Below, in pieces: positions 1 through 64,000 of a stretch of 64,000 nucleotides of DNA. Source of the DNA: Mycolicibacterium goodii. GTDB lineage: Bacteria > Actinomycetota > Actinomycetes > Mycobacteriales > Mycobacteriaceae. Location: contig NZ_CP092364.2 of the NCBI RefSeq assembly GCF_022370755.2, positions 5,952,001-6,016,000 of the forward strand, read 5' to 3'. Below the pieces are notes generated by a model. It worked only from the letters and a program-made list of their open reading frames with translations, was not told where the DNA came from and ran no database searches. A program made the position numbers and the translations under genes. Position 1 is the stretch's first letter; each line of letters begins with the position of its first letter.

Positions 1-416
1 AACGCAACATCCAATGACACCGCCAGCGCGCGGGTGTCGCTGATCTTCGCGGTGAGCGCCGCGCCGACGGTGCCCGAGTGAAGGACGGCCCGTCCGACGT
101 TGGCGCCGTGATTGATCCCGGACAGCACCAGGTCGGGTCGCGGTGTGAACCAGCCGTTCAACGCTGCCGCGACGATGTGACCGGGTTGTGCGTGCACCGC
201 CCAGGTCTCTATCCCGTCCAGTCCCGCGACGTCGCGGCGCTCGACGATGGTGCGTCCCTCGTGGCGGACCGCGCTGAGTGCCGCGCTCGCACCGCTGGCC
301 TGTTCGGCGGGTGCGGCCACGATGACGTCCAGCCCGTAGTCGCGTGCGGCAAGGGCCAGTTCGTGCAGGCCGGGCGAATCGATCCCGTCGTCGTTGGTCA
401 CCAATGCGCGTGGCAC
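1..416 (-). CDS. surE: 5'-nucleotidase SurE, 3' end cut by window edge
   Basis: Only the N-terminal about 138 codons are present; the gene runs off the left edge. The protein opens with PRALVTNDDGIDSPGL, the SurE nucleotide-phosphatase signature in which the paired Asp residues bind the metal. Downstream SGINHGANVG and HSGTVGAALTA are further family blocks. The family dephosphorylates nucleoside 5'- or 3'-monophosphates in the cytoplasm. I chose GTG at 416 because AGGAGG sits 7 nt upstream (424-429 on the plus strand) and because SurE normally has only a few residues before the NDDG block. It lies 27 nt after a PfkB-type kinase on the same strand, so the two are probably co-transcribed. Confidence 0.9.
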   Translation of the reverse strand, partial: MPRALVTNDDGIDSPGLHELALAARDYGLDVIVAAPAEQASGASAALSAVRHEGRTIVERRDVAGLDGIETWAVHAQPGHIVAAALNGWFTPRPDLVLSGINHGANVGRAVLHSGTVGAALTAKISDTRALAVSLDVA

Positions 417-443
417 CTGGGGTCCTCCTCTGCTTCCTACGAG

Positions 444-1451
444 TTACTCCCACGGACGAAGCTCGACCCGGTCGGCGAGCGTGTCGACGGCCCGCGCACC
501 ACCGGTGCCCAACCCGTGCCGGACGACGTTGAGCGCCCCGCACGCGGCCCCGATCTGCAGCGCCTGGCGCAGCGAACGGCCGCGGGCCAGCGCGGCGACC
601 ATGCCTGCGGTCATCGAGTCCCCGGCGCCTGACGGGTCGGCCGGCTCGAGCTTCGGCATCACGACCTCCACGATGGCGGCCTCGCCGAAATCGTCGTCGT
701 CGAACAACGCCAGCGCGGGCGCGGCCCCGGACCGTGAGACGACGATCGTGCCCGCGCCGCCTTCGTCGCGCAGGGTCCGCATGGCGGCGACGAGGTCCTT
801 GGCGTCGTCCGTTTTCGCACGGCCGTCGTCGAGCAGTTCCTCGTGGCTCACCTTGATCAGGTCCGGGTGGCCCGCGAGCACCGCCTCGAGTCGCTCGCCG
901 GCGAGATCGGCCGCAACCTTGCATCCGTTGGCGCCGAGGTCCGTCGACAGGCGTCGGTACAGGTCGGCCGGGAGGACCCGGTCGTCCTGCGGGCCGGACA
1001 GCAGCACACGGCCGTGGGTGAGGCCCTCGGTGAGCGTGAGTTCGTAGAGTGAGTCGAGCTCGTGACGGTCCAGCGGGGTGCCGGAACTCTGCGCGAGGAC
1101 TTCGCGGTCCCCCTTGCGGCGGTCGTGGACGTACGCCCCGTTACGGGAACTGACGGGGACCATCCGCAGCGTGACATCGGTGGAGGGCAGCAGGTGGCCG
1201 AGCACCGATCCGGTCTCGCCGCCCAGCGCGGAGCACAGCACGGTGGGCACACCCAGCGAGGACACCATGCGGGACTGCCACACCCCCTGTCCGCCCGCAT
1301 GCACGTGGATGTCGTCCTCGCCGGACCGGTCTTCGACGGTCACGGTGAGCACGGGCATCGGCGCGAAGATCACGACGGTGTCCGGCTTGTCCGAGGTTTC
1401 GCCGTCGTTCGTTGTCGCGCGCGTGTTCGTCATGGACGGGTGGATACCCAT
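444..1451 (-). CDS. PfkB-family sugar kinase
   Basis: A 335-residue ribokinase/PfkB-type kinase that would transfer phosphate from ATP to a sugar or sugar phosphate in the cytoplasm. The N-terminal HAGGQGVWQSRMVSSLG block is the substrate-binding GG motif, and DPSGAGDS near residue 290 is the anion-hole/catalytic-base motif, in which Pro-Ser replaces the usual Thr-x before GAGD. Mid-protein SHEELLDDGRA matches the N-x-x-E region with His in place of Asn. These features recall the 1-phosphofructokinase/tagatose-kinase side of the family, but the substrate cannot be read from sequence. A second ATG at 1433 is possible. It precedes surE by 27 nt, so a kinase and a phosphatase share one operon. 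Confidence 0.82.
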   Translation of the reverse strand: MGIHPSMTNTRATTNDGETSDKPDTVVIFAPMPVLTVTVEDRSGEDDIHVHAGGQGVWQSRMVSSLGVPTVLCSALGGETGSVLGHLLPSTDVTLRMVPVSSRNGAYVHDRRKGDREVLAQSSGTPLDRHELDSLYELTLTEGLTHGRVLLSGPQDDRVLPADLYRRLSTDLGANGCKVAADLAGERLEAVLAGHPDLIKVSHEELLDDGRAKTDDAKDLVAAMRTLRDEGGAGTIVVSRSGAAPALALFDDDDFGEAAIVEVVMPKLEPADPSGAGDSMTAGMVAALARGRSLRQALQIGAACGALNVVRHGLGTGGARAVDTLADRVELRPWE

Positions 1452-1480
1452 TTCGGATTGTGATGTGCTCCCAATTTCAA

Positions 1481-1500
1481 GACGCTGTCACAACAGCGTC
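1481..1500. promoter_or_regulatory. Stem-loop upstream of the PfkB kinase
   Basis: Perfect 8-bp inverted repeat, GACGCTGT and ACAGCGTC, around a 4-nt loop. It lies 30 nt before the kinase start and about 125 nt past the stop of the Rv2525c-like gene on the same strand. It could be an operator for the pfkB-surE unit or a terminator for the preceding gene. No T-run follows on the minus strand. Confidence 0.35.
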
Positions 1501-1624
1501 GCCGGCGGAATCTCGAGGGCATGACTGATCGCCTCCACGAGATCGCCCCGTGGACACCGGTCGCCGCTCAGCGGAGATCACCAGTGGGGCAGCACAATTG
1601 CGCCGAAATGGGGTGAATGTGAGC

Positions 1625-2425
1625 TCAGGGGTGGAAGTTCCACTGGCCGACATCCTGGGCCAGGGCATCGTTGACATCCACGCGCACGCCGCCGACCAGA
1701 GGTCCCGGATTGGACGCAGTGTCGATGGTGTGCTGGTAGAGCACCGCCGCGGGGTGGATCTTCCCCTTCGACCAGGAGCGGGTCTGCCAGGCCCATGCCT
1801 TGCCGGGTGTGCGTGACCGGCCGATCACCCCGTCTTCGATGGCCCACTGACAGACGTTGACCCCGCCGTACACGCCGGTGCGCAGGACGCCGATCACGGA
1901 GTTGATGCCGCGGAACCATGGCAGCGCGACGTCGTTCCACGTCTGGCGGTCGATGTCCTCGTCGATTGAGAAATAGATGGGGGCGTTCTTGGCGCCTCCA
2001 GCGGCGGTGTGCAGTTGCCATGCGGTCTTGGCGTCGGCGACGCCGCCCGCCGCGCCACGCCTGAAGTCCGACGGCGCGGTGCCGCCCGGCTTGCCGTACT
2101 GGTAGTTACTGACGATCACCAACCCGGCCTTGGTCAGTGATTCGGCATACGGGCGGGTGATCGGCTTGGCGCCGAATGACGATCCGGGGCGTGACGTCGA
2201 GACATAGTTGATGACGCCGGCGTAGCCCGCGGCCCGGATGTGCTCGGCGGGGATCTGGGCCGCGGCGAAGTCGATCAGTTGGGGGGCGGCGGCCGACGCC
2301 GGGGCGGCTGCCACGCCCGCACCCAGACCGGCCAGAACGGAGGCTGCGGCGGTGTAGCGCAGCGCGTCGCGCCGGGATACGCCGCGCGATCGCCGAAAGT
2401 CCAGCTTCTCCGGCGTGTGCTCCAC
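1625..2425 (-). CDS. Tat-exported Rv2525c-like protein (DUF1906, glycoside hydrolase-like fold)
   Basis: A secreted protein of about 266 residues. The N-terminus carries a twin-arginine signal (SRRDALRY, then a hydrophobic stretch ending ASAAAP). The mature part follows the M. tuberculosis Rv2525c pattern: a family start LIDFAAAQIPAEHIRAAG, then VINYVSTSRPG, VSNYQYGK, APIYFSIDED, RTGVYGG and a GGVRVDVNDA-QWNFHP end. Rv2525c is a Tat substrate with a glycoside-hydrolase-like TIM fold and an unsettled role at the cell surface. The reading frame stays open upstream, but a GTG at 2425 places the Tat signal sensibly; no strong Shine-Dalgarno is visible, so the start is uncertain. The gene stands alone. 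Confidence 0.8.
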   Translation of the reverse strand: MEHTPEKLDFRRSRGVSRRDALRYTAAASVLAGLGAGVAAAPASAAAPQLIDFAAAQIPAEHIRAAGYAGVINYVSTSRPGSSFGAKPITRPYAESLTKAGLVIVSNYQYGKPGGTAPSDFRRGAAGGVADAKTAWQLHTAAGGAKNAPIYFSIDEDIDRQTWNDVALPWFRGINSVIGVLRTGVYGGVNVCQWAIEDGVIGRSRTPGKAWAWQTRSWSKGKIHPAAVLYQHTIDTASNPGPLVGGVRVDVNDALAQDVGQWNFHP

Positions 2426-2715
2426 GGCACGGATGTTAACAATGAGGCGGTTGTGAACTGTTGTGGCTCGCCGGGCGGATTTCACTTCTGGCTGGAACCG
2501 CTTCCTGGCGGTGAGGCGTCGACGGTGTCGGCGAGGCGCCGAAGTTGGCGGGCCAGTTGCGGCCGCCGTCGTCTCGCTGCTCACCGTGCTGACGATGCGC
2601 GAGACCGCCAATCGGCCTCTTCGGGCGCTCGACGCGCCTTCGTTGACAGTGTCCCGCCCCGAGCCTAGCCTCTGACTACGTATGTTGTCATTCGAGGGCG
2701 TGGAAGGACGGAACG

Positions 2716-3939
2716 ATGAGCGGGGCCATTCCGACGCGCCACCCGGACCGTCCGCGGCCGATCCCGGCCGGCATCCGCGCCATGGCGACCGCGCTGGCGA
2801 TCCGAAACCCGACGCCGCAGCAGTGGCAGGTTCTCGGGGAACGCCTCACCGTCGGTGACGAACCCATGGACCGCCTGGTCGAGTGGATGGCGGCCACCGG
2901 GATGGACCAGACCCGGCCCTTGTTCGAGCGTGCACTGCGCGACGGCATCGTCAGCGTCCCCGACGCGCCCGCTCCGCTGCGGGAGTTCTTCGAGACCTAC
3001 CAGACGCTGCCCGAATGGGTCGACATGGAGACGGTGCGGAGGGGGCAGCGTGCGCTGCGCCGCGGCGGTGCCGACGGCATGTCTGTCGCGCGCGACGTGT
3101 CCCTGTTGGGCGGTTACCAGTTCTCGGGATTCAACAAGACCCTGCTGCGCACCGGCGCGCTGGAGAAGGGCTCCAACAAGCGGTTCGCCGAAACCATGCA
3201 GTGGGCCTTGGACGTCATCGCCGAGGACGGGCTCGAGCCCCTCGGGGTCGGGTATCGGTCCACCATCCGGGTGCGACTGATCCATTCGTTCGTACGCAGG
3301 CACGTGTCGGCGATGCCGGACTGGCGTGCCGACGAGTGGGGCCTGCCGGTCAACCAGACGGACATGGCCGCGACGCTCATCGGCGCCCTTGTGGCACCCG
3401 CGGTGGGTGCCGCCGGCCTGGGTGTGGTGCTCTCACCGTCGGAGTACAACGCCGTCGCCCACCTGACCCGCTACGTCGGCTGGCTGATCGGCGTCGAAGA
3501 CCGTTGGCTGCCAAGGAGTTTCCGCGACAGCGTGCGGGTGCTGGCGCACACGCTGTCGGCACTCGCCGAACCGGATGAGTCCAGCAGGCAGTTGGCCGCA
3601 CCGATGGTCGAGGATCCGATGGGCTGGCACTATGACACGCTGCCGGGGTTACGCCGCAGGCTCGCCCGCGCGCAGCACATGTCGATCACCAGCGCCTTCC
3701 TGGGCCGACGCACGCTGCGGTCGCTGGGTCTGCCGTCCCACGCGTTGCCGTGGTATCCGCTGCTGCGGCTGCCGCTGAACCTCAGCCGCAGCTTGGCCGC
3801 ATTCGTCCTGCCGGGCGGGCTCGAGAAGGCAGACGAGCGCGGACAGCGTGAACACCAGAAGTTGTTGCGCACCATGATCGGCGACCAGGCGCAGGCCACC
3901 ATCGGTGAATCCGCCGCGCACGTCAGCCAGGTCGCCTGA
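2716..3939 (+). CDS. MpaB/latex-clearing-type oxygenase (DUF2236)
   Basis: A 407-residue protein of the ER-bound oxygenase MpaB/MpaB'/rubber oxygenase family. Members of this family bind haem b and are linked to oxidative reactions on hydrophobic substrates. Family traits seen are SLLGGYQFSGFNKTLLRTGAL, RVRLIHSFVRRHV with the conserved Arg and His, and VNQTDMAATLIGA near the middle. There is no signal peptide or convincing membrane anchor at the N-terminus; a short hydrophobic patch near residue 360 may be peripheral. GGAAGGA at about 2701 gives a good ribosome-binding site for ATG 2716. Upstream is the Rv2525c-like gene in the opposite direction, so it is transcribed alone. Its substrate is unknown. 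Confidence 0.78.
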   Translation: MSGAIPTRHPDRPRPIPAGIRAMATALAIRNPTPQQWQVLGERLTVGDEPMDRLVEWMAATGMDQTRPLFERALRDGIVSVPDAPAPLREFFETYQTLPEWVDMETVRRGQRALRRGGADGMSVARDVSLLGGYQFSGFNKTLLRTGALEKGSNKRFAETMQWALDVIAEDGLEPLGVGYRSTIRVRLIHSFVRRHVSAMPDWRADEWGLPVNQTDMAATLIGALVAPAVGAAGLGVVLSPSEYNAVAHLTRYVGWLIGVEDRWLPRSFRDSVRVLAHTLSALAEPDESSRQLAAPMVEDPMGWHYDTLPGLRRRLARAQHMSITSAFLGRRTLRSLGLPSHALPWYPLLRLPLNLSRSLAAFVLPGGLEKADERGQREHQKLLRTMIGDQAQATIGESAAHVSQVA

Positions 3940-4127
3940 GCGGTCTCTACACATATCTCGGTGATGGACCCCGTCACCGAGATCGACCTCATGGCCGTCC
4001 TTCGGACGCAGGTGAGCTCTTCTCGCGACCGTGATGCCGATTTCGTGGACAGGCACTCGGCCGGCGATAGGGGCAGGCCTCTCACGGACCCGGCGCGGCC
4101 AGTTCGCGCAGCGCCGACAGGAACGGC

Positions 4128-4331
4128 TCATCCATGCGCGCGGAAGGCATAGACGGCCACCCGATCGCCGAGTTCCTTCATCGCTGCGATGGTGGCCGCG
4201 GCGCGCCGCTGATGGTCGTGCATGGTCAGGTCGTCGGGGTCGGTGTCGGTGGACGATCCCGAGGCGTCCACCAATATCAGCGCCGTCTTGCGGTGTTCGA
4301 CATAGATGTGCTCCGGAGACTTGTCGATCTC
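4128..4331 (-). pseudogene. Remnant of a VWA-domain (NorD-like) protein
   Basis: An open stretch of about 68 codons, with no start codon of its own, encodes an isolated fragment. It includes EHIYVEHRKTALILVDASGS, then STDTDPDDLTMHDHQRRAAA, then GDRVAVYAFRAHG and a stop. The DASGSSTDT segment is a MIDAS (DxSxS) metal site, and the HDHQR-GDRVAVYAF pattern is what I remember from NorD-type nitric-oxide-reductase activation proteins. Those are about 600 residues long, so both ends are missing. It directly abuts the 3' end of the MmyB regulator gene, and its 5' end overlaps that stop codon. I read it as a leftover from a deletion; a short functional protein is unlikely. The rest of the gap at 3940-4127 shows nothing I recognise. 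Confidence 0.45.
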
Positions 4332-5194
4332 TACCGGCCGATGGTCGAGATGTATGCGTCGATGATCAAGTTGCCGTCCTGATCCGCGCGCAATCGTTCC
4401 AGCGCCCGGGCCGAGGGTGATCCTGCCTCAGGGGTGTAGGTGACGAGGAACTGGTTCGGTGTCGCGGGTGCGCGCCATGCGATGAAGGTGAGGTCGAGGT
4501 CTCCCACATCCGGATGACTCAGCTGTGTCAGCCCGGTCGACTTCTCGTACACGTGGTGCTCGTTCCAGTAGCGCCGGAATGCCGCACTGCGCAGCGACAG
4601 GTCGCGGACGAGTGCCGTCAGGTCAGGATCCTCGGGGTTGCGGCCACCCGCCATCCGAAGCATGCCGACGGTGTCACGTGCCGACGCCTCCCAGTTGCGG
4701 TGCCGGGTCGCCACGTCGGTGTCGCAGAACAACAACCACGCGGCGTTGCGTTCCCGAGCGGGCCGGCCGCTGAAGTCGGTGAAGACCGCACAGGCGAGGG
4801 TGTTCCATCCGATCACCTGCGTGTTGGCGGTCATCACCAGCGCGGGCACCGTCAGCGTGTCGAGCAGGGTGCGTGTCGCGGCATCGACGTGGTCCGGTGC
4901 GGGCCGTGGTGGTCGACGTACCGGTTGAGCGAGGTGACGCAGATGTTCACGCTGGGGTTCGTCGAGCAGCAAGGTCGCCGCGATCGCCTCGATGACCGAT
5001 TCGGACGGCCGTGCGGCGCGGCCCTGCTCAAGGCGCACGTAGTAATCGGTGGACAGCCCCACCAGAGCGGCGACTTCCTCGCGCCGCAGCCCGGACACCC
5101 GGCGCCTCCGGCCCGTGTCCGGGATCCCGACGGCGCTCGGCGGAACTGCTGCCCGGCGAGCCTGGAGGAAAGCACCGAGTTCGGTCTTGCTCAT
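4331..5194 (-). CDS. MmyB-like transcriptional regulator (XRE HTH plus ligand-binding domain)
   Basis: A 287-residue regulator. Residues 1-90 hold an XRE-type helix-turn-helix with the actinobacterial signature RVSGLRREEVAALVGLSTDY followed by YVRLEQGR. Residues 110-270 are the MmyB PAS-like ligand domain, which in this family binds hydrophobic ligands. Motifs there are PALVMTANTQVIGWNTLACAVF, the RNAAWLLF block and the GDLDLTF-x-AW strand. It is divergent from the Ddn-like gene, with 34 nt between starts, so it probably controls that promoter and its own. ATG 5194 is preceded by GAGGAGC. A close family member is encoded at 25.1-26.0 kb. Confidence 0.88.
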   Translation of the reverse strand: MSKTELGAFLQARRAAVPPSAVGIPDTGRRRRVSGLRREEVAALVGLSTDYYVRLEQGRAARPSESVIEAIAATLLLDEPQREHLRHLAQPVRRPPRPAPDHVDAATRTLLDTLTVPALVMTANTQVIGWNTLACAVFTDFSGRPARERNAAWLLFCDTDVATRHRNWEASARDTVGMLRMAGGRNPEDPDLTALVRDLSLRSAAFRRYWNEHHVYEKSTGLTQLSHPDVGDLDLTFIAWRAPATPNQFLVTYTPEAGSPSARALERLRADQDGNLIIDAYISTIGR

Positions 5195-5228
5195 AGCTCC
5201 TCTTTACGCCGCCAGTGCGGGACAGACC

Positions 5229-5792
5229 ATGGGTCTGGCAGACCCCCCGTCAGTCACAGCCAAGGTGCGGCCGACTCTGGATGCCATCGATGCGCGGGTC
5301 GACAGTGGTGACATAACTGATCGAACACGCGTCCCTCGGATCCCCACCCATGCAGAGACACAGGCGAATCCGCGCGTTCTCGAAGACTTCAATTCCGCGG
5401 TCATCGAGGAGTTCCGTGCCACCGGCGGGAAAGTCGGTGGGCCGTTCGCGGACTCCGCCGTGCTCCTTCTGACGACGACGGGGGCCCGCTCCGGACAACA
5501 ACGCCAGACACCTCTGGAGTACTTCACCGTCGACGATCGGATCCTCATTGTCGGCACCCGGGGCGGGGCGCCGCAGAATCCGGCGTGGGTACACAACCTC
5601 CGCGCCCACCCGGCGGTGCGTGTCGAGATCGGAACGGATGCGTATGACGCTGTGGCACTGGAGATCACCGGCGCCGAACGTGACGATGTGTTCGCCCGGA
5701 TCGTCGACATCTGTCCGCGTATCGACACCTATCCGAAACCGGCGCGGATCATCCCGGTATTCGAACTTCGGAGAGCGTGCCCGCACTCGTGA
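5229..5792 (+). CDS. Ddn-like deazaflavin (F420)-dependent oxidoreductase
   Basis: About 187 residues. The core matches the deazaflavin-dependent nitroreductase (Ddn/Rv1155-like split-barrel) family: VIEEFRATGGKVGGPF, then LLLTTTGARSGQQRQTPLEYF, ILIVGTRGGAPQNPAWVHNL and a VRVEIGTD strand. Such proteins use reduced F420 to reduce quinones, nitroaromatics or enones at the membrane face. The N-terminal 50 residues before the core have no match I recognise; ATG 5229 is my choice, and a later GTG at about 5262 is possible. It is divergent from the MmyB regulator and only 3 nt ahead of the UvrA2-like gene, so the two probably form an operon. Confidence 0.82.
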   Translation: MGLADPPSVTAKVRPTLDAIDARVDSGDITDRTRVPRIPTHAETQANPRVLEDFNSAVIEEFRATGGKVGGPFADSAVLLLTTTGARSGQQRQTPLEYFTVDDRILIVGTRGGAPQNPAWVHNLRAHPAVRVEIGTDAYDAVALEITGAERDDVFARIVDICPRIDTYPKPARIIPVFELRRACPHS

Positions 5793-5795
5793 ACA

Positions 5796-8327
5796 ATGGG
5801 GCGGGTGGAACCCGGAACAGATACGTATGAACATGACCCGTACATCCGTGTCTACGCTTCCCGCGTCCACAACCTGAAGACCGTCGACGTCGTGGCACCG
5901 CGCGATTCGTTCGTGGTGTTCACCGGAGTATCGGGGTCCGGGAAGTCCTCGCTGGCGTTCGGCACCATCTACGCCGAAGCGCAGCGCCGCTACTTCGAGT
6001 CGGTGGCGCCGTATGCCCGCCGGTTGCTGTTGCCGCAGGACGCGCCGAAGGTCGACGACATCACCGGCCTGCCGCCCGCGGTGGCCTTACAACAGCGTCG
6101 CGGCACCGCGACGTCGCGGTCGACGGTCGGCACCGTCACCACGCTGTCGAACCTGCTGCGGATGCTGTTCTCCCGTGCCGGCACCTATCCGCCCGGCGCG
6201 ACGGAGCGACTCGACTCCGATGCGTTCTCGCCGAACACCTCGATCGGGGCGTGTCCGGAGTGTCACGGTTTGGGCCGCATCCACGAGGTGACCGAGGAGA
6301 CGCTCGTACCCGACCCCTCACTGACCATCCGGGAGGGCGCGGTGGCCGCGTGGCCGGGTGCCTGGCAGGGCCAGAACCTGCGCGACATCCTCATCACGCT
6401 GGGCTACGACATCGACAAGCCGTGGCGCAAACTGCCGAAGCGGCAACGGGAATGGATCCTGTTCACCGAAGATCAACCCACGGTCGAGATCGACCCGGGC
6501 CGGCACCCCGTGACCGCGGATTACTACTACAACGGCACCTTCTCCAGCGCTGAGCGGCACGTGCGTCACACGCTCGCCAACTCGCAGAGCGCGACGATGC
6601 GGCGGCGGGTGCTGCAGTACGTCAACAGTGTCGACTGCGGTGTCTGCGACGGCTCGGGTCTGCGCCCCGAAGCGCTCGCGGTGACCTTCGCGGGCCGCAC
6701 CATCGCCGATCTGGTGGCGTTGCCGTTGACGACGCTGGCCGAGGTCCTCACACCCGCGGCCACCCGAACCGAGTTCGCCGCGGCCTACGAGTCGGCCGAG
6801 TCGGGCGAGTTCACCGAGGTGGCAACGATGATCGCGGCCGATCTGGTGGCCCGGATCGGGGTGCTCGTCGACCTCGGGTTGGGGTACCTGAGCCTGAACC
6901 GCCGCACGCCGACGGTGTCACCCGGCGAACTGCAGCGCCTCCGCCTCGCGACACAGCTGAGGGCCGGACTGTTCGGCGTTCTGTACGTGCTGGACGAACC
7001 GTCGGCGGGTTTGCACCCCGCCGATGCCGAACCGCTGCTCGATGTGCTGGATCGGCTTCGGCGCGCGGGCAATTCGTTGTTCGTGGTCGAACACGACATG
7101 GATGTGGTGCGCCGCGCGGACTGGGTCGTCGACGTCGGACCCGGGGCGGGGGAGTGGGGCGGCCAGGTGCTCTACAGCGGTCCGGTGGGCGGTCTCGCCG
7201 ACGTCGGATCATCGGTCACGCGGCGGCATCTGTTCACCGACGGGCCGTCGCCCCAGCGAGAGACACGAACACCTGCAGGAGTGATGCGGTTGGGCGGCAT
7301 CACGTTTCACAACCTGCACGATGTCGACGTCGACATTCCGCTGGGCAGCTTCGTGGCGGTCACCGGCGTTTCGGGATCGGGCAAGTCGACGCTGGTCTGC
7401 AAGGTGCTGGGTGACGTGATGGCCCGGCAGCTGGGGAAGTCCGTCGAACCCGCGGACGATGCCGGCGACGGTGACGCCGAACTGCTCGACATCGACGTCG
7501 ACGCCAGTGTGGGCGTACGTGTCGAGGGTGCCGAGATGATCGACCGCCTCGTCACCGTGGACCAGCGGCCGATCGGGCGTACCCCGAGGTCCAACCTCGC
7601 GACCTACACAGGGTTGTTCGACGCCGTCCGAAAAGCGTTCGCCAAGACCCCGGAAGCGCGTCGGCGCGGTTGGAGTGCGGGCCGGTTCTCGTTCAACGTC
7701 GCCGAGGGGCGCTGCGCCACGTGCCAGGGTGAGGGCTTCGTGGCGGTGGAGTTGCTGTTTCTGCCGGGCACGTACGCCACCTGCCCGGCATGCGGCGGCG
7801 CCCGGTATTCCGATGAAACCCTCGAGGTCACCTACCGCGGCCGCACCATCGCCGACGTCCTGGCCCAGACGGTCGACGAGGCCGCCGAATTCCTCGGTGA
7901 TCTCCCCGGCGCGGCGCGGAGCTTGACGACGCTGCGTGATGTCGGACTCGGGTATCTGCGGCTGGGGCAGCCGGCGACCGAGTTGTCCGGCGGTGAGGCG
8001 CAACGGATCAAGCTGGCGTCGGAGTTGCAGCGCGCGAAACGTGGTCACACGTTGTACGTGCTCGACGAGCCCACGACAGGCCTGCATCCGGACGACGTCG
8101 AGCTGCTGGAACGGCAGCCGCACCGTCTCGTCGATGCGGGCAACACCGTGGTGGTGGCCGAGCATGACATGTCGGTGGTGGCCAGAGCCGATCATGTCAT
8201 CGATCTCGGCCCGGGCGGAGGGGACGACGGTGGCACCGTGGTGGCGGCCGGCACGCCCGCTGCGGTCGCGGCCGGCACGGAAAGCCGGACCGCGCCGTAT
8301 CTCGCCGCGCGTCTGGCTGGGAAGTGA
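5796..8327 (+). CDS. UvrA2/DrrC-type excinuclease-like tandem ABC ATPase
   Basis: 843 residues, about 100 shorter than housekeeping UvrA, as in the UvrA2/DrrC subclass linked to resistance against DNA-intercalating drugs. Two ABC ATPase halves are visible. Walker A motifs are GVSGSGKSS near residue 47 and GVSGSGKST near 525. Zinc modules are CPEC...CGVCDGSG in the first half and CATCQGEG...CPACGG in the second. Signatures are VSPGELQRLRLA, a subclass variant, and the canonical LSGGEAQRIKLASEL. Walker B motifs are YVLDEPSAGLHPAD and YVLDEPTTGLHPDD. ATG 5796 starts 3 nt after the Ddn-like stop. It is cytoplasmic and should bind damaged or drug-loaded DNA; no uvrB or uvrC lies nearby. Confidence 0.88.
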   Translation: MGRVEPGTDTYEHDPYIRVYASRVHNLKTVDVVAPRDSFVVFTGVSGSGKSSLAFGTIYAEAQRRYFESVAPYARRLLLPQDAPKVDDITGLPPAVALQQRRGTATSRSTVGTVTTLSNLLRMLFSRAGTYPPGATERLDSDAFSPNTSIGACPECHGLGRIHEVTEETLVPDPSLTIREGAVAAWPGAWQGQNLRDILITLGYDIDKPWRKLPKRQREWILFTEDQPTVEIDPGRHPVTADYYYNGTFSSAERHVRHTLANSQSATMRRRVLQYVNSVDCGVCDGSGLRPEALAVTFAGRTIADLVALPLTTLAEVLTPAATRTEFAAAYESAESGEFTEVATMIAADLVARIGVLVDLGLGYLSLNRRTPTVSPGELQRLRLATQLRAGLFGVLYVLDEPSAGLHPADAEPLLDVLDRLRRAGNSLFVVEHDMDVVRRADWVVDVGPGAGEWGGQVLYSGPVGGLADVGSSVTRRHLFTDGPSPQRETRTPAGVMRLGGITFHNLHDVDVDIPLGSFVAVTGVSGSGKSTLVCKVLGDVMARQLGKSVEPADDAGDGDAELLDIDVDASVGVRVEGAEMIDRLVTVDQRPIGRTPRSNLATYTGLFDAVRKAFAKTPEARRRGWSAGRFSFNVAEGRCATCQGEGFVAVELLFLPGTYATCPACGGARYSDETLEVTYRGRTIADVLAQTVDEAAEFLGDLPGAARSLTTLRDVGLGYLRLGQPATELSGGEAQRIKLASELQRAKRGHTLYVLDEPTTGLHPDDVELLERQPHRLVDAGNTVVVAEHDMSVVARADHVIDLGPGGGDDGGTVVAAGTPAAVAAGTESRTAPYLAARLAGK

Positions 8328-8409
8328 TCCGCTCAGGTTGTGAATAACATGTGTGTAATTCGCCGAACCGCCAGCTCACAGGCTTAGGCAGCTGTGGATG
8401 AACGACCGG

Positions 8410-9894
8410 TCAGGTGCCGTAGAGATGCAGCGCGCGGGCGGTTTCGGTGGCCACGTCGCCGGCGAGCGTCGTGATCGGCGGGCCGCCGCGCCGGTGGATG
8501 ACATTCGCGAGGATGATCACGTACGTGTCCGAGCCCGGGTCCATCCACAGGGAGACCCCGGTGAACCCGGTGTGGCCGAAGCTGCCGACGGGAAAGACCG
8601 TGCCGCGCGGACGCGAATGGGCGGTGTCGATGTCCCAGCCGAAGCCACGCAGGTCCTGTCCCTCGATGGCCGGATAGTGCGGGCCGAGCCGCGCGTCGGC
8701 GGCGTTCGCCGCGTCGACCTGTCCCGCATGGTGGCCCGGCTGCTGAGGTGTCGTCATCACTTCCACGGTGGACTGCTGAAGCGGAAAAGCGCTGGGACGG
8801 CCCGCACGTCGATCGAGCAGCGCCTGCGCGAACAGGCCCAGGTCGTGGACCGTCGTGAACACGCCGGCGCTCCCGGCGACCCCACCCATGCGGCGTGCCG
8901 TCGGATCGTGCACGGTTCCACGCAGCGGCAGACCGAAGTGCGGATTGATCCCCGGGGTGTCCTCGTCGAGCGCCGTCGGCGCGATACGCGTGAGCAGATC
9001 GGTGCTCCAGGAACCGGCCGGGCAGTTCTCCTCCCGCGGTCCGTCCGGGTCGAAGACCAGAGCGGTGCCCCGGATCTGGTGTGGGCCACACGCTTTCGCC
9101 GCGGGCAGGTAGTACGTGTCGGACATGCCGAGCGGTGCGAAGACATGCTCGCGCACGTAACGGTCCACGGGTTCCCCGGTGATCTTCTCCACCAGGGCGC
9201 CGAGAATGATGAACCCGATGTCGGAGTAGTGGAACATCGCGCCGGGCTCGAACACCACCCATGCGGCCAGCGCACGCTTGATGCCCTCGGCCTTGTCGGC
9301 CTCGGTCAACCCCCACGGCCCGTCCAGGCTGAGATCACCCGCGATACCTGACGTGTGGGTGAGCAACATGCGCAGCGTCACCCGCGCGCGGCGTGGATCG
9401 TCGGTGGGGTTGAAGTCCGGCAGGTACGTCTGCACGGGCTCGTCGAGGCGGATCTTGCCCTGCTCGTAGAGCTGCAGGACGGCCGTCGTCGTCGCGATGC
9501 TCTTCGTCAGCGACGCCAGGTCGAACAGGGTGTCCTCGGTCATCGGCTCGGCGGGTGCGGGAGCCCCGTCCAAACCCGGTTCGCCGTCGAGCTTGCGGGA
9601 ACCGAACGCCTCGCGGAACACGATCGTGCCCGCGTGCCCGATCTGGACCACCGCACCCGGCAGCCGTCCCGCCCCGACGTCGTCGTCGACGAGTCGGGTG
9701 ACCGCGGAGAAGTCACCCGTCGGCGTGACGGGCGGGGTCACCTGCGTCGGGGACGCGGTCGGCGAGGTCGTGCTCGCCGGAGCCGGGGCATGTGGTGAGG
9801 GTGTGGGCTGACCGCACGATGACGCCGCGACCGCCACAGTACCGACGACTCCGACGGTACAGAGCACCAGAAGGCGCGACCGGGACAGCCTCAC
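8410..9894 (-). CDS. Beta-lactamase-fold serine hydrolase, lipoprotein
   Basis: 494 residues. Residues 1-27 are a lipoprotein signal whose lipobox ends VAASSC, so Cys27 would be acylated outside the membrane. A Pro/Ser/Thr-rich linker follows to about residue 58. The serine beta-lactamase/esterase EstB/PBP-like domain then shows SLTK (catalytic Ser and Lys) at about residue 128, HYSD for the Tyr of the second motif, and GHTGFTG as the third. Members are carboxylesterases, D-aminopeptidases or murein-linked hydrolases; beta-lactam hydrolysis is rarely their main role. It is convergent with the UvrA2-like gene and divergent from the sugar ABC operon. Confidence 0.82.
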   Translation of the reverse strand: MRLSRSRLLVLCTVGVVGTVAVAASSCGQPTPSPHAPAPASTTSPTASPTQVTPPVTPTGDFSAVTRLVDDDVGAGRLPGAVVQIGHAGTIVFREAFGSRKLDGEPGLDGAPAPAEPMTEDTLFDLASLTKSIATTTAVLQLYEQGKIRLDEPVQTYLPDFNPTDDPRRARVTLRMLLTHTSGIAGDLSLDGPWGLTEADKAEGIKRALAAWVVFEPGAMFHYSDIGFIILGALVEKITGEPVDRYVREHVFAPLGMSDTYYLPAAKACGPHQIRGTALVFDPDGPREENCPAGSWSTDLLTRIAPTALDEDTPGINPHFGLPLRGTVHDPTARRMGGVAGSAGVFTTVHDLGLFAQALLDRRAGRPSAFPLQQSTVEVMTTPQQPGHHAGQVDAANAADARLGPHYPAIEGQDLRGFGWDIDTAHSRPRGTVFPVGSFGHTGFTGVSLWMDPGSDTYVIILANVIHRRGGPPITTLAGDVATETARALHLYGT

Positions 9895-10025
9895 CGATCG
9901 ACGGTAACTCGCCGTGCGTAACGCAGTGGCGGCCTCAGGCGCGTTTTTCCGCCGTGGCGTTACATACGGCGCTCCTCGGCTGGCACGAGGCGCTCGACCG
10001 AAAATCTCCGGAAGAAATGTCGCGA

Positions 10026-10049
10026 AAGCGCTTACGCAAGCGCTTGCGT
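10026..10049. promoter_or_regulatory. Tandem LacI-type operators before the sugar ABC operon
   Basis: Two perfect AAGCGCTT palindromes (10026-10033 and 10038-10045) have centres 12 bp apart. The second lies inside a 16-bp perfect palindrome, ACGCAAGCGCTTGCGT (10034-10049). A CG-centred AAGCGCTT core is typical of LacI/GalR operators. The site lies 64 nt before the binding-protein start, and the last gene of the operon encodes a LacI protein, so autoregulation and substrate induction are likely. Confidence 0.72.
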
Positions 10050-10112
10050 GCCCGCTAGTGTGATGCAGAGCACGCGGCGCGCCCGGCGCCGCACCGGGAC
10101 AAGGGAGTCCGT

Positions 10113-11111
10113 ATGTTCAGAAAGGTCACCACAAGCGCGCGCACGGTCGGTGCCGTCCTCATGGCAGGCTCGCTGGTTCTGGGAATGACCGCGTGCGGCG
10201 GGTCGGGTTCCGACAGCGTGAAGGTCGGCCTGATCACCAAGACCGATTCGAACCCCTACTTCGTGAAGCTGCGGGAGGCCGCCCAGGCGCAGGCCGACAA
10301 GGACGGCGCCCAATTGATCGCGGTCGCCGGGGCGTTCGACGGTGACAACGAAGGCCAGGTCACGGCCATCGAGAACATGGTCGGTCAGGGTGTGAAGGGC
10401 ATCCTGATCACCCCGAACTCGTCCACCGGCGTGCTCGACGCGATCAAGAAGGCGCGCGACGCGGGTGTCGTCGTCATCGCACTCGACACCGCCACCGAGC
10501 CCGAGGACGCCGTGGACGCCACCTTCGCGACAGACAACAAGGCCGCAGGCGTCAGCCAGGGCAAGTGGGTCAGGGCGGCTCTGGGCAACACCCCGCCGCA
10601 GGTCGTCATGCTCGACGGGACCCCGGGCGGCACCGTCGACACCTTCCGCCACGACGGATTCCTGGAAGGCTTCGGTCTCACCGAGAACTCGCCGGAGATC
10701 GTCGGTCGGGAGAACACCAACGGCGACCAGACCAAGGCGCAGACCGCCATGGAGAACCTCCTGCAGCGCGCCCCTGGCGTCAACGCGCTCTACACCATCA
10801 ACGAGCCCGCCGCGGCCGGTGCCTACCAGGCGATCCAGTCAGCCGGTCGCGCAGGCCAGATCACCATCGGGTCGATCGACGGAAGTTGCACGGGCGTCGC
10901 GGATGTGAAGTCCGGGAAGATCGGTGCGACGGTCATGCAGTTCCCCGCCAAGATGGCCGAACTCGGGGTGCAGGCCGTGGTCAAGTTCGCCCAGGACGGC
11001 ACCAAGCCCAGCGGCTTCAACGACACGGGGTCCGAACTCATCACCGACCGGCCGATGCCGGGGCTCGAGTCGAAGGACACCGCATGGGGCGAGCAGAACT
11101 GCTGGGGCTGA
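10113..11111 (+). CDS. Sugar ABC transporter substrate-binding lipoprotein (FrcB/RbsB-like)
   Basis: 332 residues. The lipoprotein signal ends GMTAC, placing the acylated Cys near residue 28 on the outer face of the membrane. The mature protein is a periplasmic-binding-protein-1 type (RbsB/FrcB): VGLITKTDSNPYFVKLREAA, then GILITPNSSTGVLDAI, VIALDTATEP, and TINEPAAAGAYQAI with the GSIDGSC hinge. These proteins catch a monosaccharide or polyol for an ABC importer. First gene of a six-gene unit under the LacI operator; AAGGGAG lies 7 nt before ATG. The gene order (binding protein, permease, ATPase, then kinases) resembles the frcBCAK fructose system, but the ligand is not provable from sequence. 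Confidence 0.87.
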   Translation: MFRKVTTSARTVGAVLMAGSLVLGMTACGGSGSDSVKVGLITKTDSNPYFVKLREAAQAQADKDGAQLIAVAGAFDGDNEGQVTAIENMVGQGVKGILITPNSSTGVLDAIKKARDAGVVVIALDTATEPEDAVDATFATDNKAAGVSQGKWVRAALGNTPPQVVMLDGTPGGTVDTFRHDGFLEGFGLTENSPEIVGRENTNGDQTKAQTAMENLLQRAPGVNALYTINEPAAAGAYQAIQSAGRAGQITIGSIDGSCTGVADVKSGKIGATVMQFPAKMAELGVQAVVKFAQDGTKPSGFNDTGSELITDRPMPGLESKDTAWGEQNCWG

Positions 11112-11112
11112 G

Positions 11113-12123
11113 ATGTCCGAAACATCGGTAACGGCCACCGCTCCCGCGACGAGGACACCTTCGCCGGCGAAACGGTTCAACATGGGGACACTCCTGCGTG
11201 AACCGCTGGTCGGCCCGCTCGTGGCATTGGTCATCGCGATCATCGTCTTCAGTTCGATCTCGGACTCGTTCCTCAACCCGCAGAACGTGTCGTTGATCCT
11301 GCAGCAGTCGGTGGTCGTGGGCATCCTCGCCGTCGGCCAGACGCTGATCATCCTGACCGCGGGCATCGATCTCTCGATCGGCGCGGTCGCCGTATTCGGC
11401 ACGATCGTGATGGCACAGGCCGCAGGCCCAGGAGGTCCGTTCCTGGCGCTCGGGGCGACGATGCTGGTGTGCGTGGCGTTCGGTGCGATCAACGGCGGGC
11501 TCGTCACAACCCTGCGGCTGCCGCCGTTCATCGTGACCTTGGGTACCTTCACCGCGATCCTTGCCGGTACCCGACTGCTCGCCGGATCGGAGACCTACCG
11601 TGTGGAGCCGGGGCCGCTCACGTTCCTCGGCACGTCGTTTCGCATCGGATCGTTCTCGACGACCTACGGCGTGGTCGCCATGCTGCTGGTTTATGCAGTC
11701 GTGTGGTACGCGTTGTCCCAAACCGCCTGGGGTAAGCACGTTTACGCTGTCGGCGGAAACCCGCAGGCGTCGAATCTGCTGGGCGTCAAGTCCGGACGGG
11801 TGCTGTTCTCGGTCTACATCGTCACCGGTGTGATCGCCGCGATCGCCGCCTGGGCTGCGCTGGGCCGCATCCCGAATGCCGACCCCAACGCGTACCAGAA
11901 CGCCAACCTCGAGACCATCACGGCGGTGGTCATCGGCGGCACTAGCCTGTTCGGCGGTCGCGGCGGCGTCGGTGGCACGCTCGTGGGCATGCTGATCGTC
12001 GCGGTGCTGCGCAACGGGCTCACCCAGGCCGGCGTTGACAGCCTCTACCAGAACATCGCCACCGGCATCCTCGTGATCGTGGCGGTCGCGGTGGATCAAT
12101 TCGCGCGCAGGAGATCACAATGA
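11113..12123 (+). CDS. Sugar ABC transporter permease (FrcC/RbsC-like)
   Basis: 336 residues with about ten hydrophobic segments, matching the BPD_transp_2 family (RbsC/FrcC). Diagnostic stretches are QSVVVGILAVGQTLIILTAG, DLSIGAVAV, the GGLVTTLRLPPFIVTLGTF segment typical of ribose/fructose permeases, and TAVVIGGTSLFGGRGGVGGT near the C-terminus. It forms the membrane channel of the importer. I start at ATG 11113, one base after the binding-protein stop; a longer frame to 10924 only overlaps that gene. It overlaps the ATPase gene by 4 bp (ATGA), which suggests translational coupling. Confidence 0.9.
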   Translation: MSETSVTATAPATRTPSPAKRFNMGTLLREPLVGPLVALVIAIIVFSSISDSFLNPQNVSLILQQSVVVGILAVGQTLIILTAGIDLSIGAVAVFGTIVMAQAAGPGGPFLALGATMLVCVAFGAINGGLVTTLRLPPFIVTLGTFTAILAGTRLLAGSETYRVEPGPLTFLGTSFRIGSFSTTYGVVAMLLVYAVVWYALSQTAWGKHVYAVGGNPQASNLLGVKSGRVLFSVYIVTGVIAAIAAWAALGRIPNADPNAYQNANLETITAVVIGGTSLFGGRGGVGGTLVGMLIVAVLRNGLTQAGVDSLYQNIATGILVIVAVAVDQFARRRSQ

Positions 12124-12914
12124 CGACCACCACGAGCGGCGCACCCGTCCTCGAAGCACGCGGACTCGTCAAGAGGTACGGCAACGTGACCGCGATCAAC
12201 GGCGCCGACTTCGAACTGCGCGCCGGTGAGGTGCTTGCGGTCGTCGGGGACAACGGCGCCGGAAAGTCCAGTCTCATCAAAGCTCTGGCGGGCGCGATCG
12301 TCCCCGATTCGGGACAGATCCTGATGAACGGTGTGCCCGTATCCTTCCGCAACACCCGCGACGCTCGAGCGGCCGGGATCGAGACGGTCTATCAGGACCT
12401 CGCGGTCGTACCGGCCCTCGACATCGCGTCGAACCTGTATCTCGGACGTGAGATCCGGCGAAAAGGCATCGCAGGCAGGCTGTTCCGCCGGTTGGACATG
12501 CCCGGGATGCGGCAGGATGCCGCACAGCACCTCGCGGACCTCAAGATCGGCATCAAGTCGGTGGGTCAGGCCGTGGAGACGCTGTCCGGCGGGCAGCGTC
12601 AAGGTGTGGCGGTGGCGCGTGCGGCCGCGTTCGGTCGTGGCGTGATCATCATGGACGAGCCGACCGCGGCCCTCGGCGTACGGGAATCCGGTCAGGTCAT
12701 CGACCTGATCAAGTCGATTCGAGACCGCGGCATCCCGGTGGTGCTCATCAGCCACGACATGCCGCACGTCTTCGAGGTGTCCGACCGGATCCACATCCAC
12801 CGACTCGGGCAGCGTGCCGGAGTCGTCGACCCGAAGAAGCGCTCGATGTCAGAGGTCGTCGCGCTCATGACCGGTGCGGAGGAGCCGACCGATGAGGAAC
12901 GCGCCGGTCTCTGA
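12120..12914 (+). CDS. Sugar ABC transporter ATPase (FrcA-like, single domain)
   Basis: 264 residues, one nucleotide-binding domain. Walker A is GDNGAGKSSLIKAL, the Q-loop region is VYQDLAVVPALD, the signature is LSGGQRQGVAVARA, Walker B is VIIMDEPTAAL and the switch His is in LISHDMPHV. Most ribose/xylose importers use a duplicated ATPase of about 500 residues, whereas the fructose type (FrcA) uses a single domain as seen here. This supports an FrcBCA-like importer. The 3' end overlaps the following PfkB gene by 23 bp. Confidence 0.9.
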   Translation: MTTTTSGAPVLEARGLVKRYGNVTAINGADFELRAGEVLAVVGDNGAGKSSLIKALAGAIVPDSGQILMNGVPVSFRNTRDARAAGIETVYQDLAVVPALDIASNLYLGREIRRKGIAGRLFRRLDMPGMRQDAAQHLADLKIGIKSVGQAVETLSGGQRQGVAVARAAAFGRGVIIMDEPTAALGVRESGQVIDLIKSIRDRGIPVVLISHDMPHVFEVSDRIHIHRLGQRAGVVDPKKRSMSEVVALMTGAEEPTDEERAGL

Positions 12915-13824
12915 GGAGGCCCCGGTCGGGATCTTCGTCGGGTTGGCGACGCTCGACGTGATCCACCGCATCGCCGAACCGCCTGCGGTGAACGAGAAGA
13001 TCACCTCGACCGCACAGTTCGTCGCCGCGGGTGGCCCTGCGGCAAATGCCGCCGTCACGTTCGCCGCGCTGGGCGGGCAGGCGGTACTGGTGACCGCCCT
13101 CGGCGACGATCCGGTTGCTGATCTGATCCGCGCCGACCTGGCTGCGCACGACGTCCGCGTCGTCGACACGGCCGCCGGGACGACGCGAACGGTTCCCGTG
13201 TCCTGCGTCTCGGTCGTCGAATCCACCGGCGACCGGTCGGTCGTCTCGGCCGACGCAGTGACCTCAGACGCATCGCCGCCCGACGACCTCGCCGACGTCG
13301 TGGCTCGCGCCGATGTGGTGCTCGTCGACGGTCATCACCCGGTGATGGCCCGTGCTGCCGTCCGGCTTGCGGCCGAACGCGGGATCCCCGTCGTCGTCGA
13401 CGCGGGACGGTGGAAACCGGTGATGGCCGACCTCGTCCCTTTTGTCTCGGACATGGTGTGTTCCGGCGACTTCCGCACACCCGGCGCCGACACCTCGGAG
13501 ATCACGGCCGCAGCGCTGCTCGGCGAAGGCGTTGGCACCGTGGTCATCACCCACGGCGGCGACGCCGTCACGTGGTGGGCCGGTGGCGAATACGGTGCCG
13601 TTCCGGTGCCCGAGGTGACGGTCGTCGACACCCTGGGTGCCGGTGACGCCTTCCACGGGGCTTATTCCTACTATTCGACCCGGCCCGACGGCGGAGTTGC
13701 CGATCGCATCGATCGCTCGTCACGCGTGGCGGCACTACGGTGTTCGGTGATCGGGCCACGGGCGTGGCTGAGCAAACTCCCCGGCCGACCGGCCGGAGTG
13801 CAGATTCGAAAGCGAGAACGGTGA
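12892..13824 (+). CDS. PfkB-family carbohydrate kinase
   Basis: 310 residues of the ribokinase/PfkB family. FVAAGGPAANAAVTFAALGG is the N-terminal GG substrate motif, and VVDTLGAGDAFHGAY near residue 250 is the intact DTxGAGD motif with the catalytic Asp. SGDFRTPGADTSE stands where N-x-x-E metal-site residues are usual. It should phosphorylate the imported sugar or its derivative in the cytoplasm. I take ATG 12892, preceded by GGAGGAG, instead of the longer frame; it then overlaps the ATPase gene by 23 bp. Its stop overlaps the next start by 4 bp (GTGA). Confidence 0.84.
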   Translation: MRNAPVSEEAPVGIFVGLATLDVIHRIAEPPAVNEKITSTAQFVAAGGPAANAAVTFAALGGQAVLVTALGDDPVADLIRADLAAHDVRVVDTAAGTTRTVPVSCVSVVESTGDRSVVSADAVTSDASPPDDLADVVARADVVLVDGHHPVMARAAVRLAAERGIPVVVDAGRWKPVMADLVPFVSDMVCSGDFRTPGADTSEITAAALLGEGVGTVVITHGGDAVTWWAGGEYGAVPVPEVTVVDTLGAGDAFHGAYSYYSTRPDGGVADRIDRSSRVAALRCSVIGPRAWLSKLPGRPAGVQIRKRER

Positions 13825-14471
13825 CCAACGTGCAGGACGTGCAGGAGGCCACACTGGACCAGCTGGTCGAGTGGGCGAAAGCACTCGTCGTCCCAGGCGA
13901 ACGCCGCATCCTGGGCCTCACCGGAGCGCCGGCGGCCGGGAAGTCCACCGTCGCCGAACAACTCGTCGCCGCGCTGGGACCCGACACGGCCGTCCTCGTC
14001 CCGATGGATGGTTTCCACCTCGCCAACGAGGTCCTGATCGACCTCGGCCGCCGCGACCGCAAGGGCGCCCACGACACCTTCGACGACGGCGGATACGCTC
14101 GGCTGATCGCGACCCTGAGGGCGCAGCGCATCGGCGAGCCGGTCCTGTACGCACCGCGCTTCCACCGCGAGATCGAGGAGTCGATCGCGTCGTCGATTCC
14201 GGTCCACTCCACGGTCCCGCTGGTTGTCACCGAGGGCAATTACCTTCTGCTGGACCGTGATGCGTGGCCCACGGCACGCGCGTGCATCGATGAGGTGTGG
14301 TTCCTGGCGCTCGACACCGACGTCCGCCACGACCGGCTGCGGCGCCGCCACGAGGCGTTCGGGAAATCCCCGGAGGACGCCGCGCGCTGGGCCCTCGGAC
14401 CCGACGAGCGCAACGCCCAGTTGATCGAGTCGACCGCAGGTCGCGCGGACCGGATCGTGCGTGTGTCGTGA
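13821..14471 (+). CDS. FrcK-like P-loop kinase (uridine kinase/pantothenate kinase fold)
   Basis: 216 residues. The P-loop is GLTGAPAAGKSTVAEQL near residue 35. PMDGFHLANEVL carries the Asp-Gly-Phe-His block shared with phosphoribulokinase/uridine kinase and CoaA. VVTEGNYLLL is the Walker-B-like strand, and RLRRRHEAFGK is the Arg-rich lid. This is the protein usually called fructose transport system kinase FrcK; its true substrate is not known to me. The GTG start overlaps the PfkB stop. Presence of two unrelated kinases in one uptake operon suggests two phosphorylation steps or two substrates. Confidence 0.78.
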   Translation: MTNVQDVQEATLDQLVEWAKALVVPGERRILGLTGAPAAGKSTVAEQLVAALGPDTAVLVPMDGFHLANEVLIDLGRRDRKGAHDTFDDGGYARLIATLRAQRIGEPVLYAPRFHREIEESIASSIPVHSTVPLVVTEGNYLLLDRDAWPTARACIDEVWFLALDTDVRHDRLRRRHEAFGKSPEDAARWALGPDERNAQLIESTAGRADRIVRVS

Positions 14472-15466
14472 CCACGATGGATGACGTGGCGCGCCTCGCT
14501 GGCGTCTCGACATCCACGGTGTCGCATGTGCTCAACGGCACCCGCAAGGTCAACGACGAGACCCGGTTGCGCGTCGAGGAGGCGATCGAGAAAACCGGGT
14601 ACCGGCGCAACGTCGTCGCGCGGGCGCTCGCCGCCGGCCGAACGAACACGATCGGGCTCTCGATCTCCGCGTTGACCAACCCGTACTTCGGGAGCCTGGT
14701 CCACGCCGTGGAACGGGCGCTGTCCGACGCCGGGTATGTGCTGATCGTGGGTGATTCCCACGACGAAGCGGAGTCGGAGAAGCGGGTGGTCGATTCGCTT
14801 CTCGGCCGCAAGGTCGACGGTATGATCGTCGCGCCCGCGGCCGGCTCCGCACAGGCAAGCCTCCCCGAGATCGCGCGTGCCCGAACACCTCTGGTGCTCA
14901 TCGACCGCGGCGCCGATATCGAAAGCGATCAGGTCGGTCCGGAGAACATCGAGTCGGCCCGCGCGTTGACCGAGCATCTGCTCGATATCGGGCACCGGCG
15001 CATCGCCGTGGTGCGAGGCCTGGCCGGGATCTCCTCCACCACAGAGCGATTCGACGGTTACCGCTCGGCACTGGCCCACCGCGGAATCGCACTCGACCCG
15101 GACCTGATCGTCGACGGCGAATCCAACACCGACGCCGCCGAACGCGGCGTGCACGCGCTGATGTCGGGAACGAACCGACCGACCGCGCTGGTGTCGATGA
15201 ACAACGCCATGACCATCGGCACCCTCAAGGCGATCCGCCGTCTGGGCCTGACGATCCCGGCGGACGTCGCCTTCGTCTGCTACGACGACTTCGAATGGTC
15301 GGACCTGTTCGAGCCCAAGCTCACCGCGGCAGCACAAGATGTCGAGACCATCGGTGCCACCGCGGTAGAACTGCTGTTGCGCCGCATCCAGGGCGACGAG
15401 AGCGCACCCCAACACATTCGGGTGCCGACGACGTTGCATCACCGCAATTCGTGTGGGTGCACCTGA
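14468..15466 (+). CDS. LacI-family transcriptional regulator of the ABC operon
   Basis: 332 residues. The N-terminal helix-turn-helix reads MDDVARLAGVSTSTVSHVLN followed by GTRKVNDETR, the LacI DNA-binding signature with hinge helix. Residues 60-325 form a type-1 binding-protein-like sensor domain, with NPYFGSLVHAVE, LVLIDRGADI and PADVAFVCYDDFEWSDLF. It overlaps the previous gene by 4 bp (GTGA), so it is expressed with the operon it presumably represses. The tandem AAGCGCTT operator at 10026-10049 is its likely target. Translation could also begin at ATG 14477. Confidence 0.9.
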   Translation: MTTMDDVARLAGVSTSTVSHVLNGTRKVNDETRLRVEEAIEKTGYRRNVVARALAAGRTNTIGLSISALTNPYFGSLVHAVERALSDAGYVLIVGDSHDEAESEKRVVDSLLGRKVDGMIVAPAAGSAQASLPEIARARTPLVLIDRGADIESDQVGPENIESARALTEHLLDIGHRRIAVVRGLAGISSTTERFDGYRSALAHRGIALDPDLIVDGESNTDAAERGVHALMSGTNRPTALVSMNNAMTIGTLKAIRRLGLTIPADVAFVCYDDFEWSDLFEPKLTAAAQDVETIGATAVELLLRRIQGDESAPQHIRVPTTLHHRNSCGCT

Positions 15467-15585
15467 AGGGCCGGACCCGCGATCCACCCTGATGACGGGC
15501 GAGCATTCCCGCTGACCTGTGCACACCACGACCGGTCGACTCAGGGAGTGAGTTCACCGGTTGATGGCGACCGGGCGTGGGTGAA

Positions 15586-16986
15586 TCAGCTGGCGATCAG
15601 GTAGACCGCCGAAGCCAGCACGAACGACATGAACCCGATGGCGGTGGCGACCACGGTCCACGTCTTCAACGTGGTGATCGTGTCGAAACCGCAGAATCGG
15701 CCGATCAGCCAGAAACCCGAATCGTTGACGTGCGAGAAGGTGATCGAACCCGCCGCGATGCCGACCACGACCGCCGCCAGCGCGACACTGCCGAGGTTCA
15801 TCTCCATGACGGCCGGGGCCATGATCGACCCCGTGGTGGTGGCCGCCACTGTGGCCGACCCCTGCGCGACGCGGAAGGCGATCGCGATGAGGAAGCCCGC
15901 GAGAATGACCGGCAGGCCGAGCGCGTCGAGTCCGTCCGCGAGGGTCTTGCCGATCCCGGTCTCGGTGAGGACGCGGCCGAAGGCACCACCCGCACCGGTG
16001 ATCAGGATGATCGAACACACCGGTGCCAGCGCGTCGTCGACAAGGTTCTCCAGCAGCCCGCCGATCGGTTCGCCGCGGCGCCGACGCGGCCGGATGTACA
16101 GCAACACCATGGCCAGCAGGACGCTGATCAGCAACGCCATCGAGGTCGTGCCGATCAGACGCGAAAGCTGGTACGCGATATTGTCTTTCGTCACCGCGCC
16201 GTCTGCCTCGAGGGTCGAGAACACCGTGTTGAAGAAGATCAACGCCAACGGCAGCAGCAGGACGAAGATCACGGTCCAGAACCCTGGCCGCTCGTCTTCC
16301 GGATAGTCCTTGGGCTCACCGAGCAGCGACGGCACCGGCATGTTCGGGTAGCGCTTGGCGATGATCAGGCTGAGCCGGTATCCCGCGAGATACCACGTCG
16401 GCAGGCCGACGAGCAGCGCCACGATCACCACCATGCCGACGTCGGCGCCCATCACCGTCGCCGCGGCCGTCGGGCCGGGGTGCGGTGGGGTCAGCGCGTG
16501 CATCATCAGGAACGCGCCGATGGACGGCAGCACGTACAGCATGAAGGATCCGCCGAGGCGCCGGGCCACCGTGTAGATGATCGGCAGCATCACGATGAAG
16601 CCGGCGTCGAGGAAGATCGGGAACGCGTAGAACAGCGAGGCCACGGCGAGCGCGAGCGGTGCCTTGCGCTCGCCGAACCGGTCGAGCATCTTCTCGGCGA
16701 GAACCTGTGCGCCGCCCGTCATCTCGACGAGCCGCCCGAGAACGGCGCCGAACCCCACGAGTAGTGCGACCGTACCGACGGTGTTGCTGAAACCGGCGAT
16801 GACGACGTCGATGACATCGCCCATGCTGATGCCTGCGGCGAGGCCGGTCAGCACGCTGACGACGATCAACGAGAAGAAGGCGTGGAGCCTGACCTTGATG
16901 ATCAGGAAGAGCAGAACCGCGATGGCGACAAGCGCAATGACGATCAGCAGAGCGGCAGGCCGCTCCGCGAGGGCGATCTCGTCCAT
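15586..16986 (-). CDS. GntP-family sugar-acid permease
   Basis: 466 residues with 12 or more hydrophobic helices. The protein matches the gluconate:H+ symporter (GntP) family: IKVRLHAFFSLIVVS, GFGAVLGRLVEMTGGAQVLA, FLDAGFIVMLPI, MMHALTPPHPGPTAAA and HVNDSGFWLIGRF, all hallmarks of the family. Members import aldonic acids such as gluconate, idonate or glycerate. It is the third gene of a minus-strand unit behind a TIM-barrel enzyme and an oxidoreductase, and a stem-loop sits between it and the oxidoreductase. Being the only transporter in this locus, it points to an acid as the substrate. Confidence 0.9.
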   Translation of the reverse strand: MDEIALAERPAALLIVIALVAIAVLLFLIIKVRLHAFFSLIVVSVLTGLAAGISMGDVIDVVIAGFSNTVGTVALLVGFGAVLGRLVEMTGGAQVLAEKMLDRFGERKAPLALAVASLFYAFPIFLDAGFIVMLPIIYTVARRLGGSFMLYVLPSIGAFLMMHALTPPHPGPTAAATVMGADVGMVVIVALLVGLPTWYLAGYRLSLIIAKRYPNMPVPSLLGEPKDYPEDERPGFWTVIFVLLLPLALIFFNTVFSTLEADGAVTKDNIAYQLSRLIGTTSMALLISVLLAMVLLYIRPRRRRGEPIGGLLENLVDDALAPVCSIILITGAGGAFGRVLTETGIGKTLADGLDALGLPVILAGFLIAIAFRVAQGSATVAATTTGSIMAPAVMEMNLGSVALAAVVVGIAAGSITFSHVNDSGFWLIGRFCGFDTITTLKTWTVVATAIGFMSFVLASAVYLIAS

Positions 16987-17016
16987 GGGGACCCTTCAGT
17001 TTTGGTGAGCGGGAGG

Positions 17017-17041
17017 TCGGCCGTCACCGAAAGACGGCCGA
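17017..17041 (-). terminator. Stem-loop between oxidoreductase and GntP genes
   Basis: A 9-bp perfect stem (TCGGCCGTC with GACGGCCGA) closes a 7-nt loop in the 66-nt gap between the dehydrogenase stop and the gntP start. There is no U-run. It may be a partial terminator or an mRNA-processing/stability element that lowers permease expression relative to the upstream enzymes. Confidence 0.45.
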
Positions 17042-17052
17042 TGAAACGATGG

Positions 17053-18015
17053 TCAGGCTCCCTTCGGGGCCGGTCCGAGTTCGCGCAGCAGGTCGGCCAT
17101 GCGGGAGTACGCCTTGTTGCGGTACGCGATGACCGCGGCCTTGGTGTCGTCGTCGAAGTCGCCCGTCCACCCCTTGCCGTTCTTGGTGCCGTGGCGGCCG
17201 GCGTCGACATTGTCCGTGAGGAGCTTGGGAGTGGCCATGCGCTCACCGAATTCGTTCTCCAGAGTGCGGAACCCCTTGACGTACACGTCGAGCCCGGCCT
17301 GATCGGCGATGGCGAACGGACCGAAGAAGCCCAACCGGAAGCCGAAAGTGGTGCGGACGATGGTGTCGACGTCCTCCATCGTGGCCACGCCCTGTTCGAC
17401 GATCAGCGTCGCCTCTTTCAGCAGGGCGTACTGCAGCCGGTTCAGTGCCATCCCGGGTGTGTCCGCCACCTGGGCGCCCTCACGTCCGGCCCGCACCAGA
17501 AGGTCCTTCACCGAATCGATGACCTCCTGTGTTGTGGCGTCACCCGCGACGAGCTCCACACCGGGGATGAACGGTGCCGGGTTGGAGAAGTGCACGGTGA
17601 GGAACCGCTCGGGGTTGGTGACCGCTTCGACGAGGACCTTCACCGGGATGGTGGACGTATTGGTACCGATGATCGTGTCGGGGCGGGCGCTCCTACACAC
17701 CCGTGCCAGCACGTCCTTCTTGACGTCGGGATCCTCGAAGACGGCTTCCATGACGAAGTCGACGTCGGCAACGGCGGCCTCGAGGCTCTCGCCGGCCGTG
17801 AGGTTGCTCATGATCGTGTCGGCGCTGCCAGGGCCGAACAGGCCCTGTTCTTCGAATTCCCGTGCCTCCCTGTCCAACCGCTTGAGCGCTTCGCGGGTGG
17901 CATCGGCGTTGACGTCGGCGATCTGGACCTTGAACCCGTTGAGAGCCAGGACCTGGGCGATCCCGCCGCCCATGTAACCGGCGCCGACGACTGTGACGGT
18001 GTTGATCTTGCGCAT
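17053..18015 (-). CDS. 3-hydroxyacyl-CoA-dehydrogenase-fold oxidoreductase, probably for a sugar acid
   Basis: 320 residues. The N-terminal Rossmann domain has GAGYMGGGIAQVLALNG for NAD binding. VHFSNPAPFIPGVELV near residues 140-155 supplies the catalytic His and Glu. The C-terminal helical domain (GMALNRLQYALLKEA, GFRLGFFGPFAIADQAGLD) is also present. In true 3-hydroxybutyryl-CoA dehydrogenases the motif is HFFNPVPVMKLVE. The variant here is closer in style to relatives acting on non-CoA hydroxy acids, such as L-gulonate 3-dehydrogenase and carnitine dehydrogenase. Its place between a GntP permease and a TIM-barrel enzyme supports oxidation of an aldonate to a 3-keto acid; the exact substrate is inferred. 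Confidence 0.72.
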   Translation of the reverse strand: MRKINTVTVVGAGYMGGGIAQVLALNGFKVQIADVNADATREALKRLDREAREFEEQGLFGPGSADTIMSNLTAGESLEAAVADVDFVMEAVFEDPDVKKDVLARVCRSARPDTIIGTNTSTIPVKVLVEAVTNPERFLTVHFSNPAPFIPGVELVAGDATTQEVIDSVKDLLVRAGREGAQVADTPGMALNRLQYALLKEATLIVEQGVATMEDVDTIVRTTFGFRLGFFGPFAIADQAGLDVYVKGFRTLENEFGERMATPKLLTDNVDAGRHGTKNGKGWTGDFDDDTKAAVIAYRNKAYSRMADLLRELGPAPKGA

Positions 18016-18039
18016 GAGATGTCCTTCGGATGTGGTGGA

Positions 18040-18960
18040 TCAGGCGAGTGCGGAGGTGAGGACCTGCAGGATGTACTCCCGGTTCTCGGCGCACACGCCC
18101 AGGGAATCGGAGCCGTAGTGCTCGCAGCAGAACGGACCCGAGTAGCCGAGTTCCAGTGCGAGACGGATGATCTGGCGGTAATTGATGTATCCGTACTTCA
18201 ACGGCAGCGGCGCGGAGCTGTAGGCGCCGGTCGCCGGATCGAAGTCTCGTGAGTAGTTCTTGATGTGCCAGAAGTTCGAGTACGGAAGCACTTTGGCATA
18301 CATCTCGGTGTAGTGCGGCATGGGCCGGTGCAGCCGGATCAGGTTCCCCAGATCGGGGTTGAGTCCCACCGCGTCGTGGTCGACGTCGCGGATGAACGCC
18401 ACCGCGTCGTCCGGCGTTCCGATGTAGGTGTCCTCGTACATCTCGAGGCTGAGCTGGATGCCGTTGGTGCGGGCGTGGTCACCGAGCTCCCGGACGCGTT
18501 CGATCGCCAGGTCGCGCAGCGCCGGATCGTCCACGTGCCCCTGCACCAACCAGAACCAGATCTGCTCGTCCTGCTCGGGGGTGATCGCCTGCATGAAGCC
18601 GGTGTTGACGATGGTGGCCCCGAACGACGGTGCCAGGTCGATGAGGCGGTGAGCGTCGGCGAGGTTCTGCTCGCCGTTCTCGACGTCGACGACGGAGTTG
18701 CGCGTCATGGAGATCGACGAGATCGCCAGACCCTCGTCGCTCAGGACCGTGCGGAACTCCTCGACGCGACTGTCCGAGAGCGCGGCGAGCGGAACCCAGG
18801 CGTCGGTGGGGTCGATGTGGTCGAAGCCGAGTTCACGGACCTGTCGCAGTTGCTTCGCCCACACGCCGGCCGGGGCGTCCTTGATGTGGCCGCCATCGGG
18901 CGCTCGATTGCCGAATCCCAGCATGTTCGCCGCGATCGGCCAGGTGTGAGCAGAGTACAT
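18040..18960 (-). CDS. Xylose-isomerase-like TIM-barrel enzyme (sugar isomerase or keto-acid decarboxylase)
   Basis: 306 residues of the AP-endonuclease-2/xylose isomerase-like TIM-barrel family. Likely metal ligands are Glu in LSLEMYEDTYIG, Asp in VGLNPDLGNL, His in NFWHIKNYSRDF and Glu in PFCCEHYGSDS. Relatives include hydroxypyruvate isomerase, tagatose epimerases, 2-oxo-tetronate isomerase and, as I recall, a decarboxylase that turns 3-oxo-isoapionate into L-erythrulose. It is the promoter-proximal gene of the minus-strand unit and is followed 24 nt later by the oxidoreductase. With the tetrulose kinase and isomerases in the same locus, decarboxylation or isomerisation of a keto-acid product is plausible but unproved. 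Confidence 0.7.
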   Translation of the reverse strand: MYSAHTWPIAANMLGFGNRAPDGGHIKDAPAGVWAKQLRQVRELGFDHIDPTDAWVPLAALSDSRVEEFRTVLSDEGLAISSISMTRNSVVDVENGEQNLADAHRLIDLAPSFGATIVNTGFMQAITPEQDEQIWFWLVQGHVDDPALRDLAIERVRELGDHARTNGIQLSLEMYEDTYIGTPDDAVAFIRDVDHDAVGLNPDLGNLIRLHRPMPHYTEMYAKVLPYSNFWHIKNYSRDFDPATGAYSSAPLPLKYGYINYRQIIRLALELGYSGPFCCEHYGSDSLGVCAENREYILQVLTSALA

Positions 18961-18978
18961 CCCTGGTCCTCCAAGTGG

Positions 18979-19014
18979 TTTGTGTCACAAATTGCTCGTT
19001 AAATCACATAGGAT
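18979..19014. promoter_or_regulatory. Divergent operator region for the GntR regulator
   Basis: Two candidate sites lie between the TIM-barrel start (18960) and the GntR start. TTTGTGTCACAAA (18979-18991) is a dyad that fits the FadR-type GntR pattern TNGTNNNACNA. ATCACATAGGAT (19003-19014) matches 10 of 12 bases of the perfect palindrome ATCCTATAGGAT found before the kinase operon at 19927-19938. The shared sequence is the better candidate for a common operator. Confidence 0.5.
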
Positions 19015-19022
19015 ATAGGGGT

Positions 19023-19913
19023 GTGACCCCGTCGTGTCAACGCCGGTTAGACTTCAGCGCGACTCTGTCGGGCCGCAATCATGAGCCCGACGCGTCCGAG
19101 GCGGCAGTGGAGCCGCGCGTGCGCAATGGGCGTGAAGTGGAAGCCGACCTGGAAGCAGTCTTGAAAGCAGATCCGGAAGCAGACCTGGAAGCGGGCCGGG
19201 AACCCGAGGGAGACCCGAGGCCGGTCCGCAGCACGCTCGTCGACCAGGTCTATGAGCGGCTGATGGAGCTGGTCCTCAACGGAACCCTGAAGGCGGGAGA
19301 TCCGGTCAGCATTGACGGAACCGCCCGTCACCTGGGCGTTTCACAAACGCCGGTGCGGGAGGCGCTGGCCCGCATGGAGTCGACGGGCCTCGTCGTCCGG
19401 GTGGCGATGCGCGGGTACCGCGTGCCGGAGATGCCGGATGCCAAGGAGATCGCCGACATCATGGACGCCCGGTTGCTCATCGAGCCACAACTGGCCGAAC
19501 TGGCCTGCGCCCACGCGGATCCGCAATGGCTGGGCGCGCTGGAGCAGGCGATCGACGAACAGGAACGCGCGCCGCACACCGCGGACGCCGCGGCGATCAG
19601 GCAGTACCACCGCGCCGACGAGCAGTTCCACCGGCTTATCGCCGAACGTGCAGGTAACGCGGCACTTCTGCGCGCCTACGACGCACTGGGCGGGCACGGC
19701 CAACGGTTCCGGCTGTTCATCGGTGTAGGCGTGCAGGACTCCGATTTCGCAGTCGCCGAGCACCGGGAACTTCTGGCCGCGTTCCGGCGCGGATACGGGC
19801 CCGAGGTGTACCGCATCATGCATGCCCACATCAGCGGCGTGAAGGAACGCGCACTGGCCGAGCATGCCGAGGCCGTCCACACGCACTCGGCGCAGAATGG
19901 CCGTCACCGCTGA
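19023..19913 (+). CDS. GntR/FadR-family regulator of the tetrulose locus
   Basis: 296 residues from GTG 19023. The winged helix spans about 75-140: LVDQVYERLMELVLNGTLKA, then GTARHLGVSQTPVREALARM. The FCD ligand domain follows (MDARLLIEPQLAELA, EQFHRLIAERAGN, EHRELLAAF, with metal-ligand His residues such as MHAHISG). An unusual acidic N-terminal extension with repeated EADLEA-like units precedes the DNA-binding domain, so a later start (for example GTG 19108) is possible. It separates the minus-strand permease/oxidoreductase unit from the plus-strand kinase/isomerase unit, and related operator sequences occur before both, so it probably coordinates them. Confidence 0.83.
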   Translation: MTPSCQRRLDFSATLSGRNHEPDASEAAVEPRVRNGREVEADLEAVLKADPEADLEAGREPEGDPRPVRSTLVDQVYERLMELVLNGTLKAGDPVSIDGTARHLGVSQTPVREALARMESTGLVVRVAMRGYRVPEMPDAKEIADIMDARLLIEPQLAELACAHADPQWLGALEQAIDEQERAPHTADAAAIRQYHRADEQFHRLIAERAGNAALLRAYDALGGHGQRFRLFIGVGVQDSDFAVAEHRELLAAFRRGYGPEVYRIMHAHISGVKERALAEHAEAVHTHSAQNGRHR

Positions 19914-19926
19914 CTTCGTGACCGAA

Positions 19927-19938
19927 ATCCTATAGGAT
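19927..19938. promoter_or_regulatory. Palindromic GntR operator before the kinase operon
   Basis: A perfect 12-bp palindrome, ATCCTATAGGAT, lies 14 nt after the GntR stop and 71 nt before the kinase start. A 10/12 match lies in the divergent promoter region at 19003-19014. The repeat of an AT-rich dyad in otherwise GC-rich DNA on both sides of the regulator gene supports an operator. Confidence 0.6.
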
Positions 19939-20009
19939 CGTGTCATCCCGACCGCGTCACGCAGTGCTTGCACCGCGCCCTGACCGGACCCATTCCGAAG
20001 GATGGAACA

Positions 20010-21725
20010 GTGACGTACCTCCTGAACTCCCCGGACGACTTCGCCGACCAGGCGGTCCGGGGCCTCGTGGCCGCCAACCCCGACCTCCTCACCGAGGTTC
20101 CCGGCGGTGTCGTCCGGTCGACCGAGACCCCGAAGGGCCAACCCGCCCTGGTGATCGGTGGGGGCTCAGGCCACTACCCGGCCTTCGCCGGATGGGTCGG
20201 ACCCGGCATGGGGCACGGCGCACCGTGCGGCAACATCTTCTCGTCGCCATCGGCGACCGAGGTCTACTCCGTGGTGCGCAACGCCGAGAACGGCGGCGGC
20301 GTCATCCTCGGATTCGGCAACTACGCCGGTGACGTCCTGCACTTCGGTCTCGCCGCAGAGAAGTTGCGGCACGAGGGCATCGACGTGCGCATCGTCACCG
20401 TCAGCGACGACATCGCCTCCAACAGTCCGCAGAACCACCGCGACCGACGCGGCGTCGCCGGCGACCTGCCGGTGTTCAAGATCGCCGGTGCCGCAATCGA
20501 AGCCGGCGCAAACCTCGACGAAGCCGAGCGGGTGGCCTGGAAGGCCAACGATGCGACCCGCTCGTTCGGCGTGGCATTCGAGGGCTGCACCCTGCCCGGC
20601 GCAGATGAGCCGCTGTTCCACGTCGAAAAAGGCTGGATGGGCGTGGGGCTGGGGATCCACGGCGAGCCGGGCGTGCGGGACAACCGTCTCGGCACCGCGG
20701 CCGAGGTCGCGGACATGCTGTTCGACGAAGTGACGGCCGAGGAGCCTCCCCGCGGCGAGAACGGGTACGACGGCCGCGTGGCGGTGATCCTCAACGGTCT
20801 CGGCACGGTGAAATACGAAGAGCTCTTCGTCGTGTACGGACGCATCGCCGAACGCCTTGCCGAGCAAGGGTTCACCGTCGTACGCCCAGAGGTCGGTGAA
20901 TTCGTCACCAGCCTGGACATGGCCGGTGTGTCGTTGACCATGGTGTTCCTCGACGACGAACTCGAACGGTTGTGGACCGCACCGGTGGAGACGCCGGCCT
21001 ACCGCCGCGGGGCGATGCCGACCGTGGACCGCACACCTCGCACCGCGATCTGGGACGCCGCGGAGACGAACATCCCGCAGTCCACCGAGGACTCGCGGGA
21101 CTGCGCACGCAATATCGTTGCGGTGCTTGAGACTTTGCATCAGGTGTGTGCCGACAACGAGGGCGAACTGGGCCGCATCGACGCGGTCGCCGGCGACGGT
21201 GACCACGGCCAGGGCATGACGTTCGGATCCCGCGGTGCGGCGCAGGCGGCGCGCCGCGCGGTGGACCAGAACGCAGGCGCACGCACGACGCTGCTGCTGG
21301 CCGGTCAGGCCTGGGCCGACGCGGCAGGCGGAACTTCCGGTGCGCTGTGGGGCGCGGCGCTGACCAGCGCCGGAGGCGTCTTCACCGATACCGACGGTGC
21401 GGGCGACCAGACCATTGTCGACGCCATCTGCGCCGGCATCGACGCCGTCCTGCGGCTCGGCGGCGCGCAACCGGGGGACAAGACCATGGTCGACGCGGCC
21501 GTGCCTTTCCGCGATGCGCTCCGCGCGTCGTTCGACACGCAGGCCGGTCCCGCGATCGCCAGCGCAGCCAAGGTGGCGCGCGAAGCCGCCGAGAAAACTG
21601 CGGACATAGCCGCGCGACTGGGTCGCGCGCGGGTACTCGGGGAGAAGAGCGTCGGCACGCCCGACCCGGGTGCACTGTCGTTCGCGCTGTTGATGAAAGC
21701 CCTGGGCGAGCACCTCACCCAGTGA
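20010..21725 (+). CDS. DhaK-DhaL fusion kinase, probable erythrulose kinase (LerK/DerK type)
   Basis: 571 residues, ATP-dependent dihydroxyacetone-kinase architecture. Residues 1-330 are the DhaK domain: VIGGGSGHYPAFAGWVGPGM, VRIVTVSDDIAS, and GIHGEPGVRDNR carrying the His that holds the keto substrate covalently. Residues about 370-570 are the ATP-binding DhaL domain, with the metal-chelating DAVAGDGDHGQGMTFGSRG and GGTSGALWGAAL. GTG 20010 follows GAAGGATGG. In M. smegmatis, fusions of this kind beside RpiB and TIM paralogues phosphorylate L- or D-erythrulose in tetritol catabolism. The two isomerase genes directly downstream make that assignment likelier than dihydroxyacetone. L versus D specificity cannot be read here. 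Confidence 0.83.
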   Translation: MTYLLNSPDDFADQAVRGLVAANPDLLTEVPGGVVRSTETPKGQPALVIGGGSGHYPAFAGWVGPGMGHGAPCGNIFSSPSATEVYSVVRNAENGGGVILGFGNYAGDVLHFGLAAEKLRHEGIDVRIVTVSDDIASNSPQNHRDRRGVAGDLPVFKIAGAAIEAGANLDEAERVAWKANDATRSFGVAFEGCTLPGADEPLFHVEKGWMGVGLGIHGEPGVRDNRLGTAAEVADMLFDEVTAEEPPRGENGYDGRVAVILNGLGTVKYEELFVVYGRIAERLAEQGFTVVRPEVGEFVTSLDMAGVSLTMVFLDDELERLWTAPVETPAYRRGAMPTVDRTPRTAIWDAAETNIPQSTEDSRDCARNIVAVLETLHQVCADNEGELGRIDAVAGDGDHGQGMTFGSRGAAQAARRAVDQNAGARTTLLLAGQAWADAAGGTSGALWGAALTSAGGVFTDTDGAGDQTIVDAICAGIDAVLRLGGAQPGDKTMVDAAVPFRDALRASFDTQAGPAIASAAKVAREAAEKTADIAARLGRARVLGEKSVGTPDPGALSFALLMKALGEHLTQ

Positions 21726-21742
21726 ACGAGAAGGAGAGAACC

Positions 21743-22201
21743 ATGGCGTTGAAGATCGTCATCGGCGGCGACAACGCCGGATTCAACTACAAGGAAGCGC
21801 TGCGCAAGGACCTCGAGTCCGACGACCGGGTGGCCTCTGTCGAAGACGTCGGCGTCGCAGGCATCGACGACAACACGTCCTATCCGAATGTCGCAGTGGC
21901 GGCCGCCGAGAAGATCGCGCGGGGCGAAGCCGACCGTGCGCTGCTGATCTGCGGTACCGGGCTGGGCGTGGCGATTGCGGCCAACAAGGTCAAGGGCATA
22001 CGCGCGGTCACCGCACACGATGTGTACTCCGTCCAGCGGTCCGTACTGTCGAACAACGCGCAGGTGTTGTGCATGGGCGAGCGGGTCGTGGGGCTGGAAC
22101 TGGCGCGTGCGCTGGTGAAGGAATGGCTCGGCCTCGAGTTCGACCCGCAGTCCGCCTCCGCCGCCAAGGTCAATGACATCTGTGCGTACGAGGGAGCCTG
22201 A
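21743..22201 (+). CDS. RpiB-family isomerase, probable D-erythrulose 4-phosphate isomerase (DerI type)
   Basis: 152 residues of the ribose-5-phosphate isomerase B/LacAB family. IGGDNAGFNYKEAL gives the N-terminal phosphate/substrate loop, and LLICGTGLGVAIAANKVKGI is the GTGxG active-site loop whose Cys is the catalytic base of the RpiB type. AHDVYSVQRSVLSNNAQVLCMG is the remaining family block. In the erythrulose pathway this class converts D-erythrulose 4-phosphate to D-erythrose 4-phosphate, which enters the pentose phosphate pathway. AAGGAGAG gives a strong ribosome-binding site for ATG 21743. It overlaps the next gene by 29 bp. Confidence 0.85.
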   Translation: MALKIVIGGDNAGFNYKEALRKDLESDDRVASVEDVGVAGIDDNTSYPNVAVAAAEKIARGEADRALLICGTGLGVAIAANKVKGIRAVTAHDVYSVQRSVLSNNAQVLCMGERVVGLELARALVKEWLGLEFDPQSASAAKVNDICAYEGA

Positions 22202-22985
22202 GGCGCGGGCGCTCGGCGCCGCGCAGCTGTGGATCGGCACCAGCTGGAAGATGAACAAGGGCCTCGCCGAGTCCCGTCGCTACGCGCGCGAACTCGCCGA
22301 CTACGTCAGTGCGAACGCGATACCCGGCGTCCAGCCGTTCATCATCCCGTCGTTCACCGCACTCGCCGCCACCCGTGACGAGTTGGGCGACGATTCGCCG
22401 GTGCTGCTCGGGGTGCAGAACGCACACTGGGAGGACCACGGAGCCTGGACCGGCGAGGTCTCGGTCGCGCAGGCAAAGGACGCCGGAGCGCAGCTCGTCG
22501 AGATCGGTCACTCCGAGCGTCGCGAGCACTTCGGCGAAACCCTCGAGACCACGCGACTCAAGGTGGCCGCGGCGCTCGCGCACGGTCTGGTGCCGCTGCT
22601 CTGCATCGGCGAGAGCGCCGAGACCAAACGCGCCGGCGACTCATCCAGATTCATCCTGGAGCAGGCCGCCGGCGCGCTCGACGGTCTCACCGACGAGCAG
22701 CTGCGCCGAGTTCTCATTGCGTACGAACCGATCTGGGCGATCGGCGAGCACGGCCGGCCCGCCACCGTCGAGGAATTACGCAAGCCGTTCGCCGACCTGG
22801 GACGCGAATATGGCGGCAGCACACTCGGTCTGCTCTACGGCGGGTCGGTGAACACCGACAACGCCGAGGAGCTGCTCGGCATCGACCACGTCACGGGACT
22901 GTTCATCGGCCGAGCCGCGTGGCAATTGCCCGGATATGTGCGGATCCTCGAGCTGGCCGCGGCTCATCCCAAGGCGAGCGCCTGA
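22173..22985 (+). CDS. Triose-phosphate-isomerase paralogue, probable L-erythrulose 1-phosphate isomerase (LerI type)
   Basis: 270 residues, TIM family. GTSWKMNKG carries Asn and the active-site Lys, VEIGHSERREHFGET the catalytic His and following loop, and IAYEPIWAIGEHGRPA the catalytic Glu. LLYGGSVNTDNAEELL is the phosphate-binding end. Loop 6 departs from the strict AIGTGKTA of housekeeping TIM, with IGEHGRPA instead, as expected for a paralogue with another substrate. In the tetritol pathway this class turns L-erythrulose 1-phosphate into D-erythrulose 4-phosphate, the substrate of the adjacent RpiB protein. ATG 22173 overlaps the RpiB gene; GTG 22182 is an alternative. Confidence 0.82.
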   Translation: MTSVRTREPEARALGAAQLWIGTSWKMNKGLAESRRYARELADYVSANAIPGVQPFIIPSFTALAATRDELGDDSPVLLGVQNAHWEDHGAWTGEVSVAQAKDAGAQLVEIGHSERREHFGETLETTRLKVAAALAHGLVPLLCIGESAETKRAGDSSRFILEQAAGALDGLTDEQLRRVLIAYEPIWAIGEHGRPATVEELRKPFADLGREYGGSTLGLLYGGSVNTDNAEELLGIDHVTGLFIGRAAWQLPGYVRILELAAAHPKASA

Positions 22986-23053
22986 GCAGTCGGGGTGTGC
23001 ACGGTCGGCCGCACGGCGTCAACCCGTTCACAGCACATCGCTTGGTCGCACCG

Positions 23054-23971
23054 TCAGCACACCTGCGACCAGTTGGGGACATGGTCACGTAGCGGCATAT
23101 CGACGGATGAGTCGGCATTGAGCTCAGCGATCTGGTCGAGGAACGCGCGCGCGACCGGCCCAGCACTGGCGCTGATGGCGATGGCTAGGTGACGAATTGT
23201 CTTGGGTACGAGCGGTCGAACTGCAACATCGCTGGGACAATCGAGAAATGCGGCCGCGGGCAGAATGCTCACTGCGAGTCCGGCCCGCACGATCTCGATG
23301 GCCGTCGCCATGTCGTGGGCCTCATACGCGATGTCGAACTCAACCCCGTTGTCGCGGGCGACGGCCATGAATACTCTCGCGCATCCGCCCGTCGTCCCGA
23401 CGAACGGCTCTCTCGACAGCTGTGCATAGGTGATCTGATTGAGCGTGGCCAAGGGATGGCAGGCGGGAACCACTGCCAACATCGGTTGGGCAGTGAGGAA
23501 TGCGGCAGTCAGTCCACGTGCGGGCAAGGTCACCACACCGGCCTCAGCGGCACCCTGGTCAAGCCAGTCGCGTACCTCCGGTTCGCTTCCCTCCAGGATT
23601 CGGACATCGACGTGCGGATAGCGCCCGACGAAGATTTCGACTTGCGGCTCGATGATATGCCGGGTTGTGAAATGCAGGCTCGCCAACCGCAGCGGTCCCG
23701 CCACTCCGCCGCTCATCAGCGCGATCTCGGACTCAAGTTGATCCCAGTGCCGCAGAGCGTCGCGGGAGCGATCCACTGCCAGTTTTCCGACTTCGGTGAG
23801 AACCACACCTTCCGGGGTCCGCTTGAGCAACGGCATCCCCAACTCCTTTTCAAGGCTCGCCACTGAACGGCTGACCGCTGGTTGGGACAAGTTCATGAAC
23901 CTGCCCGCGGCGGAGAAACCGCCGTGCTCGACCACAGCGAGAAAAGTCCTGAGTTGAATGAACGATGGCAT
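23054..23971 (-). CDS. LysR-family transcriptional regulator
   Basis: 305 residues. The N-terminal helix-turn-helix is LRTFLAVVEHGGFSAAGRFM followed by NLSQPAVSRSVASLEKELG, a classic LysR signature. The effector-binding domain (90-300) includes GPLRLASLHFTTRHIIEPQV and GLAVSILPAAAFL. It is transcribed on the minus strand, 135 nt after the end of the NmrA-like gene; target and ligand are unknown. ATG 23971 follows a possible GTG at 23974. It is convergent with the TIM paralogue, with 68 nt between stops. Confidence 0.88.
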   Translation of the reverse strand: MPSFIQLRTFLAVVEHGGFSAAGRFMNLSQPAVSRSVASLEKELGMPLLKRTPEGVVLTEVGKLAVDRSRDALRHWDQLESEIALMSGGVAGPLRLASLHFTTRHIIEPQVEIFVGRYPHVDVRILEGSEPEVRDWLDQGAAEAGVVTLPARGLTAAFLTAQPMLAVVPACHPLATLNQITYAQLSREPFVGTTGGCARVFMAVARDNGVEFDIAYEAHDMATAIEIVRAGLAVSILPAAAFLDCPSDVAVRPLVPKTIRHLAIAISASAGPVARAFLDQIAELNADSSVDMPLRDHVPNWSQVC

Positions 23972-24106
23972 CACTAATCTTGTGTCGGGTAGAGAGGCGC
24001 GTTCATGCCGTGTACAACGTCGGCCACCTCATTGATCGTTCACACCGTTTCGTCGTCCTGAACGCACCCGGCACGGACCTGGAGGGGAACGACGCCAAAC
24101 CGCTGC

Positions 24107-25006
24107 TTACGTCGATGACCGGCTCGACTGTAGGTGTGCCGACAAGAAGCTCTCGAACGTCGTTGGGGTGCGCGTCTCGGCGTTGCGGGTCTGCAGCATG
24201 GTGATTCGGCGCTCGGCGACATCAATCGTCATATCCACGACGCCCTGCGCCATGTGAGCCGAGAAGCCCGAACTGAGCAGACCGTTACGCATGGTTTCGG
24301 CGTCGACGGTGTCATAGGTCGCGTCCGTGCGCCCGACAATGCGTCCAATTACCTCCGTCAACTCATACAGCGTGACGTCGGCAGGTCCCTGCAACTCCAA
24401 CACGGGGTTTGTCGCAGTTCGCTTGCCGGTCAGGAGATCGGCTGCGACTGTACCGATGTCTGCTGTGGCGATGGCAGGCAGCGCGAGATCACCAGGGATG
24501 AGTCCTCGTGCCACGCCGTTGGCGCGGATCTGATCCACCATGGGTAACGCGTTCTCCATGAACCAGCCTGGTCGTAGGTGAGTGGCTTGCACCCAACCGA
24601 CGGTGGCGATGGCTTCCTCCAGTGGACGCAGGCCCCATACCGGTCCACGGGCGCCGACGTAATTGGCGGCCCAGCCGCTGAGTACCACCACTCGCTGCAG
24701 TTCTGGCAGATCGGCCAACGCCTGCCGATAGGCGTCGATGACGCGTTGTTGGTACCGGTTGAAGTCAAGGCTGTCGGGAATGATTCCGGGCGCCAACATC
24801 ACGAACGCGGCCTCAGCACCGTCGAATGCCCAACGGACGGAGTCCGTGTCCTCCGGGTCCACGGTTACGGCTTCGGCCCCACGCGCGCTGTAGGACGTGA
24901 GACGATCGAGGGTGCGGCCGAGCACTCTGACGCTTTCACCGGAGCTGAGGAGCGCCTCGGCGACGGCAGAGCCGGTTCGGCTGGTGGCCGCTGACACGAC
25001 GATCAT
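24107..25006 (-). CDS. NmrA-type NAD(P)-binding Rossmann protein
   Basis: 299 residues of the atypical SDR/NmrA group. MIVVSAATSRTGSAVAEALL is an altered Gly-rich loop (usual GATGxxG). LGRTLDRLTSYSARGAEAVT is the nucleotide-selecting strand, and AFVMLAPGI, VVVLSGWAANY and THLRPGWFMENAL follow. Such proteins are quinone or azo reductases, or redox sensors that bind NADP without turnover. AAAGGAAAG precedes ATG 25006; a GTG five codons earlier is less well placed. It lies downstream of the MBL/MmyB pair on the same strand, 104 nt away. Confidence 0.78.
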   Translation of the reverse strand: MIVVSAATSRTGSAVAEALLSSGESVRVLGRTLDRLTSYSARGAEAVTVDPEDTDSVRWAFDGAEAAFVMLAPGIIPDSLDFNRYQQRVIDAYRQALADLPELQRVVVLSGWAANYVGARGPVWGLRPLEEAIATVGWVQATHLRPGWFMENALPMVDQIRANGVARGLIPGDLALPAIATADIGTVAADLLTGKRTATNPVLELQGPADVTLYELTEVIGRIVGRTDATYDTVDAETMRNGLLSSGFSAHMAQGVVDMTIDVAERRITMLQTRNAETRTPTTFESFLSAHLQSSRSST

Positions 25007-25110
25007 GGTCTTTCCTTTCACTGTCGATGCACTCCATTGGCCGCAGTACGGTGCGGCGAGGAGATATTCGGGAGATTTCGGAGAACGGTTCAGGGCGGTT
25101 CGGGAAGTAC

Positions 25111-26010
25111 TCAGGAACTGCTCAATGCCCCAAGCAGCTCCAACTTGTCTGCGTCGGCGGAACCGGGCTCGGCCACGCTGATGATCAGGCGCTGGCCCGG
25201 ATCATCGGGCAGCCGCAGAATCTCCTCGTTGAGCGTCAGCTCACCGACGAGCGGGTGCCGGTAGCGGCGGGGGGTGTGCAGGCAATCTTGTACGGGGCGG
25301 TCGTGCCAGATCGCGGCGAACTCTTCGCTGGCCGTCGTTAGCTCCGCGATGAGCCGGTGAAGATCCAAGTCGTCGGGACGCTCAGCGCTCGCGAGGCGCA
25401 AGTACGCCGTCAACTCCACGGCCTGTTGGCGCCAGTCGGCGAAAAGCGTCCGCATCGCCGGCTGAAGGAACATCCGGCGGGCCTGGTTGGGCGGATCCGC
25501 ACTGCCGATGGCCGCGACCTCACCCGCATCGAGTTGCCACAATGCCAACCCGAGGGCATTGCCGGCCAGGATGTCGGTTCGGCGGCCTACCAGCACCACC
25601 GGGTTGTGATTGGAGCTGATGAGCTCCAGGATCGGGGGCCGCACCTCATCCTCGTGACCGGATGCCCTGGCAGGTGGAAGATTGCGGGCCAGCCGATACA
25701 GGTGCGCGCGTTCATCGGGGGACAGCGACAATTTGTCGGCCAGCGACGACAGGATGGCATCCGAGACCTGGTGTGCTTCGCCTTGTTCCAGGCGCGTGTA
25801 GTACGTCGTGCTGACGCCGATGAGGAGCGCCAACTCATCCCGACGAAGCCCCGGTACGCGCCGCAAAGCCCCATAGGAGGGTTCAATGCCGACCTGTGCA
25901 GGCGTCACGGCAGCCCTCCTGGAGCGAAGGAAGGCGCCGAGTTCGGCCGCAGCGGCCCGGCGTCCCGGTCCGCTGTCGTCCCCTACCTGTGGCGTTGCCC
26001 GGCCGCTCAT
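25111..26010 (-). CDS. MmyB-like transcriptional regulator coupled to a metallo-hydrolase
   Basis: 299 residues. The XRE helix-turn-helix lies at about 25-100 (RVPGLRRDELALLIGVSTTY, YTRLEQGEAHQVSD), and the MmyB ligand domain at 110-290 (NPVVLVGRRTDILAGNALGL, the RMFLQPAMRTLFADW block and HPLVGELTLNEEIL). Its ATG overlaps the metallo-beta-lactamase stop by 4 bp (ATGA), so the regulator is translated with that enzyme and may sense its substrate or product. It shares its domain layout with the regulator at 4.3-5.2 kb but not its context. Confidence 0.87.
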   Translation of the reverse strand: MSGRATPQVGDDSGPGRRAAAAELGAFLRSRRAAVTPAQVGIEPSYGALRRVPGLRRDELALLIGVSTTYYTRLEQGEAHQVSDAILSSLADKLSLSPDERAHLYRLARNLPPARASGHEDEVRPPILELISSNHNPVVLVGRRTDILAGNALGLALWQLDAGEVAAIGSADPPNQARRMFLQPAMRTLFADWRQQAVELTAYLRLASAERPDDLDLHRLIAELTTASEEFAAIWHDRPVQDCLHTPRRYRHPLVGELTLNEEILRLPDDPGQRLIISVAEPGSADADKLELLGALSSS

Positions 26011-26912
26011 GTCAGCTCCATCGGCCGGTAAGGGGTGGGAACCCAGATATACTCGCCTGCCCGGTATGTGACGTTGCCGATACCGGGGAACGGTAGGTGA
26101 GCCGCACCGACAGCCCAGCGTTGCGCCGACACTTCGTCGAGAATGCGTTGCCGCGACATCTTGGCCTGATCGCGGTCGCTGTCGATGTCCATCGCGACAT
26201 GGGGCATCCGCAACTGGACAGCGTGGCTGTGAACGGTATCCCCCCAGAAGAGCACCTGCGGACCGCCTGCCTCGACGAGGAATCCGGCATGCCCGGGTGT
26301 GTGGCCATGCAGATCGATTGCCGTCACGCCGGGAACCGGGTGATCGCCATAGTCGAAGATGTGCAAGCGGCTTTCCTTGCGGTACGGCTCTAGCGCCTCG
26401 GCCGCCCACCCACGGATGCTCAACTGCACGTCGGTCGCGTCGTCCGGGAAGGTGCTGTGGATCCAGTGCCGGAGATCCAGGTCGGCTACGTGCACCAGCG
26501 CATTCGGGAAGACGGCTTGGTCTTGCGCAGTGAGGCCATAGACGTGATCGGGGTGAAGATGGGTGATCAGGATGTCGTCGATGTCGGCGGGGTTTGCTCC
26601 GGCCGCCGAGAGGCTTTCGACCAGGTGCCCTGTGCCCGGGCCCAAGGACGTGCCTGCCCCTGCATCGATGAGCACGACTCGGCCCTGCCGCTCGAACATG
26701 AAGACGTTGACTGCCGTCTGCAATTCTCCCTCCGGAGGGAGGAAAGCATCGGACAGCAGGGCGGCGATCCGATCGGGAGTCTCCCCGTGCATGTCAGCCG
26801 AGAAAATCGGCAACGCCCCGTCGTAGAGAGTGGTCACAACGAGGTCACCGACGCGCGTGCGTTGATATCCGGCACCTTGGGCCGTCAGCGGATCGATCAC
26901 AATGTCGCTCAT
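26007..26912 (-). CDS. Metallo-beta-lactamase-fold hydrolase
   Basis: 301 residues from ATG 26912. The zinc site is ITHLHPDHVYGL (HxHxDH) near residue 120, with further ligands in IDLHGHTPGHAGF and LFWGDTVHS. VVLIDAGAGTSLGPGTGHLV precedes the metal motif as in the lactonase/parathion-hydrolase/AttM-like branch, so an ester or lactone substrate is plausible. No signal peptide is seen. Its stop overlaps the start of an MmyB-type regulator. The frame is open to 27056, but only the region from 26912 has family similarity. The 249 nt upstream, 26913-27161, hold no gene I can support. Confidence 0.83.
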   Translation of the reverse strand: MSDIVIDPLTAQGAGYQRTRVGDLVVTTLYDGALPIFSADMHGETPDRIAALLSDAFLPPEGELQTAVNVFMFERQGRVVLIDAGAGTSLGPGTGHLVESLSAAGANPADIDDILITHLHPDHVYGLTAQDQAVFPNALVHVADLDLRHWIHSTFPDDATDVQLSIRGWAAEALEPYRKESRLHIFDYGDHPVPGVTAIDLHGHTPGHAGFLVEAGGPQVLFWGDTVHSHAVQLRMPHVAMDIDSDRDQAKMSRQRILDEVSAQRWAVGAAHLPFPGIGNVTYRAGEYIWVPTPYRPMELT

Positions 26913-27161
26913 AAAGTCGATGGTGCCCGGCGGTTGTGGGTCTGTGCCTACCCATGTTGTGGATAGGAACAGCGGTGGCGCCCCCTTGCGATGCCGCCAT
27001 GGTGTGCGGCCGGGCAACGCATCGTCGGGCGCGCCGTGTGGCTGACGGTGTTCCAATGCCCATGCCGACGCTTTCCTCCCGGTCGACTCGCATTATCCGC
27101 CGGATCGCGCAGGCATTCCCCTGAATCGCAGATCGCCCGAGCCTTGCCGTGGGTCCTAACC

Positions 27162-28625
27162 TCACCTGCGGGCGACTTCGGCGGGGACGCCATCGGCAAG
27201 GAGAGAACGCCGGCGTCCGTACAACCCGTAGATGATCAACCCACCGCCCAGCCACACGACAAATCTGATCCAGGTCAGCGCGCTCAGGTTCAGCATCAGC
27301 CATAGGAGTGCCACGACCGAGCAGAGTGGAACCAATGGCATCAGAGGCACCTTGAACCCACGGGGCAGGTCGGGGCGCGCACGGCGCAACCAGATCACCC
27401 CCGCCGAGACCAGCGTGAAGGCGAACAACGAGCCGATGTTGACCATTTCAGCGAGCCTCTCGATCGGAAACAGCGCCGCAACCGCTGCGACAACAGTTCC
27501 GCCGAGCATCGTTATCCGCACGGGTGCCCCGCGTCGGCTGGTTCGGGCAAGCCATCGCGGGATCAACCCATCGCGTGACATCGCCAGCAGGAGTCTGGCT
27601 TGACCGAACAGAACCACGATTTGAACGGTGGTCAGGCCGGCCAACGCGCCGAGCGAAATGATGTGTGCCGTCCAGTTCATGCCGTTGGCCGTGAACGCTG
27701 TCGCGAGATTGGCGTCATCACCGGCAGCGCGGAGCGTCGTGTACTTGACCATGCCGGTCAACACAACGACCACGGCGATGTAGAGCACGGTAACGAACAA
27801 CAGTGATGCCAGGATGCCGCGGGGAACGTCACGCTGTGGCCGCCGGGTTTCCTCGGCCGTTGTCGCAACGATGTCGAAACCGATAAAGGAGAAGAACACT
27901 ATCGAGGCGCCGGCCAACAGACCATACCAACCGTAATGGCTACTGCCCGCGTTGGTGATCAGGGACAGCACCGACTGCTCTGCCCTGTCGCCGGTGTATT
28001 CCGCCGGTGGAATGAAAGGGAAGTAATTGGCGACGCGGATGTAGAAGGCCCCGACGACGATGACCAGCACCACGACGGACACCTTGACAACAGTGATCAC
28101 GAGGCTCACCTTCGCCGACACCTTCGCACCGAACGCGAGCAGCGCCGTGACAGCCGCGACGATCAGAACTGCGCCCCAATCGATCGGCGTCGCGAGGAAG
28201 TCTGTGGTGAGCCGACCGACTCCAAGCACCGTGCCGAGGTATCCGGACCAACTTCTGGCAATCACCGCGGCGGCAACCACGAGCTCGAGGATGAGATCCC
28301 AGCCGAGAATCCAGGCCACAAGTTCTCCGAACACGATGTAGGAGAACGTGTATGCGCTTCCGGCGACCGGTACAGCGGACGCGAATTCGGCGTAACACAT
28401 CGCTGCCAGACCACAGGCAACCGCGGCGATGACGAATGACACCGCGATCGCAGGCCCGGCAACATTGCCCGCCGTGGAGGCCGTGAGAGTGAAGATACCC
28501 ACGCCTATCACCACAGACACACCGAACACGGTGAGGTCCCACCACGTCAGATCTCGCCGGAGTCGCGAATCGGGATTGTGGGTATCGGCGATCGCCTGGT
28601 CCAGCGGTTTTGTTCGTCGCGTCAA
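27162..28625 (-). CDS. APC-family amino-acid permease
   Basis: 487 residues and about 12 hydrophobic segments. The N-terminal RTKPLDQAIADT cytoplasmic stretch is typical of cationic amino-acid transporters in actinobacteria. DLTVFGVSVVIGVGIFTLTA is the TM1 substrate-binding unwound helix, and FSFIGFDIVATTAEETRRPQ is the conserved TM6-to-loop region. I prefer TTG 28625 because AAGGGA is spaced correctly before it and family members begin just there; the frame continues to 28676. The neighbours LLM oxidoreductase and MetZ on the same strand suggest import of an amino acid, perhaps a sulfur-containing one. Confidence 0.86.
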   Translation of the reverse strand: MTRRTKPLDQAIADTHNPDSRLRRDLTWWDLTVFGVSVVIGVGIFTLTASTAGNVAGPAIAVSFVIAAVACGLAAMCYAEFASAVPVAGSAYTFSYIVFGELVAWILGWDLILELVVAAAVIARSWSGYLGTVLGVGRLTTDFLATPIDWGAVLIVAAVTALLAFGAKVSAKVSLVITVVKVSVVVLVIVVGAFYIRVANYFPFIPPAEYTGDRAEQSVLSLITNAGSSHYGWYGLLAGASIVFFSFIGFDIVATTAEETRRPQRDVPRGILASLLFVTVLYIAVVVVLTGMVKYTTLRAAGDDANLATAFTANGMNWTAHIISLGALAGLTTVQIVVLFGQARLLLAMSRDGLIPRWLARTSRRGAPVRITMLGGTVVAAVAALFPIERLAEMVNIGSLFAFTLVSAGVIWLRRARPDLPRGFKVPLMPLVPLCSVVALLWLMLNLSALTWIRFVVWLGGGLIIYGLYGRRRSLLADGVPAEVARR

Positions 28626-28742
28626 AAGATCGTCCCTTCGGTCCACGAGAATCGGTCGAAGATACTTCTGCCGCAATGTGTTTCACAGCAACGATGTGGC
28701 CATCCCACCCTGGAGTGGGCGATTCCCTGGTCTCGATGCAGG

Positions 28743-29606
28743 TCACAAGTTCAGCGCGGCAGCCACTTCCACCAATGCGGCGATGTGGTCATCGACGCAC
28801 GCGAACCCCGCACCCATCGTGTTGAGCGAGACGTGACTGGCCCCTACATACCGCCAATCGCGTATATCTTCGACAACCTTGTCCACACCTGCCGGCGTCC
28901 AGGTCACCCGGCCTTCCATTCCGATACTGGCCGGATCACGTCCGGCCTGCCGTGCCGAGTCCTCGATGATGCTCTTCGCTGCATCCAATTCCGCACCTGG
29001 CGGCATCTGCGGAAACCAACCATCTCCGAGCCTGCCGATGCGGCGGTAGGCCGGCGCGCTGTCGGCACCGAACCAAACCGGGATTGGCTGTTGAATCGGC
29101 CGCGGCGAAAGGCCTGCGCCGGTCACCTGCTCGTACATCGAGTGATTGGTGACGCTGCGCTGGCTCCAGAGCTTGCGCATCAGAACGACCTGCTCTTCGA
29201 TGCGTGCACCACGGCGTGAGAACGGCATCCCGAGGGCCTCGTATTCGACGGCGTTCCAGCCGACCCCGACTCCGAGACGGAACCGTCCATTGGTCATCAA
29301 GTCGAGCTCAACGGCCTGCTTCGCGGCAAGTACGGTCTGGCGCTGCGGCAGGACGACAACGCCTGTTACAAGTTCAAGTGGGGTGAGGGCAGCGATGTAG
29401 CCGAACAGTACGAACGGCTCGTGGAAAGTCGTGGAGACATCGAACGGCGCATTCCAACCGGGGTGCACCCGCGGATCGGCCCCTACGACATGCTCAGGTG
29501 CCGACAGGTGTTCAAAACCCAGTCGTGCTACCTCCGTGACATACGTCCGAACAGCGCCGACATCGGCGCCGATCTCAGTCTGGGGCAGGATTACCCCGAG
29601 TCGCAT
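28743..29606 (-). CDS. LLM-class F420-dependent oxidoreductase
   Basis: 287 residues with a luciferase-like TIM barrel. MRLGVILPQTEIGADVGAVR opens the family pattern. LTPLELVTGVVVLPQRQTVL, then LGVGVGWNAVEYEALGMPF, which lines the F420 pocket, and PIPVWFGADSAPAYRRIGRL follow. Such enzymes use F420 or FMN for hydride transfer to varied substrates. AGGAGAGG before ATG 29606 fixes the start. It sits 52 nt after MetZ on the same strand. Confidence 0.86.
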   Translation of the reverse strand: MRLGVILPQTEIGADVGAVRTYVTEVARLGFEHLSAPEHVVGADPRVHPGWNAPFDVSTTFHEPFVLFGYIAALTPLELVTGVVVLPQRQTVLAAKQAVELDLMTNGRFRLGVGVGWNAVEYEALGMPFSRRGARIEEQVVLMRKLWSQRSVTNHSMYEQVTGAGLSPRPIQQPIPVWFGADSAPAYRRIGRLGDGWFPQMPPGAELDAAKSIIEDSARQAGRDPASIGMEGRVTWTPAGVDKVVEDIRDWRYVGASHVSLNTMGAGFACVDDHIAALVEVAAALNL

Positions 29607-29658
29607 GATCAGTCCTCTCCTGACAGCAGGGGTTTCGGTGGCACGGCACCACACGAAC

Positions 29659-30876
29659 CTAGGGCAGCGCGTTCTCCAGATCGGCCAGCAGATCGTCGGA
29701 GTCCTCGAGTCCCACTGAAATCCTCACCACGCCGTCGGACAGTCCGATAGCGGCACGACCCTGCGGGCCCATCGCGCGGTGGGTCGTGGTAGCCGGATGA
29801 GTGATCAACGTCTTCCCGTCACCGAGGTTGTTAGAGATGTCGATGATTCGTAGTGCGTCGAGGACTTGAAACACGCGATCTTTGCCACCGTCCAACGCGA
29901 AGGTGACCACGGTTCCGCCGCCCGCCATTTGGCGCTTCGCCAGGCTGTACTGGGGATGCGATTCCAGGTATGGATAGCGCACCCATCGCACACACGGGTG
30001 CCTGTGGAGGTACTCCGCAATGCGACGCGCCGAGTCGTTGCTGTGCTGCACCCGGACGGGCAGGGTTTCCAGGCCCTTCAACAACGTCCACGCGTTGAAG
30101 GCGCTGATCGTAGGACCGGTGTGCCGCATCAGTTTCTGTACGGGGCCGTCGATGTAATCCTTGTCGCCCAGGATCGCGCCGCCCAGTACACGGCCTTGGC
30201 CGTCAATGTGCTTGGTCGCCGAGTACACCACCACGTCGGCACCGAGTGTGAGCGGCCTCTGGAGCATTGGAGTAGCGAATACATTGTCTATCACCACTTT
30301 CGCCCCGGCCGCGTGTGCCATTTCCGAGACTGCCGCAATATCGACCAGCGACTGCATGGGGTTCGACGGCGATTCGAAAAATACCGCTTGAGTGGGGACA
30401 GACAATGCTTCATCCCACTGTGAGAGGTCTTCGCCGTCAACGAAGACTGTTTCGACGCCCCAACGAGGCAGAATCTCATTGCAAACCACAAAACACGACC
30501 CGAACAGGCTGCGTGAGGCCACCAACCGGTCCCCGGCTGCCAACAGTGCGCCCAACGATGTGAAGACCGCCGCCATCCCGGTGGCCGTCGCTGAACATGC
30601 GGATGCTCCCTCGATGAGCCGGAGGCGCTCCTCGAACATCGATATCGTTGGATTGCCGTACCGGGAGTACACGTAGCGGTCGACCCCGCCGGAGAACGCG
30701 TCCTCCGCCTCGGCGGCAGTCTCGTACACGTAACCCGACGTCAAATACATTGCCTCGGCGCTCTCTTCGAAATGGGAGCGCATAATCCCACCGCGCACGG
30801 CGATGGTCCGCGGTCGGACATTCGGCGGAAGTGCCGCAGGCATACGGATGGGCGCACCCAGACCGTCCTTGCTCAT
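29659..30876 (-). CDS. metZ: O-succinylhomoserine sulfhydrylase (MetZ-type), PLP enzyme
   Basis: 405 residues, Cys/Met-metabolism PLP family. YVYSRYGNPTISMFEERL binds PLP phosphate from the neighbouring subunit, and VVYSATKHIDGQGRVLGGAI contains the Schiff-base Lys. RISVGLEDSDDLLADLENAL is the family C-terminus. The close agreement with mycobacterial MetZ (for example LFGSCFVVCNEILPRWGVETVF) supports formation of homocysteine from O-succinylhomoserine and sulfide. It is not in the usual biosynthetic context, so it may be a second copy serving the adjacent permease and oxidoreductase. GCGGAG precedes ATG 30876. Confidence 0.82.
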   Translation of the reverse strand: MSKDGLGAPIRMPAALPPNVRPRTIAVRGGIMRSHFEESAEAMYLTSGYVYETAAEAEDAFSGGVDRYVYSRYGNPTISMFEERLRLIEGASACSATATGMAAVFTSLGALLAAGDRLVASRSLFGSCFVVCNEILPRWGVETVFVDGEDLSQWDEALSVPTQAVFFESPSNPMQSLVDIAAVSEMAHAAGAKVVIDNVFATPMLQRPLTLGADVVVYSATKHIDGQGRVLGGAILGDKDYIDGPVQKLMRHTGPTISAFNAWTLLKGLETLPVRVQHSNDSARRIAEYLHRHPCVRWVRYPYLESHPQYSLAKRQMAGGGTVVTFALDGGKDRVFQVLDALRIIDISNNLGDGKTLITHPATTTHRAMGPQGRAAIGLSDGVVRISVGLEDSDDLLADLENALP

Positions 30877-31357
30877 GATCGGCTCCGCTGCCCCGCCGGG
30901 AGCTGACCTCGTCCCGCGTTTACGGCTTCGTATCGGTTAACGGTTCCTTCACGGATGACGGTCTGTGCAAGAATCACATCGAGAGTCTTCCAGCGCTCCT
31001 ATGCTGGTCCGGCGATGCTCTATGCGGTATCGACATAGGCCAAGGACAATCGGTCCACCAGCGTGCTACGCCGGTGCTGTGCTGCAGATTGCCGTACCGG
31101 GGATGGTGGAGTCTTGCGATGTATCCGGGGCAACGCTCGACTGCGACAAAACGGACTCTCTGCGACTGCGAGAGACGCTGCCCCGTGCTTGGCGGTGAAC
31201 GTTGCCTGATCGTCCGACTGGCCGGGGCACGACAGTTGCACCCGAGTGCTGATGCACTCGGACCTATCGCGATCTCTCAGATCGCGCCGCGCAACCACCG
31301 CCGTGCCCTTTGGGTACCGGTGCTTCGGTAGGTGTGAGAACACCCGTCCGGTGTGCC
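30877..31357. other. Intergenic stretch with two adjacent hairpins, no gene seen
   Basis: About 480 bp with no frame that looks like a protein. Two perfect inverted repeats lie close together: CCGAGTGC-TGAT-GCACTCGG (31242-31261) and CGCGATCT-CTC-AGATCGCG (31268-31286). They follow the dihydrofolate-reductase-like gene by about 70 nt on the minus strand and may serve as its terminator, although no U-run follows. The promoter for metZ must lie in the left part. Confidence 0.4.
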
Positions 31358-31954
31358 TCAACAAGTCATAGCGGCCACACCAGAAGGTCGCCACCTCGGC
31401 CGATACGTCAGCTCCTGGATGCTGTCGTCGAGCGTGCGGGCCTCGACCAGTTCGAGGTCGAAGTCCGCTGCGCCACACCAGATCGGGTCGTCACCGGTCT
31501 GCCCGGTGATGACGGGGAAGATGGTCACCTGGAGGAAATCGACCAGACCGGCGGCCATCAGTGCGCGGTTCATCGACAGGCTGCCGTGCGAGCGCAGCGG
31601 CACCGTGGACTCCTCCTTGAGTCGGGCGACGACATCAACAGCGTCCCCGTGCACGACGGTCGCGTCCGGCCAGTCGAGGGGCTCTTCGAGCGACGAGGAG
31701 ATCACGATCGCCGGTAGGTGGCGCATGCGGGTGACCCATGGATCGAGCACGTCATCGGCCCCGGAGGCGAGCAGCGCCGTAAACGTGCGATAGGTGTTGG
31801 CGCCGAACACCATCCGCTGATTCTTCTGGTACATCGTGAGACGATGGTCGAGCAGTTCGGGACCCTGCTTGCCCCAGTAGCCGCCCCATTCGCTGGTGGC
31901 GCCGCCGAAGCCGTCGAGGCTGGTGAAGACATCGAAGGTGTAGGTGGCGGTCAT
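31358..31954 (-). CDS. Dihydrofolate-reductase-family protein (RibD C-terminal domain)
   Basis: 198 residues. TYTFDVFTSLDGFGG opens the RibD_C/DHFR-like fold, MVFGANTYRTF is the conserved helix, SHGSLSMNRALMAAGLVDFL is the dinucleotide-binding Gly-Ser region, and ITIFP-like FPVITGQTG follows. Proteins of this family are NADPH-dependent reductases with unknown substrates; this is not a true folate enzyme or riboflavin RibD. It is a single gene on the minus strand, with no obvious partner. Confidence 0.8.
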   Translation of the reverse strand: MTATYTFDVFTSLDGFGGATSEWGGYWGKQGPELLDHRLTMYQKNQRMVFGANTYRTFTALLASGADDVLDPWVTRMRHLPAIVISSSLEEPLDWPDATVVHGDAVDVVARLKEESTVPLRSHGSLSMNRALMAAGLVDFLQVTIFPVITGQTGDDPIWCGAADFDLELVEARTLDDSIQELTYRPRWRPSGVAAMTC

Positions 31955-32080
31955 GCGGCTCTCCTCGAATCGGTGCCATCCCCGTTGAGCATGTACCGAT
32001 ACAGACGGCGATCCCAGGAGAAACTCATCGCGGGGCGCTCGACACCGTGACCGAGGACGGATTCGCCGGGCGACCGCCGG

Positions 32081-32557
32081 CTAGATCAGCGCGTGGCGGT
32101 GCTCTTCGCGCGGTTCGCCGGCGGCTGTCGCGAACTCCTCGATGACTGCTGCGAGCAATTCGCGCCGCTCCGGTGACATCTGCCGCAGGATCCGCCGGAT
32201 GGCACTACGACGGTGGCGAACCACGCGATCGATCAGAGCCTGGCCTTCTGCTGTCAGTGTGAGCGCGATATTGCGACGGTCGGCCGGGTCATCGCGCCGG
32301 TCGATCATGCCGACCTTGAGCAATCGGTCACAGATTCGGCTGGCGTTGGAGGGGCTGACCTGAAGGGCCTCTGCCACCCCGGCCAGGTTCATCGCACCAC
32401 GAGTGGCGATCATCATCATCACGCGTAACTGAGGCACGGTGACGACATCGTCGACAGTGGAGATCGATGCCGCCGTGATGCCGACAAGGGCACGCGCCGC
32501 CCGCATGACCGACTCGACCTGATCGCTTGTCACACCGCCGTTGCCCGTACCGGACAT
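32081..32557 (-). CDS. MarR-family regulator
   Basis: 158 residues from ATG 32557. The winged helix includes VPQLRVMMMIATRGAMNLAG, then ALQVSPSNASRICDRLLKVG and MIDRRDDPADRRNIALTLT, the MarR wing with the DxRxxxLxLT pattern. The remaining helices dimerise. It is divergent from a medium-chain dehydrogenase gene, with 87 nt between starts, so that gene is its likely target. The frame stays open to 32599, but GTGGAG before ATG 32557 makes that start better. Confidence 0.85.
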   Translation of the reverse strand: MSGTGNGGVTSDQVESVMRAARALVGITAASISTVDDVVTVPQLRVMMMIATRGAMNLAGVAEALQVSPSNASRICDRLLKVGMIDRRDDPADRRNIALTLTAEGQALIDRVVRHRRSAIRRILRQMSPERRELLAAVIEEFATAAGEPREEHRHALI

Positions 32558-32591
32558 TCTCGCTCCACTTCCGCCGCCACAATTGTTTCCT

Positions 32592-32627
32592 GAGCGCAAC
32601 TATTTGATGTTTGCAATCACTGCGCTC
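32592..32627. promoter_or_regulatory. Inverted repeat in the marR/dehydrogenase divergent promoter
   Basis: GAGCGCA (32592-32598) and TGCGCTC (32621-32627) form 7-bp arms 22 bp apart across an AT-rich centre. The element lies between the two divergent starts and covers the region where both promoters must be. It is a candidate MarR operator or twin half-site, but no closer consensus is known to me. Confidence 0.35.
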
Positions 32628-32644
32628 CGGCAAGTCTCCATCAT

Positions 32645-33703
32645 ATGCAGGCGCTGACAGTACAGCCGGGCAAAGCCGGAACACTCGCCGTAGGCGAAGT
32701 CGAAGAGCCCGACCCTGGGCCTGGAGAACTGCTGGTGGACGGACTGGCGATCGGCGTGTGCGGTACGGACAAGGAGATCGTCGCAGGCCAGTACGGGTGG
32801 CCGCCTCCCGGTCGTGAGTCCATGGTGATCGGCCACGAATCGCTCGGCCGCGTGGCGGTCGCGCCGCCGAACAGCGCCTTCTCGCCCGGCGATCTTGTCG
32901 TCGGGGTGGTGCGCCGTCCTGATCCGGTGCCGTGTCGTGCCTGCGCGCACGGTGAGTTCGACATGTGCCGCAACGGCCGGTACACCGAACGTGGGATCAA
33001 AGAGATCGACGGTTACGGCAGTCAACGTTGGTCGGTCGAGACCGACTACGCGGTTACCCTCGATGAGGCGCTCGCCGAGGTCGGAATGCTCATGGAGCCG
33101 GCGACGATCGTCGCCAAAGCTTGGGAGCAGGTACGGCGCGTGGGGCAGCGGGCCTACTTCGAGCCCCAACGCGCGTTGATCTTGGGTGCCGGACCCATCG
33201 GACTACTTGCCGCCCTGCTGTCGGTGCAGCAGGGACTCGACACCCACATCCTCGACCGCGTCACCGACGGGCCCAAACCCGGCATCGCCGCGGCACTGGG
33301 AGCGACGTATCACCACAATGACATCGACGACGTCGCCGCCCGACTGGAACCGGACGTGGTGATCGAGGCGACGGGTGCCGGGCCTTTGGTCTTCGGTGCC
33401 ATCGCCAACACCGCCACCTACGGCATCGTGTGCCTCACCGGGGTATCGCCCGCCGGACGGAAGCTGAGAATCGACGCGGGCACCATCAATCGCGAACTCG
33501 TCTTGGAAAACGATGCCGTGGTCGGGTCGGTCAACGCGAACCTGCGCCACTACCGACAGGCGGCCGACGCACTGGGAAAGGCCGACAAGGACTGGCTGGC
33601 GAGCCTCATCACCCGGCGAATTCCGTTGCAGCGAGCCCAAGAGGCGTTCGCCGCTCACTCCGATGATGTGAAAGTGGTCATCACACTCGACGGCTCGAGC
33701 TGA
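32645..33703 (+). CDS. Zinc medium-chain dehydrogenase, glucose-1-dehydrogenase-like
   Basis: 352 residues. IGVCGTDKEIV supplies the catalytic-zinc Cys and GHESLG the His-Glu pair. The structural-zinc lobe reads CRACAHGEFDMC and so has three of the usual four Cys. LILGAGPIGLLAALLSVQQG is the Rossmann nucleotide loop. The RRPDPVPCRAC-FDMCRNGRYTERGI context and the ANLRHYRQAADAL end resemble glucose dehydrogenases that oxidise aldoses to lactones with NAD(P). It is divergent from the MarR gene. Exact sugar specificity is inferred only by family. Confidence 0.8.
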   Translation: MQALTVQPGKAGTLAVGEVEEPDPGPGELLVDGLAIGVCGTDKEIVAGQYGWPPPGRESMVIGHESLGRVAVAPPNSAFSPGDLVVGVVRRPDPVPCRACAHGEFDMCRNGRYTERGIKEIDGYGSQRWSVETDYAVTLDEALAEVGMLMEPATIVAKAWEQVRRVGQRAYFEPQRALILGAGPIGLLAALLSVQQGLDTHILDRVTDGPKPGIAAALGATYHHNDIDDVAARLEPDVVIEATGAGPLVFGAIANTATYGIVCLTGVSPAGRKLRIDAGTINRELVLENDAVVGSVNANLRHYRQAADALGKADKDWLASLITRRIPLQRAQEAFAAHSDDVKVVITLDGSS

Positions 33704-33968
33704 CGTGACGGTGATCGGTGTTGCGTTGGTCATGTGCCTGTGCCCCGACACAGTCGAGGGGAAGGTGTGGCACGGCGTCGGGATACAGTTCGATTCACAA
33801 CATGCAATCGTTGCTTCTCTGCAAATAAAAGCGTAGGACAGAGATGGTGGACCACGCCGATAGATCCGAAGTGTAGGCGCCACAGATCCCAGAGCTGGGC
33901 GACCACTGCACCACACGGCATACCGCATCCGTCTTCGCCGAGGCTGTTCCATCCAGAAGGGAGCCGTC

Positions 33969-34346
33969 ATGACGCAACCGCTCACCATCTCCGGCGCACG
34001 CCGGTCCACGCCGACCGGCTTCGGTACATCGGACGAGGTTGACGAGCAGGAGCGCCTCCGTCGGCAAGTGGTGCAGTTGAAGGAAAAGTTGGCCAGCCAA
34101 CCCGTGATCGAGCAAGCCAAGGGGATGCTCATGCAGACGTTCGGACTGTGCGCCGACGATGCGTTCGGTGTTCTCCGTGTGCTGTCCCAGAACCACAACG
34201 TCAGGTTGCGGTGGGTTGCCGAGCGTGTCGTCGAGTCCTGGACGCTTCGCGGCCCCCGTGCCGACTTCCAAGCGGCCGCCGATTTCCTGCTGTCGCTGGC
34301 AGATGAACGGCCCGGCTGTGATCCCCCCTCCAGGGCTCACGAGTAG
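33969..34346 (+). CDS. ANTAR-domain RNA-binding protein
   Basis: 125 residues. Residues 30-55 form a short charged coil (EVDEQERLRRQVVQLKEKL). Residues 55-105 hold an ANTAR domain: IEQAKGMLMQTFGLCADDAF, then FGVLRVLSQNHNVRLRWVAE. ANTAR domains bind paired hairpins in mRNA leaders to prevent termination. No GAF or receiver domain is attached, so signal input must come from elsewhere or from dimer partners. AGAAGGGAG precedes ATG. The 265 nt before it hold no gene. A second, GAF-linked ANTAR protein is encoded at 61.9 kb. Confidence 0.82.
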   Translation: MTQPLTISGARRSTPTGFGTSDEVDEQERLRRQVVQLKEKLASQPVIEQAKGMLMQTFGLCADDAFGVLRVLSQNHNVRLRWVAERVVESWTLRGPRADFQAAADFLLSLADERPGCDPPSRAHE

Positions 34347-34355
34347 GCTGCGCAT

Positions 34356-35003
34356 GTGCGGCTCAGCAGGGCGGAGCGTGACCGGGTGTTCGCCGCGGTC
34401 GCACATGAGCGCCGCGGGATCGCGGATCTGATCGACACCCTCACCCCCGACGAACTGGCGACGCCGAGCCTGTGCGTCGGGTGGGATGTCAAGACCGTCG
34501 CCGCACATCTCGTGAGCGATTTCGCCGATGGGTTCTGGGGTTTCCTCGCCAGCGGCATCCGGCATGGCGGCATCGACAAGGGGATCGACGCGCTGGCCCG
34601 TCAGCGGGCACAAGCCCCCGCGGCCGAGATCTCCGACACCCTGCGCAGCCGTGCCGATTTCCGGCTCAGCCCGCCGATCACCGGTCCGCTGTCGGGGCTC
34701 ACCGACGTACTGGTCCACGGCGCCGACATCCGCATCCCGCTGGGGCTCGCGCACCGGCCCGATCCGACCAACGTCGCCTGGGTGCTCGATTTCCTCACCA
34801 GCCGTATCCAGTTCGGCTTCTTCCCGCAGCGGCGCCTGCGCGGGATCACGCTGCATGACGAGGACACCGGGCGCACCTGGGGCGATGGTGAGGTGATCAG
34901 GGGTCCGGGCACGGCCGTGATGCTCGCCGTGTGCGGGCGCACCGTCGCACTGGACCAACTCGCCGGACCCGGTGTAGCCGTGCTGCGGTCACGGCTCACG
35001 TGA
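34356..35003 (+). CDS. Mycothiol-dependent maleylpyruvate isomerase-like (DinB superfamily) protein
   Basis: 215 residues. ERDRVFAAVAHERRGIADLI, then SLCVGWDVKTVAAHLVSDFA fits the actinobacterial maleylpyruvate isomerase family (TIGR03083), whose CxGWxVxxxxxHL helix includes the first metal His. DVLVHGADIRIPLGL gives the second His-x3-D region, so the three-His metal site of DinB-fold proteins seems present. Members use mycothiol in isomerisation or detoxification. GTG 34356 starts 9 nt after the ANTAR stop, so the two are probably one operon. Confidence 0.78.
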   Translation: MRLSRAERDRVFAAVAHERRGIADLIDTLTPDELATPSLCVGWDVKTVAAHLVSDFADGFWGFLASGIRHGGIDKGIDALARQRAQAPAAEISDTLRSRADFRLSPPITGPLSGLTDVLVHGADIRIPLGLAHRPDPTNVAWVLDFLTSRIQFGFFPQRRLRGITLHDEDTGRTWGDGEVIRGPGTAVMLAVCGRTVALDQLAGPGVAVLRSRLT

Positions 35004-35046
35004 GAGGAGCGCTAACACCACCGGGGGCACCGCCGATAAGGACGGC

Positions 35047-35484
35047 ATGACTGGATTCCGTGCCGGCGCCGCGATGGTGGTGGCCCTGACCGCGCCGTGG
35101 TTGTGGCCGGGTGCGGCGCACGCCGAGCCGGTCGCGTATCTGGACTGGGCACCCGTGCGGCCGTCGCCCACGTGTGGCGGCACCGTCCGCGGTGAGGCCA
35201 TGGTGGTGCCGGTGCAGGTCGACTACCAGGTGCACGACGGGGTGCGGGTGAGCATCAACTACGACGCCGGCATCTACGACGGCTCGTGCAAGATCACCGT
35301 GACCGCCGACTGGAAAAACCTCGACACGGGCGCGTCGGGGAGCGAGGACATCACCGCGGTGTCCACGATCGACGGGCACTACGGCTTCATCGGCTACGCC
35401 AACAAAACCATCGACCCCGGCAGCGGAACCGTGCTGGTCACCCTCAGCTCGCACCCGGGCCAGGAGATGCGGGTCACCCCCTAG
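35047..35484 (+). CDS. Secreted protein of unknown function
   Basis: 145 residues. The N-terminal 26 residues are a Sec signal (GAAMVVALTAPWLWPGAAHA with an AHA cleavage site). The mature part is beta-rich and has two Cys (SPTCGGTVRG and DGSCKITVTAD), which could form a disulfide. I do not recognise a family; it is a small exported mycobacterial protein. It follows the maleylpyruvate-isomerase-like gene by 43 nt and is convergent with the MetX-like gene. Confidence 0.7.
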   Translation: MTGFRAGAAMVVALTAPWLWPGAAHAEPVAYLDWAPVRPSPTCGGTVRGEAMVVPVQVDYQVHDGVRVSINYDAGIYDGSCKITVTADWKNLDTGASGSEDITAVSTIDGHYGFIGYANKTIDPGSGTVLVTLSSHPGQEMRVTP

Positions 35485-35499
35485 ACGCGACGAGCCGTC

Positions 35500-36528
35500 T
35501 CAGCGCGCCAGCAACTCCTTGACGAGGTCGTCGATGAACTTGTTGTCCTCGGGATTGGCGTCGCCGCCCGCGAAATGGCCGTATATGCCTGGGATGACCC
35601 GTAATTCGGCGCCCGGGATGTGCTTGACCGCGAACTCCTCGTCCTCAGGTGGGAAGTAGAGGTCCTTCTCGGCCGGCGCCACGATCATCTTGGCCTTGAT
35701 GGTCTTCAGCGCGGCGACCTGATCGCCGTGGAATCCCCGGTCCGGGGTGTTACCCACATTGCCGTTCTGCCACGTCCACAGCATCGCCAGCAGGTTGTTC
35801 GGGTCGCGCCGATCCAGGAAGAAGCCCTCCCAGAAGCCGACGAGGAAGTCCTCGAGCGAGGAGTAGCCCATCTTCTTGTACTCCTGGTGCCAGTAGAACG
35901 CCTGGGAGAAACCCCATCCCGCGTACACCCGCGCCAACGCACGCAGGCCCTTGGTCGGTTTCTCGGTGTACCAACCCTCCTTGAACGCAGCGTCGGCCGT
36001 GAGTGCGGCCTTCACACCTTCGAGGAACACGATGTTGTGTTCGCTGGTCTTGGACGATCCGCAGAACGGCAGCGCACGCTGCACCATGTCGGGATAGCTG
36101 ACGGCCCACTGGTACGTCTGTCCGGCGCCCATCGACCACCCGGTGACGAGTGCGAGCGTCTCGATCCCGAACGAGGTGACGAGTTTGTGCTGCACCTCGA
36201 CCTGGTCGTAGAACGTGACGTGGGGGAAGCGCGCGGCGTTGTAGGGCGGCGGGGTGTTCGACGGCGACGTCGACAGGCCGTTGCCCAACATGTTCGGGAC
36301 GATGATGAAGTACTTGGCCGGGTCGAGGGCCTTACCTTCACCGATCAGCCATTCGTTGTCCCAGTGCCGCCCGGAGTACCAGGTGGGGTAGACGATCGCA
36401 TTGGATTTGTCGGCGTTGAGTTCGCCGTACGTCTTGTAGGCGAGCTTCGCGTCGCGCAGCGTCGCGCCGTGCTGCAAGGTCACGTCGCCGAGGTCGAAAA
36501 GGTCGTAGTCTTGCGGGAATTCGTCCAT
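35500..36528 (-). CDS. Alpha/beta-hydrolase of the homoserine O-acetyltransferase (MetX) family
   Basis: 342 residues. VTLQHGATLRDAKLAYKTYG opens the MetX-like fold. LVTGWSMGAGQTYQWAVSYP carries the nucleophilic Ser in GWSMGA. Asp in VAPAEKDLYFPPEDE and His in GIYGHFAGGDANPEDN complete the triad. True MetX has GGSMGG and a distinct LYxPEE lid, so this subgroup is commonly called alpha/beta-hydrolase and need not act on homoserine. It is a single gene; the upstream region to 36673 holds no other gene. Confidence 0.8.
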   Translation of the reverse strand: MDEFPQDYDLFDLGDVTLQHGATLRDAKLAYKTYGELNADKSNAIVYPTWYSGRHWDNEWLIGEGKALDPAKYFIIVPNMLGNGLSTSPSNTPPPYNAARFPHVTFYDQVEVQHKLVTSFGIETLALVTGWSMGAGQTYQWAVSYPDMVQRALPFCGSSKTSEHNIVFLEGVKAALTADAAFKEGWYTEKPTKGLRALARVYAGWGFSQAFYWHQEYKKMGYSSLEDFLVGFWEGFFLDRRDPNNLLAMLWTWQNGNVGNTPDRGFHGDQVAALKTIKAKMIVAPAEKDLYFPPEDEEFAVKHIPGAELRVIPGIYGHFAGGDANPEDNKFIDDLVKELLAR

Positions 36529-36673
36529 CGGTCGTCACCTTTGCGTCGTCACACCCGAAATGCCCTGATGCGACGGATCGTAACGAAGGGACGCTGGCGG
36601 GCGTGGGAAATCCGCCCGAACCCGCAGGAGTCGGTCGGCATCGAACCGAGGTCAGACGCTGGAGGTCACCGGT

Positions 36674-37190
36674 TCATGACCCGTTGTCTGCGAGTGCGGC
36701 TGTGACCGCGGCTTGAACCCCCTGACCGGCGATGATGATCGGGTCGGTGGACCGCAGGGTGCGGCACAAAACGAACGCCCCCTCCAGAGCCGTCAGGGTG
36801 ATCACCGCCAGACGCCGGCCCGTCGCTTCGTCGATGTCGAGTTGCGCGAACCACCGGGCCAGCCCGGCGAGCCAGTCCTCGAACACCGCGGCGGACTCCC
36901 GGCGAAGCCGCTCGTTGGTGCTCGCCACCTCCAGTGCGATGGTCTCGATCGAGCACGCCTCGGCATAGTCCTGAGACTCCATGAGCCGACCGGCGTTCTC
37001 GAACAACTGCGGGATTCCGGTGGCCGGATTGGTGTGGGCCAGTTCCGCAGCGACGAACTCGCCGTAGCGGATGCCCTCCGAACGGATGACTTCGACGCTG
37101 ATCGACTCCTTGCCACCGGGGAAGTGGTGGTAAATCGACCCGAACGGTGCCTTGGCCGCACCCGAGATTTGTTTCGGCACCAGGTTCTTC
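36674..37190 (-). pseudogene. TetR-family regulator lacking its N-terminus
   Basis: The frame encodes the C-terminal 165 or so residues of a TetR regulator: SGAAKAPFGSIYHHFPGGKE is the end of the helix-turn-helix, and the ligand domain follows to ALADNGS. The preceding 25-30 residues that start such proteins are absent. Upstream of about 37190 the frame reads antisense to another gene. No start codon fits. The opposite-strand neighbour is broken at the same place, so one deletion probably removed the shared promoter and both 5' ends. The end coordinate is approximate. Confidence 0.6.
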
Positions 37191-37550
37191 CGGCACAGTC
37201 GCCGGGCGTACGGCGCGTTGAGCAAGGCGGGGTTGCCCGACGCGCTGTATGACGAGTGGTTTCGCCCTTCGGTCGAGAACGCCGCTGTGCGACGCGATCT
37301 CGTGAAGTTTGCCACCGGGGCTCCGCCGCGCCGGCGCTTGCTCGAACTCTCGGAGCGGCTGCGAACGTTCACCAAACCGGTGCTGGTGGTGTGGGCACGT
37401 GAAGACCGCATGATGCCGCTGGGCCACGCCGACCGTCTGGCCGAGTTTTTTCCGGATGCCACCAAAGTGATCGTCGAGAATTCCTGGACGCTCATCCCCG
37501 AAGATCAACCAGTGGTGATGGCCGAAGCGCTGCGGGCATTTGTCGGGTGA
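37190..37550 (+). pseudogene. C-terminal remnant of an alpha/beta-hydrolase
   Basis: About 120 codons encode LSKAGLPDALYDEWFRPSVE, then a helical cap and TKPVLVVWAREDRMMPLGHA, the strand that carries the catalytic Asp. VIVENSWTLIPEDQPVVMAE follows. A His is expected after the Asp in this C-terminal core; the usual xxSxHxxP motif reads NSWTLIPED here, so that His is lost too. The N-terminal half with the nucleophile Ser is missing. It begins at the same junction as the truncated tetR and would once have been divergent from it. The start coordinate is approximate. Confidence 0.6.
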
Positions 37551-37567
37551 TCCCGAAATGGGGGTTG

Positions 37568-37597
37568 ACAACGTACAACCACTTGGTTGTACGTTGT
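37568..37597. promoter_or_regulatory. ArsR operator overlapping a leaderless promoter
   Basis: Perfect 14-bp arms, ACAACGTACAACCA and TGGTTGTACGTTGT, are separated by 2 nt. A TTGACA -35 (37565-37570) overlaps the left arm, and TACGTT (37590-37595) can serve as -10 within the right arm, spacing 19. The predicted start point is at the GTG at 37602, so the mRNA would be leaderless. Binding of the repressor would block both promoter elements. Confidence 0.7.
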
Positions 37598-37601
37598 GCT
37601 G

Positions 37602-37943
37602 GTGACCGTGATCGCCGAGGATCGGGCCGACGCGCTCTTCCACGCGCTCGCCGACCGCACAAGGCGCGACATCATGCGCCGCGTGCTGGCCGGAGAGCAA
37701 TCGGTCTCTGCGCTCGCGTCGAAGTACGACGTGAGCTTCGCGGCGGTACAGAAACACGTTGCGGTGCTGGAGAAAGCCGGTCTGCTCACCAAGCGACGCC
37801 GCGGTCGCGAGCAGCTCGCCAGCGGCGACGTGGCGGCAGTGCGGTCAGTGGGGCAGATGCTCGCTGAGCTGGAACAGATCTGGCGTGGCCGCATCGCGCG
37901 CATCGACGAACTCATCGAAGCCGAACCGCTCAAGGAGCATTGA
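37602..37943 (+). CDS. ArsR-family repressor
   Basis: 113 residues. DALFHALADRTRRDIMRRVL, then SALASKYDVSFAAVQKHVAV and LEKAGLLTKRRRGREQLA give the winged helix typical of the ArsR branch paired with SRPBCC proteins. No Cys is present, so it is unlikely to sense thiophilic metals in the classic ArsR/SmtB way. GTG 37602 coincides with the predicted transcription start. It precedes an SRPBCC gene by one base and probably controls both from the 30-bp dyad just upstream. Confidence 0.88.
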   Translation: MTVIAEDRADALFHALADRTRRDIMRRVLAGEQSVSALASKYDVSFAAVQKHVAVLEKAGLLTKRRRGREQLASGDVAAVRSVGQMLAELEQIWRGRIARIDELIEAEPLKEH

Positions 37944-37944
37944 C

Positions 37945-38430
37945 ATGCCTGTGACCGATGTCCAGCACGACCTCGACACACTCACACTCACCATCACCGC
38001 GGAATTCGCCGCACCGGTGACACGCATCTGGCAGGTCTACGCGGATCCTCGTCAGCTGGAGAAGATATGGGGCCCGCCGAGCCACCCGGCCACGGTGGTC
38101 GATCACGATCTGCGGGTCGGTGGCCGGGTCACCTACTTCATGACGGGGCCAGAGGGCGAGAAATACGCCGGCTACTGGGAGATCACGGCCGTGGACGAGC
38201 CGCAGAGCTTTTCCTTCCTCGACGGTTTCGCCGACGAGGACTTCAAACCCAACACCGACCTGCCGGTGTCGACGAACGTCTACACGTTCGTCGAACACAA
38301 CGGCGGCACCCGCGCGACGTACGTGAGCACCTACGCCTCCGCCGAGGCGCTGCAGCAGGTCCTCGACATGGGTGTGGTCGAGGGCGCGTCGTCGGCGATC
38401 AACCAGATCGACGACCTGGTTGCCGGCTGA
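37945..38430 (+). CDS. SRPBCC/Aha1-domain protein
   Basis: 161 residues. TLTLTITAEFAAPVTRIWQV, then YADPRQLEKIWGPPSHPATV and FEE-like SFSFLDGFADEDF fit the Aha1-type START/SRPBCC fold, with a ligand cavity between a long C-terminal helix (EGASSAINQIDDLVAG) and a sheet. Such proteins next to ArsR repressors bind hydrophobic ligands or modulate enzyme activity; none is biochemically clear. It follows arsR after 1 nt (AAGGAG is within the arsR end) and is convergent with glpD, 6 nt apart. Confidence 0.83.
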   Translation: MPVTDVQHDLDTLTLTITAEFAAPVTRIWQVYADPRQLEKIWGPPSHPATVVDHDLRVGGRVTYFMTGPEGEKYAGYWEITAVDEPQSFSFLDGFADEDFKPNTDLPVSTNVYTFVEHNGGTRATYVSTYASAEALQQVLDMGVVEGASSAINQIDDLVAG

Positions 38431-38436
38431 CCCGGG

Positions 38437-40140
38437 TCAGCTGACGCCGAGGCGGACGTCGGGCGCGCCGAGGCGTGCGGCGTCCGCGGTGTAGTCGTCG
38501 AGCTGGTGTTGCGACTCCCGCTCGGCGGCGACCCGCGCATCGTAATGCGCGACTTCGCGGGCGATATCGGCCTCACCCCAACCCAGCACCGGTGCGACCA
38601 GATCGGCGACCTCGCGTGCGGCGGCCGTCCCGCGGTCGGCGACCTCTATCGAGATCCGGGTGCGGCGGGTCAGCACATCCTCGAGGTGGCGGGCCCCCTC
38701 GTGACTGGCCGCGTAGTACGCCTCGACCTTCAGGTACTCGGGTGCCCCCGACAGCGGTACTCCCAGTTCCGGGCGCTGCGCGACGATGTCGAGCAACTCG
38801 TCGGTCAATGTCCCGTAGCGGCCCAGCAGATGTTCGATCGTCGCCACTGCCAATCCACTCGACTCGGCGCTGCGGCGCCGATTGTTCCAGGCCCCCGGGT
38901 AGCCGTCGGCCCCGAGCAGCGGCACGCGCTCGGTGCACGAGGCCGGCACCGCACGATTGAGTCCTTGGACCGCGAGATCCACAGCGTCCTTTGCCATCAC
39001 GCGGTAGGTGGTGTACTTGCCGCCGGCGATGACCGTGAGGCCGGAAACCGGGTTGGCGACCGCGTGCTCGCGCGAGAGCTTGCTGGTCGAGTCGGACTCC
39101 CCGGCCAGCAGCGGACGCAACCCGGCGTACACGCCGACGACGTCGTCTGCGGTGAGCGGATCGGCGAGCAGGGTGTTGACGTGCCCGAGCAGGTACTCGA
39201 TGTCGGCCCGGCTCGCGGCCGGATGGGCCAGGTCCAGCGACCAGTCGGTGTCGGTGGTGCCGACGATCCAGTGGCTGCCCCACGGAATGACGAACAGCAG
39301 GCTCTTCTCGGTGCGCGTGATGATGCCGGTCGACGAGTTGATCCGGTCTCGCGGCACCACGAGATGCACACCCTTGGAGGCTCGTACCCGGAACTTGCCC
39401 CGACCACCGGCCATGCCCTGTGTCTCGTCCGTCCACACCCCGGTGGCGTTGATGACCTGCCGTGCGCGGATGTCGAATTGGCGGCCACTCTCCAGATCCC
39501 GTACCCGGGCCCCGACGACACGGTCGCCGTCGCGCAGGAAACCCGTCACCCGGGTGCTGTTCGCGCACGATGCGCCGAAGTGCGCGGCCGTGCGGATCAG
39601 CGTCATGGTGTGCCGGGCGTCGTCCACCTGCCCCTCGTAGAAGCGGATTGCGCCGCGGATCGCCGAACTGCCCGAGGGGAACGACTCGAGTGTCCGCCCG
39701 CGGCCCAGGTGCTCGTGGTGCCCGGGCACCCCCCGCCCGGCGCCCATGACGTCATAGACCCCGATTCCCAGTCCCGCGTAGGCGCGGTCGAACCGCGTCC
39801 GCAGCGGGTAGATGAACGGCACCGGTCGCGCCAGGTGGGGGCACAGCGTGTTGAGCACAAGCGAGCGTTCCCGCAGCGCCTCGAAGACCAGCGAGAAGTT
39901 GAACTGCTCGAGGTAGCGCAGCCCGCCGTGGAAGAGCTTGCTCGACCGGCTCGACGTGCCCGACGCGTAGTCTCGCGCCTCGACCAGCCCCACCCGCAGC
40001 CCGCGGGTGGCGGCGTCGAGGGCGGCACCCGCACCCACGACACCGCCCCCGATGACCAGGATGTCGAACTCGTCGCTGCCCAACCGGTCGAGTGCCTCGG
40101 TGCGTTGGGACGGACCCAACGGATGTGCGCTCACGCTCAC
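38437..40140 (-). CDS. glpD: FAD-dependent glycerol-3-phosphate dehydrogenase
   Basis: 567 residues. [20 protein letters not shown] is the FAD-binding dinucleotide loop, [20 protein letters not shown] is the signature of the family, and [15 protein letters not shown] marks the substrate-domain end. The C-terminal helical domain is complete. It oxidises glycerol 3-phosphate to dihydroxyacetone phosphate at the membrane and passes electrons to the quinone pool. GTG 40140 overlaps the glpK stop (GTGA), completing a glpF-glpK-glpD operon. A TTG five codons earlier keeps the frame but has no better site. Confidence 0.93.
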
Positions 40141-41651
40141 TTGACCTCGATCCAATCCAGCGTGCGCTCAACGGCTTTGCGCCATCCCGCGTAACCTGTC
40201 GTGCGCTGCTCCTCGCTCCACTGCGGCGCCCAACGGCGGGACTCGTTCCAGTTCTCACGCAGTTCATCGGTGTCGCGCCAGAACCCGATCGCCAGGCCGG
40301 CCGCGTAGGCGGCGCCGAGGGCGGTCGTCTCGGCGACCACCGGGCGACTCACCGGCACACCGAGGATGTCGGCCTGCATCTGCATGCACAGGTCGTTCAC
40401 CGTGACCCCGCCGTCGACCTTCAACACGTCGAGGTGGACACCGGAATCGGCCTCCATGGCCTCGGCGACGTCGCGGCTCTGGTAGCAGATCGACTCGAGG
40501 GTCGCGCGTGCCAGGTGCGCATTGGTGTTGTAGCGGCTCAGTCCGACGATCGCCCCGCGTGCGTCGCTGCGCCAGTACGGCGCGAACAGCCCCGAGAAGG
40601 CCGGCACGAAGTAGACACCGCCGTTGTCCTCGACCTGACGGGCCAGCGATTCACTCTCGGCCGCGGTGTCGATGACATGCATCTGATCGCGCAGCCATTG
40701 CACGGCCGAACCCGTCACGGCGATCGACCCCTCCAGCGCGTAGACCGGTGCGTCGTCACCCAACCGGTAGCAGACCGTGGTGAGCAGACCATTCTTGCTG
40801 CGCACCGGTGTGGTGCCGGTGTTCAGCAACAGGAAGTTCCCGGTGCCGTAGGTGTTCTTGGCCTCGCCGGGCGTGAAGCACACCTGTCCGAACATGGCCG
40901 CCTGTTGATCACCGAGATCACCGGTGAGCGGAATCCCGCCGTACGGACGGGAACTCGTCGTGATGCCGTAACCGGCCGGATCCGACGATGGCCGGATTTG
41001 GGGCAGCATCGCGCGGGGGATGTCGAAGAAGCCGAGGAGTTCGTCATCCCAGTCGAGGGTTTCGAGATCCATGAGCATGGTGCGGCTGGCATTGGTCACG
41101 TCGGTGACGTGCACGCCCCCGGCGGTGCCGCCGGTGAGGTTCCACAGCAGCCACGAGTCGGTGGTGCCGAACAGTGCGTCGCCCATCTCGGCGTCCGCAC
41201 GGACGCCCGGCACGTTCTCGAGGATCCACTGGATCTTGCCGCCGGAGAAGTACGTTGCCGGCGGCAGGCCCGCCTTCTCACGGATCACATCGCCGCGACC
41301 GTCGCGGTCCAGCGCGGCCGCGATCGAGTCCGTGCGGGTGTCCTGCCACACGATGGCGTTGTAGTACGGCCGACCGGTGCGCCGGTTCCACACGACGGTG
41401 GTCTCGCGCTGGTTCGTGACCCCGAGTGCGGCAAGGTCACTCGGCTGCAACTTGGCGGAATTGAGCGCGCTCTGCAACGCCGCGCTCGATCGCTCCCAGA
41501 TCTCGACCGGGTTGTGTTCGACCCAGCCCGGACGCGGCAGGATCTGCTCGTGCTCGAGCTGGTGGCGGGCCACCTCGTTGCCGGAGTGGTCGAAGATCAT
41601 GAATCGTGTCGAGGTGGTGCCCTGGTCGATGGCACCGACGAAATCGGCCAT
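40137..41651 (-). CDS. glpK: Glycerol kinase
   Basis: 504 residues of the FGGY family. [16 protein letters not shown] is the N-terminal ATP-phosphate loop, [14 protein letters not shown] and [14 protein letters not shown] line the glycerol site, and [20 protein letters not shown] is the second ATP-binding block. It makes sn-glycerol 3-phosphate after facilitated entry through GlpF. It starts 23 nt after glpF and overlaps glpD by 4 bp. A second kinase of equal length lies 1.8 kb away on the other strand. Confidence 0.94.
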
Positions 41652-41674
41652 TGCGAGTCCTTTCGTGGATTGCG

Positions 41675-42499
41675 TCAGACCGCGGATGCGGCTGCGGGAC
41701 GGGGGGTTTCGTCGTCATCGAGCATCGGAGGCTCGTCGGGCAGGAAGCGCTCGATCAGCCAGCGGTAGGCCCCGGCCCCGACGAGTGCGCCGATCAGTGG
41801 TCCGACGATGGGCACCCAGAAATACAGCATCCCGTTCTGGTCCTGAAAGGCCGTGCTGTAGCCGGTGATGAACGACGCCAACCGGGGCCCGAGGTCCCGG
41901 GCAGGGTTGATCGCATACCCCGCGTTGGCACCCCACGCCATGCCGATGCCGACGACGACGAGACCGATGATCACCGGCGCGAGCCGCGTCCATGGACCGT
42001 GGTTGCGTGCGTCGGTCAACGCCATCACGAGGAACAGGAGGATCGCGGTACCGACGATCTGATCGAGGAGCGCGGTGCCCTGGCTGATGGGGAGTGCACC
42101 GTTGCCGGGCAGGGTCGAGAAGATGCCCTGGGTGGCGATCGTGTGGTTCGGGTCGACCGATGCGATGGCTTCGCTGTAGGTGACCCGCACGATCAACGCG
42201 GCCGCGAAGGCGCCGAGTAGCTGGGCGATGCTGAACGGAAGCACCTTGCGCCACGGGAAGTCCCGGAACACCGCCATCGCGAGGGTGACGGCAGGGTTGA
42301 GGTGTGCGCCGCTGATCCTGGCCGCGGTGTAGACGCCGAGGATCACGCCAAGACCCCAGCCCCACGCGATGGAATCGTGGTCACCGAGTGCCCCGTCGCC
42401 GGTGACGACCTGTGCGACCACGCCTACTCCGAACAGGATGAGGATGAGGGTGCCGGCGAACTCGGCGCAGAGTTCTCCGACGAGGGTTCGTCGTGTCAT
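41675..42499 (-). CDS. glpF: Glycerol uptake facilitator (aquaglyceroporin)
   Basis: 274 residues with six membrane helices and both half-helix motifs: [18 protein letters not shown] and [16 protein letters not shown]. The D-L-G-P-R after the second NPA is the glycerol-channel type, since water channels usually lack Asp there. It lets glycerol cross the membrane before GlpK traps it. First gene of the glpF-glpK-glpD operon, whose promoter region (42500-42669) is shared with the divergent iclR-glpK2 pair and contains tandem dyads. Confidence 0.93.
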
Positions 42500-42619
42500 G
42501 TTGGGCTCCTTGGTTCGTGAAGCCGCATGTGTTGTGCATCACATGAGGCGTGCGTTGTGAACCTAGAAGCCGGAGGTCGCCCGGGCACCACCCGCTGTTC
42601 GGCATCGCCGAACCCGGGG

Positions 42620-42658
42620 CCGGTCGACAATGTCGACCGGACGGGTCGACATGGTCGA
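42620..42658. promoter_or_regulatory. Tandem dyad operators, likely for the IclR regulator
   Basis: CCGGTCGACA-A-TGTCGACCGG (42620-42640) is perfect over 21 bp. TCGACATGGTCGA (42646-42658) repeats its core (TCGACAATGTCGA), centre to centre about 22 bp, or two helical turns. They sit 10-50 nt before the iclR start and 120-160 nt before glpF. Same-face tandem sites fit a tetrameric IclR/GylR protein. Confidence 0.62.
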
Positions 42659-42669
42659 GCGATTTGGTG

Positions 42670-43443
42670 ATGCTGAAACTTGTGCCAGGCACTGTGCAAT
42701 CCGTGGAACGGGCCGCGGCGATATTGCAATTACTCGGGATCGAAGACGAGTCCCTCGGGCTCGTGCAGATCGCGGGTGCACTCGGATTGGCGAAAGGCAC
42801 CGCACATGGGTTGTTGCGCACCCTGCACGGTGTGGGCTTCGTCGAACAGGACGAATCCGGGCGCTATCGGCTGGGCCCGGATTTGTTCCATCTCGGGTCC
42901 ACCCAACTCGATCTCAACGAGCTCAAGGCGCGGGCACTGAACTGGGCCGACGCGCTGGCCGCGCGCACCGGGGAGGCCGTGCGCGTCGCGGCGTTCCGCA
43001 CCGGCCGTGCGGTGGTGGCCCACCACGTGTTTCGGGCCGACAGCACTGCGCAGGTGCTGGAGGTCGGTTCGACCGTGCCGCTGCACGCCAGCGCGCTGGG
43101 CAAGGTGCTGCTCGCCTTCGACCCTGGCGCGGCGCGCAGCCTCGGCGCCCTCGACAGCCTGACCTACCGGACCATCACCAACCGGGCCCAACTGCAACAC
43201 GAACTCGCCGACACACGCGACCGTGGCTGGGCCGCATCGGTCGAGGAGGAGCAACCCGGCGTCGCGAGCATCGCCGCACCGATCCGCGACCGCGGCGGTT
43301 ACGTCGTGGCCAGCATCGGCATCAGCGGTGACGTCGAAAGGCTCTGTGACCACCGGGCCCGACCGCTGGAGCGGCTCGCCGAACTCGTGGTGCGTGCGGG
43401 ACGTTCGGTGTCGCGCGAGTTCGGACACGGGCGGGAACTGTGA
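42670..43443 (+). CDS. IclR-family regulator of glycerol genes (GylR-like)
   Basis: 257 residues. The N-terminal winged helix is VQSVERAAAILQLLGIEDES, then QIAGALGLAKGTAHGLLRTL. The C-terminal GAF-like domain (75-250) includes LHASALGKVLLAFD, GWAASVEEEQPGVASIAAPI and a VVASIGISG strand. Streptomyces GylR is an IclR protein that controls glycerol genes, and here the gene is placed between two glycerol-kinase units, so glycerol or glycerol 3-phosphate is the likely signal. It overlaps glpK2 by 4 bp. ATG 42670 directly follows possible TTG and GTG codons. Confidence 0.86.
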   Translation: MLKLVPGTVQSVERAAAILQLLGIEDESLGLVQIAGALGLAKGTAHGLLRTLHGVGFVEQDESGRYRLGPDLFHLGSTQLDLNELKARALNWADALAARTGEAVRVAAFRTGRAVVAHHVFRADSTAQVLEVGSTVPLHASALGKVLLAFDPGAARSLGALDSLTYRTITNRAQLQHELADTRDRGWAASVEEEQPGVASIAAPIRDRGGYVVASIGISGDVERLCDHRARPLERLAELVVRAGRSVSREFGHGREL

Positions 43444-44957
43444 CCGAGCGCTACATCGCCGCGCTCGACCAGGGAACCACCTCGACCCGCTGCATCGTCT
43501 ACGACCACCACGGCAGGCTGGTCTCGGTCGCGCAGCGCGAACACCGTCAGTACTACCCGCGGCCGGGTTGGGTCGAGCACGATCCGACCGAGATCTGGGA
43601 CATCGTCCGGCGGATCATCCCGCAGGCCCTCGCCGACGCCGACGTCGAACCACGCCAGATCATGGCACTGGGGATCACCAACCAACGCGAGACCACGGTC
43701 GTGTGGGACGGCCGCACCGGCAAGCCCGCCCACCGCGCGATCGTGTGGCAGGACAACCGGACTGCGGGGCTGCTGCCGGAAATCGCCGCGGAACTCGACG
43801 ACGAGACTTTGCTCGCGCGTTGCGGTCTGCCGCTCGCGACGTACTTTTCAGGGCCCAAGCTGCGTTGGCTGTTGGACGGCGACCGCGACCTGCGGGCCCG
43901 CGCCGAAAACGGTGATCTGCTGTTCGGAACCATCGACTCGTGGTTGCTGTGGAACCTCACCGGGGGCATCGACGGTGGGGTGCATGTCACCGATGTCACC
44001 AACGCCAGCCGCACCATGCTGATGAACCTCGAGACCCTCGACTGGGACGACGAACTGCTCGCAGGCATGCACGTGCCGCGGCGCATGATGCCCGAGATCC
44101 GGCCCAACACCGGACCGTTTCCGTCGACCGTCGATCCCATCGCGGGGATCCCGATCACCGCGGTCATCGGCGATCAACAGGCATCCCTGTTCGGCCAGAC
44201 CGCATTCGAGCCGGGTGAAGCCAAATGCACGTTCGGCACAGGCAGTTTCGTCCTGCTCAACACCGGCAACGACATCGTGCGGTCACAACGTGGGCTGCTC
44301 ACCACCGTGGCCCGCAAGTTCGATGACGAACCGGCGGTGTACGCCCTCGAGGGATCGGTCGCGGTGGCCGGTGCGTTGGTCGCGTGGTCCCGTGACAACC
44401 TCGGCCTCGTCAAGACACCCGCCGAGATCGAGACCCTCGCCCGCACCGTCGACGACAACGGCGGGTGCTACATCGTGCCCGCGTTCTCCGGTCTCTACTC
44501 GCCGTACTGGGCGACCGAGGCGCGTGGCCTGGTGGTCGGCCTGACGTCCTATATCACCAAGGGCCACATCGCCAGAGCCGTGCTGGAAGCCACCGCGTGG
44601 CAGATCCGTGACGTCATCGACGCGATGAAATGCGACTCCGACATCACGGTCCGCTCACTGCACGTCGACGGCGGTATGACGGCCGACAACCTGCTCATGC
44701 AACTCGTGGCCGATATCCTCGACGCACCCGTGGTGCGACCGATGATGGCCGAAACCGTCGCTCTCGGAGCGGCTTACGCCGCGGGCCTGGCGGCAGGCTA
44801 CTGGTCCGACCGCGCGGTGCTGCGATCCAACTGGCGCCGCGCAGCGGAGTGGCGCCCCAGCATGGACCCGGTTCGCCGCCAACGTGAACTCGACGACTGG
44901 CACCGCGCCGTACAACTGGCCATCAGCTGGGGTGACGGCCGCAACGGCGCCTCGTGA
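43440..44957 (+). CDS. glpK: Second glycerol kinase
   Basis: 505 residues, FGGY family. [63 protein letters not shown] and SLHVDGGMTADNLLMQLVAD are all in place, so it looks fully active. It is a paralogue of, not identical to, the kinase in the glpFKD operon. GTG 43440 overlaps the iclR stop. It has its own pairing with the regulator and so may be expressed under different conditions or favour another polyol. Confidence 0.9.
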   Translation: MTERYIAALDQGTTSTRCIVYDHHGRLVSVAQREHRQYYPRPGWVEHDPTEIWDIVRRIIPQALADADVEPRQIMALGITNQRETTVVWDGRTGKPAHRAIVWQDNRTAGLLPEIAAELDDETLLARCGLPLATYFSGPKLRWLLDGDRDLRARAENGDLLFGTIDSWLLWNLTGGIDGGVHVTDVTNASRTMLMNLETLDWDDELLAGMHVPRRMMPEIRPNTGPFPSTVDPIAGIPITAVIGDQQASLFGQTAFEPGEAKCTFGTGSFVLLNTGNDIVRSQRGLLTTVARKFDDEPAVYALEGSVAVAGALVAWSRDNLGLVKTPAEIETLARTVDDNGGCYIVPAFSGLYSPYWATEARGLVVGLTSYITKGHIARAVLEATAWQIRDVIDAMKCDSDITVRSLHVDGGMTADNLLMQLVADILDAPVVRPMMAETVALGAAYAAGLAAGYWSDRAVLRSNWRRAAEWRPSMDPVRRQRELDDWHRAVQLAISWGDGRNGAS

Positions 44958-44960
44958 GGG

Positions 44961-45989
44961 TCAGCGGAAGCGGACGTTCGCGGTCGCCAATCCGAAGATC
45001 TTGCGGCCTGCGGATTTCGCCGCGACGATCACGACACCGGTGCGGGTCTGCGGATCCAGCGATTTGATGCGGCCGCTGTACTCGATCTCGGTACCCTCGG
45101 CCGGCACCACCGCGGGTTGCGACAACCGCACCGCGTAGCGCGTGACGGCAGCGGGATCACCCGTCCAGGATGAGACAAATCCTGCGCCGAGGCCCATGGT
45201 GAGCATGCCGTGGGCGATCACGTCGGGCTGACCGGCCAGCTTGGCGATGTTCTCGTCCCAGTGCAGCGGGTTGGCGTCACCGGCCACGCCGGCGTAGTTG
45301 ACCAGGTCGCCGCGCGACAGCCGGGCAGTGTGTACCGGAAGTTCGTCGCCGACCTTGATGTCGTCGAACGACAGCGACGACGGAGTGCGGGTGGCACCGC
45401 CCTGTGCGATGCGGAGCTCACCAGCCGGCCGGACCGTCTTCTGGTACGGAGCGTCGGTCTCGTCGACACCGAGCATGTTGATGCCGTGCATCATCACCCC
45501 CTGCACGGCGGGCCGGATGGCCGGGTCGACGTCCTCGGCGGTGATCCCGACGACCGTGGTGTGCAGCGTGTGCACGACCTCGCCCGCGCTGTCGGTGAAG
45601 GTATTGGTGACGGTGATGAGGTCACGGCCGGCGATGCGGCGCACCGAGGTCAGTTCGATGTCGATGCGCAGTTCGTCGCCCTCGACGATGGGGCGGTGCT
45701 GTTCGAAGACCTCTTCGGTCTGCAGGTACATGTCGTAGCCGACCACGACCGATTCGAACATGCGCTGGTTGCAGGCCATGGCGGGCGCTGAGGTGAACGT
45801 CAGCGGCGCGACAAGTCCGGGGTGGCCGAGGTCGGCGGCGGCCGCGAGATTCCAGTGCACAGGATGGTAGTCCTGCACGGCGCGGGCGAACTCGCGGACC
45901 TTCTCCCGGCCCACCAGATACGTGTCTTCCATCTGGTAGTAGTGGCCGACCCGCGATTCGAGCGTCGACGTATCTGCTGGTGCGGTCAT
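44961..45989 (-). CDS. Fused HadA/HadB-like (3R)-hydroxyacyl dehydratase (double hot-dog)
   Basis: 342 residues. The N-terminal half (GHYYQMEDTYLVGREKVREF, then HPVHWNLAAAADLGHPGLVA) is the HadA-like hot-dog domain. The C-terminal half is MaoC-like and holds the hydratase motif VAGDANPLHWDENIAKLAGQ with Asp and His, followed by VIAHGMLTMGLGAG. Such fusions dehydrate 3-hydroxyacyl-ACP or -CoA. From memory, an M. smegmatis homologue beside these glycerol genes was reported to compensate for inhibition of the FAS-II dehydratase. ATG 45989 is preferred over a TTG four codons upstream. It is convergent with glpK2. Confidence 0.85.
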   Translation of the reverse strand: MTAPADTSTLESRVGHYYQMEDTYLVGREKVREFARAVQDYHPVHWNLAAAADLGHPGLVAPLTFTSAPAMACNQRMFESVVVGYDMYLQTEEVFEQHRPIVEGDELRIDIELTSVRRIAGRDLITVTNTFTDSAGEVVHTLHTTVVGITAEDVDPAIRPAVQGVMMHGINMLGVDETDAPYQKTVRPAGELRIAQGGATRTPSSLSFDDIKVGDELPVHTARLSRGDLVNYAGVAGDANPLHWDENIAKLAGQPDVIAHGMLTMGLGAGFVSSWTGDPAAVTRYAVRLSQPAVVPAEGTEIEYSGRIKSLDPQTRTGVVIVAAKSAGRKIFGLATANVRFR

Positions 45990-46201
45990 GAATCTGCTCA
46001 ACTTTTCTATCGGCTTACGCGCTCAAAGCGACTTCAGCACCCTAACGCGAGAGCCTCTGAGCCCCGAAATTCTCGACCTGCGGTTCGATGGCGCGCATGC
46101 GGGTAGCAACACCGCGGTGCGCCGGTCGCCCTCGAAACAGCGCGGCGCTCAACGGGATCCACTTGGGGCGATGTGGCATGCCCGGAGGGGGCAAATTTTG
46201 A

Positions 46202-46214
46202 CTTGACCGTCAAG
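46202..46214. promoter_or_regulatory. Short dyad in the gap before the fused dehydratase
   Basis: CTTGACCGTCAAG is a perfect 13-bp palindrome (odd centre) within the 364-nt gap 45990-46353. That gap has no gene I can support. The site lies about 215 nt upstream of the dehydratase start and within an AT-richer patch (GCAAATTTTGACTTGACC), so it could be an operator for that gene. Confidence 0.35.
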
Positions 46215-46353
46215 CATTCGGGGTTGTTCGGCAGATCACAGCAAATCGCACAACCCGGCGTGTGGCAGGCAATGGCCTGGAACTACTGGCGTCGTCGTTC
46301 CGGGAGGGCAAATCGGCGGCGATGTGTCCACACGGATCGACTGCTCGGCGGCA

Positions 46354-47070
46354 TCACACCGCGGAGCCGCCGCCGTCGACATACAACGTCGAACCCGTGA
46401 CGAAACTGGCGCGTGGAGAGGCGAGGAACAACACCGCCTGCGCGATCTCCTCTGGTCCCGCGGTGCGCTTCAAAGGCAGGCCCGCCGCGACGTCGTCGAT
46501 GAAGTCGCCCATCTGCGCCAGCGTCGTCGGGGTTCGCGTCGGTCCGGGCGAAACACTGTTCACGCGAACGCCGTTGGCGCCGAACTCGGCGGCCCACGTG
46601 CGGGTCAACGACGCCAGCGCCGCCTTGGTCGCGGCGTACACCGAGGTGCCCGGGAAGCCTTTGTGCGCGGCGAGCGTAGTGATGTTGACGATGCTGCCGC
46701 GCCCGCGCTCCACCATCCCTTTGGCCGTCGCGGCGACCAGGAAGTAGGTGCCCCGGACGTTGGTGTCGAACAGCTGCTGGAAGCCGGCCACATCCTGTTC
46801 GAAGGTCGGCGCCGTGGGGTAGATCCCCGCGTTGTTGACGAGAATGTCGACGTCGCCGGCCTGCGAGACCAGACTCGCCACCGAATCCATGTCGCCGAGG
46901 TCGGCCGGCACGAAGCGCGCGCCGATGTCGGCCGCGGCTTGTTCACCACGCTCGCGGTCGCGCCCCGCGATCACCACCTCGGCGCCCTCGGCCGCCATCA
47001 GGCGCGCTGATTCCAGGCCGATACCACTCGTCCCGCCCGTCACGAGCGCGGTCTGTCCGTGAAGTTCCAT
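46354..47070 (-). CDS. Short-chain dehydrogenase/reductase
   Basis: 238 residues from ATG 47070. ALVTGGTSGIGLESARLMAA is the NAD(P) loop, DILVNNAGIYP the NNAG strand, and the catalytic Ser-Tyr-Lys occurs in TTLAAHKGFPGTSVYAATKA (YAATK), with Thr-Thr where Ser is usual. The C-terminus TGSTLYVDGGGSAV is canonical. Substrate is unknown; it could reduce a 3-ketoacyl thioester given the neighbouring dehydratase, but nothing specific shows this. The start is set by family alignment; the frame runs to 47142. It is divergent from the cellulase gene. Confidence 0.82.
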   Translation of the reverse strand: MELHGQTALVTGGTSGIGLESARLMAAEGAEVVIAGRDRERGEQAAADIGARFVPADLGDMDSVASLVSQAGDVDILVNNAGIYPTAPTFEQDVAGFQQLFDTNVRGTYFLVAATAKGMVERGRGSIVNITTLAAHKGFPGTSVYAATKAALASLTRTWAAEFGANGVRVNSVSPGPTRTPTTLAQMGDFIDDVAAGLPLKRTAGPEEIAQAVLFLASPRASFVTGSTLYVDGGGSAV

Positions 47071-47172
47071 GAGACGTTCAATCGTGTGGGTCGGTGAAAC
47101 CTTCCCGTCGATTCTCTGGCCCCGGCCGGCCGCGTTTGGCACAGTCTCGAACCCGACGCTAGGTTTCGTCGG

Positions 47173-48156
47173 GTGAAGTCCTCAGCTGCAGGTAAAGCCA
47201 CGCGGTGGATCGCTCCCTTCCTGGCCGTCGCGGCGCTGGCCGGCGCCGGCGCGCTCGCCGAACCGGCGGGTGTCGCAGTCGAGGTGCGTCTGACCAGTGA
47301 CGGCAACCCGCTGGCCGGGCAGACCTTCTACGTCGACCCGAACTCGAAGGCGATGCGAGCCGCCAAGAACGACCCCAGCCCCGAGCTGCAGATGATCGCG
47401 AACACGCCGCACGCGTACTGGATGGACAACGTGTCGACGTTCGCGGTCGACGCGAAATACATCCAGACGGCCCAGGGTGCGGGCACGATGCCGATTCTCG
47501 CGCTGTACGGCATCCCGAACCGCGACTGCGGCAGTTTCGCGGCGGGCGGCTTCGGCTCGGCCGCCGCCTACAAGGGGTGGATCGACGGGGTCGCCGGCGC
47601 GATCGGTTCCGGTCCGGCGGCGGTGATCCTGGAACCCGACGCGCTCGCGATGGCCGACTGCCTGTCGGCGGACCAGCGTCAGGAGCGATTCGACCTGATG
47701 CGGTACGCGGTCGACACGCTCACCCGTAACCCCGCCACCGCGGTGTACATCGACGCCGGGCATTCCCGGTGGGTGAAGGCGGAGGACATGGCGGCCCGCC
47801 TCAACGAGGTGGGCGTGAGCAAGGCGCGTGGCTTCTCCCTGAACACCGCGAACTTCTTCACCACCGAGGAGGAGATCGGCTACGGCGAGACGATCTCGGC
47901 GCTCACCAACGGGGCGCACTACGTGATCGACACGTCACGCAACGGCGTCGGTCCCGTCGACAGTGACTCGTGGTGCAACCCGCCGGGCCGTGCGCTCGGC
48001 TCGCCTCCGACCACCGCGACCGCGGGTGCGCACGCGGACGCCTACCTGTGGGTGAAGCGACCGGGTGAATCCGACGGAGCCTGCAACGGCCATCCCTCGG
48101 CGGGTACGTTCGTCAGCCAGTACGCGATCGACCTGGCGCGCAACGCCGGGCGATAG
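47173..48156 (+). CDS. Secreted glycoside hydrolase family 6 (cellulase/cellobiohydrolase)
   Basis: 327 residues. The N-terminus has a signal (RWIAPFLAVAALAGAGALA). The mature protein is a compact GH6: FYVDPNSKAM, PILALYGIPNRDCGSFAAGG, VILEPDALAMADC with the conserved Asp, YIDAGHSRWVKAEDMA, NGVGPVDSDSWCNPPGRALG and YLWVKRPGESDGACNG. These inverting enzymes cut beta-1,4-glucan. No cellulose-binding module is attached. Four Cys likely pair as two disulfides. GTG start at 47173. A mycobacterium could use it on plant matter or on self-made cellulose. Confidence 0.88.
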   Translation: MKSSAAGKATRWIAPFLAVAALAGAGALAEPAGVAVEVRLTSDGNPLAGQTFYVDPNSKAMRAAKNDPSPELQMIANTPHAYWMDNVSTFAVDAKYIQTAQGAGTMPILALYGIPNRDCGSFAAGGFGSAAAYKGWIDGVAGAIGSGPAAVILEPDALAMADCLSADQRQERFDLMRYAVDTLTRNPATAVYIDAGHSRWVKAEDMAARLNEVGVSKARGFSLNTANFFTTEEEIGYGETISALTNGAHYVIDTSRNGVGPVDSDSWCNPPGRALGSPPTTATAGAHADAYLWVKRPGESDGACNGHPSAGTFVSQYAIDLARNAGR

Positions 48157-48159
48157 CCG

Positions 48160-48381
48160 TCATACGGTCCAACCCGACCTCTGCGGCCATGTCTCCACAT
48201 CGGTGCCGTCGCGTCGCAGTTTGACGTAGGCGTGGCCGCGTTCGGCCGCGTCGGCAGTTCTGTCGACGTACACCCGTCGCGCCTCGTCCTCGGACCCGCG
48301 CATCAGGATCTCTTCTTTGATGTCCTGCGGGTCGCCGAAGGTGCTCGAACCGGCGACCACGACCTCCCAGTTCTGCTCCAC
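48160..48381 (-). CDS. Small hypothetical protein
   Basis: 73 residues from GTG 48381: a hydrophilic, charged chain with WEVVVAGSSTFGDP near the start and RRVYVDRTADAAERGHAYVK in the middle, ending SGWTV. It has no signal peptide or cysteine. I do not recognise the family. The composition and codon use fit a real gene, and it fills the gap between the cellulase stop (4 nt away, convergent) and a divergent SCO6745-like gene. An internal ATG near 48303 is an alternative start with a better upstream AAGAAGAG. Confidence 0.5.
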   Translation of the reverse strand: MEQNWEVVVAGSSTFGDPQDIKEEILMRGSEDEARRVYVDRTADAAERGHAYVKLRRDGTDVETWPQRSGWTV

Positions 48382-48534
48382 GGTCGATGGGTACCCATCC
48401 CTCCCGCCGAAACCGCATTCCGTCAAGGAGAATTCGGCAAAATGCCTCACCGATGACGTGTCTGCGCGAGGAAGCGGGCGGCTACTCTCGTGGCGACGAC
48501 CATCGACGATCGCCGACACCGGGAGCCGCCACCT

Positions 48535-49290
48535 ATGAGCACGACCATTCTGGACGCCGCTGACACCGCTGGATCCGCCATCGAGGAAGCCGTGGCGGTG
48601 TTCATGCTCCACCCCGAGACGTTCGGCCAGAGCGTCGCGGCCGGCTACCAGAATCCGTTCGCCGGATACGTGGCCGGTCGGGGCGGTGTGCTGGGTGAGG
48701 CGACCGGCGCGACGGTTGCCTCGGTGTTCGCGGTGTTCGAGCCGGGCTGGTTGGCCGCGATGTGGGATGAAGGCGTCGCCGTGCGAGGTGCTGTCGCGGC
48801 CTCGCAGCTGTACTGGGATCAGGCCGCTGCGTTCGCCCGCAAGTACCTCAGCGCAGCGGAGGGACTCGATCGCCTGGCCGCCTTGGGGGAGAGGGTCATC
48901 GCGGCCACCGCCACGTCGTCGTTGCCGCTGTTCACCGGATGGCGGGCCATGCCGCTGGCCGAGGATTCCGCTGCCCGGGCACTGCAGGTGATGTTCGTGC
49001 TCCGCGAACTGCGTGGCGGCGTGCATTTCAATCTGCTCGCCCTTTCCGGCATCACGCCGGTCGAAGCGCACATGCTCAACAAGGGTCCTCAGTACACCGC
49101 GATCTTCGGCTGGCCCGAGCCGTACGCCGACGGTGCGCACAAAAAGGACCGCTACGACGAGATCCGCCAGGAGACCAATCGCCGCATCGCCGAGTTATTC
49201 GGTGCGGCACTGGACCCGGCGGAGGCCGACGAGCTTGCCCGGCTGAGCGCTTCCGCATTGGCAACGTTGAAGGCCAACGTTCCCAGCTGA
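48535..49290 (+). CDS. SCO6745-family protein
   Basis: 251 residues. FMLHPETFGQSVAAGYQNPF, AGYVAGRGGVLGEATGATVA, ASVFAVFEPG and FVLRELRGGVHFNLLALSGI fit the actinobacterial SCO6745 family, which is all-helical and of unknown function. No signal peptide or membrane segment is seen. I choose ATG 48535, preceded by CGGGAG, rather than the longer frame from 48490. It is probably co-transcribed with the zinc-ribbon gene 21 nt downstream. Confidence 0.68.
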   Translation: MSTTILDAADTAGSAIEEAVAVFMLHPETFGQSVAAGYQNPFAGYVAGRGGVLGEATGATVASVFAVFEPGWLAAMWDEGVAVRGAVAASQLYWDQAAAFARKYLSAAEGLDRLAALGERVIAATATSSLPLFTGWRAMPLAEDSAARALQVMFVLRELRGGVHFNLLALSGITPVEAHMLNKGPQYTAIFGWPEPYADGAHKKDRYDEIRQETNRRIAELFGAALDPAEADELARLSASALATLKANVPS

Positions 49291-49311
49291 CCGCGTCCGT
49301 GCTTCCGTACG

Positions 49312-49533
49312 GTGGCTGACGTGTTCTTCTTCCTCTTCGGCTACGGCACCAAGCAGAAGTACCTCGGGGCAGGAGAGGTCCGGACGTGCCCGCGCTGCCA
49401 CAACACCACCGAATGGACGCGCATGCAGGAGTCGAAACAGTTCACGTTGTTCTTCGTGCCGGTCGCGCGGTGGAATCGTCGCCGACTCGAGGTATGCGGT
49501 GTCTGTGGCACCGCCGTTGGCGACGTACGCTGA
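49312..49533 (+). CDS. Zinc-ribbon protein
   Basis: 73 residues. The N-terminal FFFLFGYGTKQKYLGAG is followed by TCPRCHNTTEW and VCGVCGT, two CxxC knuckles that would bind one Zn. Family members of this type (zinc-ribbon proteins with an initial F-F-x-x-G-x-G-T-K) are widespread in actinobacteria, with no known role. GTG start at 49312. The next gene begins 31 nt later. Confidence 0.7.
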   Translation: MADVFFFLFGYGTKQKYLGAGEVRTCPRCHNTTEWTRMQESKQFTLFFVPVARWNRRRLEVCGVCGTAVGDVR

Positions 49534-49564
49534 CAGCGATGTGCTCCCGTGGAAATGCGATCCG

Positions 49565-49948
49565 GTGAGTTCCGCCGGTCAGGACCGGTCGGGTGACCCG
49601 GCGGCAGGGCAGGAGCCCGACTACCGCTTCACGCTGGCCAACGAGCGGACGTTTCTGGCGTGGATCCGGACGGCACTGGCGTTGATCGCCGGTGGGATCG
49701 CCGTCGTGCAATTCGTGCCGTCGTTCGGGATCCCCGGCGTCCGGCACGGGCTCAGCGTGGCCCTGACCGCGGGCGGTGGGGTGCTGGCCGCGCTGGCCGT
49801 GCGGCGCTGGCAGCACGTGCAGGCGGCCATGCGCCGTGACGAGGAATTGCCGCCCACGCGCATCCCGGCGCTGCTCGGCGGCGCCATTTTCCTGGTGACC
49901 CTGACGATTCTCGTGGTCCTGGTGATCTGGCCACCGACTGGGCACTGA
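49565..49948 (+). CDS. DUF202 (YidH-like) membrane protein
   Basis: 127 residues. YRFTLANERTFLAWIRTALA is the DUF202 signature (N-E-R-T-x-L-x-W-x-R-T), and three hydrophobic segments follow (LIAGGIAVVQFVPSFG, a central helix and GGAIFLVTLTILVVLVIW). GTG 49565 gives a short Gly/Asp-rich N-terminus. It is directly upstream of a second, divergent DUF202 protein; in other bacteria such pairs also occur. Function unknown. Confidence 0.78.
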   Translation: MSSAGQDRSGDPAAGQEPDYRFTLANERTFLAWIRTALALIAGGIAVVQFVPSFGIPGVRHGLSVALTAGGGVLAALAVRRWQHVQAAMRRDEELPPTRIPALLGGAIFLVTLTILVVLVIWPPTGH

Positions 49949-49949
49949 G

Positions 49950-50291
49950 ATGCCCCGCCCACTGCGGGACAAGCCGGGCTTGCCCGCCGAGCGCACCCTG
50001 TTGTCCTGGGAGCGAAGCTCATTCGGGTTTCTCGTGGGCGGAGCGCTGCTGCTGCTGCGTCAGCACGGACCGCTCGGGCCCGGACGGGTTCTCCTCTCCT
50101 TCATCGCAGCGCTGCTCGCGATGCTGGTTCTCACACTGGGGTACCGGCGGTCACGCGCGATCAGGGACAGCCCGGTCCTCGCCGGCCGGATCGTCACCGC
50201 GCCACCGCGCGTGGAGGTGCTGCTGATCGGCGGCGCCACGGTTGTTTTCGCCGCCGCGGTCGTCGGCGCGTTGTTGTTGGCGATCAGCTGA
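49950..50291 (+). CDS. Second DUF202-type membrane protein
   Basis: 113 residues. LPAERTLLSWERSSFGFLVG is the DUF202 motif, with Ser in place of the usual aromatic and Arg residues at some positions. Helices follow at about 28-42, 50-68 and 90-112. It begins 1 nt after the stop of the first DUF202 gene, so the two are probably translated together and may form a heteromer in the membrane. Its 3' end overlaps the convergent broken metallo-beta-lactamase/rhodanese gene by 8 bp. Confidence 0.75.
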   Translation: MPRPLRDKPGLPAERTLLSWERSSFGFLVGGALLLLRQHGPLGPGRVLLSFIAALLAMLVLTLGYRRSRAIRDSPVLAGRIVTAPPRVEVLLIGGATVVFAAAVVGALLLAIS

Positions 50292-51643
50292 CCAGACCGA
50301 TTTTCTCAGCCTGGTCGAACGCGTCGTCGACAAGAACCACCGTGCGGCCGGGCCGGTCGATCATCGAAGCGCGATCGACGACCGGTATCCCGATGCGCAG
50401 TGCACCCAGACCTCGCCCTCGGGGACTTCTTGAATGCGCTTGCTCAACTCGTGCAGCGGGATGTTGATCGCGCCGGGGATGTGGCCGTCGGCGAACTCAC
50501 CGCTTTGGCGGACGTCGAGCACGGCCGGAGCCCCAGCCTGCAACACCGCTGCCAACGCCGCGAAGCCGGCGACGCGGTAGGAGCGCAGCGGGGTCCCCGC
50601 GGCCAGGTCCTCGACGTCACCGGCGGCCGATCCGGTCAGGTTGTCGACCCCGATGCGGGCCAGTTCCCTTCTCGCAGCCGCGATCTGGTCGATGTCGTGA
50701 CCGATGAGCGTCAGCGGCGACCCCCACGAGTACAGCCAACCCAGATAGGTGACGAAGTTGTCCGACAGCTCGAAGCCGAGGGTGCCGCCGAGATGCCCGG
50801 TGGCGAAGGCGGTGCGGTTGCGCAGGTCCACCACCCATTCGCCGGCTTCGATGCGGCGGCGCAGTTCGTCGGAATCCACCGGTTGAGGCAGTGACAGGTC
50901 GACGGGCTCCGGACCCGCGGCGTTGATGACACCCATATGTGCGTAACACGCGGGGTAGGCGCCCAACCCGGCGATCAGTTCGTCGACGTAGCTCTGCGCG
51001 TCCCGGGTCAGAGCCGGATTGCTCTGACGCTGATCGGCGATCGTGGAGGACTTCCCGCTGGCCGGGGTGGCCGAGCAGAAGCTGCCGAAGCCGTGGGTGG
51101 GGTAAACCTGGGTAGTGTCGGGCAGTTCGGCGGCGAGCCTTCGCACCGAGTGGAACTGCGCGTGGCTGAGTTCCTGGGTGTGCTCGGCGCCGAGCAGGTC
51201 CGTGCGCCCGGTCGTGCCATGCAGCATCGACCCGCCGGTGAATACCCCGACCACCGAGTCCCCGGTATCACGCAGCACGTAACTGACGTGGTGACGGGTG
51301 TGGCCGGGGGTGTGCATCACCTGCAGTCGGACCGGACCGGCGTCGACGATGTCGCCGTCATTCACCGCGCGACGCTCGTATCCCACGTCGTCTCCGGCAG
51401 GCACCACGTACTCAGCACCGGTGACTCGCGACAGCTCCAGGCCTCCGGTCACGTAGTCGTTGTGGATGTGTGTCTCGAGGACATGGGAGATGTGCACCCC
51501 GCGCTCACAGGCCAGGTCGAGCACACGATCGATGTCGCGCTGCGGGTCGACCACCACGGCGGTGCCGTCGGCAGCGATCAGAGATAACTGCGGTCGCCCA
51601 AGCCCGAGGTCTCGATGACGGCGACATCTACCAGCGAGCTCAC
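50284..51643 (-). pseudogene. Metallo-beta-lactamase/double-rhodanese protein, two frameshifts
   Basis: GTG 51643, coupled to DUF302 by GTGA, starts VDVAVIETSGLGDRSYL and then meets a stop at 51578-51580. The fold resumes in another frame with TAVVVDPQRDIDRVLDLACE. The sequence fits an extra CT near 51580-51583. The main frame runs through THIHNDYVTGG (metal site), MHTPGHTRHH, a first rhodanese domain without Cys, and a second with HCASGYRSS. Near 50366-50372 a base is missing: the frame stops at 50361, while the true C-terminus DDAFDQAEKIGLVS continues in another frame to 50284. As sequenced it is inactive. The family oxidises persulfides or transfers sulfane sulfur. Confidence 0.72.
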
Positions 51644-52035
51644 AGCGATTCGATCGCGGCGCGCAATCTGGCGGCGGCCTCGTCGGCGACCTCGCGCAGC
51701 CCCGGTTTGTCCGAGACCTGCACCATGATCTGCGGGTCCATCGCGTCCACGATCACCGTGTCGCCGCCGGCCGACGTGTCGGCACGCACCGCGACGTTGC
51801 AGGGGAGCAGCAGTCCGATCTGCCGATCTGCGTTGACCGCGCGATGCGCCAGCGGCGGATTGCACGCCCCGAGGATCAGATAGTCCTCCATGTCCTCGCC
51901 GAGCTTCGCCTTGAGCGTGGCTTTCATGTCGATCTCAGTGAGGACACCGAAACCCTGCTCCGCGAGCGCCTTTCGGGTGCGCTCGACCGCATCCTCGAAT
52001 GTGGTGTGCAGCGTGGTGGACAGTGCGTAACTCAT
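51640..52035 (-). CDS. DUF302 protein
   Basis: 131 residues. ALSTTLHTTFEDAVERTRKA, GFGVLTEIDMKATLKAKLGE, DYLILGACNPPLAHRAVNAD and IGLLLPCNVAVRAD are the DUF302 blocks; Cys in GACNPP and LLPCN are conserved in the group. Proteins of this type accompany rhodanese and CsoR-like genes, and a sulfur- or redox-linked role is suspected. It lies 51 nt after the CstR-like repressor gene and overlaps the next gene by 4 bp. Confidence 0.8.
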   Translation of the reverse strand: MSYALSTTLHTTFEDAVERTRKALAEQGFGVLTEIDMKATLKAKLGEDMEDYLILGACNPPLAHRAVNADRQIGLLLPCNVAVRADTSAGGDTVIVDAMDPQIMVQVSDKPGLREVADEAAARLRAAIESL

Positions 52036-52086
52036 GGGTTCCTCCGCTCTCCTCGCCGTCGACGCCGCTCGGTCAGCCCCGGTGGA

Positions 52087-53289
<1,203 letters not shown>

Positions 53290-53293
<4 letters not shown>

Positions 53294-53892
53294 GACCGTT
53301 CGCTCACATGCGTACCCGTCGAGCTGGACTCCACCAGCCGGGCCACGATACTCTGCGCATCGCAGGCGGCGCCCCGGTTGTAGGGCAGCTTCGCCAGCAG
53401 CATGCCCATCGCGCAGGTGTTGGACAGGGCCGCGAACGTCAGTCCACCTCCGACGCCGGCGGCCAGCCATTTGAGCTTCGGGGTGGCGATGCTACCCAGG
53501 ATGCTCGACAGCACGATCGAGCCCGCCACGAGCCGCACCTGACGCTCCAGGTCCCAGCGCGCAGTGCCGCGGTTCACCGCAAATCCCTTGGCCTCCCAGG
53601 CGGTGATGCCGCCGTCGAGGATGTGCACGTTCGACAATCCGGCGTTGCGCAGCGTCTCCTCGGCCTGGACGGCACGCCGGCCGGACCGGCAGACCAGGAC
53701 CACGTCCTCGTCGAGGTGCTTGATGATCTCGTCACGGTGCTCACGCAGCAGGTCCAGCGGCACGTTGTAGGCGCCGGCGATGTGGGCGGTCTCGAACTCG
53801 CCTGGGGCGCGCACGTCGAGCACCCGGGGTGGGGTGGCAGACCCGAGCACTCGGTTCAGGTCGTGGGAGTCGATGGTGGCTGGTGCGGTCAT
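53290..53892 (-). CDS. Rhodanese with C-terminal DUF2892 membrane domain (YgaP-like)
   Basis: 200 residues. The rhodanese domain (1-105) has DVRAPGEFETAHIAGAYNVP and the active-site loop VLVCRSGRRAVQAEE with catalytic Cys. The DUF2892 part (110-185) shows two hydrophobic segments. E. coli YgaP shares this build: a membrane-anchored sulfurtransferase. It is the first gene of the rhodanese-tauE unit; two operator copies (53946-53961, 53981-53996) lie 50-105 nt upstream. Confidence 0.86.
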
Positions 53893-53945
53893 GGTGGGTG
53901 TGTCCTTCCAGTGTGTGGCGGGTGGCGAAAGTCCCTAGAGGGGAG

Positions 53946-54051
53946 ATACCGCCTGGGGTATCATCCCTTGCATGATAGCCATACCCCCAGGGGTAAGGAC
54001 AAGACGGAATTTTTATACCCCCCAGGGTACTTGACATACCAATAGGGGTAT
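53946..54051. promoter_or_regulatory. Four CstR-type operators in the divergent sulfur promoter
   Basis: Sites: ATACCGCCTGGGGTAT (53946-53961), ATACCCCCAGGGGTAA (53981-53996), ATACCCCCCAGGGTAC (54015-54030) and ATACCAATAGGGGTAT (54036-54051). They share ATACC-N5/6-GGGGTAT-like arms. A TTGACA box (54031-54036) lies between the last two and could be the -35 for the plus-strand unit. Two sites are nearer to each divergent gene, so the repressor probably governs both. Confidence 0.75.
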
Positions 54052-54106
54052 CGGCAGCCTGGGGGCAGAAGGCTGGACCCACCTACCTAATGAAAGGACC
54101 ACCGCC

Positions 54107-55486
54107 ATGAAGTTCATCCAGTACTACCTGGACTGCCTGTCCCAAGCGTCCTACCTGATCGCCGACGAAACCACCAGTCGCGCAGTCGTTGTCGATCCGC
54201 AGCGCGACGTCGCCGAGTACCTGCGCGATGCCGAGGAGTTCGGTTACACGATCGAGCTGGTCATCGAGACGCACTTCCACGCCGACTTTTTGTCCGGCCA
54301 CCTGGAGCTGGCCAAGGCCACCGGCGCCAAGATCGTGTACTCCGCGGTCGCCGAGACCGAATTCGATTCGATGGCGGTGGCTGATGGCGAGCATTATTCG
54401 CTCGGCGAGGTGACGCTGGAGTTCCGGCACACCCCCGGCCACACGCCGGAATCGATGAGCATCGTGGTCTACGAGCACGCCGACGACGAGGTGCCCTACG
54501 GGGTGCTGACCGGCGATGCGCTGTTCATCGGTGATGTCGGCCGGCCGGACCTGCTGGCCTCGATCGGGTTCACCCGCGAGGAGCTGGCCGAGAAGCTCTA
54601 CGACTCACTGCACAGCAAGCTGATGACGCTGCCCGACGCCACCCGCGTGTATCCGGCCCACGGCGCGGGCTCGGCGTGCGGCAAGAATCTGTCGACCGAC
54701 CTGTGGTCGACGATGGGGGAGCAGAAGGAGACGAACTACGCACTGCGTGCCCCGGACAAGGCCACCTTCATGGCGCTGGTCACCGAGGGCCAGCCGCCGG
54801 CGCCGAGCTACTTCGTCTACGACGCCATCCTCAACCGCAAGGACCGGGAACTGCTGGACGAGAGCAAGATGCCGGCAGCCATGACCTACCAGCAGGTGCA
54901 TGACGCGATGGCCGCCGGGGCGATCCTGGTCGACGGTCGTGGACCCGAGGAATTCGCGCTGGGGCACCTACGCGGCGCGATCAACATCGGGCTGGAGGGC
55001 CGCTATGCCGAGTTCGCCGGCTCGGTCGTCCCCACCGACGTCGACATCGTGCTGTTCACCGAACCGGGCCAGGAACTGGAAGCCAAGACCCGGCTCGCCC
55101 GCATCGGATTCGACCGGGTCATCGGCTATCTGGATCGCCCGTTCGAGGTGATGTTCGCCCATCGGGATGACGTCCAGATGGCGTCCAGGCTGACGGCCAA
55201 GGCCTTCGATCAGCGTGCAGCCGAATTGCCCGACCTGCAGGTCGTCGATGTCCGCAACCCCGGCGAGGTCGCCGCCGGCACCATCCCCGACGCGATCACC
55301 ATCCCGGTGGGCCAGCTCCCGAACCGGCTGGGCGAACTGGACCCGGCCCGCCCGACCGTCGTCTACTGCGCTGGCGGATACCGGTCCTCGGTGGCCGCAA
55401 GCCTGTTGCGGCGCAACGGTTTCACCGATGTCAGCGACATCCTGGGCGGCTTCGGCGCCTGGGAGGAATCCCGGCAGAGTGCCTGA
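54107..55486 (+). CDS. CstB-like persulfide dioxygenase-rhodanese fusion
   Basis: 459 residues, three domains. Residues 1-245 are a metallo-beta-lactamase with ETHFHADFLSGHLEL, FRHTPGHTPE, LTGDALFIGDVGRPDL and VYPAHGAGSACGK, the iron site of persulfide dioxygenases (ETHE1-type). Residues 260-350 are a rhodanese-like domain without a catalytic Cys (VLFTEPGQELEAK). Residues 365-455 are an active rhodanese, VVYCAGGYRSSVAASLL. This order is that of S. aureus CstB, which turns persulfide and sulfite into thiosulfate. AATGAAAGGA is upstream. Intact, unlike its paralogue at 50.3-51.6 kb. Confidence 0.86.
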   Translation: MKFIQYYLDCLSQASYLIADETTSRAVVVDPQRDVAEYLRDAEEFGYTIELVIETHFHADFLSGHLELAKATGAKIVYSAVAETEFDSMAVADGEHYSLGEVTLEFRHTPGHTPESMSIVVYEHADDEVPYGVLTGDALFIGDVGRPDLLASIGFTREELAEKLYDSLHSKLMTLPDATRVYPAHGAGSACGKNLSTDLWSTMGEQKETNYALRAPDKATFMALVTEGQPPAPSYFVYDAILNRKDRELLDESKMPAAMTYQQVHDAMAAGAILVDGRGPEEFALGHLRGAINIGLEGRYAEFAGSVVPTDVDIVLFTEPGQELEAKTRLARIGFDRVIGYLDRPFEVMFAHRDDVQMASRLTAKAFDQRAAELPDLQVVDVRNPGEVAAGTIPDAITIPVGQLPNRLGELDPARPTVVYCAGGYRSSVAASLLRRNGFTDVSDILGGFGAWEESRQSA

Positions 55487-55506
55487 GCGACAGGCGAGGG
55501 ACACCC

Positions 55507-56704
55507 ATGAGCACGAACAAACACCAGATCGTCATCATCGGCGGCGGCACCGCCGGCATCTCGGTGGCGGCCCGCCTGCTGCGTAAGGGGCACTCCGACG
55601 TCGCGGTCATCGAACCCTCCGATGTGCACTACTACCAACCGCTGTGGACGCTGGTCGGCGGTGGTCAGGCCAAGGCGGCGACGACAGCCCGGCCCGAGGC
55701 CTCGGTGATGCCCAAGGGCGCCGCCTGGATCCGCAACGCTGCGGCCGCGGTCGATCCGGAGAACAATGCGGTCACCTGCACCGACGGCGCGGTCTACGAG
55801 TACGACGTGCTCGTGGTCTGCCCCCAGCATCCAGCTGGACTGGAACCGCACCGAGGGGTTGGCCGAGGCCCTGGGCAAGGACGGGGTGTCGTCGAACTAC
55901 CGATTTGATCTGGCTCCGAAGACCTGGGAGTTCATTCGCGACCTACGTTCGGACACGGCAGTTTTCACGATGCCGTCGGGTCCGATCAAATGCGCCGGAG
56001 CGCCGCAGAAGATCGCCTACCTGGCCAGTGACTACTGGCGCAAACAAGGCGTGCTTTCCGACATCGATGTGCACCTGGTGGTGCCGACACCGCGAGTATT
56101 CGGCATCCCCGCCGTCGCCGACTCGCTCGAGGTGGTCGCGGCCGACTACGGCATCACCGTGCACACGGGTGCTGAGGTGACCGCCATCGACGCCGCGGCT
56201 CACAAAGTGGGCATCACGCCGACCGTGGGCGGTGCCGACGTCGTCCTGCCCTACGACGTGCTGCACGCGGTACCACGCCAGTCGGCCCCGGACTGGATCA
56301 AGACCAGTCCACTGTCGACCGGTGATGCCGGAGGATACGTGGAGATCGACAAGCGCACCATGCAGCATGTGCGCCATCGCAATGTGTTCAGTCTCGGCGA
56401 TGCCGGATCTTCGCCGAACTCCAAGACCGGGGCCGCGATCCGCAAACAAGCGCCGGTGGTCGTCGACAACATCGCGTCCTACCTGGCGGGGCGGCCGCTG
56501 ACCGCCACGTACAACGGATACGGTTCCTGCCCGCTCGTGACGTCCTCGCACGACATGTTGCTGGCCGAGTTCGACTACGACCTGAACCTGGAGCACTCGT
56601 TCCCCCTGCTGGACCCGACCAAGCCACACCGCTCCTACTGGTACCTGAAGAAGTACGGCCTGCCGTTCATGTACTGGAACCTCATGCTGAAAGGACTGGC
56701 CTGA
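55507..56704 (+). pseudogene. Sulfide:quinone oxidoreductase with a frameshift in a C-run
   Basis: ATG 55507 begins QIVIIGGGTAGISVAARLLR (FAD loop) and DVHYYQPLWTLVGGG, typical of type-II SQR. At 55821-55825 five Cs occur where four would keep frame; after TGC-CCC the fold resumes in the +1 frame as SIQLDWNRTEGLAEALGKDG. The remaining part, FTMPSGPIKCAGAPQKIAYL with an active Cys, NVFSLGDAGSSPNSKTGAAI and a C-terminal amphipathic end, is complete to 56704. Without the extra base it would be a normal enzyme of about 398 residues that oxidises sulfide and passes electrons to quinone. It may be a true mutation or a base-calling error. Confidence 0.72.
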
Positions 56705-56705
56705 C

Positions 56706-57071
56706 ATGGCCACCAAGAACCTGACCTACGATGACTTCGAGTCCACAATCGTCAGCAATTCCATCGTGCTGGTGGATTTCTGGGCCGCATGGTGCGGACC
56801 GTGCCGTGCGTTCGCCCCGGTGTTCGAGCGGTCCTCGGACACGGATCCGGAGGTCGTGCACGCAAAGGTCGACACCCAGCACGAACGCGACCTGGCCGCC
56901 ACGCTGGAGATCACCGCGATCCCGACCGTGATGGCCTTCCGGGACGGTGTGCTCGTCTACCGGCGGTCTGGGACCAGCTCTAGGGCACGACGACGATCTT
57001 GCCGGTGGCGTGCCCGGTACGGCTGGCGTCGAGCGCCGCGGCGGCCTGCTCCAGCGGATAGGCACCCGTGA
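56706..57071 (+). CDS. Thioredoxin with truncated or replaced C-terminus
   Basis: LVDFWAAWCGPCRAFAPVFE is the thioredoxin active site, and EITAIPTVMAFRDGVLVY carries the cis-Pro loop. From about residue 87 (56965) the family sequence is lost. The last 30 or so expected residues are replaced by an Arg-rich tail (SRARRRSCRWRARYGWRRAP) that reads antisense to the end of the next gene and finally stops at 57071. So the true C-terminal helix is missing. It overlaps the 3' end of the quinone-oxidoreductase-like gene by 92 bp, which marks a probable rearrangement junction. ATG follows the SQR stop by 1 nt. Confidence 0.68.
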   Translation: MATKNLTYDDFESTIVSNSIVLVDFWAAWCGPCRAFAPVFERSSDTDPEVVHAKVDTQHERDLAATLEITAIPTVMAFRDGVLVYRRSGTSSRARRRSCRWRARYGWRRAPRRPAPADRHP

Positions 57072-57897
57072 TCGAAACCTGGAGGCGCCCATCGGTGATG
57101 AGCGCGACGATGTCGTCGAGAGCCTTGCTGAGCGAGGCCCCGGCGCCACCGGCGTGGACCTGGATTCCGGTGTCGGCCTGATCGAATGCGACGAGGGTGA
57201 GGACCCGTTGAGGGTTACCGGTGAGCTCGACCGACAGCGGGATCTCGCCACGGCCCGACGCGTCGAGGACGGCGTCGACGCCTTGTGGTGCGGCCGCCCG
57301 TACCCGCTCGAGCAGTCCGTCGCCGTAGCGCACCGGCGTCGCGCCGATCGACCGGAGATAGTCGTGGTTGCTCTCACTCGCGGTGCCGATGACGTTGACG
57401 CCTCGAGCGCGGGCGAGTTGGACCGCAAAGGTGCCGACTCCACCCGCGGCCGCGTGGATGAGCAGCGTCTCGCCGGTCTTCAACCCGAGTTCCTCGAGCA
57501 CGGCGTGGGCCGTGCCGCCAGCACCTGCCAGCGACGCCGCCACCTCCCAACCGATTCCGTCGGGTTTGCCGATCAGCTCGCTGGCCGCGGCGAGCGCGTA
57601 CTCGGCGAATGCGCCAGTCGCCGAGCGGCCCAGAACCTCGTCGCCCACCACCCATTCGGTGACCCCGGGACCGACGGCGTCGACGATTCCGGCCACGTCC
57701 GATCCGACACCTGCGGGCAAATCGATCGGGATGACGTCACGCATGAAACCGGCGACGATCTTCCAGTCGATCGGATTGAGGCCCGCCGCTCGTACTCGGA
57801 GCCTCACCTGACCGGGGCCCGGTGTCGGCGGTGCAGTGTCGACGACGGTGAGGACGTCGGGGCCGCCATACTCGGCAAACTGAACGGTGCGTGGCAT
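56980..57897 (-). CDS. Zinc-less quinone-oxidoreductase-like medium-chain reductase
   Basis: 305 residues. VQFAEYGGPDVLTVVDTAPP, LRVRAAGLNPIDWKIVAGFM, GVGSDVAGIVDAVG and LLIHAAAGGVGTFAVQLARA, the NADPH loop AxxGxVG, are QOR-type. No zinc ligands are seen. Such enzymes reduce enones or quinones with NADPH. ATG 57897 with GGAG eleven bases before it is better than the very long upstream extension of the same frame. It is divergent from the aldo-keto reductase, 156 nt between starts. Confidence 0.87.
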   Translation of the reverse strand: MPRTVQFAEYGGPDVLTVVDTAPPTPGPGQVRLRVRAAGLNPIDWKIVAGFMRDVIPIDLPAGVGSDVAGIVDAVGPGVTEWVVGDEVLGRSATGAFAEYALAAASELIGKPDGIGWEVAASLAGAGGTAHAVLEELGLKTGETLLIHAAAGGVGTFAVQLARARGVNVIGTASESNHDYLRSIGATPVRYGDGLLERVRAAAPQGVDAVLDASGRGEIPLSVELTGNPQRVLTLVAFDQADTGIQVHAGGAGASLSKALDDIVALITDGRLQVSITGAYPLEQAAAALDASRTGHATGKIVVVP

Positions 57898-58041
57898 CTG
57901 GTGTCTCCGATCGGGCGTGGGTGTTCTGGTGCCAACACAGAATGCCGCCCATTTACTCCACGGTCGCCGACAGGCCGAGATCGCCGTTCGGGTGGCGATT
58001 CCGCACGTACTTTGCTGAGCCGGAAACGGCCTGACGCGTCG

Positions 58042-58054
58042 TACGATGCGATTG
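58042..58054 (+). promoter_or_regulatory. Probable leaderless promoter of the aldo-keto reductase
   Basis: A TACGAT -10 hexamer (58042-58047) ends 7 nt before the GTG at 58054, placing the transcript start at or next to the start codon. A good -35 is not evident. No Shine-Dalgarno lies upstream, which agrees with a leaderless mRNA, common in mycobacteria. Confidence 0.45.
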
Positions 58055-59124
58055 TGGCCGACGATCTGGTGATCCCCGACGTTCCTTTCACACACGACCC
58101 CTGGGTTGCGTCCCGGAACCGCTACGACACCATGCCGTATCGGCGCGTGGGAACGTCGGGGTTGCTGCTCCCCGCGATCTCGCTGGGGCTCTGGTACAAC
58201 TTCGGTGACAACCGTCCGTTCGATGTGCAGCGCGCGGTGCTGCGGCACGCCTTCGATCGGGGTATCACGCACTTCGATCTCGCCAACAACTACGGTCCGC
58301 CCTACGGCTCGGCCGAGGAGAATTTCGGCCGGATGCTGCGACGCGACTTCAAGCCGTACCGCAACGAACTGATCATCTCCACCAAGGCCGGATGGGACAT
58401 GTGGCCCGGTCCGTACGGTCAACTCGGCAGCCGCGCATATCTGCTTGCCAGCCTTGATGAATCGCTCGACCGGATGGGCATCGACCACGTCGACATCTTC
58501 TACTCTCACCGCATCGACCCGGTGACGCCGCTCGAAGAGACGATCGGCGCCCTCGACACCGCGGTACGCGCAGGCAAGGCGCGGTATGTCGGCGTCTCGT
58601 CGTACTCCGCGGCCAAGACCGCCGAAGCAGCCGAGATCGCGAAGCGTCTCGGTACGCCGCTGGTGATCCACCAGCCGTCCTACTCGCTGCTCAACCGCTG
58701 GATCGAGGACGGTCTCACCGACGAACTCCGCAAGGCGGGGATGGGGGCGATCGCGTTCACCGCGCTCGCCCAGGGTCTGTTGACCGACCGCTATCTGCAG
58801 AAGCCGGCCGGCGACATCGACCGCGCCACCGCGCGTCCGACGTTCGACGACGACAAGGTCACCGATCAGGTGCGTGAGCAGCTCCGCGGTCTCGCCGAGA
58901 TCGCCAAGCGTCGCGGTCAGACGCTGGCGCAGCTGGCGTTGGCGTGGGTGCTGCGAGATCCGGCGGTGTCGTCGACGCTGATCGGCGCCTCCAGCGTCGA
59001 GCAGCTCGACGAGAACCTCGGCGCGCTCGACAATCTGGAGTTCACCGACGAGGAACTCAGCCAGATCGACCAGTACGCCAAGGATTCCGGCATCGACCTG
59101 TGGCGGCAGAGTTCGGATATCTAG
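58054..59124 (+). CDS. Aldo-keto reductase (YghZ/L-glyceraldehyde-3-phosphate reductase-like)
   Basis: 356 residues. YRRVGTSGLLLPAISLGLWY opens the family; HFDLANNYGPPYGSAEENFG contains the catalytic Asp-Tyr, LIISTKAGWDMWPGPYGQLG the Lys, and HVDIFYSHRIDP the His. GASSVEQLDENLGAL is the NADPH end. The GPYGQLGSRAYLLASLDESL loop is shared with YghZ (AKR14A). It reduces aldehydes such as methylglyoxal or L-glyceraldehyde 3-phosphate. I use GTG 58054 with a -10 just upstream; the same frame is open much further back but antisense to another gene. Confidence 0.87.
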   Translation: MADDLVIPDVPFTHDPWVASRNRYDTMPYRRVGTSGLLLPAISLGLWYNFGDNRPFDVQRAVLRHAFDRGITHFDLANNYGPPYGSAEENFGRMLRRDFKPYRNELIISTKAGWDMWPGPYGQLGSRAYLLASLDESLDRMGIDHVDIFYSHRIDPVTPLEETIGALDTAVRAGKARYVGVSSYSAAKTAEAAEIAKRLGTPLVIHQPSYSLLNRWIEDGLTDELRKAGMGAIAFTALAQGLLTDRYLQKPAGDIDRATARPTFDDDKVTDQVREQLRGLAEIAKRRGQTLAQLALAWVLRDPAVSSTLIGASSVEQLDENLGALDNLEFTDEELSQIDQYAKDSGIDLWRQSSDI

Positions 59125-59127
59125 CCA

Positions 59128-59871
59128 TCACGGTGTGGCATTGCGCGCCAATGGCGTTCGGGTGTCCAACGTGTTCTCCAGCGTGAAGGTGATGACCGCC
59201 GGCAGATAACGGTCGTCGTGGAACTCGATGACTTCGCCGTCGACGCCGCGAGTGGTCCGCCGTTGCCGTAGCAGCGGCGTCCCTTCGGGCACTTGGAGAT
59301 TCGCCGCATCCACGGGGTCCGCGCCGACGGCGTCGATGGTGTGGGATGCGGTGGCCAGTTTGACGCCACGGGACTGCAGATAGGCCCAGATCGAGCCGGA
59401 GTCGCAGTCGAAGTCGAACAACAGGCGCCCCACCCGTTCGACGAACGTCGCCCGTTCGAGCATCGAGGGTGCGCCGTCGAGCAGGCGCAGCCGCAGGAAC
59501 TGCACCACAGTGGATCCCACGTCGACGTGCAGGCCCGCTGCGGCATGCTCGTCGGCCTTACGGAGGCTGAGTTCCAGGGTGTGCTGGCCGGGTGTGCGCC
59601 CGATCGAATGCGCCCAGGCGGAGTAGGAGAGCAGGGTGTCGAAGGGCTGGCCGACGGCTGTGGAGCACACCACGGGCGGCTTGCCCGGCCCGCCGGTGAT
59701 CAATCCTTCGGCCCGAAGCGTCGCGAGCGCCTGGCGCACCGGGCCGCGAGACGACTTCCACTGCGCGCACAGTTGGGATTCCGACGGCAGTGCGGCGCCC
59801 AGGGGCAGTTCGCCGCGGCGGACCCGGTCACGAAGGTCCTGTGCGATCTTGACGTGCAGTGCCTGGGCCAT
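59128..59871 (-). CDS. GntR/HutC-family regulator with UTRA domain
   Basis: 247 residues. The winged helix reads IAQDLRDRVRRGELPLGAAL, then PSESQLCAQWKSSRGPVRQA. The UTRA ligand domain follows from about residue 90, with HTIDAVGADPVDAANLQVPE, GTPLLRQRRTTRGVDGEVIE and the YLPAVITFTLE end. HutC-type regulators sense sugar phosphates or amino-acid derivatives. ATG 59871 is selected; the frame is open further. It is convergent with the aldo-keto reductase (3 nt between stops) and 44 nt from the PPOX gene end. Confidence 0.86.
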   Translation of the reverse strand: MAQALHVKIAQDLRDRVRRGELPLGAALPSESQLCAQWKSSRGPVRQALATLRAEGLITGGPGKPPVVCSTAVGQPFDTLLSYSAWAHSIGRTPGQHTLELSLRKADEHAAAGLHVDVGSTVVQFLRLRLLDGAPSMLERATFVERVGRLLFDFDCDSGSIWAYLQSRGVKLATASHTIDAVGADPVDAANLQVPEGTPLLRQRRTTRGVDGEVIEFHDDRYLPAVITFTLENTLDTRTPLARNATP

Positions 59872-59915
59872 CCACCTGACTATACAAGTGCCCGATACCC
59901 GTCGAGAGTGGATGA

Positions 59916-60770
59916 TCACGCGGGATTGAACTTCGAATACTCCAGGAACGTCCAGGTCAGCGGCAACGCCGAGTCGATCTGAACCACCTGCTCGAGGTCG
60001 AACTCGACCACCTGGCGTTCCCAGTCCGTCCGGGCGCGCCCGGTCAGATGCAGCGTCGCCCCCCGGTCCCAGTCGACGAACAGCAACCCGGCCCGGGAAT
60101 CGACTCGAAGGTTGCCGAGTGTCATGTACATCAGGTTGCCGGAGTACTCGGGCCAGGACAGGCCCCGGGTAGACGACGTGGTGACGAAGCCGCGGCGCCC
60201 ACCGCGATGCGATGCGTCCGTTCCGTAGGGATCCGCCTGGGTCGCGATGAAGAACGTGTCCGACGATTCGATCCACTCACGTTGGGCGGCAGTGAGCTCA
60301 CTGCCGGCAGTTCGGATGGGGGACAACGCCGTCGACGCATCAGCGGGTTCGCGCATCTGGATGTACTTGGGGCAGTTGGCATACACCTGGTCGGTTTCGA
60401 TGACCAGATGGTGTCCTTCTCGGGTCGCGGTGCCGTTGACCCGCATGCGTCTGCGGGTGGTGAAGTCGATGATCAGCATGCCCGCGGCACGCCCGTCGTC
60501 GAATGCGCCGGCCAGCGGGTCCAAGGGTCCGGGGACCGCGGCGGCGACCACGGTGGTCTCGTCGCGAGCGGACAGGAAACCCGGCGCCCCGGTGAGCGCG
60601 CCGGCCCAGACCCGTCCCGCGTCGTCGCGGGCACCGATCACGGCGAGGCGCTGTGCGCGCATGAACTCCGCCGCGACCGGTGGGATCGTCCGCCCGACGT
60701 GCGCCGACCCCCAGGGCCGGCCGGACATGCCCGCGCGGCCCTGGAGGTCGATCTCACCGGGATGCTCCAT
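59916..60770 (-). CDS. Pyridoxamine-phosphate-oxidase-like FMN/F420-binding protein
   Basis: 284 residues. IPPVAAEFMRAQRLAVIGAR and DDAGRVWAGALTGAPGFLSA form the first split-barrel half, and IESSDTFFIATQADPYGTDA, the SHRGGRRGFV block and NLMYMTLGNLRVDSRAGLLF the second. This is the double PPOX layout seen in proteins annotated as pyridamine 5'-phosphate oxidase family, with unknown flavin use. Its start overlaps the VOC stop (TGATG), and the two probably form one operon with the VOC gene first. Confidence 0.8.
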   Translation of the reverse strand: MEHPGEIDLQGRAGMSGRPWGSAHVGRTIPPVAAEFMRAQRLAVIGARDDAGRVWAGALTGAPGFLSARDETTVVAAAVPGPLDPLAGAFDDGRAAGMLIIDFTTRRRMRVNGTATREGHHLVIETDQVYANCPKYIQMREPADASTALSPIRTAGSELTAAQREWIESSDTFFIATQADPYGTDASHRGGRRGFVTTSSTRGLSWPEYSGNLMYMTLGNLRVDSRAGLLFVDWDRGATLHLTGRARTDWERQVVEFDLEQVVQIDSALPLTWTFLEYSKFNPA

Positions 60771-61228
60771 CAGAAGAAGCCACAGGTCGGTGCGTCGCCG
60801 AACGGTGCCGCCCCGGCGCCGGCCATCGCGTCGGCGCCGGACGTCGCGTAGATCTCGATGCGGGTGCCGTCGGGATCGGTGAAGAAGATGCCGCCCGAGG
60901 AAGCGCCCTCCTGATGCGGGACGACACCGCCATGCAGGATCTCCGCGCCCGCGTCGCGTACCCGGGCTTCGGCCGCGCGGACCGCGTCGATGTCGTCGAC
61001 CAGGAAGGCCAGGTGATGCAGACCTGGTCGGTCGGTGGCGAAGACCCCGCTGCTCTGCTCCCACAGCGTCACGGCGAGTTCACCGTCGGCGCCGAGAAAC
61101 GCGAACCGCTTGTCGCCGTCGCTGTGTTCACGGAGCACGTCGAAACCGAAAACCGCCTGGTAAAACGACTTCGATCGGGACAGGTCGGTCACATTGATTC
61201 CGGCGTGTCCGAGCGAGTAGCCAGCCAT
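60770..61228 (-). CDS. VOC-superfamily (glyoxalase/dioxygenase-fold) protein
   Basis: 152 residues with two beta-alpha-beta3 repeats: HAGINVTDLSRSKSFYQAVF and then LHHLAFLVDDIDAVRAAEAR. Metal ligands fit His in LGHAGIN, Glu in LWEQSSG, His in GLHHLAF and Glu in GTRIEIYAT. A dehydratase, isomerase or dioxygenase function is possible. First gene of the VOC-PPOX pair. Its upstream region is shared with the CGNR regulator gene and holds two dyads. Confidence 0.84.
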   Translation of the reverse strand: MAGYSLGHAGINVTDLSRSKSFYQAVFGFDVLREHSDGDKRFAFLGADGELAVTLWEQSSGVFATDRPGLHHLAFLVDDIDAVRAAEARVRDAGAEILHGGVVPHQEGASSGGIFFTDPDGTRIEIYATSGADAMAGAGAAPFGDAPTCGFF

Positions 61229-61238
61229 GAGGGCCCTT

Positions 61239-61317
61239 TCTAATGCGTTGAAGACGGTTGATGCATTAGAGGTTAAGCATGTGTTTCTAACGCTGTCAAT
61301 GGGTCGGTAGCATTAGA
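61239..61317. promoter_or_regulatory. Duplicated long dyad between VOC and CGNR genes
   Basis: Two inverted-repeat units with the same design: TCTAATGC (61239-61246) / GCATTAGA (61263-61270) and TCTAACGC (61286-61293) / GCATTAGA (61310-61317). The arms are 16 nt apart in both, and the two centres are 47 bp apart. One unit is next to each divergent start. The copies are 15 of 16 identical in the arms. They are probably sites for the CGNR protein encoded to the right. Confidence 0.65.
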
Positions 61318-61320
61318 TAC

Positions 61321-61899
61321 ATGCAGAGGTCGGCCGGAGGTGCCCCGTTACTGGGTGAGCCGGTGTCCATCGAGTTCGCGAACACGGTGTTCGCGGTCCG
61401 CGGGCGTCCCACCGAAGGTCTCGAATCTCCCCTGGCACTCGAACAATGGCTGCAGGACAAGGGTTTTGCGGCCGACGGCGTCACAGCGGGCGACCTCGAC
61501 GCCGCGCGGGAACTGCGGACCGCCATTCGTGCTGTCGCGGCCGCCGTCACCGAGGGCAGGGAGTGGGATGCCCAGGCTGTCGCGACGGTGAACGCCTACG
61601 CCGCCTCGACGCCGCGATGGCGCGAGCTCACCGTCGAACCGGAACCCCACGTGGTGGAGCAGAGCAGCGGCGGCCCGGTCGAGACCGCGCTCGGGATCAT
61701 CGCCGACAACGCCATCGAGATCTTCGGTGGCCCGTCACGCGCACACCTGCGCGGGTGTCCCGGCCCGAACTGCATCCTCTACTTCCTGACCGACGGCCGC
61801 CGCGAGTGGTGCAGCAAGACCTGCGGCAACCGGGCGCGAGCCGCGCGACACTACGCCAGGACGCGGCAAGCAACCGAGTCCGGCCCGCCCGAACGCTGA
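61321..61899 (+). CDS. CGNR zinc-finger regulator (ABATE domain)
   Basis: 192 residues. The N-terminal ABATE domain has SIEFANTVFAVRGRPTEGLE, LEQWLQDKGFAADG and an AARELRTAIRA helix. The C-terminal zinc finger is LRGCPGPNCILYFLTDGRRE, then WCSKTCGNRARAARHYARTR, the CGNR motif with four Cys. Proteins of this family are stress-linked DNA-binding regulators. ATG 61321 lies 8 nt after a TAGCAT box, so the message may be leaderless. The gene is divergent from the VOC-PPOX unit and probably regulates it together with itself through the paired dyads. Confidence 0.87.
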   Translation: MQRSAGGAPLLGEPVSIEFANTVFAVRGRPTEGLESPLALEQWLQDKGFAADGVTAGDLDAARELRTAIRAVAAAVTEGREWDAQAVATVNAYAASTPRWRELTVEPEPHVVEQSSGGPVETALGIIADNAIEIFGGPSRAHLRGCPGPNCILYFLTDGRREWCSKTCGNRARAARHYARTRQATESGPPER

Positions 61900-61935
61900 G
61901 ATCGGGGATCCCGCGATTCCCTGACGCAAGGTGTC

Positions 61936-62631
61936 GTGCAGAATGCCCGGATGGAGGAGAGTCAGAATCATGAGCTTGCGGTACGCATGGCCGACCTGGC
62001 GCGTGCGGTCGCCAGCCCTCGGAGCCTCCAAGACGTCCTCGCCGGGGTGACGGCCGCGGCCAAGGAGCTCATCCCCGGCGTCGACACCGCGGGCGTCCTG
62101 CTGATCGGCCCGGGTAACACGTTCGAATCGCTGGCAGGACTCAATGAACTGCCGCACGAACTCGACGAATTGCAGATGCGCTTCGATGAAGGCCCGTGTC
62201 GGCAGGCGGCGCTCGCCGACGTCGTCGTGCGCACCGACGATTTCCGGGTCGAACAGCGCTGGCCACGGTACTCGCCGGGAAGCATCGAGCTCGGGGTGCT
62301 CAGCGGACTGTCGTTCAAGCTGTACACCGCGGATCGCACCGCGGGTGCGCTCAACCTGTTCAGTTACAGCGCGCACGCGTGGGACGAGGACGCGGTGACC
62401 ACCGGCATGGTGCTGGCCGCACATGCTGCCTCCGCGATCGTGGCGAGCCGCCAGGAGGAGCAACTGAAAACGGCACTGCTGAGCCGTGACCGTATCGGGC
62501 AGGCCAAGGGCATCATCATGGAGCGCTTCAAGGTCGACGATGTCCAGGCGTTCGAGATCATGCGGCAACTGTCCCAGCACAACAACACGCGCCTGGTCGA
62601 TATCGCCACGCAGATCATCGAGTCCCGTTAG
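61936..62631 (+). CDS. GAF-ANTAR antiterminator protein
   Basis: 231 residues. Residues 20-160 are a GAF sensor (LQDVLAGVTAAAKELIPGVD, GVLLIGPGNTFESLAGLNEL, LNLFSYSAHAWDEDA). A helix linker (QEEQLKTALLSRDR) leads to the ANTAR domain IGQAKGIIMERFKVDDVQAF, followed by LSQHNNTRLVDIATQIIESR. This layout gives ligand-controlled RNA antitermination, usually of genes with two-hairpin leaders. GTG 61936 follows AAGG; ATG 61951 is an alternative. Target transcripts cannot be named from this window. Confidence 0.85.
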   Translation: MQNARMEESQNHELAVRMADLARAVASPRSLQDVLAGVTAAAKELIPGVDTAGVLLIGPGNTFESLAGLNELPHELDELQMRFDEGPCRQAALADVVVRTDDFRVEQRWPRYSPGSIELGVLSGLSFKLYTADRTAGALNLFSYSAHAWDEDAVTTGMVLAAHAASAIVASRQEEQLKTALLSRDRIGQAKGIIMERFKVDDVQAFEIMRQLSQHNNTRLVDIATQIIESR

Positions 62632-62685
62632 GTCTCCGCCGAATTCGGTCGGGTGGTGCGTGGAGCCTGTGCGCAGAGCGATGCC

Positions 62686-63690
62686 TCAGAAGATGCCGCT
62701 GTAGGCGTTGAGTGCGGGTTGTCCGCCGAGGTGGGCGTAGAGGACGTTCGACGACGCGGGAATCTCGCCGGATGAGACGAGGTCGATGAGCCCGGCCATG
62801 GACTTGCCCTCGTAGACCGGGTCGAGGATGACGCCTTCGAGGCGGCCGGTGAGCGTGATGGCGTCGATGGTGGATTGCACCGGGATTCCGTAGAGATCAC
62901 CGGCCCAGCCCTCCAGCACGGTGATCTCGTCGTCGTGGAGTCCGCGGCCGAGTCCGATGAGCTCGGCGGTGTTGCGCGCGATCCGCGTGACCTGCTCGCG
63001 GGTCTTGTCGATGGTGGCCGACGCATCGATGCCGATGACTCGGCGTGGACGGTCCTGGCCTGCGAAACCGGCGATCATGCCGGCATGCGTGGAACCCGTG
63101 ACGGTGCATACGACGACGGTGTCGAAGAAGACGCCGAGTTCCTGCTCCTGTCGCTGCACCTCATAGGCCCAGTTCGCGAAGCCGAGGCCGCCCAGCGGGT
63201 GGTCGGAAGCGCCCGCGGGGATGGCATACGGAGTGCCACCGGCCTTCTTCACGTCCTCGATGGCGTTGCGCCAGCTGTCCTTGAACTCGATGCCGAATCC
63301 TGAGGCGTCGAGCCGCACATCGGCGCCCATGACGCGCGAGAGCAGGATGTTGCCGACCTTGTCGTTGACCGAGTCCGGCCAGTCGACCCACTTTTCCTGC
63401 ACCAGTACGGCTTTCAGTCCGAGCTTGGCGGCGACCGCGGCGACCTGCCTGGTGTGGTTGGACTGGACACCGCCGATGGACACCAACGTGTCGGCGCCTT
63501 GTGCGAGCGCGTCGGGGATGAGGTACTCCAGCTTGCGGGTCTTGTTGCCGCCGTAGGCGAGTCCCGAGTTGACGTCTTCACGCTTGGCCCAGATATTGGC
63601 GCCACCGAGGTGCTTGGTCAGCCGCTCGAGGGGATGGATCGGGCTGGGGCCGAAGGTGAGCGGGTAGCGGGGGAAATCGTCGAGCGCCAT
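62686..63690 (-). CDS. acdS: 1-Aminocyclopropane-1-carboxylate deaminase
   Basis: 334 residues. [20 protein letters not shown] opens as in characterised ACC deaminases; [20 protein letters not shown] carries the PLP Lys, [20 protein letters not shown] the nucleophile region, [16 protein letters not shown] the phosphate-binding loop, and [18 protein letters not shown] holds the Tyr-Glu pair. The Glu separates ACC deaminase from D-cysteine desulfhydrase, and [15 protein letters not shown] retains the Leu expected for ACC deaminase. It yields 2-oxobutyrate and ammonia from the plant ethylene precursor. CAGGAGAG precedes the ATG. A 34-bp dyad lies 50 nt upstream. Confidence 0.88.
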
Positions 63691-63740
63691 CGGTCTCTCC
63701 TGACTTGACTGGATGCACCCGACGGACCGACGCCATCAGG

Positions 63741-63774
63741 CTGAGAGGTGTGCAATATATTGCACATCTCTCAG
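63741..63774. promoter_or_regulatory. 34-bp dyad upstream of acdS
   Basis: A perfect 18-bp palindrome TGTGCAATATATTGCACA (63749-63766) is flanked by further complementary arms CTGAGAG (63741-63747) and CTCTCAG (63768-63774), with a single mismatched pair between. It is AT-centred in GC-rich DNA and 50-85 nt upstream of the acdS start. TGCAATATATTGCA resembles operators of GntR-type or Lrp-type regulators. No complete regulator gene is visible nearby. Confidence 0.65.
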
Positions 63775-63869
63775 GCGCGTGTCAATCGATCGCGCGGATA
63801 TCACGTCAAGGTGGCGCCGATGACGCGGTGTGCCCGGCTGGGCGCGCACCTGTGTCACCGTGCGTGCGC

Positions 63870-64000
63870 GTGGCGAGGATCGGACCGGGAAATCGCCCGG
63901 GCCGCACGGTCGATCCGGAAGATCTACGCCGGCGCGTGCGGGCGGCCCAGCTGCGGGAAGACCCCGGACTCGGCGAGCGGTTCACGGCGGGCATCGCGGA
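63870..64000 (+). CDS. Possible start of a gene cut by the right edge
   Basis: From GTG 63870 (or GTG 63852 or 63864 in the same frame) an open frame reaches the edge and encodes ARIGPGNRPGRTVDPEDLRR, then VRAAQLREDPGLGERFTAGI. Third positions are GC-rich, as in real genes here, and a divergent place opposite acdS suggests a regulator. The fragment is too short to assign a family. A competing frame from ATG 63820 is also open to the edge, so this call is weak. Confidence 0.3.
   Translation, partial: MARIGPGNRPGRTVDPEDLRRRVRAAQLREDPGLGERFTAGIA

Follow-up and report, generated by a model that had tools for sequence, protein, structure and literature searches.

A putative aldonate catabolic regulon linked to erythrulose phosphorylation genes in Mycolicibacterium goodii

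The window, the whole 64,000-nucleotide stretch of Mycolicibacterium goodii DNA analyzed here, contains seven genes arranged in two units: GntP, HCDH, and TIMb on the minus strand, and GntR, a LerK-like kinase, and DerI-like and LerI-like isomerases on the plus strand. The genes and the regulatory sequences associated with them are as follows.

15586..16986, minus strand: GntP-family permease (PF02447, 382.7 bits)
17053..18015, minus strand: HCDH, 3HCDH-fold NAD dehydrogenase (PF02737 (3HCDH_N), 174.5 bits; PF00725 (3HCDH), 78.4 bits)
18040..18960, minus strand: TIMb, xylose-isomerase-like barrel (PF01261 (AP_endonuc_2), 111.8 bits)
18975..19913, plus strand: GntR/FCD regulator ORF (PF00392 and PF07729; HTH at ORF residues 89-150)
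19003..19014, minus strand: operator-like copy 1, ATCCTATGTGAT, which overlaps the TIMb promoter at its -10 region
19012..19040, minus strand: promoter-like sequence for the minus unit (TTGACA at 19035-19040, 17-nt spacer, TATATC 19012-19017)
19927..19938, plus strand: operator-like copy 2, ATCCTATAGGAT, a perfect palindrome located between the gntR and kinase genes
20010..21725, plus strand: DhaK-DhaL fusion kinase, LerK-like (erythrulose 1-kinase) (PF02733 (Dak1), 370 bits; PF02734 (Dak2), 143 bits)
21743..22201, plus strand: RpiB-type isomerase, DerI-like (D-erythrulose-4-phosphate isomerase) (PF02502 (LacAB_rpiB))
22173..22985, plus strand: TIM paralogue, LerI-like (L-erythrulose-1-phosphate isomerase) (best solved relative 11ef)

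The genes named in the first-pass annotation all lie where it placed them and match its families in Pfam and NCBIfam profiles, and the active-site block that it quoted for HCDH, HFSNPAPFIPGVELV, is found in the sequence. It had also described the minus unit as having no polyol dehydrogenase or transporter, and none is present among the genes of 15586-22985. GntP scores 352.6 bits against the gluconate:H+ symporter model TIGR00791 (cut-off 292.75), and we infer that it serves aldonate uptake. The kinase reading frame opens at 19968, the start position common to 12 related loci being the GTG at 20010, and the protein falls below the NCBIfam glycerone kinase cut-off (370.6 vs 574.95). RpiB, which starts with the ATG at 21743, lies above the cut-off for the actinobacterial ribose-5-phosphate isomerase TIGR02133 (221.7 bits, cut-off 168.2) and under that for DerI (NF051858, 150.1 bits, cut-off 240). 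A second LerK-like gene is located elsewhere in the genome (L090) with RpiB and transporter genes, and the RpiB adjoining it is 70% identical to that of the window. The earlier identification of the TIM paralogue as LerI is strongly supported by sequence comparison, as 11ef, 'L-erythrulose-1-phosphate isomerase', scores 242.6 bits vs 151.7 for the next solved relative, a triosephosphate isomerase; the protein also passes a generic TIM cut-off.

In an alignment of 14 minus-unit promoters (the window and L002-L014), TTGACA and CCTATATCCTAT are invariant. With the window included, an exact operator-like copy 1 stands in 10 of 14 mycobacterial sequences, and copy 2 is an exact ATCCTATNNGAT in 11 of the 13 compared. 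Across the 6.74-Mb genome this palindrome is found just twice, in the TIMb promoter and upstream of LerK, and the reversed-pattern control is not found at all. In other genera, copies stand ahead of TIMb, LerK, HCDH, or a PdxA relative, and several loci carry such a site upstream of HCDH alone. More specifically, the 67 non-mycobacterial loci, which were not used in defining the motif, contain 33 operator-like sites, 28 of them no more than 250 nt ahead of a pathway gene (TIMb 15, HCDH 8, LerK 5, PdxA 4, and MFS 2, a site between divergent genes being counted for both). Approximately 200 permuted patterns, which do not keep the palindrome, gave a mean of 0.03 and a maximum of 2 such sites in the same loci. 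Because the gene set recurs in relatives and the operator-like sequence is found at two genome places only, the grouping is more than chance. The seven genes form a compact set that is probably under joint regulation. The GntR protein is the predicted regulator of both units; its reading frame, open from 18975, runs through the TIMb promoter, so the true start lies further inside the ORF.

TIMb and HCDH are present in the same 20 of 248 sampled genomes of the genus (Fisher p 7e-30, for genomes that are not independent and with shared descent uncorrected), and a LerI-like gene occurs in 18 of these 20 and in none of the 228 others. Two of the 20 carry a TIMb/HCDH pair of ~52% identity in another order, GntR | LerK-HCDH-MFS-TIMb-LerIb. 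Related loci were retrieved with patterns derived from the protein of the window itself, their genes were called with a home-made GC3 heuristic, and gene counts come from tblastn with self-chosen bit cut-offs. On that basis, the best 80 of 129 loci, 20 of which have short flanks, contain HCDH in 54, LerK in 64, and DerI in 53, while LerK, DerI, and a LerI stand together in 44 and a GntP, TctA, or galactonate-type MFS transporter is found in 53. As such, the earlier proposal that an acid-uptake and oxidation unit is tied to an erythrulose kinase and isomerase unit stands, through co-occurrence and shared operator-like sites, but its description as a mycobacterial variant was too narrow, as loci occur in Brachybacterium, Nesterenkonia, Rothia, Promicromonospora, Isoptericola, Carnimonas, Paracoccus, Sinorhizobium, and others. 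The relatives span Actinomycetota and Pseudomonadota, and other dehydrogenases can take the place of HCDH in them. Among them is PdxA, another 3-hydroxyacid dehydrogenase family, and in 10 of 11 TIMb-linked PdxA relatives the R-[ST]-S motif, which we take to be phosphate-binding, has lost its Arg. One locus, in Cellulomonas, also contains genes for an arabinofuranosidase, a GH39 protein, an ABC transporter, and an SDR; given how common SDR genes are, one close to TIMb may be there by chance.

TIMb is 95% identical to 5tnv, a solved Mg-bound structure whose title gives no function and for which no literature match was found. E173, D203, H232, and E280 are among the invariant columns of 30 sequences, and the protein is predicted to be a metal-dependent 3-oxo-acid decarboxylase yielding erythrulose; a fold search did not discriminate between functions. 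HCDH stays below the cut-off of every one of the 22 NCBIfam models listed, and the solved structures that score best against it are 3-hydroxybutyryl-CoA dehydrogenases (161 bits). In an alignment with five chains of that type, HCDH keeps the Ser, His, Glu, and Asn positions, presumably the catalytic residues of 3-hydroxyacyl-CoA dehydrogenases. Its active-site loop differs from those of the five CoA-dependent relatives, as the first-pass annotation had suspected, by a three-residue insertion carrying an Arg, with FG[FYLM]R in all 57 family members collected. FRLGFFGP stands in place of the NHPMGP-type loop of 4kug, and the 4kug lysines K50 and K54, which we assume to contact CoA, align with Glu and Gln. 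HCDH is predicted to be an NAD-dependent dehydrogenase acting on C3 of a free aldonate. Titles and abstract openings among the literature matches listed for apionate, erythrulose, pentonate, and L-gulonate 3-dehydrogenase contain no such HCDH/TIMb pair.

We hypothesize, with somewhat better than even confidence, that the locus is a catabolic regulon for a five-carbon aldonate. The acid would be imported by GntP, and HCDH with NAD would oxidize its C3 hydroxyl to give a 3-oxo (beta-keto) acid. TIMb, with a divalent metal holding C2-O and C3=O, would remove CO2 to leave L-erythrulose. LerK would then form L-erythrulose 1-phosphate, LerI would convert this to D-erythrulose 4-phosphate, and DerI would yield D-erythrose 4-phosphate for the pentose phosphate pathway. 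GntR probably represses both units at the ATCCTATNNGAT sites and may be released by the acid or an intermediate. The final steps resemble tetritol catabolism in Mycobacterium smegmatis, where LerK, LerI, and DerI reportedly lead to D-erythrose 4-phosphate (work attributed to Huang et al. 2015), although the genes of 15586-22985 include neither a tetritol or polyol dehydrogenase nor a polyol ABC transporter. Huang et al. 2015 is cited in PMC10733421 and PMC12780249.

As substrate, we favor a linear L-pentonate (of the L-arabinonate, L-xylonate, L-lyxonate, or L-ribonate type) over a branched five-carbon acid, rating it roughly twice as likely, because its C4 would become the L center of the erythrulose implied by LerI. 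FMN-dehydrogenases (13) and D-2-hydroxyacid dehydrogenases (12) near TIMb in the best 80 of 129 loci would suit C2 epimerization of a linear acid. The diketogulonate products named in the accessible text of PMC6225978 are 2-oxo-L-threo-pentonate and carboxy-pentonates, and plain L-xylonate is not among them there, which makes the idea that the acid derives from ascorbate no more than a guess.

The branched alternative brings in the D-apionate route, in which ApnO and OiaC reportedly lead from D-apionate via 3-oxo-isoapionate to L-erythrulose (Carter et al. 2018). We take PF16896 to be the mark of ApnO (D-apionate oxidoisomerase) and, from its context, the barrel of the Erwinia/Pantoea-type operon to be a putative OiaC. 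A PF16896 relative adjoins an annotated 3-oxo-isoapionate kinase, OiaK, which fits this route and gives context support to PF16896 as ApnO. Carter et al. 2018 is cited in PMC6302742, which summarizes its RuBisCO-like enzymes. The pathway proposed here likewise would start from a free sugar acid that NAD-dependent oxidation turns into a 3-oxo acid, and would involve a PF01261-like barrel, L-erythrulose, and a LerK, LerI, and DerI set, which is present by sequence, and the operon content resembles that of Erwinia and Pantoea plasmids, where this set accompanies a different barrel and a PF16896 dehydrogenase. However, the window dehydrogenase has the 3HCDH fold rather than PF16896, its regulator is of the GntR/FCD type where the apionate-type operon has an annotated 'sugar-binding transcriptional regulator', and TIMb falls into a family distinct from that of the putative OiaC (18% profile identity, 306 vs about 270 residues). 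An ApnO elsewhere in the window genome was ruled out by a PF16896 search, which gave no match there and did match in five of six other genomes or records. TIMb is thus not the apionate-pathway barrel that the earlier interpretation had in mind, the candidate OiaC being a separate subfamily whose ApnO-type partner is missing from this genome. Nor is it the known OiaC, as the putative OiaC, of a different subfamily, accompanies TIMb in 9 of the best 80 of 129 loci. The profile similarity between the two (97%) was discounted as evidence, because a different barrel encoded in this genome, compared as a single sequence, has a higher score against TIMb.

It is possible, though rather unlikely, that the substrate is a branched acid (isoapionate, 2-C-hydroxymethyl-tetronate), a sub-case of the main proposal in which HCDH would make the ApnO product 3-oxo-isoapionate and TIMb would be a second, non-orthologous decarboxylase for it. 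Both entry modules occur with one common LerK/DerI/LerI set in Brachybacterium (L025, L030), and a single intermediate would explain this sharing. However, two separate barrels within one genome suggest two different 3-oxo acids, and the FMN- and D-2-hydroxyacid dehydrogenases in the vicinity of TIMb could not act on a tertiary C2; we know of no natural isoapionate source.

We regard as similarly doubtful the view that TIMb acts as a ketose 3-epimerase or isomerase. In that case decarboxylation of the 3-oxo acid would take place on HCDH or spontaneously, so that a D-aldonate would give D-erythrulose, which TIMb would turn into L-erythrulose for LerK. EryC, named D-erythrulose-1-phosphate 3-epimerase of erythritol catabolism in PMC10733421, is likewise a barrel protein in an operon with LerI- and DerI-type isomerases. 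Yet no similarity was detectable between TIMb and the single EryC compared, a Rhizobium sequence identified by operon position (hhalign probability 1.7%, best blastp E 0.049), and the window unit contains neither an FGGY kinase nor a glycerol-3-phosphate-dehydrogenase-like gene. Moreover, in the apionate-type operon the place of TIMb is taken by another barrel, a putative decarboxylase. The kinase could also turn D-erythrulose straight into D-erythrulose 4-phosphate, as PMC10733421 has EltD and LerK convert erythritol into that product, which would make TIMb and LerI needless.

Less likely again is a four-carbon acid of the threonate or erythronate type, converted by HCDH to 3-oxotetronate, by TIMb to dihydroxyacetone, and by the DhaK-DhaL kinase to DHAP. 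The known four-carbon acid sugar pathways (OtnK/OtnC/OtnI, DenD, LtnD, PdxA2) share with the window an acid transporter, a hydroxy-acid dehydrogenase, and a hydroxypyruvate-isomerase-like barrel, and the kinase does belong to the dihydroxyacetone kinase superfamily. Some TIMb loci lie near 3-oxo-tetronate kinase and aldolase genes, one (L074) near a D-erythronate dehydrogenase above its cut-off, and some near L-threonate-dehydrogenase relatives below cut-off. In contrast, the window unit has no DUF1537 kinase or class II aldolase among its Pfam matches; its kinase, under the glycerone kinase cut-off, and isomerases are of the erythrulose type. The DerI- and LerI-like isomerases would be left unexplained, and a LerI-like gene is missing from all 228 sampled genus genomes without TIMb. 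Finally, we give almost no credence to HCDH as an ordinary 3-hydroxyacyl-CoA dehydrogenase in a fortuitous neighborhood, since, despite its closest solved relatives, it shares its genomes with TIMb, has an operator-like site of its own in several loci and a conserved active-site insertion, and no CoA-ligase domain was found in the ten window proteins scanned.

If the five-carbon aldonate reading is true, a further dehydrogenase/decarboxylase pair feeds erythrulose metabolism. It also provides a testable function for the orphan structure 5tnv and for an unnamed 3HCDH-fold family, while the specific operator-like sequence marks the regulon in other genomes, and the TIMb-linked loci suggest a set of PdxA relatives acting on unphosphorylated acids. 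More tentatively, the locus may represent a new oxidative pentose/pentonate route that leads from L-pentonate via 3-oxo-pentonate to L-erythrulose and CO2, and on to D-erythrose 4-phosphate, and that differs from the Weimberg, Dahms, and isomerase routes. TIMb would then act as a hub, a decarboxylase for 3-oxo-aldonates in general to which interchangeable dehydrogenases (HCDH, PdxA for unphosphorylated substrates, SDR, and DenD) supply the substrate, with one operator conserved in a substantial share of the loci from Actinomycetota and also in Carnimonas (Pseudomonadota).

In the window (5,952,001-6,016,000 of a 6.74-Mb single-contig genome), a GntR/FCD gene is flanked by two units, an arrangement already observed in the first-pass annotation and borne out by gene order and domain families. 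The names LerK, DerI and LerI are used by likeness for the DhaK-DhaL kinase, the RpiB-type isomerase and the TIM paralogue.

Minus unit (-): GntP, HCDH (3HCDH-fold dehydrogenase) and TIMb (xylose-isomerase-like barrel), with intergenic gaps of 66 and 24 nt
Plus unit (+): GntR, DhaK-DhaL, RpiB and the TIM paralogue

The starts of the kinase and RpiB were moved to 20010 and 21743, respectively, on the basis of conservation. The window GntR frame carries an internal near-repeat, ADLEAVLKADPEADLEAG, at 19143-19196, where the DNA alignment is gapped in 13 related loci. No earlier account of the module was found in our limited literature search, and a prior description is possible.

Other genes of the window were also noted. 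Sugar-ABC-type genes (by eye), then a PfkB kinase, a PRK09270-type kinase and a LacI-like ORF, occupy 10113-15466 and end just before gntP. In the TIMb-related locus L008, the last three sit on the opposite side of the module, and the 10113-15466 genes therefore look like a separate sugar unit. By eye, 38437-44957 holds a glycerol-dehydrogenase-like ORF, two glycerol-kinase-like proteins and a channel protein, and 50361-55486 is perhaps a duplicated sulfur-handling set.

12874-13824: PfkB kinase
13740-14471: PRK09270-type kinase
40137-41651 (-) and 43440-44957 (+): glycerol-kinase-like proteins (by eye)
50361-51557 and 54107-55486: metallo-beta-lactamase-fold-like ORFs (by eye)
51640-52035: DUF302-like ORF (by eye)

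In an alignment with five chains, HCDH retains the catalytic positions of hydroxyacyl-CoA dehydrogenases, and its active-site loop contains an insertion of 3 residues relative to all five; FG[FYLM]R is present in 57/57 collected HCDH relatives. The Arg of this insertion may represent a carboxylate-binding change, and two lysine positions of 4kug, which we take to be CoA contacts, are aligned with Glu and Gln in HCDH. Because enzymes of this family oxidize the beta carbon, HCDH would convert a free aldonate to a beta-keto acid. TIMb would then decarboxylate a 3-oxo C5 acid to CO2 and erythrulose, the apparent substrate of the plus unit.

TIMb is an AP_endonuc_2 barrel (model pLDDT 95) with 95% identity to the solved Mycobacterium smegmatis protein 5tnv, and E173, D203, H232, and E280 are invariant in 30 sequences. 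Ketose 3-epimerases make up most of the folds nearest to it for which a reaction is assigned, and a single-sequence comparison ranks another barrel of the window genome ahead of the OiaC-like protein, a barrel of apionate-type operons, in similarity to TIMb. Superfamily similarity thus picks no function for TIMb, and an epimerase remains an improbable reading beside the predicted decarboxylation. A parallel that favours the decarboxylase comes from Erwinia and Pantoea operons with the order MFS-LerK-LerI-barrel-PF16896, which match the D-apionate pathway and have another barrel in the slot of TIMb; identity of the two barrels was ruled out by comparison. Their PF16896 gene, for which the assignment as ApnO is supported by a PF16896 protein adjoining an annotated 3-oxo-isoapionate kinase, is absent from the window genome.

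The nearest solved sequence to the LerI-like protein bears the name L-erythrulose-1-phosphate isomerase and scores 91 bits above the best triosephosphate isomerase; the LerI-like protein also exceeds a generic TIM cut-off. The kinase scores above the DAK-family subfamily cut-off and below that for glycerone kinase, and the DerI-like protein above the actinobacterial RpiB equivalog cut-off and below that for DerI. One study describes conversion of L-threitol and erythritol by EltD and LerK to L-erythrulose 1-phosphate and D-erythrulose 4-phosphate, and formation of erythrose 4-phosphate by LerI and DerI (PMC10733421). A second LerK-like kinase (52-53% identical) lies with RpiB (70%) and transporter-like genes elsewhere in the window genome (L090:10423-12611), perhaps the tetritol locus; the window LerI-like protein has no match at 1e-8 in the 20-kb stretch L090.

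Since LerI points to the L-erythrulose series, the acid would be one of five carbons, either an L-pentonate or branched. Among the best 80 of 129 TIMb-related loci, FMN-dependent L-2-hydroxyacid-type dehydrogenases (13/80) and D-2-hydroxyacid dehydrogenases (12/80) lie near TIMb, which would make sense for C2 epimerization of linear acids. The Cellulomonas locus L016:349-8933, with alpha-L-arabinofuranosidase, GH39, ABC-transporter and SDR genes alongside TIMb-HCDH-LerK-DerI-LerI, hints at an acid of pentose origin. A four-carbon acid, proposed as an alternative, offers no explanation for LerI and DerI.

In 75 of these 80 loci, TIMb is accompanied by a dehydrogenase of one or more of four types: HCDH alone or with SDR in 54, SDR only in 11, PdxA with or without SDR in 9, and DenD in 1 (none in 5). 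The Arg, presumably phosphate-binding, of the motif R-[ST]-S-x-D-H-G-T-A is missing from ten of 11 TIMb-linked PdxA relatives (9 of the 11 come from these 80 loci, the others from L084 and L085); the exception, in L056, retains it and lies close to a DUF1537 kinase. Arg-less relatives include the following.

L084:7645-8691
L054:10994-11974
L076:12822-13883

These enzymes probably use unphosphorylated hydroxy acids, suggesting that PdxA-type enzymes supply TIMb too. In the Brachybacterium loci L025 and L030, an ApnO/OiaC-like and a TIMb/HCDH entry module, each having a separate GntP, stand in parallel and share one LerK/DerI/LerI set.

In 14 aligned mycobacterial sequences, an invariant TTGACA precedes TIMb, with an invariant CCTATATCCTAT region 17 nt on, and a palindrome lies upstream of LerK. 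The common core ATCCTATNNGAT occurs at 2 places in the whole genome, both within the module, and the reversed control pattern has 0 matches genome-wide. In 67 loci outside the genus, which had no part in motif definition, there are 33 operator-like sites, of which 28, spread over 21/67 loci, precede a pathway gene by ≤250 nt. Permuted patterns, about 200 of them, averaged 0.22 sites in all (maximum 4) and 0.03 near pathway genes (maximum 2). Such sites precede TIMb and, separately, HCDH in Brachybacterium (L023, L032, L043), and a PdxA relative in Rothia, Brachybacterium and Isoptericola (L015, L039, L065). We infer that the GntR protein binds them.

At strict thresholds, of 248 genus genomes the 20 that have TIMb are exactly the 20 that have HCDH. 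The LerI-like gene is present in 18 of them, against 0 of the other 228. The two exceptions carry a second TIMb and HCDH version (~52% identical) in another order, GntR | LerK-HCDH-MFS-TIMb-LerIb, with LerI of the apionate-type-operon kind. In a family-wide sample, TIMb was found at E 1e-60 in only 2/201 genomes, both of the window's genus. Across the 80 loci, which span many genera, LerK lies near TIMb in 64, DerI in 53, HCDH in 54, and LerK, DerI and a LerI jointly in 44, and 14 have none of these last three; for the first four counts, the 60 loci with full flanks give 51, 43, 42 and 35. As related TIMb loci come from many genera, calling the route a mycobacterial variant of the D-apionate route was wrong, while the outline of the proposed pathway, from an acid through a putative decarboxylation, its central step, to L-erythrulose and on to D-erythrose 4-phosphate, is backed by shared sites and co-occurrence. 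Three lines, distribution, neighbourhoods and regulation, say that the minus and plus units are one system.
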